The notes beneath the pieces are model-generated. The model was not told the DNA's origin. It saw only the letters and a program-made list of their open reading frames with translations, and ran no database searches. A stretch of DNA of 64,000 nucleotides, taken from NCBI GenBank assembly GCA_905221615.1, contig CAJNDT010006160.1, positions 1 through 64,000 of the forward strand, given 5' to 3'. The position numbers and the translations under genes are program-made. Positions 1 through 64,000 of this stretch are shown one piece after another; within the stretch, counting starts at the first letter, position 1, and the number at the start of each line of letters is the position of its first letter. This DNA is from Symbiodinium sp. CCMP2592 (lineage: Eukaryota; Sar; Dinophyceae; Suessiales; Symbiodiniaceae).

Positions 1-610
1 CCTGGTAAGGAGTCTCCACGGAGTTGATGAGGACGGCGAGATTGTAGTAAACATCCGCGTTGACAATGTTCCTGGTCGCGGTGTTCAAATCGAACCGAAC
101 TTGTCCCCTTTCTTGCTCCAGTTCGACCACAGCCAGCTTTGCATCATCACGGATCACTTCCTCATCCACCATAAACCTTGTGATGGCATGGAACTTCCCT
201 CCGTAATCAGCAACGATGTGCTTGAGGCCTCCACCAAATTTGATGACCATGGCGAGGATCTCCCCATAGGGTTTGTCCATGTACTCCTCCGGGGCGGCAA
301 ATAAGCAAGCCTTGAGGATTTCTCGAACTCGAATGGACAGGTCCCCTCCTGACGACAGATTTGCGCATGTGAATAGCAAGACCAGCGGTGGTGCTTTGAA
401 TGCTGCCCACGTGCGGATGAGATCATTGTCGACCACTTTGTCTTTCGTAATCTTTGGCGGGAGCGGTACGCTCTGCGACGAATCCTCAGAGTACATCTGC
501 AGAAACGTGTGGAACTTCATGAACGTCCGCATCATTCCACCAGGTGGGAAAACTTCTTCATGGGCCACTCCCTCGAAGGACAGTTCATAGCCATTGTAGC
601 TTTCTTCCAT
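1..610 (-). CDS. ORF2 of copy 1, N-terminal 203 codons (runs off the window)
   Basis: The first ATG after gag-pol lies at 610. The frame stays open to position 1 and matches residues 1-203 of ORF2 in copy 2, differing only by a few substitutions. No recognisable domain lies in this part. See the entry at 21317-24910 for the full N-terminal half. Confidence 0.75.
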   Translation of the reverse strand, partial: MEESYNGYELSFEGVAHEEVFPPGGMMRTFMKFHTFLQMYSEDSSQSVPLPPKITKDKVVDNDLIRTWAAFKAPPLVLLFTCANLSSGGDLSIRVREILKACLFAAPEEYMDKPYGEILAMVIKFGGGLKHIVADYGGKFHAITRFMVDEEVIRDDAKLAVVELEQERGQVRFDLNTATRNIVNADVYYNLAVLINSVETPYQ

Positions 611-682
611 GGCTCGGGACCCGGTCCTTCCTCCGTGGGAGAGAAGTACCTACCCCTATATGACTTCACGGTTCCAGGTACT

Positions 683-690
683 CTGTAAGA
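683..690 (-). promoter_or_regulatory. Possible splice/trans-splice acceptor between gag-pol and ORF2
   Basis: The 109-nt spacer between the gag-pol stop and the ORF2 ATG contains TATCTTACAG in the sense direction (TCTCTTACAG in copy 2, 24983-24990), a short pyrimidine tract followed by CAG. Dinoflagellate mRNAs receive a spliced leader at such AGs, which could give ORF2 its own capped mRNA. Confidence 0.25.
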
Positions 691-721
691 TACACCCTTC
701 CCCGATCAGTCAGGTCAGACC

Positions 722-1645
722 TTAGTTGTTCCTTAGTCGGGGCTGTCTAGTAGCCCCTCCATCAGCGTTTACACACTGACGTTGCTGCCATGCGGTGTCC
801 TCAGATTCATGTGCATCACAACTGAGACTAGCATGAGCTCGAACAAGGCTGCGAACATTCTTCGCAATTGACCGCCATGACGCTTCAATGCATTGCGACA
901 AACTGTTCCCTGTTTCATGGTCCAAGCAACCAGATGATTTCATCAGCAAACGATCCGCCTCGGGCATGTTAGAGAACATGATCCTGCGTCTACCACCATC
1001 GCCATCAGCACCAACATGATCATCAACCTTAACCTTTGTCACCTTGCCACTTGAAACAAGAGCATGCAACTCTGGCCAAGACCAACATGAACATGAAAAA
1101 GGCATGTCAAGCGAAAAATAGACGTCGGAAAATTCCGCACACTTCTTCAGCAGGCGTTTGAGAGATTTCAAGACACTTCTGAAAACTTTGTACTTCCCAC
1201 CGGAACGTTTCTCACCCCCCACACAAGCCCCTTCGCTACCTCCAGGACTGGCACCTGATCGCAAAAGCGATGCCACGAACAGCACAGGTGTGCGCAGGTC
1301 ATTCCGGCACGACTTCTTCATTGCACCGATAAGGTTATCCTCGTCGGCGCTGGAGCCAATCAGCTCTTTACACGTAATGCGAGCGCATCCCTTAGTGGAT
1401 TTGGACACGGCGTAGCCATTGCCCATGCCACAAAGGTCAACAATTATGCGGTCTGGCTTTCGTCCTTCAGCCTTTGACGGCATAGCAACCAATTTCCCGT
1501 CGCCCGTTGCCTGAAACTTCAAGGTCTTAAGCAATCTCCTGGAAATTTGACTGGTTAACTCGCAGTTATCAGATCGATCCTTAGCGTCCGCATCAGTCAT
1601 GTGCACATGTTTGGCTGAGCACATGTCAGACGACTTAGGATGCAA
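722..1645 (-). CDS. C-terminal end of the gag-pol extension
   Basis: This 307-residue segment contains RIIVDLCGMGNGYA, a Gly/Ser loop (SLLRSGASPGGSE), and DVYFSLDMPFSCSCWSW. From memory, comparable CTGG...EWP...CxYW patterns end many dinoflagellate Copia polyproteins; I cannot name the family or its function. A methyltransferase-like glycine motif (DLCGMGNG) is conceivable. The natural stop of gag-pol is at 722-724, since copy 2 has the same stop at the matching place. In copy 2 this segment is interrupted by a foldback insertion. Confidence 0.65.
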   Translation of the reverse strand: MHPKSSDMCSAKHVHMTDADAKDRSDNCELTSQISRRLLKTLKFQATGDGKLVAMPSKAEGRKPDRIIVDLCGMGNGYAVSKSTKGCARITCKELIGSSADEDNLIGAMKKSCRNDLRTPVLFVASLLRSGASPGGSEGACVGGEKRSGGKYKVFRSVLKSLKRLLKKCAEFSDVYFSLDMPFSCSCWSWPELHALVSSGKVTKVKVDDHVGADGDGGRRRIMFSNMPEADRLLMKSSGCLDHETGNSLSQCIEASWRSIAKNVRSLVRAHASLSCDAHESEDTAWQQRQCVNADGGATRQPRLRNN

Positions 1646-1705
1646 CGCGACGTTTGCGGCAAAGTACTCCCATTCATCCTTGCAGTAGCCGAGCTCAACG
1701 GCGGT

Positions 1706-2074
1706 TCAGGGAGATACAGGATCTCGGAAGATATAACGTTGCCCGTGAGTACACCCTTGGATCTTGATGCTCTTCCACACGGCGTCTTCCTGAAGTCCCT
1801 TGTACTGCTTGGTTTCTTGAACTTGTACGCGAGGAGGCACCTCAATGATGACTTGGTTTCCCCACGATGCCGCTCTGCGCGCAATTCTTTGGACGACCTC
1901 CCCCCATGGGTAGTCCGTCCGCAATCTGGCCCTTTCAGGGTTGTTGGCGATTTTCCGACTCAGCCACGAATTCTTGCCTAACACCCCCGCACCGACGAAG
2001 ATCACGGAGTTAGGGTTGCTTTTCCTTGCTTCCACCACATCGAAGAGGTAGGCGCACATGGCGTCATCAACTTC
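1706..2074 (-). pseudogene. pol C-terminal extension fragment
   Basis: The frame of the extension continues here after the 1-nt deletion. It holds a segment with SVIFVGAGVLG and, later, QVIIEVPPRV, which vaguely suggests an alternating strand-helix fold of SGNH-hydrolase type; this is a guess. It ends in a TGA where copy 2 has GGA. Confidence 0.6.
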
Positions 2075-4215
2075 TTCCCCATACTCAGAACATTCACTTG
2101 CAGCCCAGGGTCGTAGTGAGAATCGGGAGCATGCTGCGCAATGCAGTCCTTGCCAGGGGCATACTCATTCCACCAGTTCTCCTCATCGACTCCTACCAAT
2201 GTCCACACCGTCACTGCCTTTGGAGCATCTTTGATAGTGATACGGTATTTCCAACGGCTGTAAGGATTTTTGTAAGTATGGACCAACCCTCCATCGTGGT
2301 CGAGGAATTGGATCACCAGGCCCTCCTTGGGTTTGTTTTCGGCGAAGTTGACCACGTGAGGCACAATTGCTCCATCATATCCTTGATATTCCCTTTTCTG
2401 TTCGGCCGCATCATGCCATACATCCTCGTACACTGACGACCATTGGTCATAGCCGAATTGAGAGGCTTGACTTTTGGACAGGCCGTTGAAACAAAGAGGT
2501 AATGTAAAGCCCTGGTACCCCCCATGGATGGCACGCGCCAGTGTGACAACCACCGCACGCCATTTGGCGGGCAGGGCGCGCACGTAAGACTGGCCCAAAG
2601 GCGGGTCAGGAGGAGGCAGAAACGGCGGCGCAAGGACGTCCGCAATAGCGGCCGGGCGCAAATGTCCCCGGACCGGATGGTACTGAAACACAGCACGTTC
2701 CACATAGCGGTCGAACTTGCCCGGTTGATCAAGGATAGCAGCACGGTCCTCCATTTGGTGCCACTGCCCTTCACGAAGAATCCAAGTCGACCGAAGGTAG
2801 CGACCAGGCGGCAACGCGGAAGGCGGCCCCCGCAGCATGCGCGGGAACTTGACAACCAGGATGGGGTCCACACTGTCATGTTCTTGCAAGCCTTCCTTAC
2901 TCGACAAGCCAGCGCGATACAACACCTGAGGGAGGATCGGCGTCTGCGTGTATGGAAAACAGGGCACTTCGCTCTTGAACGAGTAGTGCTGTTGACCCTT
3001 CTCATCCGTGCTCTGGGTATGAGTAGGGCGCATCAGATCCATAATCTCTTGGGAGCCGATGATGGCCGGCGGGAAAATGTTGATAAGTTGACACGCATGT
3101 GTCCAGGATACGGAATCCTTGAACGATTTGGTGTGTATGTCCGCCGACATCTTGGCAGTGACCTCATAAGCGAGAGAAACGTAACCCTCCTGAAAGATAG
3201 AGTGCATCCAGCCAACGCAGATGCCGTGGGTACGCTCCAAATGACGCATTGTCGGATTCTTGCCCGTGCGAATCACCCCGATCATGGTCTGGTTGTCGTC
3301 GTAGAAGACGAAGTTGGGGTCTTGACCCCCAAGCTGCTGCCACAACGTGATAGCAGGCAATCCAAGACGTGACATGGCAAAGTCGGCCGCGACATTCTCG
3401 GCCTCAGGTGTGGAGTGACTCAAGCACCCCTGCCTTTTGCTAAGTCCCGCCAAGGGAAACCTTGTGTGAGAACCTTGAATGTGCAAGTGAGCACCGGAGG
3501 TAGATTTCAAACTTTCTCCACAACCTGCATAGTCCGCATCCGCAAACAGTCCGATGGACGAGTCCTCCAAGGAGTTCCCGACCCATCCAATCATCATGTG
3601 ATGTTTGGACTGGTGCACATAGGCCATGAGATGATGAAGAAGAGCATCCTCCTTCTTGGTCCATTTCGTGATCTTGCGTGGGAGATTGTTGATACTGCGC
3701 AGAAGATCAAAGCGGCAAATGCGCGCGGCATAAAGCAATTTCATGAGAATGCTTGCTGCCTGCGGAGCAAGTGCGCCGCGATTAGCCTCGTTGATCTCCT
3801 CTTCCTCTGTCGCCTTGGGAATAGGTGGAGGCGGAACAAGCCGACCATCCTTATCAACAGGCATGGTGTGTCCACACCACGTGCATCGATGGCTTTTACC
3901 TGACTGTGCCGGAGCTCGAGCTGGGTGATTCTTAGTCTCCTCAGCCGGACTCGGCGATGGTACCGTCTTGAATTTTGTCGGATCGAACCCAGTCACGTCG
4001 CAGTACTTCTTGACTGTCAGGTCCAGGTACGTCTCCATGTCGTAGGTAACGGTCTGCACCTTCGTTTTGTCATGCAACGTTGCCTCGCCCTTGGAGATGC
4101 GACAACCCAGATACAAGCCTAGTGGCGTTTCTTCTTCCAATCGAAGTTCTTGGCGCAGCATGTCCCAACCCTTGGGCAGGTTCTCTTTGGGCCCTGCCAT
4201 CTTGAGATCATCCAC
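2002..4215 (-). CDS. RT C-terminal part, RNase H and downstream domain
   Basis: This 737-residue open segment begins at the last three residues of the RT YVDD box. RNase H spans about residues 205-365: D226 in the FADADYAG motif, E271 in STPEAE, D306/D307 in FYDDNQT, and D359 in SADIHTK, the usual order of Copia RNase H. A C-x2-C pair (C111, C114) lies between RT and RNase H. From about residue 400 there is a further region absent from ordinary Copia proteins and rich in Pro and aromatic residues. The last ~25 residues are out of frame after a 1-nt deletion near 2075. Confidence 0.85.
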   Translation of the reverse strand: MDDLKMAGPKENLPKGWDMLRQELRLEEETPLGLYLGCRISKGEATLHDKTKVQTVTYDMETYLDLTVKKYCDVTGFDPTKFKTVPSPSPAEETKNHPARAPAQSGKSHRCTWCGHTMPVDKDGRLVPPPPIPKATEEEEINEANRGALAPQAASILMKLLYAARICRFDLLRSINNLPRKITKWTKKEDALLHHLMAYVHQSKHHMMIGWVGNSLEDSSIGLFADADYAGCGESLKSTSGAHLHIQGSHTRFPLAGLSKRQGCLSHSTPEAENVAADFAMSRLGLPAITLWQQLGGQDPNFVFYDDNQTMIGVIRTGKNPTMRHLERTHGICVGWMHSIFQEGYVSLAYEVTAKMSADIHTKSFKDSVSWTHACQLINIFPPAIIGSQEIMDLMRPTHTQSTDEKGQQHYSFKSEVPCFPYTQTPILPQVLYRAGLSSKEGLQEHDSVDPILVVKFPRMLRGPPSALPPGRYLRSTWILREGQWHQMEDRAAILDQPGKFDRYVERAVFQYHPVRGHLRPAAIADVLAPPFLPPPDPPLGQSYVRALPAKWRAVVVTLARAIHGGYQGFTLPLCFNGLSKSQASQFGYDQWSSVYEDVWHDAAEQKREYQGYDGAIVPHVVNFAENKPKEGLVIQFLDHDGGLVHTYKNPYSRWKYRITIKDAPKAVTVWTLVGVDEENWWNEYAPGKDCIAQHAPDSHYDPGLQVNVLSMGKKLMTPCAPTSSMWWKQGKATLTP

Positions 4216-4227
4216 GTAGATGACAAG

Positions 4228-4386
4228 TCAGAGCTTCATCTGCGGGTGGAAATACAATGATGGCCATTCGTCGCCAATCGGCTTGAATCCTACTTTCTGT
4301 ACCGCGGTATGGCAATGTTGTTCCCACATGGTTCCTGCATCAGTATGTCCATATAGAGCTTTGATCAAGCGACATACAGGTCTACG
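4228..4386 (-). pseudogene. RT middle fragment of copy 1
   Basis: After the 5-nt deletion near 4387 the RT continues in another frame, with the ALYGH...GTMWEQH region typical of the Copia RT (SLYGLKQ-like motif). It ends at a TGA (4228-4230) where copy 2 has a leucine codon, four codons before YVDD. Confidence 0.8.
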
Positions 4387-7300
4387 GATGCCGTTTCGCA
4401 GATGGATGCCATGCTTCATCAGGCAGTTCAACCCAACATGGAGTTCCCGATAGTCTCGCCTGAATGTATGCTTGGATAGCATCCGCCATCTGGACATCGT
4501 TGCCAGGAAGGCATCCGTAATAATCTGCCCACCGTGAGGCGTCAAACGTTGCCGGGGAATTCCCCAAATCCTGAAACAACGCGGCTTCCATATTTTGATC
4601 CTTGACCTGATCACCGAGTAGTACGCCTCGCCCTTTGAACTTCCTGGCAGGATCGTCCTCTTTGAGCTGATAGTTCTTCCCATATATCAGTCCATGTACT
4701 CGCGCCATATGTACTTTCTCACCTTTCTTCTTTGCCTCGGCAACGACATCGTCATATTCACGCGTAGTTGAGAAATCAAACACCTCTTGGTCCCACAATC
4801 CCTTCCACTCTTTCATGAAAGCTTCCATGGCCTTGGGGTTATTGATCATCTCTTTGCGTGTGACGGGTCGAGTGACCATGGCATTGAAGCATGATCCTCC
4901 TGCATGATTCTTTTCCCGATGTACGTTTCTGTGAGAAGTCGTACACGGCATAGACGGAATCCAGTTATCATCCATGACCATATGCGCCGGAACGGCCGGC
5001 ACAACATCTGCCAAGAATTGTTCTTGCGTGTATTGATCCACATAGGACTGTGCCCAGGACCACCCATCGTCGTCATCAAGGGACACGTTAAGTTGCAGAT
5101 CAATTTCTTCACATGGAACAATCTTGGGAAAGATCATGTTGTCCAAAATCTTGGTGACTATCTTCTTTCCTATCGCGGCCTTCTTCCGGTCCTTTTTGGC
5201 AACTCGAGCTTTGTCTCGCTTTTCTTTCTTGTACGCTGCCTTCTTCTCTGCTTCACTCATTTTCTTCCATGCTTCCGGAGAATAGGAATGGATAGGTCGC
5301 CGTGTAGGGAGAGTTCGTCGACCGTCGCTTCGGATCTTGTATGGGACTCCCCTTTTATCGATCTTGCAGGCTTCACCATCAACAGTGAGATATACAATGC
5401 CGTCCCCTTTCTTTCCTGTACTCCAATGCTCGATCTCCTCAGGAGCCAATTTCTTTTCTTTCAAGATCTTGATGATCTCTCCAGGTTCTTCGATGTCTCC
5501 TTCGGGGATGAGTCTACCGGTTGGACCGACTTCGCGGAGCGATCGCCGATCTTTCCCAGTGACCTTTGGTTCAGAAGGAGGCGGTGCTGCACGTAGACCT
5601 AACTCTTTGTCTAGTTCGTCGAGTCTTTTGTCTCCTATGGCATCAATGGCTTCATGTTCTGCCGACTTGAAGACTTCGCCAGACGGCTCCGTCTCTATGT
5701 CAGATGGATCTATGTCCTGCAAATCAGGGTCTTCTCCGGGATCCGGTGGAGGAAGTAGATCGTCTTGATCATCATCATCCCCGTTGCCACCATTTCCTCC
5801 AGGCGGACCGTCATCCCCGTCATCGACGTCTTTTATCTCCTTGCCAGCGAGGTCAACATTGTCCCTGATTCCCTCAATGGTTGAGTTCATCCTCTCGTAC
5901 TCAGCTTTCAGGGGAAATGTTATCTCCTCTGGGAAGTAGATAACTTCTGTCTCGTACGGTCTCATCAACTTCCTGGGAACAGATGCGTCCATCGACAAGT
6001 TCGCATTGGCAAATTCCTTCATGTCCCACACGCGATACTTCTTGGACCACCCTTGACCAGCAGTGATGATATATCCGGCAAAAATGCCTGGGATCCCCTT
6101 TGGATCGAACTTGTTGCCATATGTCTTCGGCCTTGTATCCGTCGGCTTGAAGAAGACTTTGGCCCCAAATGGTATGGCTTTTCCCTCGAAGCCCTTTCCA
6201 GTCATTCGTTTCCACGCTGAATCACCATCGCCCTCCACGTCTTCAATGTTGAGATTCTGCATCACGCAATTCAGCGCAAAGGACCAATATTGGGCGGGTA
6301 ATCCGGCGTGTAGCATGGATGCGGCGACTGTGTTGATCACTTCTTGATTTGATCGTTCAGCGAGTGAATTGTTACTGGGTTTCCCTGGAAGGGAATGATC
6401 TATCACGATCCTCAACTGCGCCATGGCCGAATCGAACTCTGGTGCTTCATCACTGTACGCCATGTTAATCTTGCGTCTCCCCATTAGGCGTCTGATGGCC
6501 ATGACGACCTCGTCAGTGTTCCTTGAGGCCGTGGGAATTGCTGCGATCATTTTGGTGGCGATGTCTCTGATGACTAGAACTTCACGTGCTCCGTCATCGA
6601 GTCCGATGCCTGCTTCGGCGGCCTTGCGCATATCGAGGAAGTCGAATGTTACGAGATCCCCCCAGTGTTTGATCACACGTTGAAACGCACCTCGTTGTGT
6701 CCGCAAGTGCTTCATCTTCGCGCGTATGCACGATTCACAATATGGATTGCGGTAGCGATGTGTACACAGATGTGCCAACGTCTTTGCTTCGGCTTTCAGT
6801 GTTCCGACTCTGGCCTTGCGGCTCGGCGCACCGTCGCCTTCCACATCAATGATCATCTCATCGTCACCGTACAATGGAATTTCACCCACTCCTGCTCCTT
6901 CGTCGTCCGGAGGTCGTCCGGCCTCGGACTCTGGTACTTCTTCTATAGGAGGTTCCTGGGGTTCAGGGTCAGGAGGTCGTTCATGAGCGTCACCTTCTTC
7001 TTCTGCTTCAATTTCGCTCGGTGCAGCTTCAGCGGCAGCTGCGACATTGACGTCAACATCACCCGCGGTTAGCACACCCTTGAAGATTTCGGTGATTGCT
7101 TTGGCCTCCGCATCATCATGAACTAGTGACTTGGAACTCCCGGCACGAATGTACGGAATGTCACCGTTCACGAACAGAGATATTCTCTTGCCCTGCGGGT
7201 TGATCATGAATGGTTCCCTTCCGGGTGGCCACACGAACCCGTAATTGAAGTTCATGCATCTCTTGCCTATGGAAAGCACCGACGGTGTGTCTTCCAACAC

Positions 7301-10057
7301 ATAAGCGTTGATCGGTTCCTCGAACGACTCAGTCTGGAAGTTCGACACAAGATCGGTATCGGTGATCCCATTTGCTGTCTGAAATGATATGGGCTCTGGA
7401 GTCACGAGTGTCTCGAGACTGTGCTTCTCGATCTTCTTCTGAGATATGAGGTCATGGCCACACCCAGTGTCCATGAGAAACTTGATCTTCTTCTTGAGGA
7501 TGACTGGTTGAACCATGCATTTGAACACACCTTGATTGATGATCCGTTTGCTGTGCGCAGCATCGAGTTCACGCTCAACGATGGAATCCTCACCGTCGTA
7601 GAAGGAAACTTCTTCCACCCGAGACGTTCCTGGGATCCGTACGAATGAAACTCGATCTCCGCATTGATCATCATCGTCGTCAACCATGTCTCTCATGATC
7701 TGTGCCCTCAATCTCGCTTTGTGCTTAGCGAATTCCAAATTCACGGCGCGATCCTCATCGTTGACAAGCGCTTCCATGTCGACGTACTTCACCTTCCGTT
7801 CTTTGTCCTTCTTCGATTTTCTAGGACACGAAGAAGTGAACTTCACGTCGCCAGCGAATGTCACGTTGCGCTTGATCTCTTTTCGGGTCGACGTAGTCGG
7901 TCCCGAGGATTCGTCGTCGGTTGAACAATCCGAGTCAGCGTCGCTGTCAGCGGATGGACAATCTGACTCTTCCTCATCTTGTCTTGAAGATCGCTTCCAT
8001 ATAGCCGGGGCTGATGGATTCCACCTTCGGCACAATCTAATGGCGGGTGCCGCAGGGAGTGCCTTGGCCTTGGCATTCGGCTTCGCTGGAGCTGCCTTTG
8101 CTTCGGATTTGGCTTTGGCTTTTGCCTTTGGTTCCGGAGCTGGGGTAGCTGCGGCCTCATGCTTGAAAGGACAATTCTCTCTTGAGCACGAGCCTGTGTT
8201 CTTGAAAGAGTAGCATATCCTATTTCCTCCTCCTCCAGACGGACTTGGAGTTCTCGTCCTCGGCGTAAAGGGTCGCTCTGGAGTCTTCTTCGAGTGACTG
8301 AATGGGCACTTGTCACCATTTCGACACCCTGCATCTGTGAAATGGAACTTGCAGCGGATTTGCTTCTTGCTCTTGTCGCCTCTGTTGTCCGCTGACTCAC
8401 TCCTCGTCTTCTTCTTGGGCTTTGGCTTGGTCTTCGCATGACTCTTCGCTTTGCTTTGAGGTAGTACAGGTGTTGCTTTATCCGGCTTGGTCGGCGAAGC
8501 CTTGACCTTTGCGGATGGAGCTGCATTAGGCGTTGGTTTCTCAGGTACCTTGGCCGGTGCAGCAAGCAAATCCTTGCCCTCAAGCATCTGGCGCAAGCCA
8601 ATTTGGGTCTGAGTGAGATTTGATTGTTCTCGTCTCCGCATGATGGTACGGTCAATGATCTTCATCAAATTGTCGTACGATCGGTATTCATGATTGTAGG
8701 GCAAGTGTTCGTAGTGCATGCCCAACTCCATCTTCATTGCGGGCGAGTCCTTGATCTTGCTGTACAAGCAATCACGGAGAGCTGTTTTGGATGGTATGTC
8801 TTCTGGTCTCATCCGTCCAAGAACTTCCAACCACGTCTGCTTGAACGTATGAAGTTTGTTGTCGCCTTGGTACTGGAGCTTCACCAGATACTCGAGAGTG
8901 ATGATCATGTCGAGACGATCATGCGTTCGAAAACTTTCATACATCATCGCAATGATTTGTCGTCCTTTGATGATCTTCCCTTCGGGCCTGCTGATGTAAT
9001 CGTTGGCCTTCCGGTTCACTTCCAGGTACAGATCAGCGGACTTGTCACCACCAGCGCGTAGCATTGCGACCATGGCGACTCCCAATTTGACGTCTATGCT
9101 CTTGAACTTCTTGTGACCTGAATCGTTCAGTGCTTCGACATCAGGGAATGGATTGAACGCTGGTGCCAACCATAACATCCAGTCCTCATGATTTGGGTCG
9201 GCTGATGCTCCTAGGACATTCGCCGTGCATACGGACCGCCAGTTATTCAGGTGAGTGAGAGTAGGCCATGGAGGAACTGTCACTTTATCGGCCTCTCTCT
9301 TGGAAATTCTCACCTCCGTGATCTCAGGATCTGCGTCTCCATCGGGATCACGTGCATGAGGGTCAGGATCCGGTTCAGGTTTGCCTCCGCCGTTCTTCTT
9401 CTTATCATCATCGTCATCATCAGGCGGATCTGGAGGGTCATACCCCGTGCCGGCCCCTTCATCTCGTTCTCCCTCTTCGTTCTCGTCGCCAGCTTCATCG
9501 CCGTCATCGTCTCCATTGCCTTCCTGAATCGTTTCAGCGAATAATCTCCACTCATCACGATCAGCTCTGAGACGTTGTTCGGCTTTCTGGGCCTTGAGTA
9601 CTTCGCTTCGCAGATCAGCAATCTTCTCTTCGTACTGTTCCGCGACCTCTTTCTCGATCTGACGTCTCCTTGCCTCATGGATGGAAGCATCGAAGGTGAC
9701 AGGGGCACCATTGGGGTCGTTGCCCCTCTTAGATGCGATAATGCCGTCGATACCAACAGGTCTTGAGGAGCTGGCAGATGCCGTGGACTTCGATCCCAAC
9801 ATCCCGCGATCCTCCAAGAGTTCACGTAGCTGTCGGTCACGCACGGCTGCCGCATCACTTTGCCCATGAAATCCGCTTGGTATGCCAAACAGAGTGGCTG
9901 CACTGGGCGTGGAACGCGCATGTGCTGGACTGCTAATGCCTGGCACGTAGTGCTCGGGCATTGCATCCGCCACGATTGGCGTTGAGTAGGATCTATCTAC
10001 CTCACCTTTGATGCGGCCAGTGAAGAAGTTTCCACCGGTAAATGGGATGCCATCCAT
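4382..10057 (-). CDS. gag-protease-integrase-RT (N-terminal part) segment of Copia polyprotein
   Basis: This is a 1,891-residue open segment. Residues 250-480 are a gag-like helical region. Two CCCH zinc fingers follow: C569-x8-C578-x5-C584-x3-H588 and C615-x8-C624-x4-C629-x3-H633. The aspartic protease has D863-T-G in an LMDTGCG context. The integrase has an HHCC zinc site (H1096, H1100, C1107, C1110) and catalytic D1139, D1203 and E1234, followed by an FDPKGIPGIFAGY-type motif near 1320. Acidic linkers surround these domains. The RT begins near 1785, and the frame ends within the RT because of a 5-nt deletion. The apparent start at 10057 is an internal Met; the true frame comes from 11634. 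Confidence 0.9.
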   Translation of the reverse strand: MDGIPFTGGNFFTGRIKGEVDRSYSTPIVADAMPEHYVPGISSPAHARSTPSAATLFGIPSGFHGQSDAAAVRDRQLRELLEDRGMLGSKSTASASSSRPVGIDGIIASKRGNDPNGAPVTFDASIHEARRRQIEKEVAEQYEEKIADLRSEVLKAQKAEQRLRADRDEWRLFAETIQEGNGDDDGDEAGDENEEGERDEGAGTGYDPPDPPDDDDDDKKKNGGGKPEPDPDPHARDPDGDADPEITEVRISKREADKVTVPPWPTLTHLNNWRSVCTANVLGASADPNHEDWMLWLAPAFNPFPDVEALNDSGHKKFKSIDVKLGVAMVAMLRAGGDKSADLYLEVNRKANDYISRPEGKIIKGRQIIAMMYESFRTHDRLDMIITLEYLVKLQYQGDNKLHTFKQTWLEVLGRMRPEDIPSKTALRDCLYSKIKDSPAMKMELGMHYEHLPYNHEYRSYDNLMKIIDRTIMRRREQSNLTQTQIGLRQMLEGKDLLAAPAKVPEKPTPNAAPSAKVKASPTKPDKATPVLPQSKAKSHAKTKPKPKKKTRSESADNRGDKSKKQIRCKFHFTDAGCRNGDKCPFSHSKKTPERPFTPRTRTPSPSGGGGNRICYSFKNTGSCSRENCPFKHEAAATPAPEPKAKAKAKSEAKAAPAKPNAKAKALPAAPAIRLCRRWNPSAPAIWKRSSRQDEEESDCPSADSDADSDCSTDDESSGPTTSTRKEIKRNVTFAGDVKFTSSCPRKSKKDKERKVKYVDMEALVNDEDRAVNLEFAKHKARLRAQIMRDMVDDDDDQCGDRVSFVRIPGTSRVEEVSFYDGEDSIVERELDAAHSKRIINQGVFKCMVQPVILKKKIKFLMDTGCGHDLISQKKIEKHSLETLVTPEPISFQTANGITDTDLVSNFQTESFEEPINAYVLEDTPSVLSIGKRCMNFNYGFVWPPGREPFMINPQGKRISLFVNGDIPYIRAGSSKSLVHDDAEAKAITEIFKGVLTAGDVDVNVAAAAEAAPSEIEAEEEGDAHERPPDPEPQEPPIEEVPESEAGRPPDDEGAGVGEIPLYGDDEMIIDVEGDGAPSRKARVGTLKAEAKTLAHLCTHRYRNPYCESCIRAKMKHLRTQRGAFQRVIKHWGDLVTFDFLDMRKAAEAGIGLDDGAREVLVIRDIATKMIAAIPTASRNTDEVVMAIRRLMGRRKINMAYSDEAPEFDSAMAQLRIVIDHSLPGKPSNNSLAERSNQEVINTVAASMLHAGLPAQYWSFALNCVMQNLNIEDVEGDGDSAWKRMTGKGFEGKAIPFGAKVFFKPTDTRPKTYGNKFDPKGIPGIFAGYIITAGQGWSKKYRVWDMKEFANANLSMDASVPRKLMRPYETEVIYFPEEITFPLKAEYERMNSTIEGIRDNVDLAGKEIKDVDDGDDGPPGGNGGNGDDDDQDDLLPPPDPGEDPDLQDIDPSDIETEPSGEVFKSAEHEAIDAIGDKRLDELDKELGLRAAPPPSEPKVTGKDRRSLREVGPTGRLIPEGDIEEPGEIIKILKEKKLAPEEIEHWSTGKKGDGIVYLTVDGEACKIDKRGVPYKIRSDGRRTLPTRRPIHSYSPEAWKKMSEAEKKAAYKKEKRDKARVAKKDRKKAAIGKKIVTKILDNMIFPKIVPCEEIDLQLNVSLDDDDGWSWAQSYVDQYTQEQFLADVVPAVPAHMVMDDNWIPSMPCTTSHRNVHREKNHAGGSCFNAMVTRPVTRKEMINNPKAMEAFMKEWKGLWDQEVFDFSTTREYDDVVAEAKKKGEKVHMARVHGLIYGKNYQLKEDDPARKFKGRGVLLGDQVKDQNMEAALFQDLGNSPATFDASRWADYYGCLPGNDVQMADAIQAYIQARLSGTPCWVELPDEAWHPSAKRHP

Positions 10058-11634
10058 CGCAAGGTTCTTGTCCTTGTCCGATTCCGAGAATGCGAACTTC
10101 TCTTTGGCGACTGGACTAATTGACTTGGGGACCGTATTTCAGGGGATCGTACCTCACCTCCTACGGAAAATGCAGGCACTACTTCCTTTCCTACGTGCTC
10201 CCAGCCAGACTCAGTAGTCCTCGAAGACATGGGCATGCTCGAAGGCCGTGTCACTCCGCCATGGTAGTTGGAGTTCCGTGCTGCCTCCAATTCGCTGCGT
10301 GTCCTCGCTTGAAGATCTTCTTGTGCTTTGAGCGTTTTCCTGAGTTCACTCAGCTCGTCGTGCAAGGTGGGCAATGCGCGCCTTGCATGATCCTCATTCT
10401 GATGAAGTCGGTCCTCTGCATCTTGCATCCTCTTCACAGCCATTTTGCGGTACTCTTCCTCCTCACCAAGACGTTCGCGAAGCCGAAGTCGTTCTTGATC
10501 AATGGCTGCGCTGTTCCCAGCTAGCCCTTGAATCTCGTTTACGGCCCGCAACTCCTGATTCCTGACCAGGTGGAATCGTTCCTGCATCGCTTGTAAGGCT
10601 TGTTCCGAACTTGCTGTGTTCGACCGGAGGAACAAGTTCTCTCTGGCTTGTTCATGAAGTTCATGAGTCAGATGCTCATACTCACGTGCCATAAGTTCAC
10701 CATCGCCTTGCGCTCTTGCCTCCAACTGCACAAAGTTAGTGGCTGCTTCCGTGCGGAACACATGTAGCTGCTGAGCCAATTCCTCGGCAACGGCGTGTGC
10801 TTGACGTTGTTGAGCAGAGTTCTGTTCATCCATGCGAAACAAAGCTGTTTCATAGTCTCGCTTCATCTCCTGATTGACATTGTTGATGTGCCTCATGGCT
10901 AAGCATGCATGGTCACGTTGTCGTTCCAATTCTTCGATGCGAATCCCAGATCCTTCATCTTCTTGCTGCATCTCCTTGATCTTCTCCATCAGGGTCTGAA
11001 CAACACTTTCGTACTCCTGCACCTGACTTCGATAGTACATCTGCTGTGCAAGATTCGATGCTTCAAATTGTTGCGGAATTGTCAATCCCTGGTAGGCATT
11101 CGGACCATCGGCTATGGCTGGTGTAGTCACTGACGAAGCGTCACCCCGTGCAGGGATTGTGTCCAGAGTCATATCCAGATCGTCAGCTTCGCGTGGTTGA
11201 TTGGTAACCATTCGATTCCAAGTCATGGACTTGTCACGTCCACGAGTAGCCGAAGTCCTTGATCGTGCCGAAGAGCTTCTTGAGGATGATGGTCGCGGCT
11301 TCTTTTCCAAAGTCTTCACTCCCTTGTCCTTTGCCCTCGACGGGGTCCGAGGTGCCTGAAAACCAGATGCTTCGGATCGTCGTTCTGGAGCCTTGCTCGT
11401 CCTCGAACCTGTGGATGTTGGACGCGAAGGCGTGGATGCTCTTGGTAGACTCTTGGCTTTCACTTTGGGAACTGCCTTTGCAATGGCAAGCGCAGAAGAT
11501 TGACCTTTGTCATCTTCCGTGGAGCTATCAACGGATTGCACCACTGTGTCGTCAGCTGTTGACTCACCAACGGCTGGCGCTGCCACATCGGCACCGAAAG
11601 TCATTGTCGTATCTTGGCTTGATCCCGAGTTCAT
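9997..11634 (-). CDS. gag N-terminal segment: basic Ser/Arg-rich region plus long coiled coil
   Basis: This is the 545-residue first open segment of gag-pol. Residues 50-140 are rich in Ser, Arg, Lys and Pro. Residues of roughly 190-455 are charged and lack prolines, with heptad-like spacing, as in a long coiled coil suited to particle assembly. The last ~45 residues are out-of-frame readthrough after a 1-nt deletion near 10121; in copy 2 the same region reads straight into the next segment. The start ATG is the first after the LTR and is shared by copy 2. The family is not recognised beyond its position at the head of a retrotransposon polyprotein. Confidence 0.8.
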   Translation of the reverse strand: MNSGSSQDTTMTFGADVAAPAVGESTADDTVVQSVDSSTEDDKGQSSALAIAKAVPKVKAKSLPRASTPSRPTSTGSRTSKAPERRSEASGFQAPRTPSRAKDKGVKTLEKKPRPSSSRSSSARSRTSATRGRDKSMTWNRMVTNQPREADDLDMTLDTIPARGDASSVTTPAIADGPNAYQGLTIPQQFEASNLAQQMYYRSQVQEYESVVQTLMEKIKEMQQEDEGSGIRIEELERQRDHACLAMRHINNVNQEMKRDYETALFRMDEQNSAQQRQAHAVAEELAQQLHVFRTEAATNFVQLEARAQGDGELMAREYEHLTHELHEQARENLFLRSNTASSEQALQAMQERFHLVRNQELRAVNEIQGLAGNSAAIDQERLRLRERLGEEEEYRKMAVKRMQDAEDRLHQNEDHARRALPTLHDELSELRKTLKAQEDLQARTRSELEAARNSNYHGGVTRPSSMPMSSRTTESGWEHVGKEVVPAFSVGGEVRSPEIRSPSQLVQSPKRSSHSRNRTRTRTLRWMASHLPVETSSLAASKVR

Positions 11635-11678
11635 TGTGGTCGTAGTAGATCAAGTAGTCTTTGCTGTAGAAAGGCAGA

Positions 11679-11698
11679 GCCGCGTACGGCTGATAACC
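11679..11698 (-). promoter_or_regulatory. Primer-binding site, copy 1 (half-tRNA type?)
   Basis: Directly downstream of the LTR end, the sense strand reads GGTTATCAGCCGTACGCGGC. Its complement ends GGCTGATAACC, like an anticodon stem-loop rather than a mature tRNA CCA end. Drosophila copia and yeast Ty5 prime from a half tRNA-iMet cut in the anticodon loop, with a site starting GGGTTAT or similar. One anticodon base differs from iMet (G for C), so the tRNA identity is uncertain. Confidence 0.45.
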
Positions 11699-12166
11699 TG
11701 CGTGGGGATTTGATCCTGGTAATGCTCTGTATCGCTCACCCCACAAAGAGCTGTATTGACTGTTGGCGTGGTTGCCCTCTACAAGCTGGATCACCGTAAC
11801 TTCCACTTCCACACACGCACTCCTATGCAGGCAGATCCAACGTTCGCTCCTTTTGCACACTCACGGCCGGCGGTGGATCGTCTGTGCACGGGATAGCTCT
11901 GTCTACTCGGAGGATCACAAAGATTATAGCACTTTAGCTATGGGCAATGCTTTCTAGAGCTTGTGCTCATTCTTGAGCCAAACGTTGCATGGGCGGTCAT
12001 ACTGAAAGGATGGATAGGCATTGCGGTGTGCGTAGCACTACCACAAGCCTACTCCTAGAGACGAGGGACGCGTAGCGTGCCCCCTTCCCTTGCACTTTAC
12101 ATGGTCTTGCTCACAGCTCTTATAGTGACACCTTGGAACTTGACAAGGCATCGCAGTCCGTTCGCA
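11699..12166 (-). repeat. 5' LTR of copy 1
   Basis: This 468-bp block begins TGCG and ends CGCA on the plus strand, the usual TG...CA ends. It recurs at 16688-17154 and 39576-40042 with only one or two differences; here there is one extra A in the middle. In the sense direction there are TATA-like words (CTATAAGA near LTR base 45, CTATAATC further on), and 11 bases at 11972-11982 match the 3' end of the dinoflagellate spliced leader. U3/R/U5 borders cannot be placed. Confidence 0.93.
11972..11982 (-). promoter_or_regulatory. Spliced-leader-like 11-mer inside the LTR
   Basis: In the sense direction the LTR reads TTTGGCTCAAG, which is identical to the last 11 bases of the conserved dinoflagellate spliced leader as I recall it; upstream bases do not match. 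The same 11-mer occurs in the other two LTRs (16960-16970, 39848-39858). It could be a relict leader captured when a trans-spliced RNA was reverse transcribed, or chance. Confidence 0.35.
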
Positions 12167-12869
12167 GTCCCCTATAAGACGTCTGCAGCAAGGGTTCCAT
12201 AAGACTTCTACAGTAAGGGTTCCACAAGGGAATCGTGTTTTGGGAACCGACACCTCTTGTCCCAGCTTCGGATGGTCTGCGGTGTGGGAGCTCAAGAAGT
12301 TACCAGAGGGACCAGTACTCCTTGATACCTTATGATACCTTAAGTCCGAATGCCCTGAACCCATTGATACATCCAAGACCCCTGATTGAGGAAGAAGCAT
12401 TAAATGAGAAGTGGATGTGTAGAGTGATTCAGGGTACATTTTTCATGAAGGGGCTTTGGCTCTTCTGGCTATAGTAACAAGAACAACGACCGAGACTAGC
12501 AATATTGTGATCATGGTCCGAGGAAAGACGATGCCGATTACAACAACGATGTACATGATGAGGCTGCTACTACAAAAAAGATGTAGACTACTAACAAATC
12601 CTATGAATGATGCAAAATGGCATGGATGCAAATAACAACAGTGACCCTACCACTGGCAATAATGAATCTAATGTTGATGGTAACAGTGGTAATAGCCATA
12701 AAAAACGTACCTCTCTTGAAAAGAGCATCGTATTGATACTGTTGATGTGTACCAATAATGTTATAAGAGCAACAACAATAATAGTAGGTAGTAGTAGTTG
12801 TTGTTGTCGTACTAACAATAATCATGACAACAAAACCCAAACATAGATACCCATAGATACCCCGGATAT

Positions 12870-12960
12870 TCCAATGTCCCTCAATTCAGGAATATACCTT
12901 GAATCATATTAAGGATCCTACTATAATTTAAGGCATATTCCTTAATTAAGGGATATTGGA
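12870..12960. repeat. Foldback element, 39-bp arms
   Basis: Left arm TCCAATGTCCCTCAATT... pairs with the right arm (TCCAATATCCCTTAATT... when read in reverse complement) at 33 of 39 positions, leaving a 13-nt centre around AAGGATCC. No clear target duplication was found. Confidence 0.8.
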
Positions 12961-13082
12961 GTCTCTGGACAACCTTGAAGTCCGAAGCCTGAAGGCCCGC
13001 AACGAGCCTTTCTCACTGTTTGCAGCACCCTTTCGCAACGCGGCCGACGAGCCCAAAGCGCTGCAGAAAAGGGATGTGCAGC

Positions 13083-13187
13083 CTGTATGTATGTATGTAC
13101 GTATGTATGTATGTATGTACATGTATATATATATATATACATATATATACACACCTTTACATATATATGTATGTATGTATGTATAAA
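13083..13187. repeat. TATG/TATA microsatellite
   Basis: Runs of GTATGTATGTA and TATATATA cover this stretch. The open frames across it (Tyr/Val/Cys/Met repeats on plus, Tyr/Ile/His/Thr on minus) are simple-repeat translations. Confidence 0.9.
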
Positions 13188-13520
13188 ATGATGCAACACA
13201 CCCTATTCTCATTTGTATTGAGGCCCATCAAACAGACAGCGAGGCAGGTTGGAATGAAAGCTGTTCAGGTCTTCGTTCGGCGGACTACTGTTCATGTTAC
13301 AGGTCTTGATTCGGCACTTCAGGGGTCGAGCGGGTTTCTCCGTTTCAAGTTAAAACTGAAGGTTGCACGCTGAATTTGTGCAAGGTTCTGGTGAAGCATG
13401 AACCCAAAGCATACCTCTGGGCCACATCTGGGGGGGGGGGCGGTTGCTCCAAATTCCAAAGTTCTGCACGCTGCACTCATCTTCGTGGGCCTTTGTCCAG
13501 ATGACCAGCCTACCCTAACG

Positions 13521-13617
13521 CCCCAAAGTAGTTCCTTTTTGGGGTTCATATACCCTAAACCCTAAACCCTAAACCCTAAATCCTATTAGGTATTCTTAAA
13601 CAGGAACTACTTTGGGG
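13521..13617. repeat. Foldback element carrying CCCTAAA repeats
   Basis: The 16-bp perfect terminal inverted repeat CCCCAAAGTAGTTCCT lies at both ends. The interior contains four CCCTAAA units. It is related to the element at 13666-13766 (shared AGTAGTTCCTTTTTGGG). Confidence 0.8.
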
Positions 13618-13665
13618 CCTCTATGGGTAGCAACTGAAGCCCGGCAGGATAACCTTACCCAGAGG

Positions 13666-13766
13666 CTCCATAGTAGTTCCTTTTTGGGGGGGGGGGTTTA
13701 GGGTTTAGGGTTTAGGTTCATATTTAGAATCCTATAAGGTGATCCCAAAAAGGAACTACTATGGAG
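13666..13766. repeat. Foldback element carrying TTTAGGG repeats
   Basis: A 23-bp perfect inverted repeat starting CTCCATAGTAGTTCC lies at both ends. The interior has a G run and three TTTAGGG-type units, the opposite orientation to the relative at 13521. Confidence 0.8.
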
Positions 13767-14030
13767 ACTTTGGGTACTACCATGACGTAACGTGAGTAGG
13801 GAATTTTCAGAGAATGCGCCCCCCAAACAAGGAGCCCACCGTATTTTCAGAACCGCCGATCAAATTAATTTTGTAGACGGACTATTGGGGGATACGATTG
13901 GTCTCAAACTATGATAATGCAGGTAGTATTTAACACCTTGTGCCGCGAGACAATGCAGCACATCTACAGCCGGCACTGTGCAGCCAGATGTTCTCTGTGG
14001 CTCTTATCCGTGGACCCCAAGCCCTGAACC

Positions 14031-14067
14031 CCCTAAACCCTAAACCCTAAACCCCTAAACCCTAAAC
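14031..14067. repeat. Telomere-like CCCTAAA run
   Basis: Degenerate CCCTAAA/CCCCTAAA units, the plant- and dinoflagellate-type telomere motif, in an internal position. Confidence 0.8.
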
Positions 14068-15269
14068 TCGAAATCCTGAACCCCAGGCCCGAAACCCCAA
14101 ACCGTAAACCCTGGACCCCAAACCAGCATCTGGACTTTGAAGTAACCAGTGGGAAAAAATATAAACTTTTATTGCAAAATGGTTCCTTTAAGGAACAGTT
14201 ACCAGAAAAAAGTATTCAAGTATGGTACTCCAAATCCAGGGCATCCATCACTTCGATGCCCAACCTGCTCCCGAAGCCTGAAATCCCCAGAAAGCACAGA
14301 GCTATTAGCAAAGGGCTGGATCAACCCATACAGTCGAAAGGTCTTGTTCGGCTCCTGGCTAGGAGCCCTAAGCTCCACCCCATACCCAAAACCCTAAACC
14401 CCTAAAACCTAAACCCTGCTAGCCCTACAAATCCCTCAAGCCGGAAGCCGTCCAATCGCATGAGCAAATGCGTTTTCCGGCGTTCGTTAGGCTCCACTCG
14501 CTGCGGCCAAAGCTATGCCGGAGGAGGCTGGCGGCAATAGATGTTGCTACTACTACCACGACAACGAAAACAACTAATGAAAACACGACTAATAATGATG
14601 GTCATAATTAGAGTCGCTGCCAGAAGAAATGAGTAATTAGCAGCAATGCCGTGGTTGTGGTTGTTGTGGTGGTGGTCGTTGCGACCGTCGTTGTCGTCGT
14701 GGCAGCGAACATCATCTTCAGCAGTAGATCCAATCAGGCAAAGAACCCTAAACCTACACGTAGCACATCGCGTCCCTAAACCCTAAAACGCCCTGCGAAA
14801 ACTCACTGAGGTAGAGGTTTACGATCAAGGCCTTGAACGAAGGGCTGCCCGTTCAGATATCACAGAGTCATAGAGTCTAAGAATGTAATACAGGGCCTCA
14901 AAATTAAATAAATACAAAAAGAAACTCGAATAATGTTGGCGACTACATACGTTCATCCTGCTTGTAACCCTGCTTACAACCCCTGGACATGAAGTAAGAG
15001 TGCAACTCCTTAAAAGCTAGCCATCACTTCGGCGCGATGCGCAGCAGGCTCATGACCGAGCGCGCCACTTTGTCCAGTGGGTTGGGCCTGAGTGGCTGAT
15101 GTACACATAAACGAAAGGAATGTAATATGTACAGTATATGCTTATGGTACTTGAGGCAATGTAGGCTTTTGCCCATCGGCTGTACTTACTCACCTCCCCG
15201 GGCCACCCAAAAACCGACGAATGAAACTTTCGACTACCACGGTAGAGTGTGGCAGTTGCAGCTTCACAT

Positions 15270-15373
15270 GGGAGTTTCCGAAAATAGCGGGCCCTAGTAT
15301 AGTACCCTAAATAGTAGGATCCTTATTATAAGGACCCCCCAAAATAAGATACCCCTACTTTTCGGAAACTCCC
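15270..15373. mobile_element. MITE-like foldback, family A copy 1 (104 bp)
   Basis: The terminal inverted repeat GGGAGTTTCCGAAAA lies at both ends. The element is flanked on each side by ACAT, a 4-bp target duplication. A copy of the same length lies at 15860-15963 with a different duplication (AAAT). The interior shares TAGTAGGATCCTTATTAT. It has no coding capacity, so it would need a transposase from elsewhere. Confidence 0.85.
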
Positions 15374-15466
15374 ACATACACACGGCCGCTTACAGAGGGC
15401 TATGAGCCTCGACTCCCTGCGAGTGATTTCGAGGCTTTGGGCCTCGAATGCTCGAGGCTTGAGAGG

Positions 15467-15604
15467 CTACTTGGAGGGTCGGGGGACTTAGTAACTGGTT
15501 ATTGTAAGGACTTATAAGCACCATAACCCCAATTTGGGTCCCTTTTGGGGTACTTATAAGTCTACTTACTACCTACTTACTAATTCCCCCGACCCTCCAA
15601 GTAG
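15467..15604. repeat. Foldback element, roughly 30-bp arms
   Basis: The inverted repeat starting CTACTTGGAGGGTCGGGGGA has one mismatch further in and then TTAGTAA. The centre is A/T-rich with two CTTATAAG words. No clear target duplication. Confidence 0.8.
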
Positions 15605-15705
15605 GATGTAGGGCATGTGGGGCGGTGGAGGCAGGGGGGTTTGGGTAGGGGTTGGGGCCCAAGGCCCTGGGTGTAGCGGTGGAGATAGGCTTACGCGGGC
15701 TTCTT

Positions 15706-15842
15706 GTTAAGGAACCTTTTGAGTTACCACAATAGGGCCTATAGGGATCTATAGTACAAATAATAAAGTCTTATCATGGTTGTTAAGGAACCTTTTGAGT
15801 TACCATAATAGGGATCTATAGTACAAATAATAAGGTCTTCTT
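15706..15842. repeat. Direct repeat, about 76-bp period, two units
   Basis: GTTAAGGAACCTTTTGAGTT begins each unit, and both continue through GGGATCTATAGTACAAATAA. The second unit lacks an internal stretch. Confidence 0.8.
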
Positions 15843-15859
15843 ATAATGGTAAGTTAAAT

Positions 15860-15963
15860 GGGAGTTTCCGAAAACAGGGGACCCTAATATAAAGGACCCC
15901 AAATAGTAGGATCCTTATTATCAGGACCACAAAAATAAGGTACCCTAATTTTCGGAAACTCCC
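15860..15963. mobile_element. MITE-like foldback, family A copy 2 (104 bp)
   Basis: It has the same termini and length as the copy at 15270-15373, flanked by AAAT on both sides. Two copies with equal length, diverged interiors and different 4-bp duplications indicate transposition rather than local duplication. Confidence 0.85.
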
Positions 15964-16589
15964 AAATTGAAACCCTTAACAAGAACCCAGTTCCTTGGGC
16001 TGTGGCGAGTAGGACGTGCGCTTGTGGTGGCAGTAGTCCAGGAAGATCTCCTTCCACTCGTGCGAGTTCGTGATCTTGCCAACGTAAATGCCTAGGCCCG
16101 GGGACGGATTTGAGGGGTCCGACAGTTTAGGGTTTAGGGTTTAGAGCTCAGGGCTTAGGGCTTATAGGGTTTAAGGTTTAGGGTCCAATGTAGGCTCCAG
16201 TGAAGTGATTCTGGCTCAGCGGCCGCAAGCAAGAACCGAGAGCCCTGAACTCTGAACCCTTTAACCTCTAACACCTGGATCACGCAGGCATACGATACAG
16301 GTGACCAAAGTGTGGCACTCTGAAATCTTGAGTGTACCTGGGCCCTAAACCCTTAACCAAAAACCCAAACCCTAAACCCTAAACCCCGTCAGTGCTTAGA
16401 GCCTGAGTATCAGGAGCCTGCTCAGGCCTCCGCAACTCCCAAACTCTTCCCCTGGGTAACTGTATAGTAGAGTGTAAGGGTTTCTATAGTAGGAAATACC
16501 AAGATTTGGGGAAGTGTCCCCCATAACGGTACCTGGGACCCTTTGGCTATTCCTACGAGTTTGGATTTAACATAGAGGCCCCTGAGTCA

Positions 16590-16632
16590 GTAGTAGTAGT
16601 AGTAGTAGTAGTAGTAGCAGCAGCAGCAGCAG

Positions 16633-16687
<55 letters not shown>
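16590..16687. repeat. (AGT)n microsatellite, left flank of copy 2
   Basis: AGT units with an (AGC)n patch run directly into the LTR at 16688. The same kind of tract resumes at 40043, so copy 2 appears to have split one microsatellite. Confidence 0.92.
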
Positions 16688-17154
16688 TGCGTGGGGATTT
16701 GATCCTGGTAATGCTCTGTATCGCTCACCCCACAAAGAGCTGTATTGACTGTTGGCGTGGTTGCCCTCTACAAGCTGGATCACCGTACTTCCACTTCCAC
16801 ACACGCACTCCTATGCAGGCAGATCCAACGTTCGCTCCTTTTGCACACTCACGGCCGGCGGTGGATCGTCTGTGCACGGGATAGCTCTGTCTACTCGGAG
16901 GATCACAAAGATTATAGCACTTTAGCTATGGGCAATGCTTTCTAGAGCTTGTGCTCATTCTTGAGCCAAACGTTGCATGGGCGGTCATACTGAAAGGATG
17001 GATAGGCATTGCGGTGTGCGTAGCACTACCACAAGCCTACTCCTAGAGACGAGGGACGCGTAGCGTGCCCCCTTCCCTTGCACTTTACACGGTCTTGCTC
17101 ACAGCTCTTATAGTGACACCTTGGAACTTGACAAGGCATCGCAGTCCGTTCGCA
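16688..17154 (-). repeat. 3' LTR of copy 2
   Basis: This is a 467-bp block with TG...CA ends, differing from the 5' LTR at 39576-40042 at two positions (CCCTCT/CCTTCT and ACACGG/ACATGG). Confidence 0.95.
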
Positions 17155-17162
17155 CCCCCCAT
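17155..17162 (-). promoter_or_regulatory. Polypurine tract
   Basis: The sense strand reads ATGGGGGG immediately before the 3' LTR, the expected place and composition for the plus-strand primer of reverse transcription. Confidence 0.7.
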
Positions 17163-17421
17163 GAGTTGCGTCTCCGACGCTGCTCACCCGGAAGATGGCA
17201 CGATAGGAATGTCAGAAAATTTGTTCCGCCGCAACGTTGACATATAGATCAGAGCTTTTGCATCCCAATTAGAAACGTTGTGACACTCATCTACGTCGGT
17301 AACGATCCCCTGAAATGGCAAACGAATCAGGCGTCACCGAAGAAAGAGGCATTCGCGATGGAATTCCACGAGCGAAGCACAGAGGTCACAATCTTGAAGA
17401 TGAGGTAGATCATGTGTTGTC

Positions 17422-20400
17422 TCACCGCCATCTTCGCGTTGACGTAGCATCGCGGTCCCAGGGCCGGAGGTTCTCCTCTGGATACTGGTTCCTCTGCTTT
17501 CCTTTGTCCTTGCCTTTGTTTCGGCCTTTGCCGGCGATGTAGTCGTGGTAGGAATTGGCGTTCCAGCCACCATGTTGCTCATCTCCGGTTCTCTCACGCC
17601 CTTTTGAAGGTCCCTTTGCCGAGGAAGCGCTTGCACGTTCCTCCGTGGTGACGGGCGTGTCCATGATGGAAGTACCACCCGGAGGGAGATACTCTTCGGC
17701 CGAAATGTGATGTAATGCTTCAGGACGTCGAGTATTCGGATTTTGCTGTCTTTCAACTCTAGACTTGACCAATCTGTCCATGAAGTGCGCTGGCATTTGC
17801 ACGTTGTGGTCCACCAGCAATCCAACGGTCTGGACGGAATAATCTGCATGAGTCAAGAGGATGCCGACCGGGTCGATGTACAGAAAGTCCACTGGTCCAG
17901 TTGGCGTGTTTCGTAGTACCGAAAACTGTTGATGTCCTGTCACCATCGGGATAACTTCACATAAGACGTTGAGGCAACAAAAGTGCATTGCCTTCACGTC
18001 TTCATCCTTGTTGCTCTTCAAGTACGTGGTTGGATTGAAGTTATCTCTGCCGATTCCCATCATGTTGGCTCCCCGTGTCAGTAGAGAAAGCATCTGGTTC
18101 GTCCGGAAGCGCTTCAAAGTGTAAGTCCCGTTGGGATCATACGACTTGAGGTTTTCAGGCTCCTTAGCGAAGCGAATGATCTCCTCGTCAGTCACGTCCC
18201 TGCTCACACCTGTTTCTTTGTCCACTCCAGCCAAAGTTCCCCACTTTCCGAGCACATCATAGCGTTGGCCAAGTGCGAAATTCTCTCTCATCTGAAACAA
18301 CGGCATAGTCGCCCACTTCGCGAATCCTGACCAAGCTTTGTAGATGGTTCTGCACACGACGAACGCCATATACGAAAGAGCGGCCATGTTGGCGTCGATG
18401 CAATGGGCGTTCCGTTTGCCGTGGTGGTAGGGCGGCTGCATGGCAGTGCGGGCGATTTGCAGTTCAGGGTCGATGTTCAGAGACTGACCGGCGATGAGGA
18501 CGGGACGTCGTTCCTGTGCCACTGCATCTGGTACTTGGTCGTCAAAGTCCTCTCCCGGTTCCGTGTCCATTTCTTCATCAGGTTCCTGTTCTGGATCGTC
18601 ATCGCCAGCAACGGACGGTTCTGGAATTGCTTCGGGTTCCGCAACCGATTCCGCTTCCATGGCTTCCTGTTCCTCGGCGGTTGCTTCAGGTACTGCTGCT
18701 GCCGCAGCTTCCATCGTCTGAGCAATGAAATCACTTGGGATCTCCGTAGGAGTATCCCGTTGTGGAGTACCTTGGTAGTATCCGCAAGAAACGAATTGTG
18801 ACCAGCAGGATGTGCATCGAGAAAAGCATGCTGGAACGATGTTGTAGCACGCTGGGCATACCCTCATTCTCCTGCCATCCTCATCTCTTCGTAGATCTTC
18901 GGGTCGCCAGTTCTTGATGACAAACTTGATACCCTTGTCCATGTAGTGATGTCGAACTGTGTTCTCCCTGTGGGCCTCCAAAACAGTGATAAGGTCTCGC
19001 ATTATCTGATCCTTGCTTGTGTCATGGGGTCCAGGAGGCATCTCGCAAAGCAATTCCATGATCTTGCTTGGTGTTCGATATCTCTCGAATTCAGGAAGCA
19101 ATGGAGATCCATTGTAGTCCAACACCATCTCTTTCTCCAATCGTTCATCATAGATCTTTTCCACAAGAGCGAACGAATGTGTATCCTGAGGATTCGGGAC
19201 GCAAAACCATACCTCCTTCACGAACTGGAACGGTATCGTTCGACCAAGGATGATGACACCGCTGTCAGTGATACGTCCACCTTCTCGGGCAAGATCTGTC
19301 GAAGCGACATGGAGGACCACAAGGGGCATGTGCTTGGCTTGCGGCCCGTGTACCCGAGTTTTGGTCGTTGCGTTCCGGTCATCGAACGGCGCGAATACCC
19401 CCCAGTAACTGTGGAGTCTGCCACCTCGGTTGTCCTGAAATCGACGCCGCTGTTCGAAGTCCCCGTCAGGATCCTCCGAACCAGGCATGACGCCCTGCAG
19501 AACGATGGAATCCAAGTTGCGGCATGCCGTAGCGTGGAACGCGCCCCCGAGACGTGTCAAGAGGGTCATAGATGGAGATATTGCGAACCGGTCCTTGTCC
19601 AACTGAAGCAAATTGTTCTGGGGATCGGAGTGCGTAGAGTGACCACTTGTGGCCCTGACAGCCCATGGTTTCACCCAGCCATTGCAAACGTTCAGGTACC
19701 TCTGATTGTGTCGGGTACGGTCGTTGTTCTGGATCTCTGTAATCTGATCGGGAACCGACACCAACATGTTCGAGTTCGCAGATCCAAGAGTCTCTGTGCC
19801 GGGATTCTTCACTCTCACACCCAGGAATTGTAGCCGGATCTTGGCCTTGTGGCGTTTCGTGGCTGCAAGCATATTCCCCTGGAACAGTAACTGCAGTCTC
19901 TCATTGTACACTCTCTTCCTTTGGTACTCGTCGGTCCTTGATACCGCTTCGGTAATGCGTCTACTTTCGTGGGTCCATAGTTGCTCATGCCTCACCAAGT
20001 CCTCTATCAGCACCCACCCTCCTTCATCACATCGAATAACGCTGCTGAATGCCACTTGGCACCGGTTGTCAAGCCATTCCGAACCTGGGCGCCTGGCAAT
20101 TCTGTGGCGTAAGTCAGATTGAATGCAGGATAGCGCCCATTCTGCGTTCCTTCTTCGATGATGGTTGATGTTGCGAAGGACAACTTCATTCACGATGTCC
20201 CATCGATTGTTGATGAAGCTTGCACCCTTGGTTGGGATCAGGTCAAGAATTCCGCATCGGATTGGCCTTCCGCCGCCGATGGATTCGTAGCCTGGATTTG
20301 CCCATTGTTGAGTATTCTCATCATACTCGAAGCTTGGACGATCTCCTCGTTGAGGCAGTCGTCGGTCACGATGGTCCGAAAGCTGCTCAATGAGATCCAC

Positions 20401-21549
20401 CACCCGCTGACTGTTCTCGGGTCCCATTTCCCGCAGCGGTACGCCACAAGCGTCATGTAAGCCTCGACGGTTCTCCACCTCCGTGCATAGGTTGTGTGTG
20501 TTCTCGTAACGGATCAAGACCACATCACCCCGAACGGCTTCGCCTCCGCATCGCGGTCGGGCTTTGGCCTTGGGTCGTCGGTCCGAGGAAGCAACACTCA
20601 CATGGTCTGTGGCATCAACGTCCATTGGCTCCGCTTGTTGCGTAGGTGGTCGACGTGGATAGCGAAGAAGACTGTCCCGGATGACCTGAATGCTTCGAAG
20701 TATCAGATCTCGGGTTGCAGCATTTTCAGTGCAATCAGACAGATGATGTGATTCACTGCCACAAGCAATGCAGAACGTGAAGTTATTGCTCCCGACTGAC
20801 ATTTCGCCCTGAGCAAGTATTCCCACATAGTCCTGAAGCTGTGTGACGAGTACCTCACGAGTCCTTTGCCTGGGATCGTGCTCTTCAGCACCTTGTTCTT
20901 CTTCAGGTTGCGCATCCACATCAACGTCCTGTGTTGGTATTGGTGGTGCAACTGAAACCCCTGGATCGCCCGTGACGTTGTCAGCGGCCTGTGTCTCGTC
21001 GTTCCTTGCAATTTCTACGGGGTAGACATCACCATCGACGATCACAGTGAAATCAATCACGAGGTCAGCGGACAAGTTGTTGACGATCTCAGCGACTTGT
21101 TCATTCTTCTTGGGCGGTGTCCTCTTGCGTGGGGAGTCAACCGTGATGAGCTCGATAGCCTCGGCCGACGCATAGCGGAAGAATGATCTTTCGATTCCTC
21201 TCACGCACGCATTTGCCCCTTCAAGACCACCCCAATTTGGAAAATGGTTTGGGTACCTCATTGCTATTGTAAGAAGCCCGAGTGCCAGCTCCAATGTGTC
21301 GCCCAAGAGTTCCTCCTTAGGCAAAGCTGACCCCCTGTAGCATTCTTGGCGCTCTTCCGGAGTCAAAAGCATTCTCATGAAACCAGCATAAGCGCAGTTC
21401 CCGGCATCGTAGTAGCAGATGTAGCAGGTCTTCCCTTCGGAATCGCATCCTCTGTCCCATGCCAACTGTTTGGCTTTTCCCCATGCCGCGTACTCGATGG
21501 CCTGACTGGCTGTATCGGAGACCACCGTAGTGAGAAACCGTTTTGCCAA
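17422..21549 (-). CDS. ORF2 C-terminal half: CCHC knuckle, Tpt1/KptA-like RNA 2'-phosphotransferase domain
   Basis: This is a 1,375-residue open segment. A CCHC knuckle lies at C260-x2-C263-x4-H268-x4-C273. Residues of about 460-785 resemble Tpt1/KptA, the NAD+-dependent enzyme that removes 2'-phosphates from RNA. LRH lies at 480-482. DEGGWVLIEDLV (508-519) matches the N-terminal winged-helix motif, and AVRATSGHS (630-638) matches IRANQGHS. FHAT...LDSIVLQGVMPG (671-690) matches the HGT...SIL.GL motif, RLH is at 711-713, and VVLHV...RITDSGVIIL...F.KEVW (744-781) is the last block. The final catalytic Arg appears shifted by one (R759). A zinc-ribbon-like C898/C901/C912/C915 and a basic tail follow. 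The first codon is TTG and the frame continues from the upstream segment through a frameshift near 21540. Confidence 0.75.
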   Translation of the reverse strand: MAKRFLTTVVSDTASQAIEYAAWGKAKQLAWDRGCDSEGKTCYICYYDAGNCAYAGFMRMLLTPEERQECYRGSALPKEELLGDTLELALGLLTIAMRYPNHFPNWGGLEGANACVRGIERSFFRYASAEAIELITVDSPRKRTPPKKNEQVAEIVNNLSADLVIDFTVIVDGDVYPVEIARNDETQAADNVTGDPGVSVAPPIPTQDVDVDAQPEEEQGAEEHDPRQRTREVLVTQLQDYVGILAQGEMSVGSNNFTFCIACGSESHHLSDCTENAATRDLILRSIQVIRDSLLRYPRRPPTQQAEPMDVDATDHVSVASSDRRPKAKARPRCGGEAVRGDVVLIRYENTHNLCTEVENRRGLHDACGVPLREMGPENSQRVVDLIEQLSDHRDRRLPQRGDRPSFEYDENTQQWANPGYESIGGGRPIRCGILDLIPTKGASFINNRWDIVNEVVLRNINHHRRRNAEWALSCIQSDLRHRIARRPGSEWLDNRCQVAFSSVIRCDEGGWVLIEDLVRHEQLWTHESRRITEAVSRTDEYQRKRVYNERLQLLFQGNMLAATKRHKAKIRLQFLGVRVKNPGTETLGSANSNMLVSVPDQITEIQNNDRTRHNQRYLNVCNGWVKPWAVRATSGHSTHSDPQNNLLQLDKDRFAISPSMTLLTRLGGAFHATACRNLDSIVLQGVMPGSEDPDGDFEQRRRFQDNRGGRLHSYWGVFAPFDDRNATTKTRVHGPQAKHMPLVVLHVASTDLAREGGRITDSGVIILGRTIPFQFVKEVWFCVPNPQDTHSFALVEKIYDERLEKEMVLDYNGSPLLPEFERYRTPSKIMELLCEMPPGPHDTSKDQIMRDLITVLEAHRENTVRHHYMDKGIKFVIKNWRPEDLRRDEDGRRMRVCPACYNIVPACFSRCTSCWSQFVSCGYYQGTPQRDTPTEIPSDFIAQTMEAAAAAVPEATAEEQEAMEAESVAEPEAIPEPSVAGDDDPEQEPDEEMDTEPGEDFDDQVPDAVAQERRPVLIAGQSLNIDPELQIARTAMQPPYHHGKRNAHCIDANMAALSYMAFVVCRTIYKAWSGFAKWATMPLFQMRENFALGQRYDVLGKWGTLAGVDKETGVSRDVTDEEIIRFAKEPENLKSYDPNGTYTLKRFRTNQMLSLLTRGANMMGIGRDNFNPTTYLKSNKDEDVKAMHFCCLNVLCEVIPMVTGHQQFSVLRNTPTGPVDFLYIDPVGILLTHADYSVQTVGLLVDHNVQMPAHFMDRLVKSRVERQQNPNTRRPEALHHISAEEYLPPGGTSIMDTPVTTEERASASSAKGPSKGRERTGDEQHGGWNANSYHDYIAGKGRNKGKDKGKQRNQYPEENLRPWDRDATSTRRWR

Positions 21550-24500
21550 TGTCTTCGTAGGTCACTTCCGCACATGCTTTGAGGAACTCCTTGATGTCCT
21601 GACGAGGGTCCACAAATTGAAGCCTCAGGTCATAGAGGTGCTTTGCGCACGCCAAGGTGTATTTCTGGGACGCGACTAAGTCGTTGAAGGAGTTGATGAG
21701 ATGCTGCACCTTCAAAGCTGAAGTGTGTGCGCATCCAATGCAGTGTCCAGGGTACCCGTTTCCTGCTGGCTTGAATAAGGCTTGTGCGTAGCACTCAGCC
21801 AATTTCATAGCTTCACAGCCTGGGCAATAGAACGCTCTCCCTTTGACGTAGCCAGTGTTTGCGGTCGCGTAGGTGTCGATCCTGAACCAATAGTGCCTGT
21901 TGTCATAGTAGGCTTCGGGAACAGTCATGGCGATGTCAAAGTCCTGCCAAGTGACCGTGGACGACTCAGCAACTGTATCGCCCTGGGCACCGGACCTGAT
22001 TCGTTGTTGCTGTTCTCCCGTGAACCATGTCTGCGAAATCTTTGTGGACGTGGTGACTTCACTCTTGTCCTCCCAGATCTCGACGAGCGACGGGTGCGCA
22101 ACTGTATCGACGCGGACACTTTCATCCCATGAGCGGATTCTCGATGCCTCGACAAAACACGCGGATACCATCTTCTCGCTGAACAGCTGCTTCTCATAGA
22201 TAGCGTAGCCCAATTTGAACCTGACTCGAGAGTCCGGTGCCGGCAGCTTTTCGGCTGACAGCGAATGTACGCTCGACGACGAATGTTTCATCTGGCTGTA
22301 CATTCTCGACCAAAACGAAGATCCATGAATCACCACGCATGCTCGGGCCCGCAACTCCAGTTCAATGTACATTCCCAGCGCATGGAAACCGTTGAACATA
22401 GAAGACTTCTTGAGAAGGTAGTTGCTAGCTGCTCCAACGAACCGTAGGTCGTGGTTGATGTTGACAATTGGAGGGCGCGTGGTACGCTTCCCTGCTGCAA
22501 TGATGGGGTCAACGTACGTTCCCTTGAGCTGTTGCTGCAACCTGGCACGAATTTCCGCTCCGTCACCAACGTCACTCATCGGAAAGGACATATTCTCGAT
22601 GAGGATTGCTTGGAGAGACAGATGGTAGTGCAACGTGACGGTTGCGATTTGCTCTTCAGACAAGCCGTCCAATGTGGTGTTCACCGATTCCAGTGACCTT
22701 TTCGTGACTTGGAAGTTGTAATTTGCTCCTGTAGTGATCGACGGGCTCACAATGTGAGTCTCGCTCCACCCGTGCATGCTGAGGTTCTCTCTTAGTGTAT
22801 GCGTTGATCCTCTTGTTCTTGCAATGATGTCAAAGTCCTGGACGAGGATCGTGCACTGAGAGCGCATAGTCGTGGCATCGGGTTTGCCACCCATACCCAA
22901 ACTGTTGCGAAATCCATTCAGCGTGTTCATGGTGTTGACCTTCGCCTCTTCCGGAACAGTGTCGCTCTCGACAAGGTCGCGATCTGCCTCGATCATTACT
23001 GCCGAGGTAAGCAATGGAGGAGAAGGAAGATGCACGCATGACACCAACGACAATGCGTGGTATAGTCGTGAGTACATCCGAAGCCACGCCTTTGTGTTCA
23101 GCTTCACGTAGACCTTCAGGTTGAGACCTTTGTCATCACTTTGGGAAACAGAACGAACCCTTGCCAAATAGGTCACCAGTCTTCTGACGTAATGCTGAAT
23201 AGGCGTGGTCCCCACGTCGTGGTTGGCCACAAACTTTGGCGTCTCATCAATGGTAGCCCGGTACTCGTCGCGATCACGGATCGTCGTCAGCAAAGCAGAG
23301 CGACAGCCCTTCTCAACGATGTTGACATAATGATACCAGCTTTCCTGGGCGCCAGCAGGGATTGGAGCTTCCTCCCATGCCGGTTGCGTTGGTTCCTCTT
23401 CCGGTTGTTGAGGCTGTTGTTGTGGAGGAGGTGCTGCAGAAGACGACGATGCCGATGTCGTTGCTTCGTCCGTCCTTGCCCTCTTTGGTCCATGGCTTGG
23501 AGTGGCACGAGGTTCTGTGTTGTAGTCCCGCGCTTGCCCCGGCGTCCTTCCATGTTCAGGGTGCACGATTCCTTCCGGTTCGAGATTGCTTGCCGTAGGC
23601 ATCGCAACTCTCCCCGACTCGTATACCCAGTTAGGATGCCGTTGAAGGTTGGGCGGAAATAGGCCATCATCTTGCATCAGCGGACTCGGTGCTCTCATCT
23701 GTTGGAATTCAGCTTCCCATATGCCCAAGGTGTCACGTTTGGTAGCGCAGTCAGCCACGTAGCCAGATTCAACTCCGCATTGGTTCCAGGCGTAGCCACG
23801 GAACGACTCCGGCAACTGGAATCCGTTCTTGTCTTGAGCTGCACACACTGCTTCCACATGGTGCTTGAGAAAGGCATACGTGGTATAGTCGGAATCGGGG
23901 AGCACGTCAGTAGTCCATCGGTAATGCGGGAGCCCACTGTGTGGATCTACCCACGACACATAGGAATGAAGCACGTAGAGACATATGCTGAATGCCTGGA
24001 GCGAGTTCATCGCAAAGGCGAGCGGATGTCCCATGCCCTGGGGCATTGTGCGCATCATCAAAGCCAGCTGGTGGACATTGATCGGCGAAGCGCCGTCGCT
24101 GCTCGTTGCACATTCTTGGTTGTAGGTTCGAAGCCCATACCCAGTATGCTTTGCGAACATGTACATCAGCTTGCACACCCTACATAACGTAGGCTCTCCC
24201 AACAAGTCGGATTGGTCGGGTGCCCTGCCCGACACTGGCAACTTGTGGTAGTAGTCCTGGTTCACCGTATACCACTGCTGAATTCTTGTATCTGTCACGG
24301 CCTGGTAAGGAGTCTCCACGGAGTTGATGAGGACGGCGAGGTTGTAGTAAACATCCGCGTTGACAATGTTCCTGGTCGCGGTGTTCAAATCGAACCGAAC
24401 TTGTCCCCTTTCTTGCTCCAGTTCAACCACAGCCAGCTTTGCATCATCACGGATCACTTCCTCATCCACCATAAACCTTGTGATGGCATGGAACTTCCCT

Positions 24501-24910
24501 CCGTAATCAGCAACGATGTGCTTGAGGCCTCCACCAAATTTGATGACCATGGCGAAGATCTCCCCATAGGGTTTGTCCATGTACTCCTCCGGGGCGGCAA
24601 ATAAGCAAGCCTTGAGGATTTCTCGAAATCGAATGGACAGGTCCCCTCCTGACGACAGATTTGCGCATGTGAATAGCAAGACCAGCGGTGGTGCTTTGAA
24701 TGCTGCCCACGTGCGGATGAGATCATTGTCGACCACTTTGTCTTTCGTAATCTTTGGCGGGAGCGGTACGCTCTGCGACGAATCTTCAGAGTACATCTGC
24801 AGAAACGTGTGGAACTTCATGAACGTCCGCATCATTCCACCAGGTGGGAAAACTTCTTCATGGGCCACTCCTTCGAAGGACAGTTCATAGCCATTGTAGC
24901 TTTCTTCCAT
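21317..24910 (-). CDS. ORF2 N-terminal half, function unknown
   Basis: This is a 1,197-residue open segment starting at the first ATG after gag-pol, 109 nt past its stop. No family is recognised. A CRVC site lies near residue 245. A low-complexity Ala/Ser/Pro/Gln/Glu linker at about 460-540 separates two globular-looking parts. A CPGC...CIGC double pair near residues 1075-1105 could bind zinc. The last ~75 residues are out of frame: near 21540 the sense strand has GGCAAAACGG, and one A fewer would join this frame to the next segment. So ORF2 was one protein of about 2,490 residues, more than a third of the element's coding capacity. Confidence 0.7.
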   Translation of the reverse strand: MEESYNGYELSFEGVAHEEVFPPGGMMRTFMKFHTFLQMYSEDSSQSVPLPPKITKDKVVDNDLIRTWAAFKAPPLVLLFTCANLSSGGDLSIRFREILKACLFAAPEEYMDKPYGEIFAMVIKFGGGLKHIVADYGGKFHAITRFMVDEEVIRDDAKLAVVELEQERGQVRFDLNTATRNIVNADVYYNLAVLINSVETPYQAVTDTRIQQWYTVNQDYYHKLPVSGRAPDQSDLLGEPTLCRVCKLMYMFAKHTGYGLRTYNQECATSSDGASPINVHQLALMMRTMPQGMGHPLAFAMNSLQAFSICLYVLHSYVSWVDPHSGLPHYRWTTDVLPDSDYTTYAFLKHHVEAVCAAQDKNGFQLPESFRGYAWNQCGVESGYVADCATKRDTLGIWEAEFQQMRAPSPLMQDDGLFPPNLQRHPNWVYESGRVAMPTASNLEPEGIVHPEHGRTPGQARDYNTEPRATPSHGPKRARTDEATTSASSSSAAPPPQQQPQQPEEEPTQPAWEEAPIPAGAQESWYHYVNIVEKGCRSALLTTIRDRDEYRATIDETPKFVANHDVGTTPIQHYVRRLVTYLARVRSVSQSDDKGLNLKVYVKLNTKAWLRMYSRLYHALSLVSCVHLPSPPLLTSAVMIEADRDLVESDTVPEEAKVNTMNTLNGFRNSLGMGGKPDATTMRSQCTILVQDFDIIARTRGSTHTLRENLSMHGWSETHIVSPSITTGANYNFQVTKRSLESVNTTLDGLSEEQIATVTLHYHLSLQAILIENMSFPMSDVGDGAEIRARLQQQLKGTYVDPIIAAGKRTTRPPIVNINHDLRFVGAASNYLLKKSSMFNGFHALGMYIELELRARACVVIHGSSFWSRMYSQMKHSSSSVHSLSAEKLPAPDSRVRFKLGYAIYEKQLFSEKMVSACFVEASRIRSWDESVRVDTVAHPSLVEIWEDKSEVTTSTKISQTWFTGEQQQRIRSGAQGDTVAESSTVTWQDFDIAMTVPEAYYDNRHYWFRIDTYATANTGYVKGRAFYCPGCEAMKLAECYAQALFKPAGNGYPGHCIGCAHTSALKVQHLINSFNDLVASQKYTLACAKHLYDLRLQFVDPRQDIKEFLKACAEVTYEDIGKTVSHYGGLRYSQSGHRVRGMGKSQTVGMGQRMRFRREDLLHLLLRCRELRLCWFHENAFDSGRAPRMLQGVSFA

Positions 24911-25021
24911 GGCTCGGGACCCGGTCCTTCCTCCGTGGGAGAGAAGTACCTACCCCTATATGACTTCGCGGTTCCAGGTACTCTGTAAGAGACACCCTTC
25001 CCCGATCAGTCAGGTCAGACC

Positions 25022-25340
25022 TTAGTTGTTCCTTAGTCGGGGCTGTCTAGTAGCCCCTCCATCAGCGTTTACACACTGACGTTGCTGCCATGCGGTGTCC
25101 TCAGATTCATGTGCATCACAACTGAGACTAGCATGAGCTCGAACAAGGCTGCGAACATTCTTCGCAATTGACCGCCATGACGCTTCAATGCACTGCGACA
25201 AACTGTTCCCTGTTTCATGGTCCAAGCAACCAGATGATTTCATCAGCAAACGATCCGCCTCGGGCATGTTAGAGAACATGATCCTGCGTCTACCACCATC
25301 GCCATCAGCACCAACATGATCATCAACCTTAACCTTTGTC
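25022..25340 (-). pseudogene. gag-pol C-terminal tail, copy 2, severed by a foldback insertion
   Basis: This matches the last ~100 codons of gag-pol in copy 1 (722-1040), with the same stop codon. The insertion at 25341-25437 separates it from the rest. Confidence 0.8.
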
Positions 25341-25437
25341 TACTATTTGCTTAAGAAACCCCCAAAAAATAAAAATAATAATCCCTATATTACCCCCCAT
25401 AAGGAATATATTTTTTATTTTTTTTTGGGTTCTTAAG
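25341..25437. mobile_element. Foldback insertion in copy 2
   Basis: There are 97 nt here where copy 1 has a single A (near 1041). The core (25350-25437) has CTTAAGAA ends and long A/T-rich arms (CCCAAAAAATAAAAA pairing with TTTTTATTTTTTTTTGGG). No clean target duplication is visible. It ends the pol frame at 25433. Confidence 0.85.
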
Positions 25438-28400
25438 CCTTGCCACTTGAAACAAGAGCATGCAACTCTGGCCAAGACCAACATGAACATGAAGAAGGCA
25501 TGTCAAGCGAAAAATAGACGTCGGAAAATTCCGCACACTTCTTCAGCAGGCGTTTGAGAGATTTCAAGACACTTCTGAAAACTTTGTACTTCCCACCGGA
25601 ACGTTTCTCACCCCCCACGCAAGCCCCTTCGCTACCTCCAGGACTGGCACCTGATCGCAAAAGCGATGCCACGAACAGCACAGGTGTGCGCAGGTCATTC
25701 CGGCACGACTTCTTCATTGCACCGATAAGGCTATCCTCGTCGGCGCTGGAGCCAATCAGCTCTTTACACGTAATGCGAGCGCATCCCTTAGTGGATTTGG
25801 ACACGGCGTAGCCATTGCCCATGCCACAAAGGTCAACAATTATGCGGTCTGGCTTTCGTCCTTCAGCCTTTGACGGCATTGCAACCAATTTCCCGTCGCC
25901 CGTTGCCTGAAACTTCAAGGTCTTAAGCAATCTCCTGGAAATTTGACTGGTTAACTCGCAATTATCAGATCGATCCTTAGCGTCCGCATCAGTCATGTGC
26001 ACATGTTTGGCTGAGCACATGTCAGACGACTTAGGATGCAACGCGACGTTTGCGGCAAAGTACTCCCATTCATCCTTGCAGTAGCCGAGCTCAACGGCGG
26101 TTCCGGGAGATACAGGATCTCGGAAGATATAACGTTGCCCGTGAGTACACCCTTGGATCTTGATGCTCTTCCACACGGCGTCTTCCTGAAGTCCCTTGTA
26201 CTGCTTGGTTTCTTGAACTTGTACGCGAGGAGGCACCTCAATGATGACTTGGTTTCCCCACGATGCCGCTCTACGCGCAATTCTTTGGACGACCTCCCCC
26301 CATGGGTAGTCCGTCCGCAATCTGGCCCTTTCAGGGTTGTTGGCGATTTTCCGACTCAGCCACGAATTCTTGCCTAACACCCCCGCACCGACGAAGATCA
26401 CGGAGTTAGGGTTGCTTTTCCTTGCTTCCACCACATCGAAGAGGTAGGCGCACATGGCGTCGTCAACTTCTCGCCCCATACTCAGAACATTCACTTGCAG
26501 CCCAGGGTCGTAGTGAGAATCGGGAGCATGCTGCGCAATGCAGTCCTTGCCAGGAGCATACTCATTCCACCAGTTCTCCTCATCGACTCCTACCAATGTC
26601 CACACCGTCACTGCCTTTGGAGCATCTTTGATAGTGATACGGTATTTCCAACGGCTGTAAGGATTTTTGTAAGTATGGACCAACCCTCCATCGTGGTCGA
26701 GGAATTGGATCACCAGGCCCTCCTTGGGTTTGTTTTCGGCGAAGTTGACCACGTGAGGCACAATTGCTCCATCATATCCTTGATATTCCCTTTTCTGTTC
26801 AGCCGCATCATGCCATACATCCTCGTACACTGACGACCATTGGTCATAGCCGAATTGAGAGGCTTGACTTTTGGACAGGCCGTTGAAACAAAGAGGTAAT
26901 GTAAAGCCCTGGTACCCCCCATGGATGGCACGCGCCAGTGTGACAACCACCGCACGCCATTTGGCGGGCAGGGCGCGCACGTAAGACTGGCCCAAAGGCG
27001 GGTCAGGAGGAGGCAGAAACGGCGGCGCAAGGACGTCCGCAATAGCGGCCGGGCGCAAATGTCCCCGGACCGGATGGTACTGAAACACAGCACGTTCCAC
27101 ATAGCGGTCGAACTTGCCCGGCTGATCAAGGATAGCAGCACGGTCCTCCATTTGGTGCCACTGCCCTTCACGAAGAATCCAAGTCGACCGAAGGTAGCGA
27201 CCAGGCGGCAACGCAGAAGGCGGCCCCCGCAGCATGCGCGGGAACTTGACGACCAGGATGGGGTCCACACTGTCATGTTCTTGCAAGCCTTCCTTACTCG
27301 ACAAGCCAGCGCGATACAACACCTGAGGGAGGATCGGCGTCTGCGTGTAAGGAAAACAGGGCACCTCGCTCTTGAAGGAGTAGTGCTGTTGACCCTTCTC
27401 ATCCGTGCTCTGGGTATGAGTAGGGCGCATCAGATCCATAATCTCTTGGGAGCCGATGATGGCCGGCGGGAAAATGTTGATAAGTTGACACGCATGTGTC
27501 CAGGATACGGAATCCTTGAACGATTTGGTGTGTATGTCCGCCGACATCTTGGCAGTGACCTCATAAGCGAGAGAAACGTAACCCTCCTGAAAGATAGAGT
27601 GCATCCAGCCAATGCAGATGCCGTGGGTACGCTCCAAATGACGCATTGTCGGATTCTTGCCCGTGCGAATCACCCCGATCATGGTCTGGTTGTCGTCGTA
27701 GAAGACGAAGTTGGGGTCTTGACCCCCAAGCTGCTGCCACAACGTGATAGCAGGCAATCCAAGACGTGACATGGCAAAGTCGGCCGCGACAATCTCGGCC
27801 TCAGGTGTGGAGTGACTCAAGCACCCCTGCCTTTTGCTAAGTCCCGCCAAGGGAAACCTTGTGTGAGAACCTTGAATGTGCAAGTGAGCACCGGAGGTAG
27901 ATTTCAAACTTTCTCCACAACCTGCATAGTCCGCATCTGCAAACAGTCCGATGGACGAGTCCTCCAAGGAGTTCCCGACCCATCCAATCATCATGTGATG
28001 TTTGGACTGGTGCACATAGGCCATGAGATGATGAAGAAGAGCATCCTCCTTCTTGGTCCATTTCGTGATCTTGCGTGCGAGATTGTTGATACTGCGCAGA
28101 AGATCAAAGCGGCAAATGCGCGCGGCATAAAGCAATTTCATGAGAATGCTCGCTGCCTGCGGGGCAAGTGCACCGCGATTAGCCTCGTTGACTTCCTCTT
28201 CCTCTGGCGCCTTGGGAATAGGTGGAGGCGGAACAAGCCGACCATCCTTATCAACAGGCATGGTGTGTCCACACCACGTGCATCGATGGCTTTTACCTGA
28301 CTGTGCCGGAGCACGAGCTGGGTGATTCTTGGTCTCCTCAGCCGGACTCGGCGATGGTACCGTCTTGAATTTTGTCGGATCGAACCCAGTCACGTCGCAG

Positions 28401-29218
28401 TACTTCTTGACTGTCATGTCCAGGTACGTCTCCATGTCGTAGGTAACGGTCTGCACCTTCGTTTTATCATGCAACGTTGCCTCGCCCTTGGAGATGCGAC
28501 AACCTAGATACAAACCTAGTGGCGTTTCTTCTTCTAATCGAAGTTCTTGGCGCAGCATGTCCCAACCCTTAGGTAGGTTTTCTTTGGGCCCTGCCATCTT
28601 GAGATCATCCACGTAGATGACAAGTAAAAACTTCATCTGCGGGTGGAAATACAATGATGGCCATTCGTCGCCAATCGGCTTGAATCCTACTTTCTGTACC
28701 GCGGTATGGCAATGTTGTTCCCACATGGTTCCTGCATCAGGATGTCCATATAGAGCTTTGATCAATCGACATACAGGTCTACGGAATCTATGCCGTTTCG
28801 CAGATGGATGCCAGGCTTCATCAGGCAGTTCAACCCAACATGGAGTGCCCGATAACCTCGCCTGAATGTAGGCTTGAATAGCATCCGCCATCTGGACATC
28901 GTTGCCAGGGAGGCATCCGAAGTAATCTGCCCAACGTGAGGCGTCAAACGTAGCCGGGGAATTCCCCAAATCCTGAAACAACGCGGCTTCCATATTTTGA
29001 TCTTTGACCTGATCACCGAGTAGTACGCCTCGCCCTTTGAACTTCCTGGCAGGATCGTCCTCTTTGAGCTGATAGTTCTTCTCGTATATCAGTCCATGTA
29101 CTCGCGCCATATGTACTTTCTCACCTTTATTCTTTGCCTCAGCGACGACGTCGTCATATTCACGCGTAGTTGAGAAATCAAACACCTCTTGGTCCCACAA
29201 TCCCTTCCATTCTTTCAT
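25433..29218 (-). CDS. RT, RNase H and C-terminal extension of copy 2
   Basis: This 1,261-residue open segment is the best-preserved pol C-terminal half in the window. The RT runs from the first residues, with ARVHGLIY, MADAIQAYIQ, ALYGHPDAG and an intact YVDD near 28607. RNase H has FADADYAG, STPEAE, YDDNQT and SADIHTK. A 650-residue extension follows, in one frame where copy 1 has a frameshift and a stop. The frame is cut at the start by a GAA-to-TAA change (29225-29227) and at the end by the foldback insertion, which adds only Ala and a stop. Confidence 0.9.
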   Translation of the reverse strand: MKEWKGLWDQEVFDFSTTREYDDVVAEAKNKGEKVHMARVHGLIYEKNYQLKEDDPARKFKGRGVLLGDQVKDQNMEAALFQDLGNSPATFDASRWADYFGCLPGNDVQMADAIQAYIQARLSGTPCWVELPDEAWHPSAKRHRFRRPVCRLIKALYGHPDAGTMWEQHCHTAVQKVGFKPIGDEWPSLYFHPQMKFLLVIYVDDLKMAGPKENLPKGWDMLRQELRLEEETPLGLYLGCRISKGEATLHDKTKVQTVTYDMETYLDMTVKKYCDVTGFDPTKFKTVPSPSPAEETKNHPARAPAQSGKSHRCTWCGHTMPVDKDGRLVPPPPIPKAPEEEEVNEANRGALAPQAASILMKLLYAARICRFDLLRSINNLARKITKWTKKEDALLHHLMAYVHQSKHHMMIGWVGNSLEDSSIGLFADADYAGCGESLKSTSGAHLHIQGSHTRFPLAGLSKRQGCLSHSTPEAEIVAADFAMSRLGLPAITLWQQLGGQDPNFVFYDDNQTMIGVIRTGKNPTMRHLERTHGICIGWMHSIFQEGYVSLAYEVTAKMSADIHTKSFKDSVSWTHACQLINIFPPAIIGSQEIMDLMRPTHTQSTDEKGQQHYSFKSEVPCFPYTQTPILPQVLYRAGLSSKEGLQEHDSVDPILVVKFPRMLRGPPSALPPGRYLRSTWILREGQWHQMEDRAAILDQPGKFDRYVERAVFQYHPVRGHLRPAAIADVLAPPFLPPPDPPLGQSYVRALPAKWRAVVVTLARAIHGGYQGFTLPLCFNGLSKSQASQFGYDQWSSVYEDVWHDAAEQKREYQGYDGAIVPHVVNFAENKPKEGLVIQFLDHDGGLVHTYKNPYSRWKYRITIKDAPKAVTVWTLVGVDEENWWNEYAPGKDCIAQHAPDSHYDPGLQVNVLSMGREVDDAMCAYLFDVVEARKSNPNSVIFVGAGVLGKNSWLSRKIANNPERARLRTDYPWGEVVQRIARRAASWGNQVIIEVPPRVQVQETKQYKGLQEDAVWKSIKIQGCTHGQRYIFRDPVSPGTAVELGYCKDEWEYFAANVALHPKSSDMCSAKHVHMTDADAKDRSDNCELTSQISRRLLKTLKFQATGDGKLVAMPSKAEGRKPDRIIVDLCGMGNGYAVSKSTKGCARITCKELIGSSADEDSLIGAMKKSCRNDLRTPVLFVASLLRSGASPGGSEGACVGGEKRSGGKYKVFRSVLKSLKRLLKKCAEFSDVYFSLDMPSSCSCWSWPELHALVSSGKA

Positions 29219-29224
29219 GAAAGC

Positions 29225-30079
29225 TTACATGGCCTTGGGGTTGTTGACCATCTCCTTGCGTGTGACGGGTCGAGTGACCATGGCATTGAAGCATGATCCT
29301 CCTGCATGATTCTTTTCCCGATGTACGTTTCTGTGAGAAGTCGTACACGGCATAGACGGAATCCAGTTATCATCCATGACCATATGCGCCGGAACGGCCG
29401 GCACAACATCTGCCAAGAATTGTTCTTGTGTGTATTGATCCACATAGGACTGTGCCCAGGACCACCCATCGTCGTCATCAAGGGACACGTTAAGTTGCAG
29501 ATCAATTTCTTCACATGGAACAATCTTGGGAAAGATCATGTTGTCCAAAACTTTGGTGACTATCTTCTTTCCTATCGCGGCTTTCTTCCGGTCCTTCTTG
29601 GCAACTCGAGCTTTGTCTCGCTTTTCTTTCTTGTACGCTGCCTTCTTCTCCGCTTCACTCATTTTCTTCCATGCTTCCGGAGAATAGGAGTGGATAGGTC
29701 GCCGTGTAGGGAGAGTTCGTCGACCGTCGCTTCGGATCTTGTATGGGACTCCCCTTTTATCGATCTTGCAGGCTTCACCATCATCAGTGAGATATACAAT
29801 GCCGTCCCCTTTCTTCCCCGTACTCCAATGTTCAATCTCCTCAGGAGCCAACTTCTTTTCTTTCAAGATCTTGATGATCTCTCCAGGTTCTTCGATGTCT
29901 CCTTCGGGAATTAGTCTACCGGTTGGACCGACTTCGCGGGGCGATCGCCGATCTTTCCCAGTGACCTTTGGTTCAGAAGGAGGCGGTGCTGCACGTAGAC
30001 CTAGCTCTTCGTCTAGTTCGTCGAGTCTTTTGTCTCCTATGGCATCAATGGCTTCATGTTCTGCTGACTTGAAGACTTC
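29225..30079 (-). pseudogene. Integrase-RT linker segment of copy 2
   Basis: This Lys/Glu-rich linker between integrase and RT lies in a frame reached only after the 1-nt deletion near 30080. It runs to the TAA at 29225-29227. The first Met in it is at 29866. Confidence 0.75.
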
Positions 30080-32193
30080 GCAGACGGCTCCGTCTCTATG
30101 TCAGATGGATCTATGTCCTGCAAATCAGGGTCTTCTCCGGGATCCGGTGGAGGAAGTAGACCGTCTTGATCATCATCATCCCCGTTGCCACCATTTCCGC
30201 CAGGCGGACCGTCATCCCCGTCATCGACGTCTTTTATCTCCTTGCCAGCGAGGTCAACATTGTCCCTGAGTCCCTCAATGGTTGAGTTCATCCTCTCGTA
30301 CTCAGCTTTCAGGGGAAATGTTATCTCTTCTGGAAAGTAGATAACCTCCGTCTCGTACGGTCTCATCAACTTCCTGGGAACAGATGCGTCCATCGACAAG
30401 TTCGCATTGGCAAACTCCTTCATATCCCATACGCGATACTTCTTGGACCACCCTTGACCAGCAGTGATGATATATCCGGCAAAAATGCCTGGGATCCCCT
30501 TTGGATCGAACTTGTTGCCATATGTCTTCGGCCTTGTATCCGTCGGCTTGAAGAAGACTTTGGCCCCAAATGGTATGGCTTTTCCATCGAAGTCCTTTCC
30601 AGTCATTCGTTTCCATGCTGAATCACCATCGCCCTCCACGTCTTCAATGTTGAGGTTCTGCATCACGCAATTCAGCGCAAAGGACCAGTATTGGGCGGGT
30701 AATCCGGCGTGTAGCATGGATGCGGCGACTGTGTTGATCACTTCTTGATTTGATCGTTCAGCGAGTGAATTGTTACTGGGTTTCCCTGGAAGGGAATGAT
30801 CTATCACGATCCTCAACTGCGCCATGGCCGAATCGAACTCTGGTGCTTCATCACTGTACGCCATGTTAATCTTGCGTCTCCCCATTAGGCGTCTGATGGC
30901 CATGACGACCTCGTCAGTGTTCCTTGAGGCCGTGGGAATTGCTGCGATCATTTTGGTGGCGATGTCTCTGATGACTAGAACTTCACGTGCTCCGTCATCG
31001 AGTCCGATGCCTGCTTCGGCGGCCTTGCGCATATCGAGGAAGTCGAATGTTACGAGATCCCCCCAGTGTTTGATCACACGTTGAAACGCACCTCGTTGTG
31101 TCCGCAAGTGCTTCATCTTCGCGCGTATGCACGATTCACAATATGGATTGCGGTAGCGATGTGTACACAGATGTGCCAACGTCTTTGCTTCGGCTTTCAG
31201 TGTTCCGACTCTGGCCTTGCGGCTCGGCGCACCGTCGCCTTCCACATCAATGATCATCTCATCGTCACCGTCCAATGGAATTTCACCCACTCCTTTTCCT
31301 TCGTCGTCCGGAGGTCGTCCGGCCTCGGACTCTGGTACTTCTTCTATAGGAGGTTCCTGGGGTTCAGGGTCAGGAGGTCGTTCATGAGCGTCACCTTCTT
31401 CTTCTGCTTCAATTTCGCTCGGTGCAGCTTCAGCGGCAGCTGCGACATTGACGTCAACATCACCCGCGGTTAGCACACCCTTGAAGATTTCGGTGATTGC
31501 TTTGGCCTCCGGATCATCATGAACTAGTGACTTGGAACTCCCGGCACGAATGTACGGAATGTCACCGTTCACGAACAGAGATATTCTCTTGCCCTGCGGG
31601 TTGATCATGAATGGTTCCCTTCCGGGTGGCCACACGAACCCGTAATTGAAGTTCATGCATCTCTTGCCTATGGAAAGCACCGACGGTGTGTCTTCCAACA
31701 CATAAGCGTTGATCGGTTCCTCGAACGACTCAGTCTGGAAGTTCGACACAAGATCGGTATCGGTGATCCCATTTGCTGTCTGAAATGATATGGGCTCTGG
31801 AGTCACGAGTGTCTCGAGACTGTGCTTCTCGATCTTCTTCTGAGATATGAGGTCATGGCCACACCCAGTGTCCATGAGAAACTTGATCTTCTTCTTGAGG
31901 ATGACTGGTTGAACCATGCATTTGAACACACCTTGGTTGATGATCCGTTTGCTGTGCGCAGCATCGAGTTCACGCTCAACGATGGAATCCTCACCGTCGT
32001 AGAAGGAAACTTCTTCCACCCGAGACGTTCCTGGGATCCGTACGAATGAAACTCGGTCTCCGCATTGATCATCATCGTCGTCAACCATGTCTCTCATGAT
32101 CTGTGCCCTCAATCTCGCCTTGTGCTTAGCGAATTCCAAAGTCACGGCGCGATCCTCGTCGTTGACAAGTGCCTCCATGTCGACGTACTTCAC
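30037..32193 (-). CDS. Protease-integrase segment of copy 2 (left of gap)
   Basis: This is a 718-residue open segment. The protease DTGCG motif lies near residue 113. The HHCC zinc site and D, D, E of the integrase are intact (TFDFLD, YSDEAPEF, LAERSNQ), followed by the FDPKGIPGIF motif. It starts after a +1 change near 32222 that breaks it from gag, and ends about 15 residues after a 1-nt deletion near 30080. Confidence 0.88.
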   Translation of the reverse strand: MKYVDMEALVNDEDRAVTLEFAKHKARLRAQIMRDMVDDDDDQCGDRVSFVRIPGTSRVEEVSFYDGEDSIVERELDAAHSKRIINQGVFKCMVQPVILKKKIKFLMDTGCGHDLISQKKIEKHSLETLVTPEPISFQTANGITDTDLVSNFQTESFEEPINAYVLEDTPSVLSIGKRCMNFNYGFVWPPGREPFMINPQGKRISLFVNGDIPYIRAGSSKSLVHDDPEAKAITEIFKGVLTAGDVDVNVAAAAEAAPSEIEAEEEGDAHERPPDPEPQEPPIEEVPESEAGRPPDDEGKGVGEIPLDGDDEMIIDVEGDGAPSRKARVGTLKAEAKTLAHLCTHRYRNPYCESCIRAKMKHLRTQRGAFQRVIKHWGDLVTFDFLDMRKAAEAGIGLDDGAREVLVIRDIATKMIAAIPTASRNTDEVVMAIRRLMGRRKINMAYSDEAPEFDSAMAQLRIVIDHSLPGKPSNNSLAERSNQEVINTVAASMLHAGLPAQYWSFALNCVMQNLNIEDVEGDGDSAWKRMTGKDFDGKAIPFGAKVFFKPTDTRPKTYGNKFDPKGIPGIFAGYIITAGQGWSKKYRVWDMKEFANANLSMDASVPRKLMRPYETEVIYFPEEITFPLKAEYERMNSTIEGLRDNVDLAGKEIKDVDDGDDGPPGGNGGNGDDDDQDGLLPPPDPGEDPDLQDIDPSDIETEPSAKSSSQQNMKPLMP

Positions 32194-32221
32194 CTTCCTT
32201 TCTTTGTCCTTCTTCGATCTT

Positions 32222-34058
32222 CTATAGACACGAAGAAATGAACTTCACGTCATCAGCGAATGTCACGTTGCGCTTGATCTCTTTTCGGGTCGACGTAGTC
32301 GGTCCCGAGGATTCGTCGTCGGTTGAACAATCCGAGTCAGCGTCGCTGTCAGCGGATGGACAATCTGACTCTTCCTCATCTTGTCTTGAAGATCGCTTCC
32401 ATATAGCCGGGGCTGATGGATTCCACCTTCGGCACAACCTAATGGCGGGTGCCGCAGGGAGTGCCTTGGCCTTGGCATTCGGCTTCGCTGGAGCTGCCTT
32501 TGCTTCGGATTTGGCTTTGGCTTTTGCCTTTGGTTCCGGAGCTGGGGTAGCTGCGGCCTCATGCTTCAAAGGACAATTCTCTCTTGAGCACGAGCCTGTG
32601 TTCTTGAAAGAGTAGCATATCCTATTTCCTCCTCCTCCAGATGGACTTGGAGTTCTCGTCCTCGGCGTAAAGGGTCGCTCTGGAGTCTTCTTCGAGTGAC
32701 TGAATGGGCACTTGTCACCATTTCGACACCCTGCATCTGTGAAAGGGAACTTGCAGCGGATTTGCTTCTTGCTCTTGTCGCCTCTGTTGTCCGCTGACTC
32801 ACTCCTCGTCTTCTTCTTGGGCTTTGGCTTGGTCTTCGCATGACTCTTCGCTTTGCTCTGAGGTAGTACAGGTGTTGCTTTATCTGGCTTGGTAGGCGAA
32901 GCTTTGACCTTTGCGGATGGAGCTGCATTAGGCGTTGGTTTCTCAGGTACCTTGGCCGGCGCAGCAAGCAAATCCTTGCCCTCAAGCATCTGGCGCAAAC
33001 CAATTTGGGTCTGAGTGAGATTTGATTGTTCTCGTCTCCGCATGATGGTACGATCGATGATCTTCATCAGATTGTCGTACGATCGGTCTTCATGATTGTA
33101 GGGCAAGTGTGCGTAGTGCATGCCCAACTCCATCTTCATTGCGGGCGAGTCTTTGATCTTGCTGTACAAGCAATCACGGAGAGCTGTTTTGGATGGTATG
33201 TCTTCTGGCCTCATCCGTCCCAGAACCTCCAACCACGTCTGCTTGAACGTATGAAGTTTGTTGTCGCCTTGGTACTGGAGCTTCACCAGATACTCGAGAG
33301 TGATGATCATGTCGAGGCGATCGTGCGTTCGAAAACTTTCATACATCATCGCAATGATTTGTCGTCCTTTGATGATCTTCCCTTCGGGCCTGCTGATGTA
33401 ATCGTTGGCCTTCCGGTTCACTTCCAGGTACAGATCAGCGGACTTGTCACCACCAGCGCGTAGCATTGCGACCATGGCGACTCCCAATTTGACGTCTATG
33501 CTCTTGAACTTCTTGTGACCTGAATCGTTCAGTGCTTCGACATCAGGGAATGGATTGAACGCTGGTGCCAACCATAACATCCAGTCCTCATGATTTGGGT
33601 CGGCTGATGCTCCTAGGACATTCGCCGTGCATACGGACCGCCAGTTATTCAGGTGAGTGAGAGTAGGCCATGGAGGAACTGTCACTTTATCGGCCTCTCT
33701 CCTGGAAATTCTCACCTCCGTGATCTCAGGATCTGCGTCTCCATCGGGATCACGTGCATGAGGGTCAGGATCCGGTTCAGGTTTGCCTCCGCCGTTCTTC
33801 TTCTTATCATCATCGTCATCATCAGGCGGATCTGGAGGGTCATACCCCGTGCCGGCCCCTTCATCTCGTTCTCCCTCTTCGTTCTCGTCGCCAGCTTCAT
33901 CGCCGTCATCGTCTCCATTGTCTTCCTGAATCGTTTCAGCGAATAATCTCCACTCATCACGATCAGCTCTGAGACGTTGTTCGGCTTTCTGGGCCTTGAG
34001 TACTTCGCTTCGCAGATCAGCAATCTTCTCTTCGTACTGTTCCGCGACCTCTTTCTCG
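32222..34058 (-). CDS. gag segment with CCCH fingers, copy 2 (left of gap)
   Basis: The frame is open from the gap edge (34058) to a TAG at 32222. It holds the acidic Asp-rich linker, the gag helical region and both CCCH fingers, as in copy 1 residues ~137-745. A 1-nt insertion just before the stop creates it. Confidence 0.85.
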
Positions 34059-34158
34059 NNNNNNNNNNNNNNNNNNNNNNNNNNNNNNNNNNNNNNNNNN
34101 NNNNNNNNNNNNNNNNNNNNNNNNNNNNNNNNNNNNNNNNNNNNNNNNNNNNNNNNNN
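34059..34158. other. Assembly gap (100 N)
   Basis: Exactly 100 N, the conventional filler for a gap of unknown size. Sequence left of it corresponds to copy 1 position 9656, and right of it to 6281, so 3,376 bp are represented on both sides. An open frame spanning the N block is a chimera and has no meaning. Confidence 0.97.
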
Positions 34159-35409
34159 GGACCAGTATTGGGCGGGTAATCCGGCGTGTAGCATGGATGC
34201 TGCGACTGTGTTTATCACTTCTTGATTTGATCGTTCAGCGAGTGAATTGTTACTGGGTTTCCCTGGAAGGGAATGATCTATCACGATCTTCAACTGCGCC
34301 ATGGCTGAGTCAAACTCTGGTGCTTCATCACTGTACGCCATATGAATCTTGCGTCTCCCCATTAGGCGTCTGATGGCCATGACGACCTCGTCAGTATTCC
34401 TTGAAGCCGTGGGAATCGCTGCGATCATTTTGGTGGCGATGTCTCTGATGACTAGAACTTCACGTGCTCCATCATCGAGTCCGATACCCGCTTCGGCGGC
34501 CTTGCGCATATCGAGGAAGTCGAACGTCACAAGATCCCCCCAGTGTTTTATCACACGTTGAAACGCACCTCGTTGTGTCCGCAAGTGCTTCATCTTCGCG
34601 CGTATGCACGATTCGCAATATGGATTGCGGTAGCGATGAGTACACAGATGTGCCAACGTCTTTGCTTCGGCTTTCAGTGTTCCGACTCTGGCCTTGCGGC
34701 TCGGCGCACCGTCGCCTTCCACATCAATGATCACCTCATCGTCACCGTCCAATGGAATTTCACCCACTCCTTTTCCTTCTTCGTCGTCCGGAGGTCGTCC
34801 GGCCTCGGACTCTGGTACTTCTTCTATAGGAGGTTCTTGGGGTTCAGGATCAGGAGGTCGTTCATGATCGTCACCTTCTTCTTCTGCTTCAATTTCGCTC
34901 GGTGCAGCTTCAGCGGCAGCTGCGACATTGACGTCAACATCACCCGCGGTTAGCACACCCTTGAAGATTTCGGTGATTGCTTTGGCCTCCGGATCATCAT
35001 GAACCAGTGACTTGGAGCTCCCGGCACGAATGTACGGAATGTCACCGTTCACGAACAGAGATATTCTCTTGCCCTGCGGGTTGATCATGAATGGTTCCCT
35101 CCCGGGTGGCCACACGAACCCGTAACTGAAGTTCATGCATCTCTTACCTATGGAAAGCACCGACGGTGTGTCATCCAACACATAAGCGTTGATCGGTTCC
35201 TCGAACGACTCAGTCTGGAAGTTCGACACAAGATCGGTATCGGTGATTCCATTTGCTGTCTGAAATGATATGGGCTCTGGAGGCACGAGTGTCTCGAGAC
35301 TGTGCTTCTCGATCTTCTTCTGAGATATGAGGTCATGGCCACATCCAGTGTCCATGAGAAACTTGATCTTCTTCTTGAGGATGACTGGTTGAACCATGCA
35401 TTTGAACAC
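34159..35409 (-). CDS. Protease-integrase segment, second representation (right of gap)
   Basis: The frame is open for 417 codons, from the protease (DTGCG near the start) through the HHCC site to the integrase C-terminal side, and is cut by the gap after AQYWS. It differs from the left representation by scattered substitutions (for example KIHMAYSD versus KINMAYSD), so it is not a simple assembly echo. Confidence 0.82.
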
Positions 35410-35697
35410 GCCTTGATTGATGATCCGCTTACTGTGCGCAGCGTCGAGTTCACGTCGATGGAATCCTCACCGTCGTAGAAGGAAACCTCTTCCACCCGAG
35501 ACGTTCCTGGGATCCGTACGAATGAAACTCGATCTCCGCATTGATCATCATCGTCGTCAACCATGTCTCTCATGATCTGTGCCCTCAATCTCGCTTTGTG
35601 CTTAGCGAATTCCAAATTCACGGCGCGATCCTCATCGTTGACAAGTGCTTCCATGTCGACGTACTTCACCTTCCGTTCTTTGTCCTTCTTCGATTTT
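35410..35697 (-). pseudogene. gag-protease linker fragment, frameshifted
   Basis: A 2-nt deletion near 35697 and a 4-nt deletion near 35453 break the polyprotein here; the stretch between them is in frame with itself only. Confidence 0.75.
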
Positions 35698-36702
35698 AGG
35701 ACACGAAGAAGTGAACTTCACGTCGCCAGCGAATGTCACGTTGCGCTTGATCTCTTTTCGGGTCGACGTAGTCGGTCCCGAGGATTCGTCGTCGGTTGAA
35801 CAATCCGAGTCAGCGTCGCTGTCAGCGGATGGACAATCTGACTCTTCCTCATCTTGTCTTGAAGATCGCTTCCATATAGCCGGGGCTGATGGATTCCACC
35901 TTCGGCACAACCTAATGGCGGGTGCCGCAGGGAGTGCCTTGGCCTTGGCATTCGGCTTCGCTGGAGCTGCCTTTGCTTCGGATTTGGCTTTGGCTTTTGC
36001 CTTTGGTTCCGGAGCTGGGGTAGCTGCGGCCTCATGCTTGAAAGGACAATTCTCTCTTGAGCACGAGCCTGTGTTCTTGAAAGAGTAGCATATCCTATTT
36101 CCTCCTCCTCCAGATGGACTTGGAGTTCTCGTCCTCGGCGTAAAGGGTCGCTCTGGAGTCTTCTTCGAGTGACTGAATGGGCACTTGTCACCATTTCGAC
36201 ACCCTGCATCTGTGAAATGGAACTTGCAGCGGATTTGCTTCTTGCTCTTGTCGCCTCTGTTGTCCGCTGACTCACTCCTCGTCTTCTTCTTGGGCTTTGG
36301 CTTGGTCTTCGCATGACTCTTCGCTTTGCTTTGAGGTAGTACAGGTGTTGCTTTATCCGGCTTGGTCGGCGAAGCCTTGACCTTTGCGGATGGAGCTGCG
36401 TTAGGCGTTGGTTTCTCAGGTACCTTGGCCGGTGCAGCAAGCAAATCCTTGCCCTCAAGCATCTGGCGCAAACCAATTTGGGTCTGAGTGAGATTTGATT
36501 GTTCTCGTCTCCGCATGATGGTACGATCGATGATCTTCATCAGATTGTCGTACGATCGGTCTTCATGATTGTAGGGCAAGTGTTCGTAGTGCATGCCCAA
36601 CTCCATCTTCATTGCGGGCGAGTCCTTGATCTTGCTGTACAAGCAATCACGGAGAGCTGTTTTGGATGGTATGTCTTCTGGCCTCATCCGTCCCAGAACC
36701 TT
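35698..36702 (-). CDS. gag C-terminal segment with CCCH fingers (right of gap)
   Basis: This is an open segment from near 36687 to 35632. It contains the end of the gag helical region and both CCCH fingers, intact. A 1-nt insertion near 36703 separates it from the upstream frame, and the last residues after 35697 are out of frame. Confidence 0.82.
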
Positions 36703-39511
36703 CCAACCACGTCTGCTTGAACGTATGAAGTTTGTTGTCGCCTTGGTACTGGAGCTTCACCAGATACTCGAGAGTGATGATCATGTCGAGACGATCATGC
36801 GTTCGAAAGCTTTCATACATCATCGCAATGATTTGTCGTCCTTTGATGATCTTCCCTTCGGGCCTGCTGATGTAATCGTTGGCCTTCCGGTTCACTTCCA
36901 GGTACAGATCAGCGGACTTGTCACCACCAGCGCGTAGCATTGCGACCATGGCGACTCCCAATTTGACGTCTATGCTCTTGAACTTCTTGTGACCTGAATC
37001 GTTCAGTGCTTCGACATCAGGGAATGGATTGAACGCTGGTGCCAACCATAACATCCAGTCCTCATGATTTGGGTCGGCTGATGCTCCTAGGACATTCGCC
37101 GTGCATACGGACCGCCAGTTATTCAGGTGAGTGAGAGTAGGCCATGGAGGAACTGTCACTTTATCGGCCTCTCTCCTGGAAATTCTCACCTCCGTGATCT
37201 CAGGATCTGCGTCTCCATCGGGATCACGTGCATGAGGGTCAGGATCCGGTTCAGGTTTGCCTCCGCCGTTCTTCTTCTTATCATCATCGTCATCATCAGG
37301 CGGATCTGGAGGGTCATACCCCGTGCCGGCCCCTTCATCTCGTTCTCCCTCTTCGTTCTCGTCGCCAGCTTCATCGCCGTCATCGTCTCCATTGTCTTCC
37401 TGAATCGTTTCAGCGAATAATCTCCACTCATCACGATCAGCTCTGAGACGTTGTTCGGCTTTCTGGGCCTTGAGTACTTCGCTTCGCAGATCAGCAATCT
37501 TCTCTTCGTACTGTTCCGCGACCTCTTTCTCGATCTGACGTCTCCTTGCCTCATGGATGGAAGCATCGTAGGTGACAGGGGCACCATTGGGGTCGTTGCC
37601 CCTCTTAGATGCGATAATGCCGTCGATACCAACAGGTCTTGAGGAGCTGGCAGATGCCGTGGACTTCGATCCCAACATCCCGCGATCCTCCAAGAGTTCA
37701 CGTAGCTGTCGGTCACGCACGGCTGCCGCATCACTTTGCCCATGAAATCCGCTTGGTATGCCAAACAGAGTGGCTGCACTGGGCGTGGAACGCGCATGTG
37801 CTGGACTGCTAATGCCTGGCACGTAGTGCTCGGGCATTGCATCCGCCACGATTGGCGTTGAGTAGGATCTATCTACCTCACCTTTGATGCGGCCAGTGAA
37901 GAAGTTTCCACCGGTAAATGGGATGCCATCCATCGCAAGGTTCTTGTCCTTGTCCGATTCCGAGAATGCGAACTTCTCTTTGGCGACTGGACTAATTTGA
38001 CTTGGGGACCGTATTTCAGGGGATCGCACCTCACCTCCTACGGAAAATGCAGGCACTACTTCCTTTCCTACGTGCTCCCAGCCAGACTCAGTAGTCCTCG
38101 AAGACATGGGCATGCTCGAAGGCCGTGTCACTCCGCCATGGTAGTTGGAGTTCCGTGCTGCCTCCAAGTCGCTGCGTGTCCTCGCTTGAAGATCTTCTTG
38201 TGCTTTGAGCGTTTTCCTGAGTTCACTCAGCTCGTCGTGCAAGGTGGGCAATGCGCGCCTTGCATGATCCTCATTCTGATGAAGTCGGTCCTCTGCATCT
38301 TGCATCCTCTTCACAGCCATTTTGCGGTACTCTTCCTCCTCACCAAGACGTTCGCGAAGCCGAAGTCGTTCTTGATCAATGGCTGCGCTGTTCCCAGCTA
38401 GCCCTTGAATCTCGTTTACGGCCCGCAACTCCTGATTCCTGACCAGGTGGAATCGTTCCTGCATCGCTTGTAAGGCTTGTTCCGAACTTGCTGTGTTCGA
38501 CCGGAGGAGCAAGTTCTCTCTGGCTTGTTCATGAAGTTCATGAGTCAGATGCTCATACTCACGTGCCATAAGTTCACCATCGCCTTGCGCTCTTGCCTCC
38601 AACTGCACAAAGTTAGTGGCTGCTTCCGTGCGGAACACATGTAGCTGCTGAGCCAATTCCTCGGCAACGGCGTGTGCTTGACGTTGTTGAGCAGAGTTCT
38701 GTTCATCCATGCGAAACAAAGCTGTTTCATAGTCTCGCTTCATCTCCTGATTGACATTGTTGATGTGCCTCATGGCTAAGCATGCATGGTCACGTTGTCG
38801 TTCCAATTCTTCGATGCGAATCCCAGATCCTTCATCTTCTTGCTGCATCTCCTTGATCTTCTCCATCAGGGTCTGGACAACACTTTCGTACTCCTGCACC
38901 TGACTTCGATAGTACATCTGCTGTGCAAGATTCGATGCTTCAAATTGTTGCGGAATTGTCAATCCCTGGTAGGCATTCGGACCATCGGCTATGGCTGGTG
39001 TAGTCACTGACGAAGCGTCACCCCGTGCAGGGATTGTGTCCAGAGTCATATCCAGATCGTCAGCTTCGCGTGGTTGATTGGTAACCATTCGATTCCAAGT
39101 CATGGACTTGTCACGTCCACGAGTAGCCGAAGTCCTTGATCGTGCCGAAGAGCTTCTTGAGGATGATGGTCGCGGCTTCTTTTCCAAAGTCTTCACTCCC
39201 TTGTCCTTTGCCCTCGACGGGGTCCGAGGTGCCTGAAAACCAGATGCTTCGGATCGTCGTTCTGGAGCCTTGCTCGTCCTCGAACCTGTGGATGTTGGAC
39301 GCGAAGGCGTGGATGCTCTTGGTAGACTCTTGGCTTTCACTTTGGGAACTGCCTTTGCAATGGCAAGCGCAGAAGATTGACCTTTGTCATCTTCCGTGGA
39401 GCTATCAACGGATTGCACCACCGTGTCGTCAGCTGTTGACTCACCAACGGCTGGCGCTGCCACATCGGCACCGAAAGTCATTGTCGTATCTTGGCTTGAT
39501 CCCGAGTTCAT
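36647..39511 (-). CDS. gag N-terminal segment, copy 2: coiled coil and gag core in one frame
   Basis: This 954-residue open segment starts at the first ATG after the LTR and PBS. It joins the basic Ser/Arg-rich region, the long coiled coil (about 190-455), the Asp-rich linker and most of the gag core. It lacks the 1-nt deletion that splits copy 1 near 10121, which shows that the coiled coil belongs to the polyprotein. It ends ~20 residues after a 1-nt insertion near 36703. Confidence 0.88.
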   Translation of the reverse strand: MNSGSSQDTTMTFGADVAAPAVGESTADDTVVQSVDSSTEDDKGQSSALAIAKAVPKVKAKSLPRASTPSRPTSTGSRTSKAPERRSEASGFQAPRTPSRAKDKGVKTLEKKPRPSSSRSSSARSRTSATRGRDKSMTWNRMVTNQPREADDLDMTLDTIPARGDASSVTTPAIADGPNAYQGLTIPQQFEASNLAQQMYYRSQVQEYESVVQTLMEKIKEMQQEDEGSGIRIEELERQRDHACLAMRHINNVNQEMKRDYETALFRMDEQNSAQQRQAHAVAEELAQQLHVFRTEAATNFVQLEARAQGDGELMAREYEHLTHELHEQARENLLLRSNTASSEQALQAMQERFHLVRNQELRAVNEIQGLAGNSAAIDQERLRLRERLGEEEEYRKMAVKRMQDAEDRLHQNEDHARRALPTLHDELSELRKTLKAQEDLQARTRSDLEAARNSNYHGGVTRPSSMPMSSRTTESGWEHVGKEVVPAFSVGGEVRSPEIRSPSQISPVAKEKFAFSESDKDKNLAMDGIPFTGGNFFTGRIKGEVDRSYSTPIVADAMPEHYVPGISSPAHARSTPSAATLFGIPSGFHGQSDAAAVRDRQLRELLEDRGMLGSKSTASASSSRPVGIDGIIASKRGNDPNGAPVTYDASIHEARRRQIEKEVAEQYEEKIADLRSEVLKAQKAEQRLRADRDEWRLFAETIQEDNGDDDGDEAGDENEEGERDEGAGTGYDPPDPPDDDDDDKKKNGGGKPEPDPDPHARDPDGDADPEITEVRISRREADKVTVPPWPTLTHLNNWRSVCTANVLGASADPNHEDWMLWLAPAFNPFPDVEALNDSGHKKFKSIDVKLGVAMVAMLRAGGDKSADLYLEVNRKANDYISRPEGKIIKGRQIIAMMYESFRTHDRLDMIITLEYLVKLQYQGDNKLHTFKQTWLEGSGTDEARRHTIQNSSP

Positions 39512-39555
39512 TGTGGTCGTAGTAGATCAAGTAGTCTTTGCTGTAGAAAGGCAGA

Positions 39556-39575
39556 GCCGCGTACGGCTGATAACC
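39556..39575 (-). promoter_or_regulatory. Primer-binding site, copy 2
   Basis: Identical to the site in copy 1 (11679-11698): GGTTATCAGCC... follows the LTR directly. See that entry for the half-tRNA reading. Confidence 0.45.
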
Positions 39576-40042
39576 TGCGTGGGGATTTGATCCTGGTAAT
39601 GCTCTGTATCGCTCACCCCACAAAGAGCTGTATTGACTGTTGGCGTGGTTGCCTTCTACAAGCTGGATCACCGTACTTCCACTTCCACACACGCACTCCT
39701 ATGCAGGCAGATCCAACGTTCGCTCCTTTTGCACACTCACGGCCGGCGGTGGATCGTCTGTGCACGGGATAGCTCTGTCTACTCGGAGGATCACAAAGAT
39801 TATAGCACTTTAGCTATGGGCAATGCTTTCTAGAGCTTGTGCTCATTCTTGAGCCAAACGTTGCATGGGCGGTCATACTGAAAGGATGGATAGGCATTGC
39901 GGTGTGCGTAGCACTACCACAAGCCTACTCCTAGAGACGAGGGACGCGTAGCGTGCCCCCTTCCCTTGCACTTTACATGGTCTTGCTCACAGCTCTTATA
40001 GTGACACCTTGGAACTTGACAAGGCATCGCAGTCCGTTCGCA
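39576..40042 (-). repeat. 5' LTR of copy 2
   Basis: 467 bp with TG...CA ends; 465 of 467 positions equal the 3' LTR at 16688. It borders the (AGT)n tract on its outer side. Confidence 0.95.
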
Positions 40043-40064
40043 GTAGTAAGAGTAGTACTAGTAC

Positions 40065-40103
<39 letters not shown>

Positions 40104-40265
40104 CAGTAGCAGTAGCAGGAGTGGCAGGAGTAGCAGGAGTAGCAGGAGTAGCAGGAGTAGCAGGAGTAGCAGGAGTAGCAGGAGTAGCAGGAGTAGCAGC
40201 AGCAGCAGCAGCAGCAGGAGGAGGAGGAGTAGTAGTAGTAGTAGTAGTAAGAGTAGTACTAGTAC

Positions 40266-40305
<40 letters not shown>

Positions 40306-40306
40306 T
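40043..40306. repeat. (AGT)n/(AGC)n microsatellite, right flank of copy 2
   Basis: AGT, AGC and GGAGTAGCA units; two near-identical halves begin GTAGTAAGAGTAGTACTAGT. Serine or valine runs in open frames here come from the repeat. Confidence 0.92.
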
Positions 40307-42009
40307 GTTGTTTACTATTCCTTAAGGTTCCGTACTATACTTCTAGCATAGCATGCCCAAACCCCTATCCTGATTACTAAGTCAAGGCCCGTATGCTAAA
40401 CCCTGAATATGGAAGCCCTATTTCGGCCTTTGACTGTAGGATCCCCTAAGTGTCGCCACCCCCCCACCATGGTTATAACAAGAGCTCCAGGGGTCCTTGA
40501 TCCTTAGAAGGATGTAAAATTCAAAAGCTCCCAGAAACAAAACCCTAAACCCAACATCAAAGATATCTCTTGAAGAACACTAGAAAACAGAAAAAGGTAG
40601 GCCGAGGTGCCGAAGAAGAGGGATGAGGTGCCGACGAGCGTAAAGGAGGGCCAAAACCAGGTGTTCACGTAGGGCACCTGCATTCTAGGCTTTAGGAGTT
40701 CAGCGTTCAGGGTTTAGGGTTTAGAAGTACAGCAATTTTTCAGCTTACGGTTTAGGTTAGGGGTTTTGGGTTTCGGGTTTGGGGACTCTGTGGCAACAGA
40801 ATAAATCCTGAAACCTCATGTCAAGGTGGGACCGTGCAGACAACGCTCAACTCCAAGGACCACAGGAATCATTCGACTTGAGTTTCACAAAAACGGGGGT
40901 CCGTAATAAAGACAGAAAGTCACACACACACGCACACACACACACGCCCTCCGAAAAAGAAACCCCTGTTGTCCTGGTATTTCGAATGCCAGCACAACTG
41001 CAGAATTCCTAGATGCCGACTACCCTGCTATAAATTTGGAAGTGCCTTCTTCCCATACTAAAGGTTTCAGGGCTTAGAGTTTAGGTTTCGGGTGTACAGA
41101 TACCGGAACACTGCCAACTGGTAGCCCCGCAGGGGTTTAGGGTTCAGTGCTTGTAGAAGTCCCACAGAGCCTTCCGTGGACTCACCAGGGTGAGGATTTG
41201 AGGCTCTCAGCGTAGAGTATATGTAATGGGAGAAAGCCTTTGAGATAGGACTACTCAGTCAGGGCTAGTCATAACGATAGCGAAATTCCTACACTACGTG
41301 TCTAGAACCTGATACCTCACATACTGGAATTCCGAATCGCCAAACGCTCAAACCCACAAGCGTCGCCCAGACAGAGAGGCGCAGCTACCGACTAGGATTT
41401 GCGATGGTTCGGACGAGGGGCCTTCTCGGACATGAAAAGGGTTTAGGATTTAGGGCTTAAGGGTTTAGGGCTTTAGGGGTTTAGGGTTCAGGGGTTTAGG
41501 GTGCTCTTAGTCGGTTGACCCATCCAGGGCTTGAAACAAAGCCCCCCTTGTGTTTCGCAAGTCTGCTAAGTCCAAAAATTAAAAAGCTGACCACCCCGAA
41601 CGCTCTTCCAGGGCAAGAGACAAGGTCGTCCTTCGCCATGCTGCCTGAAACCCAACATCCTAAGCCCTAAACCCTAAAACCCGAAACCCCGAAACCCCCA
41701 AAACCTAAAACCCTAAATTTAAATTTGAAACCCCAAGACCAGAAACCCTACAACCCTGAACCTGGGCGCGTCGCGCCGTGTTGGGATTTGGGGACTTCAA
41801 TGACTACAGGCTTCCAGGACTTGGTCTTCAAGGGCTTCGGTATTTGAGCTGGTTTGGGGTTCGGGGTTTGCGGTTTAAGGTTCGAGGCTTAAAGGGTTTG
41901 GGGTTTGGGGTTTAGGGTTTGGGTTTAGGGTTTACGGTTTGCCGTAAAATGGCGCATAAGCGGAAGTATTTTGCGACAGTGTAAATTCGAGAACGTCGTC
42001 CTGTGACGA
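40307..42009. other. Gene-free stretch with telomere-like motifs
   Basis: I see no supported gene. Degenerate TTTAGGG/CCCTAAA runs occur near 40700-40740, 41430-41500, 41660-41720 and 41890-41940, and a (CA)n run lies at 40921-40946. Confidence 0.6.
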
Positions 42010-42915
42010 TTGGCCGTTGGAGCCTGATTGTGGGTGGTTCTTTCTCCTACCCCAGACACCCCATCTCGTGCCGAGATTGGGAGTCTGGGTCGTAGTACCA
42101 TTCTGCCGTCCCTTCCATGTTACGCCCCAGACCCCCGACCTCGTGCCGAGATTGGGGGTCTGGGTTGCCCAATCCTGCGTGTCATCCGCTCGATGTCGGC
42201 ATCTTCCAGCCGACCCTTCCATGTTATGCCCCAGACCCAGCCGACCCTGGGTCTGGGTTGTCCATTTCTGCACGATGTCAGCATCTTCCAGCCAACCCTT
42301 CCCTGTTACGCCCCAGACCCCCCATCTCGCGCCGAGCTTGGGGGTCTGGGTTGTCCATTTCATGCCGTAGATCCGCTCGATGTCGGCATATTCCAGCCGA
42401 CCCTTCCTTTACGCCCCAGACCCGCCACCTCGTGCCGAGATTGGGGGTCTGGGTTGCCCAATTCTGCGCAAGCTCCGCTCGATGTCAGCATCTTCCAGCC
42501 GACCCTTCCATGCTACGCCCCAGACCCCCCATCTCGTGCCGAGTTTGGGGGTCTTCTGGGTTGTCCAATTCTGCGTAAGATCCGCTCGATGTCGGCATCT
42601 TCCAGCTGGACCCTTCCATGTTGCGCCCCAGACCTCCCATCTCGTGCCGAGATTGAGGGTCTGGGTTGTCCAATTCTGCGTAAGAACCGCTCGATGTCGG
42701 CATCTTCCAGCCGACCCTCCCATGTTCCGCCCCAGACCCCCCATCTCGTGACGAGATTGGGGGTCTGGGTTGTCCAATTCTGCATATAATCCGCTCGATG
42801 TCGGAGTCTTCCAGCCGACCCTTCCATGTTACGCTCCAGACCCGCCACCTCTGCGCAAACTCCGTTTGAAGTCGGCATCTTCCAGCCGACCCTTCCATGT
42901 TACGCCTCAGACTTC
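42010..42915. repeat. Tandem array, about 100-107 bp units, 8-9 copies
   Basis: The unit contains CTCGATGTCGGCATCTTCC and CTCGTGCCGAGATTGGGGG. Several long open frames on both strands cross it, but they translate the repeat and are not counted as genes. Confidence 0.9.
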
Positions 42916-43408
42916 CCTCTTTCCTTCCTCTCCTCCTTTTTCCCTCGGCTTCTTCTCGTGCTCTGTTGTTTGTTGCTAGCTGGGTTGGCCCCTGTCTGCG
43001 TTTTCTCTCTCCTTTGCTTCCCGCTTCCCGCTTGGTTTTTCCGTGTGTTGTCGTCTGTTTTGGCTCCCCCTTGGCCCTTCCCCCTTTTGTCTCTTCAGGG
43101 TTTTCTTTTGGATTTTTGTCCTTTTTGTTGGTTTTCCCGTTGCCCCACATTCCTGTGTCCCACCCTGCCAGGCTCTTTACCCGAAGGCCTTCGGCGTACT
43201 GAGCCTCTGGTCGATTTCATTCCTTGACGTGTATACAGCGCACACTGCCGGAAATAAAGTACTGTGCCTGCACTCTCCTCTGCCTCAGCAGTTGTCTCGG
43301 AGAGCATCTTAGCACATTTGTTACAGTACTGTTGCATCATCTGGCCTCACTTGCCGCAGTTTTCATTGTTTTCTCGCCCTTGCTTAGCCGGAGCACACGC
43401 CATTCGCA

Positions 43409-43963
43409 ATGGATCCTGCCTTGCGAGAAACTGCTGCACGTGCCATGCGCATGGGCCTCCTGTTGGCCGAGAGAAGCATTGAGCATCTTGTGCCACTCCA
43501 GCCTCGCGACAGTTCCCCACCTCAGACCCGCATCAGCTCTCCGCCGGATCCTGTTCACCCCAGTGTTCGAGGCTCTCCTCGACGCAAGCCTAACCGTGCG
43601 GTCGAATCCCCCCGACGCGAGGACAGCCGTTCTCGCACCCCTCCTGGCCTGTCAGCAAAAGCTCGTGGTGCCCCCCCCCGCATTGCCAGCCCTGCTCGCC
43701 CCGCCCGTCGACCTACATCAGCCATACCAAAGACAGCGCGGAGTGGGCGTCACACCGGCCCCACCCGCGGCCGCACGCCGACCAGAGCAGGCTCAACAAG
43801 CACATACCAGGGGCAAACACGCGCAATCCCTATCCCGGCCCGTGCGGTTACACCGAAGCCAAAACCGAAGCCGTCGCCGAACCCGGCACCGAAGCCTTAC
43901 CGAACTCCTCCACCGGCCAAACCGCCCAAAAGTATTCCTTTTCGGGTTTGGTTTAGCACCTAA
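43409..43963 (+). CDS. Hypothetical Pro/Arg/Ser-rich basic protein
   Basis: This is a 184-residue frame with an ATG start in a good context (CGCAATGG). The N-terminal ~35 residues are helix-like (MDPALRETAARAM...), and the rest is a low-complexity Pro-Arg-Ser-Thr-Lys tail. It is preceded by a pyrimidine-rich stretch. No family is recognised. The overlapping 276-residue frame at 43224-44054 lacks a better start. It could be a real small gene or a GC-rich accident. Confidence 0.35.
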   Translation: MDPALRETAARAMRMGLLLAERSIEHLVPLQPRDSSPPQTRISSPPDPVHPSVRGSPRRKPNRAVESPRREDSRSRTPPGLSAKARGAPPRIASPARPARRPTSAIPKTARSGRHTGPTRGRTPTRAGSTSTYQGQTRAIPIPARAVTPKPKPKPSPNPAPKPYRTPPPAKPPKSIPFRVWFST

Positions 43964-44444
43964 ACTCATTCTATGGTTTCTCCTCGAGGGTATGGGGAGT
44001 AGGGGGCCGGAAGGTTGGAAGCCTGAAAGCTTCAAAGCCTCTCAAACGCCCTGAAGCCTCAAAGCTTCAAAGCCTCTTAGACGCTGCCGCTGCGACGCTT
44101 GAGATGCTTGACACGCTTGATGCAACCTGTTAATCCCTCCTAGCAGCCCCTAAAGGGGGCGGCCCCCCCGGCAATGCATTTCGGCAGGGTCTGGAATGTA
44201 TTGGAGGGGTCTGTTGGGGGGTGTCCGGGGGTTGCGACTGAAGGCTTCCATGCCATCGACGTAATTGCATATTTATATATGTCGTTATGATGTTTAAAAA
44301 TATGCTGGACAAGACTTGCGCTTACTTTTAAGTTTGTTTTCTATTGCATTTCAAATTGGCCTCTCTCTCTCTCTCTCTCTTTCCCTCACCCCTTGCACGG
44401 CTTGTCGAATCACGCTTCTTTTCTTTCAGGGCTCGAACGAAAGC

Positions 44445-44625
44445 TTCGAGTCACTGCACCAGCAGCTCGTGGCACGACCTTCGAGTCACTCCACTGGCAG
44501 CTCGCGGCACGTGTTTCAAGTCACTCCAACGGCAGCTCAGGCACGACTCTCGAGTCACTCCACTGGCAGCTCTCAGGCACGACTGACTTTCGAGTCACTC
44601 CACCGGCAGCTCAGGCACGACTTTG
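44445..44625. repeat. Tandem repeat, ~33-43 bp unit
   Basis: Four to five units of TTCGAGTCACTCCACTGGCAG...CTC.GGCACGAC. A (CT)n run lies just upstream (44361-44384). Confidence 0.85.
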
Positions 44626-44851
44626 TCCACATGTGCCAGGAAGTTCATGAACGGCTCCGTTCCACACACACATGTGGGGGCGATCGAGCGGAACCGCATG
44701 CAGACCTTTCGCGAAAACTCCTTGCTAGACAAGGTCTTGGCAGCCATCTCGCCGTGCTTCAGGACCGTTGCAAAATACCCAGGTGCTCGCTGCAATAGGG
44801 AATCCCACGACGGCCTAGGCATGTTTCCGCTAGGGTTTGAGGGTTGAGGCT

Positions 44852-45647
44852 TTAGGATGGTTTAGGTCTGGAGTTGAGGTCAGCAATAAAAGAAAAGGAA
44901 AAACCATCCACTGAAATGTGGCAAAGTTGCCTGACACTGCCAGACCACAATCGCACACAGCCGTCCTGCGTGCATAGCGGCTTGCCCGCAGTGCTTGCAA
45001 ACATCTTCCGCATGATCTCCATGTACGCGCGGATGTTCGCGAAGCCGGCCTCCGACGAAGGTCGGCTCCTCCAGCTCCTTCACTGCTCTGATGCCCATGG
45101 CTGCTGAGCTGTCCACCTCCAGTAGCAAGGTCGTCGAGGTGCATCGAACCTTGAACCATCCCGGTGCCACCTCCATCAGCAAGCGGGGAAGGTCCTCGCG
45201 GTCCTCGTGCGGACCCATGCAAAGGCAGGGACTGCAGCAGGTAGCTCGAAAGATGCTCGACTCATCTTTCACAGGCTGCAGCAACACCAGCTGCAAACCA
45301 GTGCACTCCTGCGCAGGGAGTGCCTCCTCGTGAGGCTTGCTGCCGCTTCGCTTCTTCCCATGGCTGCTTCGGAAGACCCTGCTGACGAGGGCCATCTGGT
45401 TCTCGCCCAGAGGGTGCAGGCGAATGACGACCAGATGGTAGTCTCGGGACATACTGGCATCCAAAACATTGGAGGGTCGAAAGCAGGTCGGAGCTCGCAG
45501 GATCGCCTCGTCCTTCTTGCACCCTGCCACTGTCACTGCAACCTCCTGGGCTTTGTCGGCCACCAACCTCGAAAAGCACCAGCTGGCGGCTCGGCCCTGC
45601 TTCGCACCTTGCAATCCAAAGCCACGTTGGGTTTCGGAGAGGTCCTT
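44852..45647 (-). CDS. Last exon(s) of a minus-strand gene, unknown protein
   Basis: The sense strand has an acceptor-like TTGCAG at 45648-45653, followed by a coding-like frame (K-D-L-S-E-T-Q..., VADKAQEVAVTVAGCKKDEA, YHLVVIRLHPLGENQMALVSRVF). Near 45060 the good frame changes to one containing FANIRAYMEIMRKMFASTAG and ending at a TAA (44852-44854). The change of frame is either another intron or an indel. No family is recognised. It may be the 3' part of the gene starting near 49.9 kb. Confidence 0.45.
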
Positions 45648-45754
45648 CTGCAATTGATTCCACTGTGACAAGGGTCGCTCTGGTTGTTGCACCTGGCCAG
45701 GCCGCAAGAAGGCTTCGCCCAACCTCATCGGCTTCGGTCCTCTCCTGTTCCCGG

Positions 45755-45869
45755 GCCCTTGTGCCCTTGTGCCCTTGTGCCCATGTGCCCTTGCGCCCTT
45801 GTGCCCTTGTGCCCTTGTGCCCTTGTGCCCTGGTGTCCTTGTGCCCTTGTGCCCTGGTGTCCTTGTGCA
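45755..45869. repeat. 9-bp minisatellite (CCCTTGTGC)n, left block
   Basis: About 13 imperfect units; the same unit recurs at 48337-48543 in the same orientation. Confidence 0.93.
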
Positions 45870-45954
45870 CTGGCATCGGGCTTGTCAAGCTGGTATGAAG
45901 TTTCGAACGCCTCGCTTTCGTTCCTGTTCTTTTGCTGGTGATGCCAGGATGCTT

Positions 45955-46119
45955 ATAGCATGTGTATTTATGTTTATATGTGTACATGCATATATTTACC
46001 TTTATATGTATGTGTATATAAGTATGTTTGTATGTATGTTTATATATTTATATGTTTACATGTGTACATGTATGTACATGTATATGTGTACATGTATATA
46101 TATATATATATGTATATAT
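45955..46119. repeat. TATG/TATA microsatellite, left block
   Basis: TGTATATGTG-type purine/pyrimidine alternation; a matching block lies at 47869-48332. Confidence 0.9.
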
Positions 46120-46129
46120 GGAGCGTGGG

Positions 46130-46334
46130 GGCAATGGGTGCAGCACCTCACAGTTGCGCGGTGCGTCGGTGCACCGCATGCAACTCGGTTGCGCCGATGC
46201 GCCAGCCAGTGCGCCGTTGCGCCGCTGGAACACGGATGCGCCGATGTACCGGTGCGCCGGTGCGCCGACCCCCATGGATGCGCCGGTGCGCCGACGCCGG
46301 CTGCGCCGCTTGCGCCAACTGCGCAGCTTGTGGA
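46130..46334. repeat. GCGCCG-rich minisatellite
   Basis: Repeated TGCGCCG(A/G/T)TGCGCC words with short variants; strongly GC-rich compared with its neighbours. Confidence 0.8.
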
Positions 46335-47868
46335 GCCTTGGACTGATGGGGCGCCCCTGATTTTAAAATCAGAACTCTTACCACCCTTGAACTCCGAGGA
46401 TGGAGCCTTGGACTGATACGGCGCCCCTGATTTTAAAATCAAAACTCTCACCACCCCTTGAACTCCGAGGATGGAGCCTTGGACTGACGGGGCGCCCTTG
46501 ATTTTGAAAAAACAGAACTCTTACCACCCTTGAACTCCGAGGATGGAGCCTCGGACTGATAGGGCGGTCCTGCCTTTAGAACCAGAAGTCTTATCACCCT
46601 TGAACACCCCTGGTTTTAAAATCAGAACTCTTATCACCATTGACCTCCGAGGATGGAGCCTGGGACTGATGGGACCCCCTGGGTTGAAAATGAGAACTCT
46701 TATCACCCTTGAACTCCGAGGATGGAGCCTGGGACTGATGGAGCGCCCCTGGCTTGAAAATAAAAACTCTAATCACCCTTGAACTCCGAGGATGAAGCCC
46801 TGGCATGATGGGGCGTCCCTGATTTCAATATCAGAAGTCTTATCGCCTTTGAACTCCGAGGATGGAGCCTTGGACTGATGGGGTGCCCCTGATTTTAAAA
46901 TCAGAACTCTCACCACCCTTGAACTCCGGGGATGGAGCCTCGGACTGATGGGGCGGTCCTGACTTTAAAACCAGAAGTCTTATCACCCTTGAACTCCGAG
47001 GATGGAGCCTCGGACTGATGGGGCGCCCCTGATTTCAATATCAGAACTCTTATCACCATTGAACTCCGAGGATGGAGCCTGGGACTGATGGGGCGCCCCT
47101 GGATGAAAAATGAGAACTCTTACCACCCTTGAACTCCGAGGATGGAGCCTCGAACTGATGGGGCGCCCCTGAGTTTAAAATCAGAACTCTTACCACCCTT
47201 GAACTCCGAGGAGGGAGCCTCGGACTGATAGGGCGGTCCTGTCTTTAAAACCAGAAGTCTTATCACCCTTGAACACCCCTGATTTTAAAATCAGAGCTCT
47301 TATCACCATTGACCTCCGAGGAAGGAGCCTGGGACTGATGGGACCCCCTGGATTGAAAATCAGAACTCTAATCACCATTGAACTCCGAGGATGGAGCCTG
47401 GGACTGATGGGGCGGCCCTGATTTTAAAATCAGAACTCTTACCACCCTTGAACTCCGAGGATGGAGCCTTGGACTGATGGGGCGCCCCTGACTTCAAAAT
47501 CAGAACTCTTACCACCCTTGAACTCCGAGGATGGAGCCTCGGACTGATGGGGCGCCCCTGATTTTAAAATCAAAACTCTCACCACCCCTTGAACTCCGAG
47601 GATGGAGCCTTGGACTGACGGGGTGCCCTTGATTTTGAAAAAACAGAACTCCTGACCACCCTTGAACTCCGAGGATGGAGCCTTGGACTAATGTGGAGCC
47701 CCTGATTTCAGAATCAGAACTCTTATCACCATTGAACTCCGAGGACGGAGCCTCGGACTGATAGGGCGGTCCTGTCTTTAAAACCAGAAGTCTTATCACC
47801 CTTGAACTCCGAGGATGGAGCCTCGGACTGATGGGGCGCCCCTGATTTTAAAATCACAACTCTATTCA
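46335..47868. repeat. 71-bp satellite array, about 21 units
   Basis: The unit reads CTTGAACTCCGAGGATGGAG...CTGATGGGGCGCCCCTGATTTTAAAATCAGAACTCTTACCACC, with small variants. Most units hold the perfect palindrome TGATTTTAAAATCA and the near-palindrome GGGGCGCCCC. Confidence 0.93.
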
Positions 47869-48166
47869 TGTTTATATGTATACATGTGTACATGTATATG
47901 TGTATATGTGTATGGGTAATTATGTATTGCTTGTGTAGATGCATATATTTAGATGTGTATATATGTATATATGTATAAATGTATATATGTATATGTGTAC
48001 ACGTGTTTTGTGTATATATGTGTACGTGTACATATGTATATGTGTATGTATGTATGCATGCATGCATGTATGTATGTATATATATATATATATATATATC
48101 AAAATGTATATATGTACATAAGTAATTATGTGCATGTTTATATACGTATATGTGTATATATGTATA

Positions 48167-48204
<38 letters not shown>

Positions 48205-48332
48205 TCTGTACTTTTGTATATGTACATACATATGTATGTTTTATACGTGTTATATGTATATGTGTACATATGTAGAAATGTATACATGTGTATATGTATA
48301 CTTGTATATTTGTATATATGTCTATGTGCATT
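47869..48332. repeat. TATG/TATA microsatellite, right block
   Basis: Long TGTATATATGTG alternation with a pure (TA) run near 48173-48200. Tyr/Ile-rich frames across it are repeat translations. Confidence 0.92.
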
Positions 48333-48336
48333 CGCG

Positions 48337-48543
48337 CTCTTGTGCCCTTGTGCCCGTATGCCCTCATGCCCTTGTGCCCTTGTGCCCTTGTGCCCTTGTG
48401 CCCTTGTGCCCTTGTGCCCTTGTGCCCCTGTGCCCTTGTTCCCTTGTGCCCTTGTGACCTTGTGCCCTTGTGCCCTTGTGCCCTTGCCGTTGCCGTGCCC
48501 TTGCCGTGCCCTTGTGCCCTTGTGCCCTTGCGCCCTTGTGCCC
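48337..48543. repeat. 9-bp minisatellite (CCCTTGTGC)n, right block
   Basis: More than 20 units with variants (GCCGTGCCC). It begins immediately inside the proposed splice donor. Confidence 0.93.
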
Positions 48544-48568
48544 GGGATCACTGGGGGACCTCTCTCAC

Positions 48569-49061
48569 CTCATCTGTGCGATGAACCGGAGCTGGTCCGG
48601 AGCCAGCTTCTGCAGTCGGATCAGCATCGCATGCTCGGAGTCACCATCGATCGGCTCGTACTTGTCCAAGCCATGCTTCCGCAGAGTGGCCTCCAGTGTC
48701 ATCGCGGGCTGCTCGTCCGTCACTGTCACAGGATCATTTGCAGGCGGCGGAACCGGATCCTTCGCAGCCTTTGCAGCAAGGTCACCAGACGTCGAAGCGG
48801 GATTCTTTGCAACCAGGTCACCAGATGTCGAAGCGGGATCCTCTGCAACAAGGTCACCAGAGGTCGAAGCGGGATCCTGTACATCTGTGATGCCTTGGCC
48901 ATGGCATCTTCCAGGCGGTACATCTCTGCAAGGGCTTCGGACTCTTTCTGCAAGCATGCCAGGGTCTGGGCAACTTCTAGGTTCTGGTCGAGCTCGGGGT
49001 TCGCAGGGTCCACGGCACAGTCTTCGACGTCCGAGTGGGCCTCCTCCTCATCCTGCAGCTC
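48569..49061 (-). CDS. Middle exon of a minus-strand gene, with a 12-residue repeat
   Basis: The exon begins after the acceptor GGTGCAG (49062) with an acidic helical stretch (ELQDEEEAHSDVEDC, QKESEALAEMYRLEDAMAKA). Near 48890 the better frame switches to three tandem 12-residue units of DPASTSGDLVAE type, then ...LRKHGLDKYEPIDGDSEHAMLIRLQKLAPDQLRF. The 36-nt repeat units are open in two frames. The frame switch is unresolved (indel or mini-intron). Confidence 0.45.
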
Positions 49062-49167
49062 CTGCACCAAAGCATTCGAGACACGACTCAGTATATGGAT
49101 ATGCATAATTACTCATAAATACACATAGTTATTGTATGAGAAAAAAGAAGCGCTTACGAAAACTCAC
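49062..49167 (-). other. Intron, 106 nt, GT-AG
   Basis: The sense strand reads CAAGAG|GTGAGT...GGTGCAG|GAGCTG. It is phase 0 on both sides, A/T-rich inside, and the flanking frames join without a stop. This is the best-supported intron in the window. Confidence 0.75.
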
Positions 49168-49909
49168 CTCTTGGCTGTGACAGGACCGCAGCCGATCTGC
49201 AACCATCTGCTTGCCAATGACGTTCCACCAGTTTTGCAAGGCAGCCCGCATGTCAGCAGCACTTTTGCCAACGCTCGTCAAGGCTTTGTACGTGCACACG
49301 GTCTCCAAGGCTCGTTTCCCGGCCTGGCTGGCTTCAGCATCCGTCAGTGCTTTCCAGGGAAGCAGCTTTTTCTTGTCGACTGCAAAGCTAGCCATGGCCT
49401 TCTTGCGACGCACGTGAAGCAGCTGGGTGGTGTGCAGGGCAGCTCGGATGGTCGGCAGGCGATGGACAATGCCACTTTTCACTTCTCCGAAATGGAACTC
49501 GTTGGAGTCTTCCATGCACGCGGACGGTCGAAAAGGGCAGCCAGCAGGCCAGTTGGCCATTCGCTCCACCAAGTGCCCGCATATAGCAAGCAGGTTCCCC
49601 TGCGTTATCGGATGAAAGTACCGAGTGCTCGAGCCCCCCTGTCTCCATGAGGTCGAAGAGAAGGAGGTAGTAGCCGCACAACGCACACTGCAGGAGGTCC
49701 GAGGCATCCGTGAAGATATGGGAGCTGAGCCAAGTCCCACACCAAAGCCCGATCACGAACATCCAGGCCACCAAGCCCAAGCTGTCCCACTGCTGCACGT
49801 CCACACACTGTGGGTTCAACAACCAGCTCGACTGCATGTCGGACTGGTTGTCCGTCCCCCGCCATGCAGAAGTCGGCAATCCTCGAGTCAACATCAACTG
49901 CGGCCACAC
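49168..49909 (-). CDS. Exon of a minus-strand gene, transposase-like C-terminal region
   Basis: Two frames join near 49640. The upstream one reads TDNQSDMQSSWLLNPQCVDVQQWDSLG and then hydrophobic segments (WMFVIGLWCGTWL, CALCGYYLLLFDL). The downstream one reads ITQGNLLAICGHLVERMANW, then MEDSNEFHFGEVKSG and IRAALHTTQLLHVRRKK. A Glu in an E-x2-F-x-x-x-K-type context following a helical region resembles the end of DDE transposase cores; this is an impression, not an identification. The donor at 49168 ends the exon. Confidence 0.4.
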
Positions 49910-49915
49910 CTACCA

Positions 49916-50007
49916 ACCACATTTCAGGTGGTTCGAGTGCTCAGAAGGAGCAAGAAATGCACACGTACACCCGCTCAAACCACCTTTTAAGTGGTTCGAG
50001 TGCTCAA
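49916..50007. repeat. 29-bp repeat with internal hairpin, two copies
   Basis: AACCAC(A/C)TTT(C/T)A(G/A)GTGGTT followed by CGAGTGCTCA occurs at 49916-49944 and 49979-50007. Each copy starts with a small inverted repeat (AACCAC/GTGGTT). Confidence 0.8.
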
Positions 50008-50106
50008 GCATGAACTTCCAACCCAAATGGCTGCTGCTCGGTTGGTTTGTGCGGCAGGTCTGTTTGTGCGTAGATCTTACATGATTTTGACTCTGTTGGA
50101 GCTGTT

Positions 50107-50400
50107 GTGAGGCTTCCTTGGGAGACACAAGACCAGTATTGGATCGTCTCTGTGTCTGAGATCGGTGCGATTTCGTCTGCTGGTGGCCTCGATGCTTTCC
50201 GTCTCCTGACAACGAGCGAGCAGAGGGCTGCGGTGCCCAAGGAGCCGTACCTTGTATCCCCCTCAAATCATTTCGAACTCCTTCCTGAAATGCCTCGTGA
50301 AATCTGCCAGGACTGCCTTGCCGTTCTGTGGTCGAACGAGTTCCAAGACATGGTGGCTTGGATATGGAGACAGCGCTGGACAACTCTGCAGGCGGGGAAA
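50107..50400 (+). CDS. Candidate exon, plus-strand gene of unknown function
   Basis: The frame reads PWETQDQYWIVSVSEIGAISS...FELLPEMPREICQDCLAVLW...WRQRWTTLQAG and looks protein-like up to a CA repeat at 50405. The start is unclear. It may be the first visible exon of the gene continuing to 54484. Confidence 0.3.
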
Positions 50401-50568
50401 CGTACACACACACACAGAAATGCTGCTTCGGATTTGTATACTTTTGTTGGGTGACGTACAAAGTAGTGCTGCTTCTGAAACCAGGGCTTTGTATGCTTTT
50501 GTTGGGCGACGTAAGCCATCCCCTGCCGCGGTTTGGGCGGTGCTCCCGGGGAATCCCCGTGCAAGCGA

Positions 50569-50603
50569 AATGCATTGGACCCGTGGGACGGGTCCAATAC
50601 ATT
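50569..50603. repeat. 35-nt palindrome, copy 1
   Basis: AATGCATTGGACCCG, a 5-nt loop (TGGGA), then CGGGTCCAATACATT; one mismatch in 15 bp arms. Confidence 0.92.
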
Positions 50604-50711
50604 AGTCGGAGTGTCGGGTCTTCTAGGAGATTTCAGGATTCTATGGGGTTCGTGCTGTCCGTAGGCCAGCAGTACCACAGCATGTTCCTGGAAGAATCCC
50701 CGCCCGCCCAG

Positions 50712-50746
50712 AATGTATTGGACCCGTGGGGCGGGTCCAATACATT
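50712..50746. repeat. 35-nt palindrome, copy 2
   Basis: AATGTATTGGACCCG, loop TGGGG, CGGGTCCAATACATT; perfect 15-bp arms. GCCCAG occurs on both sides (50706-50711 and 50752-50757). Removing 43 or 46 nt here joins two open frames. Confidence 0.93.
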
Positions 50747-50926
50747 AATCGGCCCAGGCACGGTTGCCGGCGACCCTGTGGCACGACGTCAACCAGAACC
50801 ACGAAAGCTTGGGTCAGTTCGGGCAGGATCACACCAGATCCTGCACATGGGTTTGCCTTGAGCTGGCTCGATGGTACTTGGTATCTTCGACTAGCCGGCA
50901 GCTGCCTTGGCAGGCGGGGATCGTGA

Positions 50927-50961
50927 AATGTATTGGACCCGGGGGACGGGTCCAATACATT
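50927..50961. repeat. 35-nt palindrome, copy 3
   Basis: Perfect arms, loop GGGGA. Pairing extends to 18 bp per arm (50924-50964, TGAAATG...CATTTCA). Confidence 0.93.
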
Positions 50962-51058
50962 TCAGGATTGTTGAAGTCAGCTTTGCGTGGATAGGACTTT
51001 GGCCTAGGAAACCCTGCAACGTTCTCCCAGTGCCTCCTAGGGCTTCCTACCACCGAAT

Positions 51059-51093
51059 AATGTATTGGGCCCGGGGGACGGGTCCAATACATT
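51059..51093. repeat. 35-nt palindrome, copy 4
   Basis: AATGTATTGGGCCCG, loop GGGGA, CGGGTCCAATACATT; one mismatch. Confidence 0.92.
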
Positions 51094-51883
51094 CTGTCCT
51101 GGCCAGGAATACCTTCGTGTTTGGTCGCTGCTAAGGCAGGCAGCAGTCTGGGTTGAGAAGTACAACAAGCTGGTGGACCCGGAGATTCGGACGATTTTGG
51201 GGGATTCGTGGAATGCCTCCGACAAGTATTGTGTGCCCACAGAGGTGAAGCATCAGCTGCTTGATGGGATCTGTTCGGGCGACGAATCATTTGCTCCTAT
51301 GAAAGCCTTGTTCCAGTGCCAGCTTACAGAGCTTTGCATGGCGACGCCTCTTCACAAGGCGTTGGACGCCCTGGAGGCTTTCCGTACCAAGCCTCCCGCC
51401 GAAGGTCTTCTGGCCTTCGTCCTGGTGAGCAGGGATAAAGCCTCGACTGTTCTCGCCAGCTCAGACACGACAGTTCCTTGCCTGCACTACGACTCCCATG
51501 TCTGCACTCTATGGGACCTGGACAAGTCAGCAAGCTTCCTGTTCACCTCCGCTGCCATGCTTTTGCAACATCTGACAAACACGAATGGCGATCTCTACAA
51601 GCCGGATGGCCTGACACACCTGTGGGCCTTCAGCCTGGCCTCGCAAAAGACCCAGGCCGCTCCGTACTTGGACGACATCCTTCGCTTCACGTCTGCTTCT
51701 GATCAGTTGGCCCCTGGCACTGCAGCAGGGATCAAGCTGGAGGCTGCCCCGTCCTTGGTGGTAGGACAGAAGATTTTCCGGGCGAGGATGAGCAGTGGTG
51801 TCATCGAAATAGAGGCCCAGCGAGCGGCTCGCATCCTGCACTGCCGAACCTGCCGAGTGAAGCCAGCAGGAAGCCCTCGCTAA
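51065..51883 (+). CDS. Plus-strand gene segment, unknown protein
   Basis: This is a 272-codon open segment. The first ~10 residues translate palindrome copy 4, and protein-like sequence begins at about 51108 (QEYLRVWSLLRQAAVWVEKYNKL). It is mixed helical sequence with no recognised domain, and ends with two CxxC-like cysteines (CRTC). The frame then shifts near 51870 into the next segment, which continues KPSLKREHPEPAAPP. Confidence 0.5.
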   Translation: MGPGDGSNTFCPGQEYLRVWSLLRQAAVWVEKYNKLVDPEIRTILGDSWNASDKYCVPTEVKHQLLDGICSGDESFAPMKALFQCQLTELCMATPLHKALDALEAFRTKPPAEGLLAFVLVSRDKASTVLASSDTTVPCLHYDSHVCTLWDLDKSASFLFTSAAMLLQHLTNTNGDLYKPDGLTHLWAFSLASQKTQAAPYLDDILRFTSASDQLAPGTAAGIKLEAAPSLVVGQKIFRARMSSGVIEIEAQRAARILHCRTCRVKPAGSPR

Positions 51884-52239
51884 AACGAGAACATCCGGAG
51901 CCTGCTGCTCCACCTGTGCTTGTGTATGATGACGACGATGATGGGGGTGCCAAGCCTGGCAAGCCAGCTTCGAAGCTTAGCAGAAAGCAGCGCCTGGATC
52001 TTCAGGCGGTGGCGGGCAAAAAAACAGCAGCCAGCCGGGGAATAACGTACCATGAGCGCTTTGCTCCGGCGCACCAGTACATGGTGCCCCCAAAGCACTG
52101 GGGCCAGTTCCTGCAAGACATCTACAAAGGCGAGAACAGTGACTGCGAGCGGTGTCAGAGGCTGCTTCTGGAGTTGCGAAAGAACGGGGCTGAGGATGCA
52201 CCTTGCTGCACTATGCTGCAATGCTTTGTAGAGTTATGA
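51884..52239 (+). CDS. Plus-strand gene segment: acidic linker and CxxC
   Basis: It starts with a Pro-rich stretch and an Asp run (VYDDDDDGG), then a basic stretch, ITYHERFAPAHQYMVPPKHWGQFL, and a CERC pair. It ends at a TGA. The following 60 nt contain a G-rich tract and may be an intron. Confidence 0.45.
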
Positions 52240-52302
52240 TTTCGAGATATTCAGGGTGTTTCAGGCGCGGGGAGGGGGAGGGGGTCGTATGGTCGACAAT
52301 CT

Positions 52303-52600
52303 GTGGCATCCGAGGGTCACAGTGCTTTGGTGGCCGTCGGGCCCCAGCAGACGGACAATGAGCGAGCATTCCAGCAGCGTCTCAGGGAACTGAAGATCGA
52401 GGAGAACGTCGATCAAGTGAAGAAAGGCCGGCGAGCGAAGGGTCAGGAGCGGGCGCTGCATGAGGACTTGTTCGAGTGGCTACGCCAGCGCCGCCAGGAT
52501 CAGTATGTCAACCTAGAGACTGCCAAGCTGCACCTTCGTTGCACCTGCTGCGGGGAGACCTTTGCCGCAGTCCGCGATACAACGATACTGTTCGAAGCTG
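52303..52600 (+). CDS. Plus-strand gene segment: charged helix and CTCC pair
   Basis: The frame has NERAFQQRLRELKIEENVDQVKKGRRAKGQERALHEDLFEWLRQRR and then LRCTCCGETF, like half of a zinc site. Near 52590 the coding frame moves to the next segment. Confidence 0.45.
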
Positions 52601-53285
52601 CAGCACGAAGCTCGGCAGAACCACGTGGACTCGGTGCTGCAGGTCCGCCAGCGGCCCTGTCTCGGTGTTGACCTCAACTGCATCGACCACCAGACGAGAG
52701 CACATCTCATGGTCGATGCGTTCAAACTGTGGACTACCTATGACAATCCCTGGTTCCACACGAGCTTCAAGTGTCAGGTGAAGCTGCAGGACGATGGCAA
52801 ACTGTTGGTGCACTCACTGAAGTGCCTCGAGGCGGACGAGGTCCGGATGTGCCCTCCAAGCCGTCCGTTCTGCAAATCTTGCTTTGGACTTTGCATCACA
52901 GAAGACTTTTGCCGCAAAGTCTCGACGTGGGGCTTCCGGATAGTTTTATCCAAACTGGTCCAGGCAAAGTTCCTTGAAAGTGACGCCATGTGGGATGAGG
53001 CCATTGGGATCCTGTCGTCGTCCCAGTGGGAGACACCTGTGGACGTGGAGTGGCTGGAAAATCAAAGCTACGAGACTTTGTACACCAAGCTACAGGAGCT
53101 GCTGGGCTCCATTCCCATCGTGTGGCAGAACCCGGCATGCCGCAAGTTTGTGGCCACGCATTTCACTTGGCTGCTACGTCGGTTGGAATCCAAGCAAGGT
53201 CCCGCAAAGCAGATGCCAGGCCGCTTTTGGGAGGCATTTCTATGTGTGTGCGTGTGTCTAGGCAAGGAGCAAAAGCTTAAACGCT
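52562..53285 (+). CDS. Plus-strand gene segment with CKSC pair
   Basis: The frame reads QTRAHLMVDAFKLW..., then CPPSRPFCKSCFGLC, ...WGFRIVLSKLVQAKFLESDAMWDEAIG, and WQNPACRKFVATHFTWLLRRLESK. The tail after ~53200 (poly Cys/Val from a GT run) looks intronic, with an acceptor CTACAG near 53289. Confidence 0.5.
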
Positions 53286-54090
53286 ACAGTACGAGCAGAG
53301 GAAACTTTTCAGCTACGTCGACAAGCTGGTCGAGGCAAAGGCCATCTCGGCTGCTGATCAAGATCTCTCTCAGCAGATCTTGTCGGGTGCCCTTGAGGGC
53401 AACGATGTAGCTCGGACGATGGTGACTGGGATACTCAACAAAGCTCAGAATCTCAAGGCCGGCAAGAAGCGCGTCAATGCATCCAGCTTGCCAAATGTTG
53501 ACGAGGGACGCATCGCCGAGCTCGGTTCTGCCTTGAGCTCATGCACCGGGCAAACCTCCTTGCTGAACCTGTTCGGCTACACTGCCCCAAAGGTTCCGGC
53601 TTCCTCAATGTGGCGCCCTGACCTCCCGTACTTCTTCAATCCGTCCACGGAGGAGCTGAAGCACAATGCCGAGCGGATCCTCGACATCATCGGCAGGGAC
53701 GACCGCGATTATATGGTCTGCTTCGACGACACGCCCTTTTGGCCTCAATGGTGCATCCAAGCCTTTCCTGGTGCCTTGTATTTCATCGGAGGCACCGGGA
53801 ACAACGCCAAGCTCCGAGTCAGCGATCATGCCCCCGGCACGCTGAGAAAGGAGGACCTGTCCCAACAGTGTGTCGCCTTCCTCCTTAAGAAAGCCAGCAC
53901 ACGAAAGCTCCCGTTCGACATGGCTATGATACCAAAGCGTCTGAGCGAGGTCACACTCGACTCTGTCTTTGAGCAAGTTGGAGCCGTGCTGAAAGCCGTG
54001 TGCAGTGCAGCACCGGCCCCGCCCTGCTGTGTGGCCTACGACAACCATGCTTCGCACGGTCTTTGCAACAACCTTTTTCCTAGGCTTGAT
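53286..54090 (+). CDS. Plus-strand gene segment with two Asp motifs, transposase-like
   Basis: After the acceptor the frame reads YEQRKLFSYVDKLVEAKAIS... and continues through the 53380 ATG. MVCFDDTPFWPQW (about 53718) and CCVAYDNHASHG (about 54024) place Asp residues in settings reminiscent of the first two acids of an RNase H-fold DDE transposase. The residues between are compatible with that fold, but I recognise no family. At a five-T run near 54075 the coding frame shifts. Confidence 0.5.
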
Positions 54091-54484
54091 GTCCAAGGAG
54101 CGGTATCAGAACGTGGCCTTCTTCAGGGAATGTGTGCCACATGCGAGGTCTTTGGACCTCCCGTGCTACCGCTTCGCTACCATGGCCTATCAAGGCAAGC
54201 ACTGTGTGTTCGCGCACAACGACGCAGCCCACACACAAAAGTGCTTGACGAGAGCCCTGCGAGTGAAGAACCGAGTCCTGGAGATTGGCAAGCATCTGTG
54301 GATATCTGTGGCATGCAGTCTACAAGGCAAAATGCCTGCACCGACACAGCAGGAGAACATGATAGAACATGCAATCGCTTCCGAACTTGACATGCAAAAG
54401 CTCCTTCTGTCTCAGGCTCTCTCTCTCTCCCGCTTTGTCCAAGACCTGCACTTAGCTTCTGAGGTATATCGAAACACCGACTGA
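54076..54484 (+). CDS. Plus-strand gene segment, 3' end
   Basis: The frame continues FLGLMSKERYQNVAFFREC..., LPCYRFATMAYQGKHCVFAHNDAAHTQKCLTRAL, and ends at a TGA (54482-54484). An AATAAA word follows at 54498. The T-run frameshift before it, and the other frame changes, leave open whether the gene is a pseudogene or simply has several introns and sequencing errors. Confidence 0.5.
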
Positions 54485-54571
54485 CCGATGACAGCTCAAT
54501 AAAGAAGCGATATAGCAGACCACCCCCCAATACGTTATCCCTCTCGTTGATCCCTAGGGACCCCACAGAAC

Positions 54572-54614
54572 AATGTATTGGACCCCCCCCCGTGCCCCCC
54601 ACCGGCAATACATT
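54572..54614. repeat. Palindrome, degenerate copy 5
   Basis: AATGTATTG...CAATACATT arms with a C-rich expanded centre, just after the plus-strand gene. Confidence 0.75.
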
Positions 54615-54754
54615 AGATAAGTAGGGGGGATACCTGTTATGCCGGAGCTGCGGAAGCTTGTATAGTTCAGATGCCGGAGACGATTTATGAAGACGCTTAG
54701 GACGCTGGAAACGCGTGCATGAGACGTTGAGACTCTCGAGATGCGCGAAACGCT

Positions 54755-54856
54755 AACACCTTTGAGGCGCTTGAGACGTTTGAGGCGCTTGAGGCGCTTG
54801 AAACGCTTGAGGCGCTTGAGGCGCTTGAGACGCTTGAGACGCCTGAGGCGCCGGAA
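54755..54856. repeat. 9-bp minisatellite (GAGGCGCTT)n
   Basis: About 11 units with GAGACGCTT variants; it gives Leu/Arg-rich frames on plus and Lys/Arg-rich or Ser/Ala-rich frames on minus. Confidence 0.9.
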
Positions 54857-55319
54857 ACGCGTGACACGCTTAAACACACCTGAGATGCATCTGATGCCTC
54901 AGGCGCCAAGGATGGACTCTTCAGAGAGCCCGCCTCCCTGAACGGACCCGTGTCATTGGACCTATGCAGCTGGTGACTAATTTTTCATATCCTGCTCTCA
55001 ATGCAGGTGCTGCTGCGAAAGATATTTACGTCTCGCAATGGTATAATAATCACCAAAGAAGTGCTTATTTTTAAACCCTGTATGCACCTTAAGTCCTATA
55101 AACTCAGATTCTATTGTTGAACCCTGAAGCTGGTTAAGTCCCTTCGTCTTGCCGCGCAACAGCTGCCGATGAAGATGTTGGAAGCAAAGGTTTGTGTCGG
55201 TATTTACGGTGGGCCCCCAGCTCAGGAAGTACGGAGCCCAGACATTCTCCAGGACCAACTTTGTGTTTAAATTCAAGACGATTCAAGACCATGTTAGTCT
55301 TGCTGCAGGAAAGCCCACG

Positions 55320-55925
55320 ATTGTGTAATGACATGATCTGACGGAGTAGGCGATGGACAGGACTATGGCTGGGCCATGGATGCTTTTTCTCAGAACGGAC
55401 TGGACCATGGATCTCAATATGGTGGAGCCATGGGTGCTCTCTTCTCAGAAAGGGGGTAGACAATTTTTTTCAATCTGGTTGGGCCACGCATGCTCTCTTG
55501 TCACAACGGGTTAGACCATGGACATCACTATGGTCCGGCCACGGATGCTCTCTTCTCAGAACAGATTAGACTATGGACATCATTACGGTTGGACCAGGGA
55601 TACTCTCTTCTCACGCATTAGACCATGGACGTCATTATGGTTGGCCCATGGATGCTCTCTTCTCATAGCGCCTTTTTGACCATGGACATCACTATGGTTG
55701 GGCCACGGATGCTCTCTTCTCAGAACGGATTAGACCATGGACATCATCATGGTTGCCAGGGATGCTGTCTTCTCAGTTTCTCAGAACGGATTAGAAAATG
55801 GATTTCGATATGGCTGGGGCACGCATGCGCTCTTCTCAGAACGGATTAGACACTGGATTTCAATCTGGTTGGGACATGGCGAACGGATTAGATTAGGCCA
55901 TGGACGTCATTCTGGATGCTTTCTT
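55320..55925. repeat. Degenerate tandem repeat, ~57-60 bp unit, about 10 copies
   Basis: Unit words: CAGAACGGATTAGACCATGGACATCA and GGATGCTCTCTTCTC. Variants include changed lengths and a shortened end. Confidence 0.85.
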
Positions 55926-56395
55926 CTGAGACAGTGGGTGGCCCTACATTGATCAGCCCAGGAAACAAGCCAAGCTGCCTCTCCTAACCCAGAGCAACGT
56001 AACCGGCTTTGGGAGAACGGCCCGTTCTGAGACCTTCCCAGATGCAGTCATGGGAGAAGCTGTCTTTGGGCAGTTTTGGGTGTCCGGGGATGACCTTGGC
56101 TTCAAGAGAGCACTGTATCAGAGAGTGTTAAAGTCTTCTGGCCTTTGGAAAGCTGCGTCGAGCAACGGTAACAGCTACAAAAGCTAGGAACAGACAGGAG
56201 AAACTCAAACAGCACAGCCTCGTTACGCTGTCCTCCAGAATGTTGCGGATCACCTGCGGCTTCCCCTGCAGGAAGTGTGTGCAGAGATGGACTGACAAGC
56301 GCAAGAGTAGCGCATACAAACGCAGGGGCTTTCCTGCAAGGTGGACGCCTCTGTCTTTTTGTTCTGCAGTGTGTCCAGCATGCATCAGAAATCCG

Positions 56396-57330
56396 TTACC
56401 TTGCATCGGCCATATCGTAAGGGGTTCTGTGCACACCCCGTCGTACATAGGCAAGCAAGGATCTTGCCAACATCTTCCCCCCAAGCTTTGGGAAACCTTG
56501 GCGAGTTCGGGGCTCTTTACATCCTTGCAGCTTCCACATGTCCGCCGACTGTATCTCAGTAGGGCGGAAGTCAAACACTGCACGAGCAGTAATAAAATCA
56601 AAGCTGCGTGAATCACGCAGGTATTCCTTCAAGGGCCCGTGCAAATGCGACCCGACCCAATCCAAAACGCCGCTGTCGTCGATGGAGCTGCAGCCACGAT
56701 GCACAGGAGCATCCAAGATAGCAATACCATGCAGAGCTTGTTTGCTACCGAAAACCAACCAGCAGCCGTCCTTCGCAAATTTGAGCATGTTCATGTTGTG
56801 GCTTCGCGATCGGTATCTTCGAGTTTCCACCCACTTCCCGCCTGCTAGGGCCTCAGACCATTGCTCTGTGAGGATGCGTAGATGAACTTCTTCTGGCAGG
56901 ATGAGACCAAAGGTTTCTGCCTCGAGGCTTGAAACCCAGAACCATTGCTCTGGAAGGTGTTCTCCTTCTGCGTCTTCAGGCACCTCTGGATGTACTACCG
57001 GCTCCTCCAGGGGGACGTCGTCATCGGCAACCAAGGGGATCTCTTGCAGCACGCGCTGTCGCCCTGCAACAAAGAGGTGGCCAGAGTCAGCATCGCCTCG
57101 ATGCGCTGCGCCAACAGAGAGTCATTGTCTGTCCAGGAGGGCAAGGCTTTGGAGTGGAAGTGGAAATAGTTGTAGCGCAAAAGAGCAGGTTGTACATGAA
57201 TTCGAACCACTGCTTAGAGACCCGCCGTGCTGCGTCGGAGAAAGCTGCATCGAACTGCGAACAGAGTCTCTCGATGGCAACAGTTCCGCTACGCAGCGGG
57301 ATTCCAGCATCGTGTATGGCCGATGCTACC
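56396..57330 (-). CDS. ASCH-domain (EOLA-like) protein gene, minus strand
   Basis: The segment 57052-56396 (218 residues) contains G72-K73-x2-E76-x-R78 (GGKWVETRRY), the signature of ASCH/PUA-like RNA-binding domains. It is followed by strand-like WLVFGSKQALHGIAIL, as expected for that fold. An upstream exon-like stretch reads AIERLCSQFDAAFSDAARRVSKQWFEFMYNLL, then, after a frame change near 57185, ALPSWTDNDSLLAQRIEAMLTLATSLLQ. It ends at a TTGCAG acceptor-like site near 57065. The C-terminal ~40 residues may be intron readthrough. In bacteria an ASCH protein (YqfB) hydrolyses acetylcytidine; the role here is unknown. Confidence 0.5.
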
Positions 57331-57564
57331 TTGGCCCAGCAAAAAACCCACAGTTGACAAAAAAGGCTTTCCTGGCCCCCAGAACCCCAACGCCGCCCTG
57401 CCCCCTGGCCCTCCCTGGCCCCTTGACCCCCCCCCCTGTGTCCCCTGGCCCTACCTGCTTAAGGGCTTTGAGGCTTCAGTGTTTCAATCTTTCGGGCTTC
57501 AGTCACGGCTCTTGTGAAGGTCGTTGGAACAATGCTGCAACAATCAGACTTCGAGTTGAGTTTA

Positions 57565-57700
57565 GGTCGAAACCCTAAACCGTCAACCCCAAAGCCCTAA
57601 ACCACAAACCCTGAACCCTAAACCCCAAAAGCCTAATCCCCTAATTAAACCCTAAACGCCCCCTAAACCCTAAACACACCTTACACCCTGAACCCTGGCC
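57565..57700. repeat. Degenerate telomere-like CCCTAAA run
   Basis: Around a dozen CCCTAAA, CCCCAAA and CCCTGAA units in imperfect array, all in the same orientation. Confidence 0.8.
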
Positions 57701-58494
57701 CCTAAGCAGTTTGGGTCTTCGGTCGTGGGGCTGGCGGTTCCCAAGGAGAGTTTCAGGTCAGACCCTAACATCGGGGCCCTTTTAATTAGAGCACGGCTCC
57801 AGGCTTATTAGAGTACGGTGATACAGAGGACCTAATTCTTGAGACCCCCATGCTACATGCTACGAGGATCAATAGATCAAAGAACTGCGACCAGAGGAAG
57901 CTTCTCCAAAACTCTCCAAGCCACCACCATGTCCTGCCTACCCGTATGCCGGGAAGCTTAGAACATAACGATTCTACGTATTGGTTCCTTAAACCCCAAA
58001 CCCTAAACCCTGAACCTTTACTTAGCCCTCAACCTTGGGCTGTGAGGACCCCAATCCAAATCTTTTGCCATACTGCAGGGGCCTTAATCATTAGCTTTAG
58101 GGTTTGAGAGTCCGCAATAGTACACGTATACAGGACTATGAGGGATTCTGCGACTAGTTACATGGATGGTAACATAGGGCTCGAAGGGTACGTAGTACAA
58201 AAATTACGGAATCACGATCACTCAGTGTTCAACGACTACTTGGATAAATCTAGCACCACAGAAATATAGCTTCGTAATGGCGCTGGTCATAGTCACGAAA
58301 ACATGGCACAGACAATGAGAGGATTTTGAGAGTGCCAATAATGCCAGTTCTTAATCCAAAACCCCCAAACCCTCGAACCCCTACAGTAAACCCCATAAGG
58401 TTGGAAACCGGAGTAAGGCCAAATAGTGCTGGGATTCCCTATACATTACTCTTAAGTATCGAGGCTATGAGGTTTCCAACTTTTGGGCTTCTGT

Positions 58495-58570
58495 AAACCC
58501 TAAACCCGAAACCCTAAACCCTGAAGTCACTGAAGCCCCAACCCCTAAACCTTAAACCCTAAACCCTAAA
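58495..58570. repeat. Degenerate telomere-like CCCTAAA run
   Basis: Imperfect CCCTAAA/CCCGAAA/CCTTAAA units ending just before the foldback at 58601. Confidence 0.8.
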
Positions 58571-58600
58571 GCACAAACCTTCGGGCCCCTCTACACCCCA

Positions 58601-58705
58601 TACGGTTGATGATATAAATCCTGCATCACTTTAAGGACCCTAAACCATGGGAATTATGGTATATTCCTTATTATGGGACATGCAGGATTTATATGATCTA
58701 CCGTA
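58601..58705. repeat. Foldback element, 26-bp arms
   Basis: TACGGTTGATGATATAAATC... pairs with its reverse complement at the right end (two mismatches in 26), enclosing a centre with AAGGACCC and TATTCCTTATTATGGGA, words also seen in the foldbacks near 12.9 and 15.3 kb. Confidence 0.85.
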
Positions 58706-60068
58706 TTGAGCCTCCCTGTCAACCCGAAACCCTCTCCACCGCCTGCAAGGGCCCTCGAGCACGCGCAGCCACGGATGTTTTGTAGAAGCCACTGAGCCAC
58801 GGCTACCGGCCGACAGCTTGGCAGTTTCTTTAGGGCTTCTAGGGTTTAGGGTTTAGGGGGGATTTTATGATTGCAGGCAGAACATGTCATGAACCTGTTG
58901 AAAACCCGACGTCAAACATATGCTGAGGGGGCAGGGCTCATGGGTTTGGGCACATTGGATTAAGAATTTGAATGCAGACTTGACTTCAACATGCTTGGTG
59001 TTTAATTACCCAGTCAAACCTGACGTTTGGACCTCTAGCGAACCTAAACCCTAAACCCTAATCTAGGATTTCCAAGGTCCTGAGCGTCCGAACTTACTTC
59101 CCTGGCTTTCTTAGCTGCCGCAGCACAGGCCCCGATGCGCCCCACCTCTGCAGCTTTTTCGAAAGACCGGCAAAGACAAGTGCTTATTCGCAGACTGAAA
59201 ACCACCCGTGTTTCGGACGAGAGCATACTAGTATAGAGGACTGATTCTAGTCGCGAGTTTAGGGCTCGGAGTGGTCGGAGCTGGGGGAAACCGCTTTTTG
59301 CAAGTCCGCATTCTCGCCGGTCTGAGGAGATTTTCAGAAGCCCCTTAGACCCAAAATAAACTCGACAATGATGACAACAACGCTCTTGGTTTACACAATT
59401 ATCAAATCCGCTGTGACTAGATTTAGTCTCGTTCTCTACCCTACAGTATGTTGCTATCTCTTAGCATCTTCGCACATGGCCTCCTGCGTCTGTGTGCTTA
59501 CGAACTGCACACCTACCTACCCTCAACCCGAAACCCTAAACCCACTTCCCCCTCTCACTGCACGATGTGAACCAGCCGGTTCGAGTTCAAGGACTGGCAG
59601 GGGAGCTAGGGCAGAGTTGAGAAGGTCTGGAGTTCGGTATTTCGGCTCCGGCCCTTGTTGCGGTGTTGTGGTACGGGTCTACAGGGTTCAGGGTTTAGGG
59701 TCTACAGGGTTGGGCTTAGGATCTACAGGGCTTTCGGGTTTAGGGTTTAGGGCTCTGGGAGCAAATAGTACAGTAATGCTTGTGGCCCGGGCCTAGTGCT
59801 GAGGGCTTGAGGCTGCAAGGAACTTGCAAACCAGTCAGCTGCACAAGCCCCAGAATCAATAATGCCCGAAGAGACAGCAGCCGAAGCCTTGAAACGGAAT
59901 TCCAAGTCCAACCTCTGTGCGGGTCTTCGTAAATCTGACGAAACAGGGTCGGTGAGCAACAGGCTGGTCTCACGCCCCGCGTGGCATAGACGTAGAAAAA
60001 CACAAGGGTACGGAAGTAGCACTGGTACGAGCTCTCGTACTTGTACCCACAACAGTACTAACAAAACC

Positions 60069-60102
60069 AGTAGTAGTCGTGGAAGTGGTGGGAGTAGTAG
60101 TG

Positions 60103-60137
<35 letters not shown>

Positions 60138-60213
60138 AGTAGTCGTGGTGGTGGTGGTGGTGGTGGTGGTGGTGGTGGTGGTGGTGGTGGTGGTGGTGGT
60201 GGTGGTGGTGGTG
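60069..60213. repeat. Trinucleotide microsatellite (AGT/CGT then GGT)
   Basis: Blocks of AGT, CGT and a pure (GGT)n run of about 21 units. The Ser/Gly-rich frame over it is a repeat translation. Confidence 0.92.
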
Positions 60214-62479
60214 TAATTAAATAATTACGTACGTAGTAGTACTACTGGCAGCCACAGCAGTCGCAGTAGCAATTTCAATCGTGACGACATTGCGTTTGTG
60301 GTAAGGCTTTCGTGTAGCCTGGTACTGCTTTGAACACCTTTGCGTCATTGCTTTTGACCACTGCACTCCCAACATGGATGACGACTGCAATCACTCGTTT
60401 GTTGCAGCATCTAGTGCCACGGAAACCGGCAGATATCAAAACGACCACAGCAATGATTGCTGCTACTGCTACTGCTCATTCCATGCTTGTGCACAACAAC
60501 CAACACCACCACTTTAGCTGCTGCTAGTATGTTGGCAGCTTGTAGAGTAGATACTACTAGCGAGTACTCCTGCGGATTCTTGCCGCTGATGCTGACCAGC
60601 CGTGAACGCATGATGGTCATGTGAAGACGAAGACGGTGATGATGATGATGATGATGGCAATGGTGATGAAAGTGGTGAGAGTGGAGATTATGCTGCTAAT
60701 GAGCATGCTGCACATCATGGCTTTGGGGGTGAGGGTACAGTAGTGGGGGTTCGTTTGGGGGTGTGGGGTCGGCGGTTGGGGTGGTGGCAACCCGGGAATG
60801 ACAACCACCGCTTTATTTATGGATATTCATTCATAACCATAATGAAAGCAACGCACCACAATCGGAGGGAGGCTGCGAGCATTGGATAATCCAGTCTAGA
60901 AGGCCTCTTGCGGCCATGGGAAATTTTACACTCTGGGCTTTAGGATTCACATGGATTCATCAGACAGTTCAGACTTGCTTTTTCAGGGCCAATGGTGGCA
61001 CCTCGTTCGGTGCTGGCATCGTTCGTGCTGCCTCCAGGAGCCACGGCTCAGTTTGTGCAGATAATAACGGCAGACATTATCACGGCGGGGTTTTGGGCCA
61101 TATTATGGAATGATTGTAGCGGGCAAGCCCTACAAAAACGCTTGTTGGTAGTTATTCAGGCCACGATACCAAAAATGACTTGGAGAGCTTAGTTGCATTT
61201 CATCCACATTGGTGGGACTTGAGCAGCATTCGAAGGTTAGTTTTGAGCAGGTTTGTTCAAAAGGAAGTTCTCACTGATTGGGCAAAGTTCAAGGCCTGTG
61301 GTAAAGGGTGTTTATATCGGCTCACAGGGAAATTATGAGAATCTTGGCCGAAGCCGCTAACACCACGACAGTTATGCAATGGTTGCGTGACAAGGCGTCT
61401 GCTTTCGGTAAGAGTATCTTGCTCAAGCACAAGGCCGCGAAGCTATAACAAAGCCTGGAGTTCTGCACCATAGGCTGCTTCACATCGATCCCTGTAGATC
61501 CCGTATAAGCCCCTATAGATCCCACATAAATCCCCAGAGATCCCTCATAAAGACCGGCTGGGAATTAGGACTTTAGGGTTTGGTGCGGGGTAGACCGCGG
61601 AACGCTCTATGTCCCGTAGTTCAGGCCCCTACCTCGACCTCTAGAAGGAGACTGCCTATGACTTGCGGTATAGTGCTCAAACAAAGGCTCAAAACCCGAA
61701 GCCCTGCACCCTAAAACCCCGAACCCCAACGAAAGGACCTCTGTAATCTTAGTTGCTGGGTTCACAAGCCCCAAAGAGTGTACACTTTTCGTTTTATCGT
61801 GGGTCATATTATCCCCAAAAAGTGTAAAGTGCATCCACTCAGCTACTAAGTACTAGACCCCTGAGCCCTTTAAACCTCGGATAGCCAACCCTGAAGCCCC
61901 CAAGGATTGAGGGCTTAGGGCTTGGGGTTCAGATGGGTTTAGGGTTTAAGGGAAAACATGGCTTCCCTCATAGAGCCCTTATGGAGCCCTGGAAAACCCA
62001 CCTCTTGACATAAATTCATATTCACATATATACACACCGAAGAGAACTCCCTAAACCCTACACCCTAAACACTGAACCCTAAACCCTAAGCCCACCTGGC
62101 GGGGCCCTGCGGCTCCAGGCGCCAGGGGCCTCTTCGCCTATGCCCGGTGCCGGCTGCGCTGCGAGGTTTTCGAGGAGTTTGAAGCCGGGGATTTCAAGGC
62201 CACAATCGGATTCGAAGCCCGTTTTCCTATGATTTTAGTGTGGCAATAAAAGTGCTTTTCTAGGGCTCTCCCTAAACCCTAAACCATGGGCCCAAACAAG
62301 GCTCCCTAAGGGCTTGATTTGGGTTTTTGAGGCTTTGGCAGGCTCAGGGTTTGAGGGCTGGGCGCTCGGGATTGGGCTTTCAAGTTTTGGGGTGGGGTTT
62401 GAGCATGAACCAGTGTATACATATACACACATATATAATACAATAAAAAACATAGACATGTGTATATATATATATATGT

Positions 62480-62783
62480 ATATACCTCCATGATTTGAAT
62501 AGGGTGCTGGGGTATAGTCGATTAGAAAATTCAAGGGGAACACCAAGGAGTGTGGTTTGCCGCGTCGTACGTCTCGAACCGCTCCAGTACGCTCTGCACC
62601 CTCGACTTGTACGCCCTGTACTGCCTCATCGTCTTGTGTCAGGTCTGCGAGAGCCTTCGTGGACATTTCCCGCTTGAGCTTTGCGCTTCCGGTCCACTGT
62701 TCACACATTGCCCACACTCCGTCCTCGACCGTCTGCTTGCTGTCGGAGCAGACTCGACATTGAGAGAAGTCTATCCATTTCAC
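62480..62783 (-). CDS. Possible exon fragment with CxxC
   Basis: The minus frame from 62783 reads MKWIDFSQCRVCSDSKQTVEDGVWAMCEQW and then KALADLTQDDEAVQG before entering a TA microsatellite. It is protein-like but isolated, and other frames are equally open. Weak candidate. Confidence 0.22.
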
Positions 62784-63171
62784 CGCTCATCATCCCCAGC
62801 AGGTCTCTAAACGAGATCGATCTGCTGGCCTACTGGGTCCCGCCGCCGCGTCTTCGGCGGCCGCATCACGCGCCTTCGTCAGCCCCTGCCGCCTGCGTGC
62901 GAATGCAACTGCATGCAGTGGGATCGCATGCGTGAAGCTCCTCACACCGGCCTGTGGCTTCTTTTCGGCCAGTGGGGGAGTTTGCTTTTCAGGTTTCGCG
63001 CTTCAAGTGTCTCCAAGCTTCTGATTTTAGGAATGACAGTGTTATGTCAAGCAAAGAGGTGCGTCGCAGGAGACTGTGGAAGTGATGAGTTTACGAGGAG
63101 CAGGCTGTGACGAAAAGCGAGGATGGGGAGCAGTGGTGATCCGATAGAAGTTTCTGATGCTGCTACTGTTG

Positions 63172-63207
63172 CCACCACCACCACCACCACCACCTCCACC
63201 ACCACCG
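63172..63207. repeat. (CCA)n microsatellite
   Basis: About 12 CCA units with one CCT interruption. Confidence 0.9.
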
Positions 63208-64000
63208 CCCCAACTGCCAGAAGTCGCAATGAACAAATGAGAACCGCAACAGCTTTTAATGGTGCCACCCCCGTCTCGCCGGAAGCCTGGTCGTAGTCAC
63301 CAGTGGGTGAAGAGTCCACCTCGGCCGGTGTAGGGGCGTAATGATTACTGTGGACAGCTGGCGGGTTGTAGGGTTTAAGATATAGAGTGATGGCGTGGAC
63401 TCGAGCCTGCAATCAGGTTGATGGGTATGCCTGGACATTGAATGTTCTACGCACTTTGGCGGTTGATGCCATGGGGCGTGTTGTCGAGTCCCTACTTGAA
63501 TGCGGTCCCCGATCCTACACCCGGAAACCTGAAACCCTCAAACAGCATTCTGCGTTTGCAGACTGGGTTTAGGGCACGTTTGCGCTGCTGCCTTGCTGTG
63601 CCAGTAAACACGGATCCATGTAGCTGGGTCTTGTCTTCCAAGGATTCAGAAAGATTTACTTTCTTTAGGGGGGTACTGTAAGGGCACTTCGGATTGTGCA
63701 GCAATCCTCCTGCTCACTGAGGCTTATAGACGATACCTTCGCTAATCAGATCTACTAATTTAACTGCAAACCCAGGCATAACTTCGGAAACCACGAACCG
63801 TGGCTATCCAAAACCCTGAGCGGTGCAGGAACCCTGCACCGCAAAGCTTCCGAAGGAGTTTCACACAAGTACCTGGCCGTCATATAGACCAAACTAGTGC
63901 GCCTACTGTATGAACCCCTACTTGGAGCATCATGGGACTTAGCAACTAGGCTTATAAACAAGGTAACTGTAAAGATATAGTTACTTGTAACCCCCATTAA

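What the first reader, a model, noticed from the sequence alone, without database searches (positions are those of the whole stretch)
19195..20172. A giant Copia retrotransposon encodes a Tpt1/KptA-like RNA 2'-phosphotransferase domain
Residues ~460-785 of the ORF2 C-terminal segment show the Tpt1 blocks in the right order: LRH, a GW-V-x3-L winged-helix motif, VRATSGHS (for IRANQGHS), FHAT...SIVLQG, RLH, and a final VVLHV...SGVIIL...F.KE block. Tpt1 is a host tRNA-splicing enzyme. I know of no retrotransposon described as carrying it, although capture of DNA methyltransferase genes by dinoflagellate retrotransposons has been reported. Two of the usual four catalytic residues are convincingly present (R632, and RH if LRH aligns). 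The last Arg is shifted by one residue, so activity is uncertain.
Basis: partly seen in the sequence, partly recalled or inferred. Interest (0 to 1): 0.88.

Follow-up and report, generated by a model that had tools for sequence, protein, structure and literature searches.

The report
Retrotransposon carrying a tRNA-repair enzyme domain
A very large jumping element in a probable dinoflagellate genome carries what looks like an intact Tpt1, an RNA-repair enzyme normally used in tRNA splicing, and jumping elements of a different class in the same genome carry a Tpt1 as well.

The parts
16688..40042 (-). complete LTR retrotransposon (Copia type), 23,355 bp
   Evidence: two direct LTRs, TG..CA ends; RVT_2
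39576..40042 (-). 5' LTR, 467 bp
   Evidence: 2 mismatches to the 3' LTR
16688..17154 (-). 3' LTR, 467 bp
40043..40047 (.). 5-bp flank GTAGT, repeated at 16683-16687; possible target-site duplication, but inside a microsatellite
   Evidence: read; a TAGTG duplication is seen in the C1015 element
39552..39575 (-). primer-binding-site position, GGTTATCAGCCGTACGCGGCTCTG, with a predicted hairpin
   Evidence: first 31 nt after the LTR identical in the C1015 element, whose LTRs are about 77% identical
17155..17160 (-). G6 tract, polypurine-tract position just upstream of the 3' LTR
25433..39511 (-). gag-pol region of this element, in several ORFs, with a tandem duplication (30682-34058 / 34159-37532)
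   Evidence: protease- and integrase-type matches read from the second copy's ORF 4382-10057, below their cut-offs
28487..28783 (-). RVT_2 reverse transcriptase match
   Evidence: PF07727 E 7.6e-8, 32.7 bits, cut-off 31.6
21317..24910 (-). first part of the second polyprotein (1197 aa)
   Evidence: contiguous with the next part in P0005
17422..21549 (-). second part of the second polyprotein (1375 aa), holds the Tpt1 domain
19144..20157 (-). Tpt1/KptA-type domain, RNA lobe plus NAD lobe
   Evidence: PF01885 29.4 bits; fold match over model residues 11-348
20104..20112 (-). LRH: tetrad Arg481 and His482
   Evidence: R and H in 22 of 22 rows with a letter there, of 41 rows
20014..20031 (-). CDEGGW, winged-helix motif of the RNA lobe
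   Evidence: aligned with canonical GW/GY
19636..19659 (-). VRATSGHS: tetrad Arg632
   Evidence: R in 30 of 32 rows with a letter there, of 41 rows
19528..19539 (-). FHAT, counterpart of canonical HGT (NAD adenosine ribose)
   Evidence: H672 in 36 of 37, T674 in 37 of 37 rows with a letter
19411..19422 (-). GRLH: tetrad Arg711
   Evidence: R in 36 of 36 rows with a letter there, of 41 rows; register
1..12166 (-). second element of the same family, cut by the contig's left end; 5' LTR 11699-12166
   Evidence: window is contig C5298 from base 1

Best explanation
It is a giant Copia LTR retrotransposon whose second polyprotein, downstream of pol, carries a Tpt1/KptA-type domain with an intact catalytic tetrad, kept by selection for catalysis. 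Shown here: the domain is of the Tpt1 family and fold (by prediction); it lies between LTRs; and it is conserved across subfamilies and deep relatives. Inferred: the domain is an active NAD+-dependent enzyme, made from the element's transcript, and it acts on the element's own RNA. Most likely it strips 2'-phosphates from junctions left when cut element RNA is rejoined by a plant/fungal-type ligase. Such a phosphate would be expected to hinder reverse transcription and mark the RNA for decay. The enzyme would thus keep the genomic RNA copyable. Carriage of Tpt1 by two LINE-type lineages, which do not share Copia's integration chemistry, points to an RNA-level role.
Confidence: 0.5

Rival explanations
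1. The domain is an active ADP-ribosyltransferase of nucleic-acid ends: it caps 5'-phosphate ends of element RNA or cDNA with ADP-ribose, protecting them from exonucleases, ligation or sensing, rather than removing 2'-phosphates.
For: Human TRPT1 ADP-ribosylates 5'-phosphorylated RNA and DNA, and a Streptomyces KptA 5'-phosphorylated RNA; single alanine mutants of the TRPT1 tetrad lose this (PMC6582358, passages). Positions of the NAD lobe are strongly conserved here (H672, T674, R711). In one LINE family the Tpt1 shares an ORF with a PARP-like stretch, E 2.3e-4, below its cut-off.
Against: The RNA lobe (LRH, winged-helix motif) is also conserved, which fits 2'-phosphate substrates as well; nothing here tells the two activities apart.
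Confidence: 0.22
2. The domain is catalytically dead and kept as an RNA-binding or structural part of the polyprotein.
For: HAT for HGT, large insertions, partial loss of the NAD-phosphate cage; weak Pfam score of the whole ORF.
Against: All four catalytic residues invariant or nearly so in alignment A5, whose most distant rows are 26% identical; an RNA-binding role would not need the catalytic set.
Confidence: 0.15
3. The enzyme serves the host's tRNA or primer pool: it repairs 2'-phosphorylated or cut tRNAs, for instance to give a usable 3' end for a tRNA-fragment primer.
For: Tpt1's classical role is in tRNA splicing (PMC6333775). The primer-site sequence begins GGTTAT, like the half-tRNA primer site of Drosophila copia (recalled, not from a call), and is the same in two subfamilies.
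Against: No exact tRNA match was found: the single hit in G000 of the 18-base pattern that excludes intact LTR starts is another element copy, and ARAGORN finds no tRNA there. LINEs, which do not use tRNA primers (general knowledge), carry Tpt1 too.
Confidence: 0.08
4. The resemblance is chance or a different ADP-ribosyltransferase (DarT- or toxin-like), not Tpt1.
For: DarT1 appears in one sequence-profile search (E 0.62); with the longer profile A2 the best PDB hit was an unrelated protein at E 0.2, outside the domain, with Tpt1 second at 0.25; toxin ARTs follow Tpt1 in the fold lists.
Against: In one search the non-Tpt1 rows match only the NAD half (model residues from about 198 on), while Tpt1 rows span residues from 10-16 to 326-348; Tpt1 ranks first and is the only Pfam family over its cut-off.
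Confidence: 0.03

Closest known systems
Tpt1/KptA/TRPT1 RNA 2'-phosphotransferase (PF01885)
   Same: predicted two-lobed fold, LRH / VRAxxGHS / HxT / GR motifs in order, Arg-His-Arg-Arg tetrad
   Different: embedded in a roughly 2,500-aa retrotransposon polyprotein; HAT instead of HGT; insertions; about 24-32% local identity to canonical members over the matched stretches of 57 columns or more
SymbioLINE-Dnmt and SymbioDIRS-Dnmt3 retrotransposons (PMC5890265, passages)
   Same: Symbiodinium retrotransposons that captured an enzyme domain, in many copies
   Different: cytosine DNA methyltransferase, in LINE and DIRS elements; the paper states that Symbiodinium Copia lacks the DNMT domain
Orchid Ty3/Gypsy elements with an m6A RNA demethylase domain (PMC9289625; title and start of abstract in a search listing only)
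   Same: LTR retrotransposon with a captured RNA-modifying enzyme
   Different: other superfamily, other enzyme, described as a recent acquisition

Membership tests
Tpt1/KptA family (PF01885) | score over Pfam's curated cut-off | tested here: met
   domain alone 29.4 bits against 26; the whole ORF scores 24.2, under the cut-off
Tpt1/KptA family (PF01885) | RNA lobe (winged helix) plus NAD lobe, Tpt1 fold | tested here: met
Tpt1/KptA family (PF01885) | Arg-His-Arg-Arg tetrad | tested here: met
   R481, H482, R632, R711 aligned with canonical residues and conserved
Tpt1/KptA family (PF01885) | HGT motif and Arg cage for the NAD phosphates | tested here: inconclusive
   H and T kept, G is A; cage region RVHGPQ in the window, RVSGR in several relatives; no residue-level superposition available
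Tpt1/KptA family (PF01885) | NAD+-dependent removal of RNA 2'-phosphate | not testable with these tools
   needs an enzyme assay
Copia LTR retrotransposon | LTRs with TG..CA ends and target-site duplication | tested here: met
   window LTRs with 2 of 467 mismatches, its duplication ambiguous; C1015 element LTRs identical over 448 bp, flanks TAGTG/TAGTG
Copia LTR retrotransposon | RVT_2-type reverse transcriptase | tested here: met
   E 7.6e-8, 32.7 bits, cut-off 31.6
Copia LTR retrotransposon | protease, integrase, RT in that order | tested here: inconclusive
   protease- and integrase-type matches lie upstream of the RT region in that order but below their cut-offs
LINE element carrying Tpt1 (L050/L051) | RVT_1 reverse transcriptase | tested here: met
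   E 4.9e-22, 79.1 bits, cut-off 29.6
LINE element carrying Tpt1 (L050/L051) | endonuclease domain in the same ORF; element ends | tested here: inconclusive
   Exo_endo_phos E 0.005, below its cut-off; element ends not mapped

The most novel reading that the evidence does not exclude
NAD+-dependent RNA repair or capping by Tpt1 is a general weapon of retrotransposons in this algal lineage. It was acquired at least twice, separately by Copia and by LINE elements, and is kept because it makes element RNA resistant to a host defence that cuts or marks RNA.
Probability: 0.4. Interest if true: 0.93.

Novelty: new variant of a known kind. Interest (0 to 1): 0.86.

Why it matters
Retrotransposons that capture host enzymes are known, but my searches listed none with an RNA 2'-phosphotransferase. 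Carriage by two element classes, with an intact active site under purifying selection in the Copia copies sampled, would give Tpt1 a role outside tRNA splicing. It would also make a hidden layer of RNA damage, repair or capping between host and element directly testable. The abstract of PMC6333775, as listed, notes that Tpt1 is not essential in exemplary bacteria; what it does beyond tRNA splicing is an open question that this bears on.

Tried and rejected
Single-sequence PDB search of the domain found nothing; NCBIfam found nothing. A first fold with 9 sequences was poor (pLDDT 43.6) and was not used. The longer profile A2 put an unrelated protein first and Tpt1 second in the PDB, both not significant. 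The distant clade's profile alone found no Tpt1 in the PDB sequence search. No relative in IMG/VR viral contigs. A half-tRNA primer was considered: the 18-base pattern that excludes intact LTR starts occurs once in G000 and is another element copy, with no tRNA found there. An RNase III-like reading of the stretch upstream of the Tpt1 domain was considered from memory: Pfam shows no such match at E up to 1 in the window ORFs scanned or in P0001-P0008, so it is not claimed. Motif counts by regular expression on whole proteins were discarded because the patterns missed variants and many proteins are fragments; column counts were used instead. The first per-copy difference table had mixed strands and was redone. 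Of 30 loci one (L022) was left out because its match is shorter. Alignment A5 left out 13 of the 53 related proteins (P0001, P0020, P0026, P0032, P0040, P0042, P0046, P0048-P0053): short, fragmentary, rearranged or, for P0052 and P0053, found later.

Paper searches: 10 answered. By titles and starts of abstracts none listed a retrotransposon with Tpt1. Papers listed that hold the terms were not opened. Only PMC papers under CC0, CC BY and CC BY-SA are held, so absence from print is not shown. PMC6338049 on accessory domains of retrotransposon polyproteins has no occurrence of phosphotransferase, Tpt1 or ADP-ribos in its main text.

Full report
What was claimed and whether it is there. The coordinates are exact: they are residues 785-460 of the minus-strand ORF 17422-21549. 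A Pfam scan of that 1375-aa ORF hits one family only at E up to 1, PF01885 (Tpt1/KptA), E 4.1e-5, 24.2 bits, slightly under the curated 26. Cut to its domain (window:19137-20187:-, 350 aa), it scores 29.4 bits, E 1e-6, over the cut-off.

The element. Self-comparison shows two direct copies of 467 bp at 39576-40042 and 16688-17154 that differ at 2 positions. They begin TG and end CA in the element's direction. The flanks are GTAGT on both sides, but in a GTA microsatellite, so that duplication proves little. Between them lie gag-pol ORFs, with an RVT_2 reverse transcriptase (E 7.6e-8) in the ORF 25433-29218. The second, truncated element at the window's left side shows zinc-finger, protease-, integrase- and SH3-type matches in the order expected of Copia; only the zinc finger is over its Pfam cut-off. 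The window's element holds a tandem duplication in pol, offset about 3.5 kb, so without it the element would be about 20 kb. The Tpt1 region lies downstream of pol, same strand, upstream of the 3' LTR.

The second polyprotein. In the window it is split into two overlapping ORFs (21317-24910, 17422-21549). In relative P0005 one protein matches both in a row. In the same genome 24 of 102 scored copies have an open frame of at least 2,506 codons around the domain (my count from the list). So the window copy is broken there, while intact frames exist elsewhere.

Relatives. Three searches of the large protein collection gave 8, 43 and 5 matches; these are 53 distinct proteins, P0001-P0053. The two that carry an organism name (P0001, P0006) are from Symbiodinium microadriaticum. 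They fall into at least two clades. Clade A (window-like, 36-57% identical in alignment A5; P0001 88-89%) has GRLHSYFG or close variants; clade B (P0008, P0039, P0043; about 26%) has SGRxxxHFxxFPPW. Within A5 (41 rows) R481 and H482 are kept in 22 of 22 rows with a letter there, R632 in 30 of 32, H672 in 36 of 37, T674 in 37 of 37, and R711 in 36 of 36.

Selection. Among 11 copies (the window copy, L007, L023, L031-L038) NG86 dN/dS is 0.057-0.133 in 53 of 55 pairs; the other two, at low dS, are 0.031 and 0.234. dS reaches 0.62. The copies come from the 102 that the search scored out of 1213 candidates, ranked by protein similarity, which biases dN down. Of those 102, 7 have a stop in the 409-aa stretch (my count). 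No other part of the element was measured for comparison.

An independent insertion. For the copy in contig C1015 (domain dS 0.49 to the window copy) I fetched both ends, a 3-kb stretch of pol and the domain, not the whole. It has two 448-bp LTRs, 100% identical to each other and about 77% to the window's; 5-bp duplication TAGTG; a span of 19,749 bp from end to end. The pol stretch encodes residues 368-1260 of the window's RT ORF at 97% identity; the RVT_2 core itself was not in the stretch fetched. So the Tpt1 domain moves with the element. Clade B relative P0008 carries, at residues 5-147, a stretch 44% identical to the C-terminal part of the window's Copia RT ORF (E 4e-26), followed by the Tpt1 polyprotein. 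The association thus seems older than the split of the clades.

Tpt1 in other elements of the same genome. A PF01885 search of G000 returned 152 matches (1550 candidates, 150 scored); all listed but the last two are at 130-178 bits, far stronger than the window's domain. Roughly 130 of them (by eye) score 130-140 bits, mostly in a frame of about 665 codons. Two places were fetched (L050, L051; 99.98% identical over 4,068 bp). They show upstream of that frame an ORF of 1572 aa with RVT_1 (E 4.9e-22), a ubiquitin hydrolase domain and a weak endonuclease match. The 653-aa ORF has a PARP-like stretch (2.3e-4, below cut-off) and canonical Tpt1 at 136.5 bits. A second group of 14 listed matches (147-159 bits) was sampled by L048 and L049. 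Next to L049, on the same strand, L052 shows RVT_1 (1.9e-16), a ubiquitin hydrolase and a weak endonuclease match, so it is another LINE-type lineage; that the other members are alike is inferred from score. L046 is 78% identical to L049 in the domain. L047 (164 bits, 240 aa, N-terminal part missing) is probably the host gene; that is inference. In a tree of 19 rows the Copia domains are one side of a branch (100/99). The LINE domains group with the probable host gene (96/95), which lies between the two LINE lineages (82/85, below the tool's bar). So Copia and LINE carriage look separate, at least two events. In pairwise BLASTP the window domain's best hit outside its clade is a bacterial KptA (L041, E 4e-6 in that small set), not the probable host gene (E 0.1), so a host origin of the Copia domain is not supported.

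How it most likely works. Shown: family, predicted fold, active-site residues, position in the element, selection in the sample. Inferred: activity and target. Tpt1 removes a 2'-phosphate by a two-step reaction with NAD+ (PMC6333775, abstract as listed). In yeast without Tpt1, rejoined HAC1 mRNA that keeps a 2'-phosphate is poorly processed and decays (PMC6456296, passages). An element whose RNA is cut and rejoined by such a ligase would profit from clearing those phosphates before reverse transcription. The rival is ADP-ribose capping of 5'-phosphate ends, an activity of TRPT1 and a bacterial KptA that in TRPT1 needs the same tetrad (PMC6582358, passages). The evidence here does not separate them. 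That LINE-type elements carry it too argues against roles tied to LTR integration or tRNA primers.

Novelty. PMC5890265 (passages) describes DNMTs in Symbiodinium LINE and DIRS elements; the words Tpt1, phosphotransferase and PTS_2-RNA do not occur in its main text. Eight searches of the held papers, joining dinoflagellate, Symbiodinium or retrotransposon terms with Tpt1, KptA, PF01885, phosphotransferase, ADP-ribosyltransferase, methyltransferase or captured-domain terms, listed no retrotransposon with Tpt1 by title or start of abstract; the few papers that hold the enzyme terms were not opened. Subscription papers and preprints were not searched. The kind (retrotransposon with a captured enzyme) is known; the enzyme and its repeated carriage appear to be new.

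Noticed in passing
L050:3163-5124, L051:1356-6074 (G000 C10, C5312): LINE-type element with an RT plus ubiquitin hydrolase ORF and a downstream ORF with a PARP-like stretch and a canonical Tpt1; roughly 130 matches of this score class in G000, some about 10.1 kb apart on one contig.
   Followed up: partly
L046, L048, L049, L052: Second LINE-type lineage with a canonical Tpt1 in the long ORF upstream of the endonuclease-RT ORFs.
   Followed up: partly
L047:1285-2007: Probable host Tpt1 gene, 164 bits, N-terminal part missing from the frame, perhaps on another exon.
   Followed up: no
window 39545-39575 and L055: The 31 nt after the 5' LTR are identical in two subfamilies whose LTRs are about 77% identical; they can form a hairpin (AGCCG-TACG-CGGCT), and no exact tRNA match was found. 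Self-priming or an unusual primer is possible.
   Followed up: partly
window 30682-37532: Tandem duplication of about 3.4 kb inside the element's pol.
   Followed up: no
window 17422-19140 (downstream of the Tpt1 domain): A four-cysteine stretch (CPACYNIVPACFSRCTSCW), zinc-ribbon like, follows the Tpt1 domain; similar stretches are in the relatives of alignment A1 that reach so far.
   Followed up: no
window 21549-21200 and P0005, P0007, P0008: Conserved stretch with a GDxxE core upstream of the Tpt1 domain that recalls RNase III from memory; not supported by Pfam.
   Followed up: partly
A3, A6: Clade A keeps the first His of canonical RxHxH and clade B the second.
   Followed up: no
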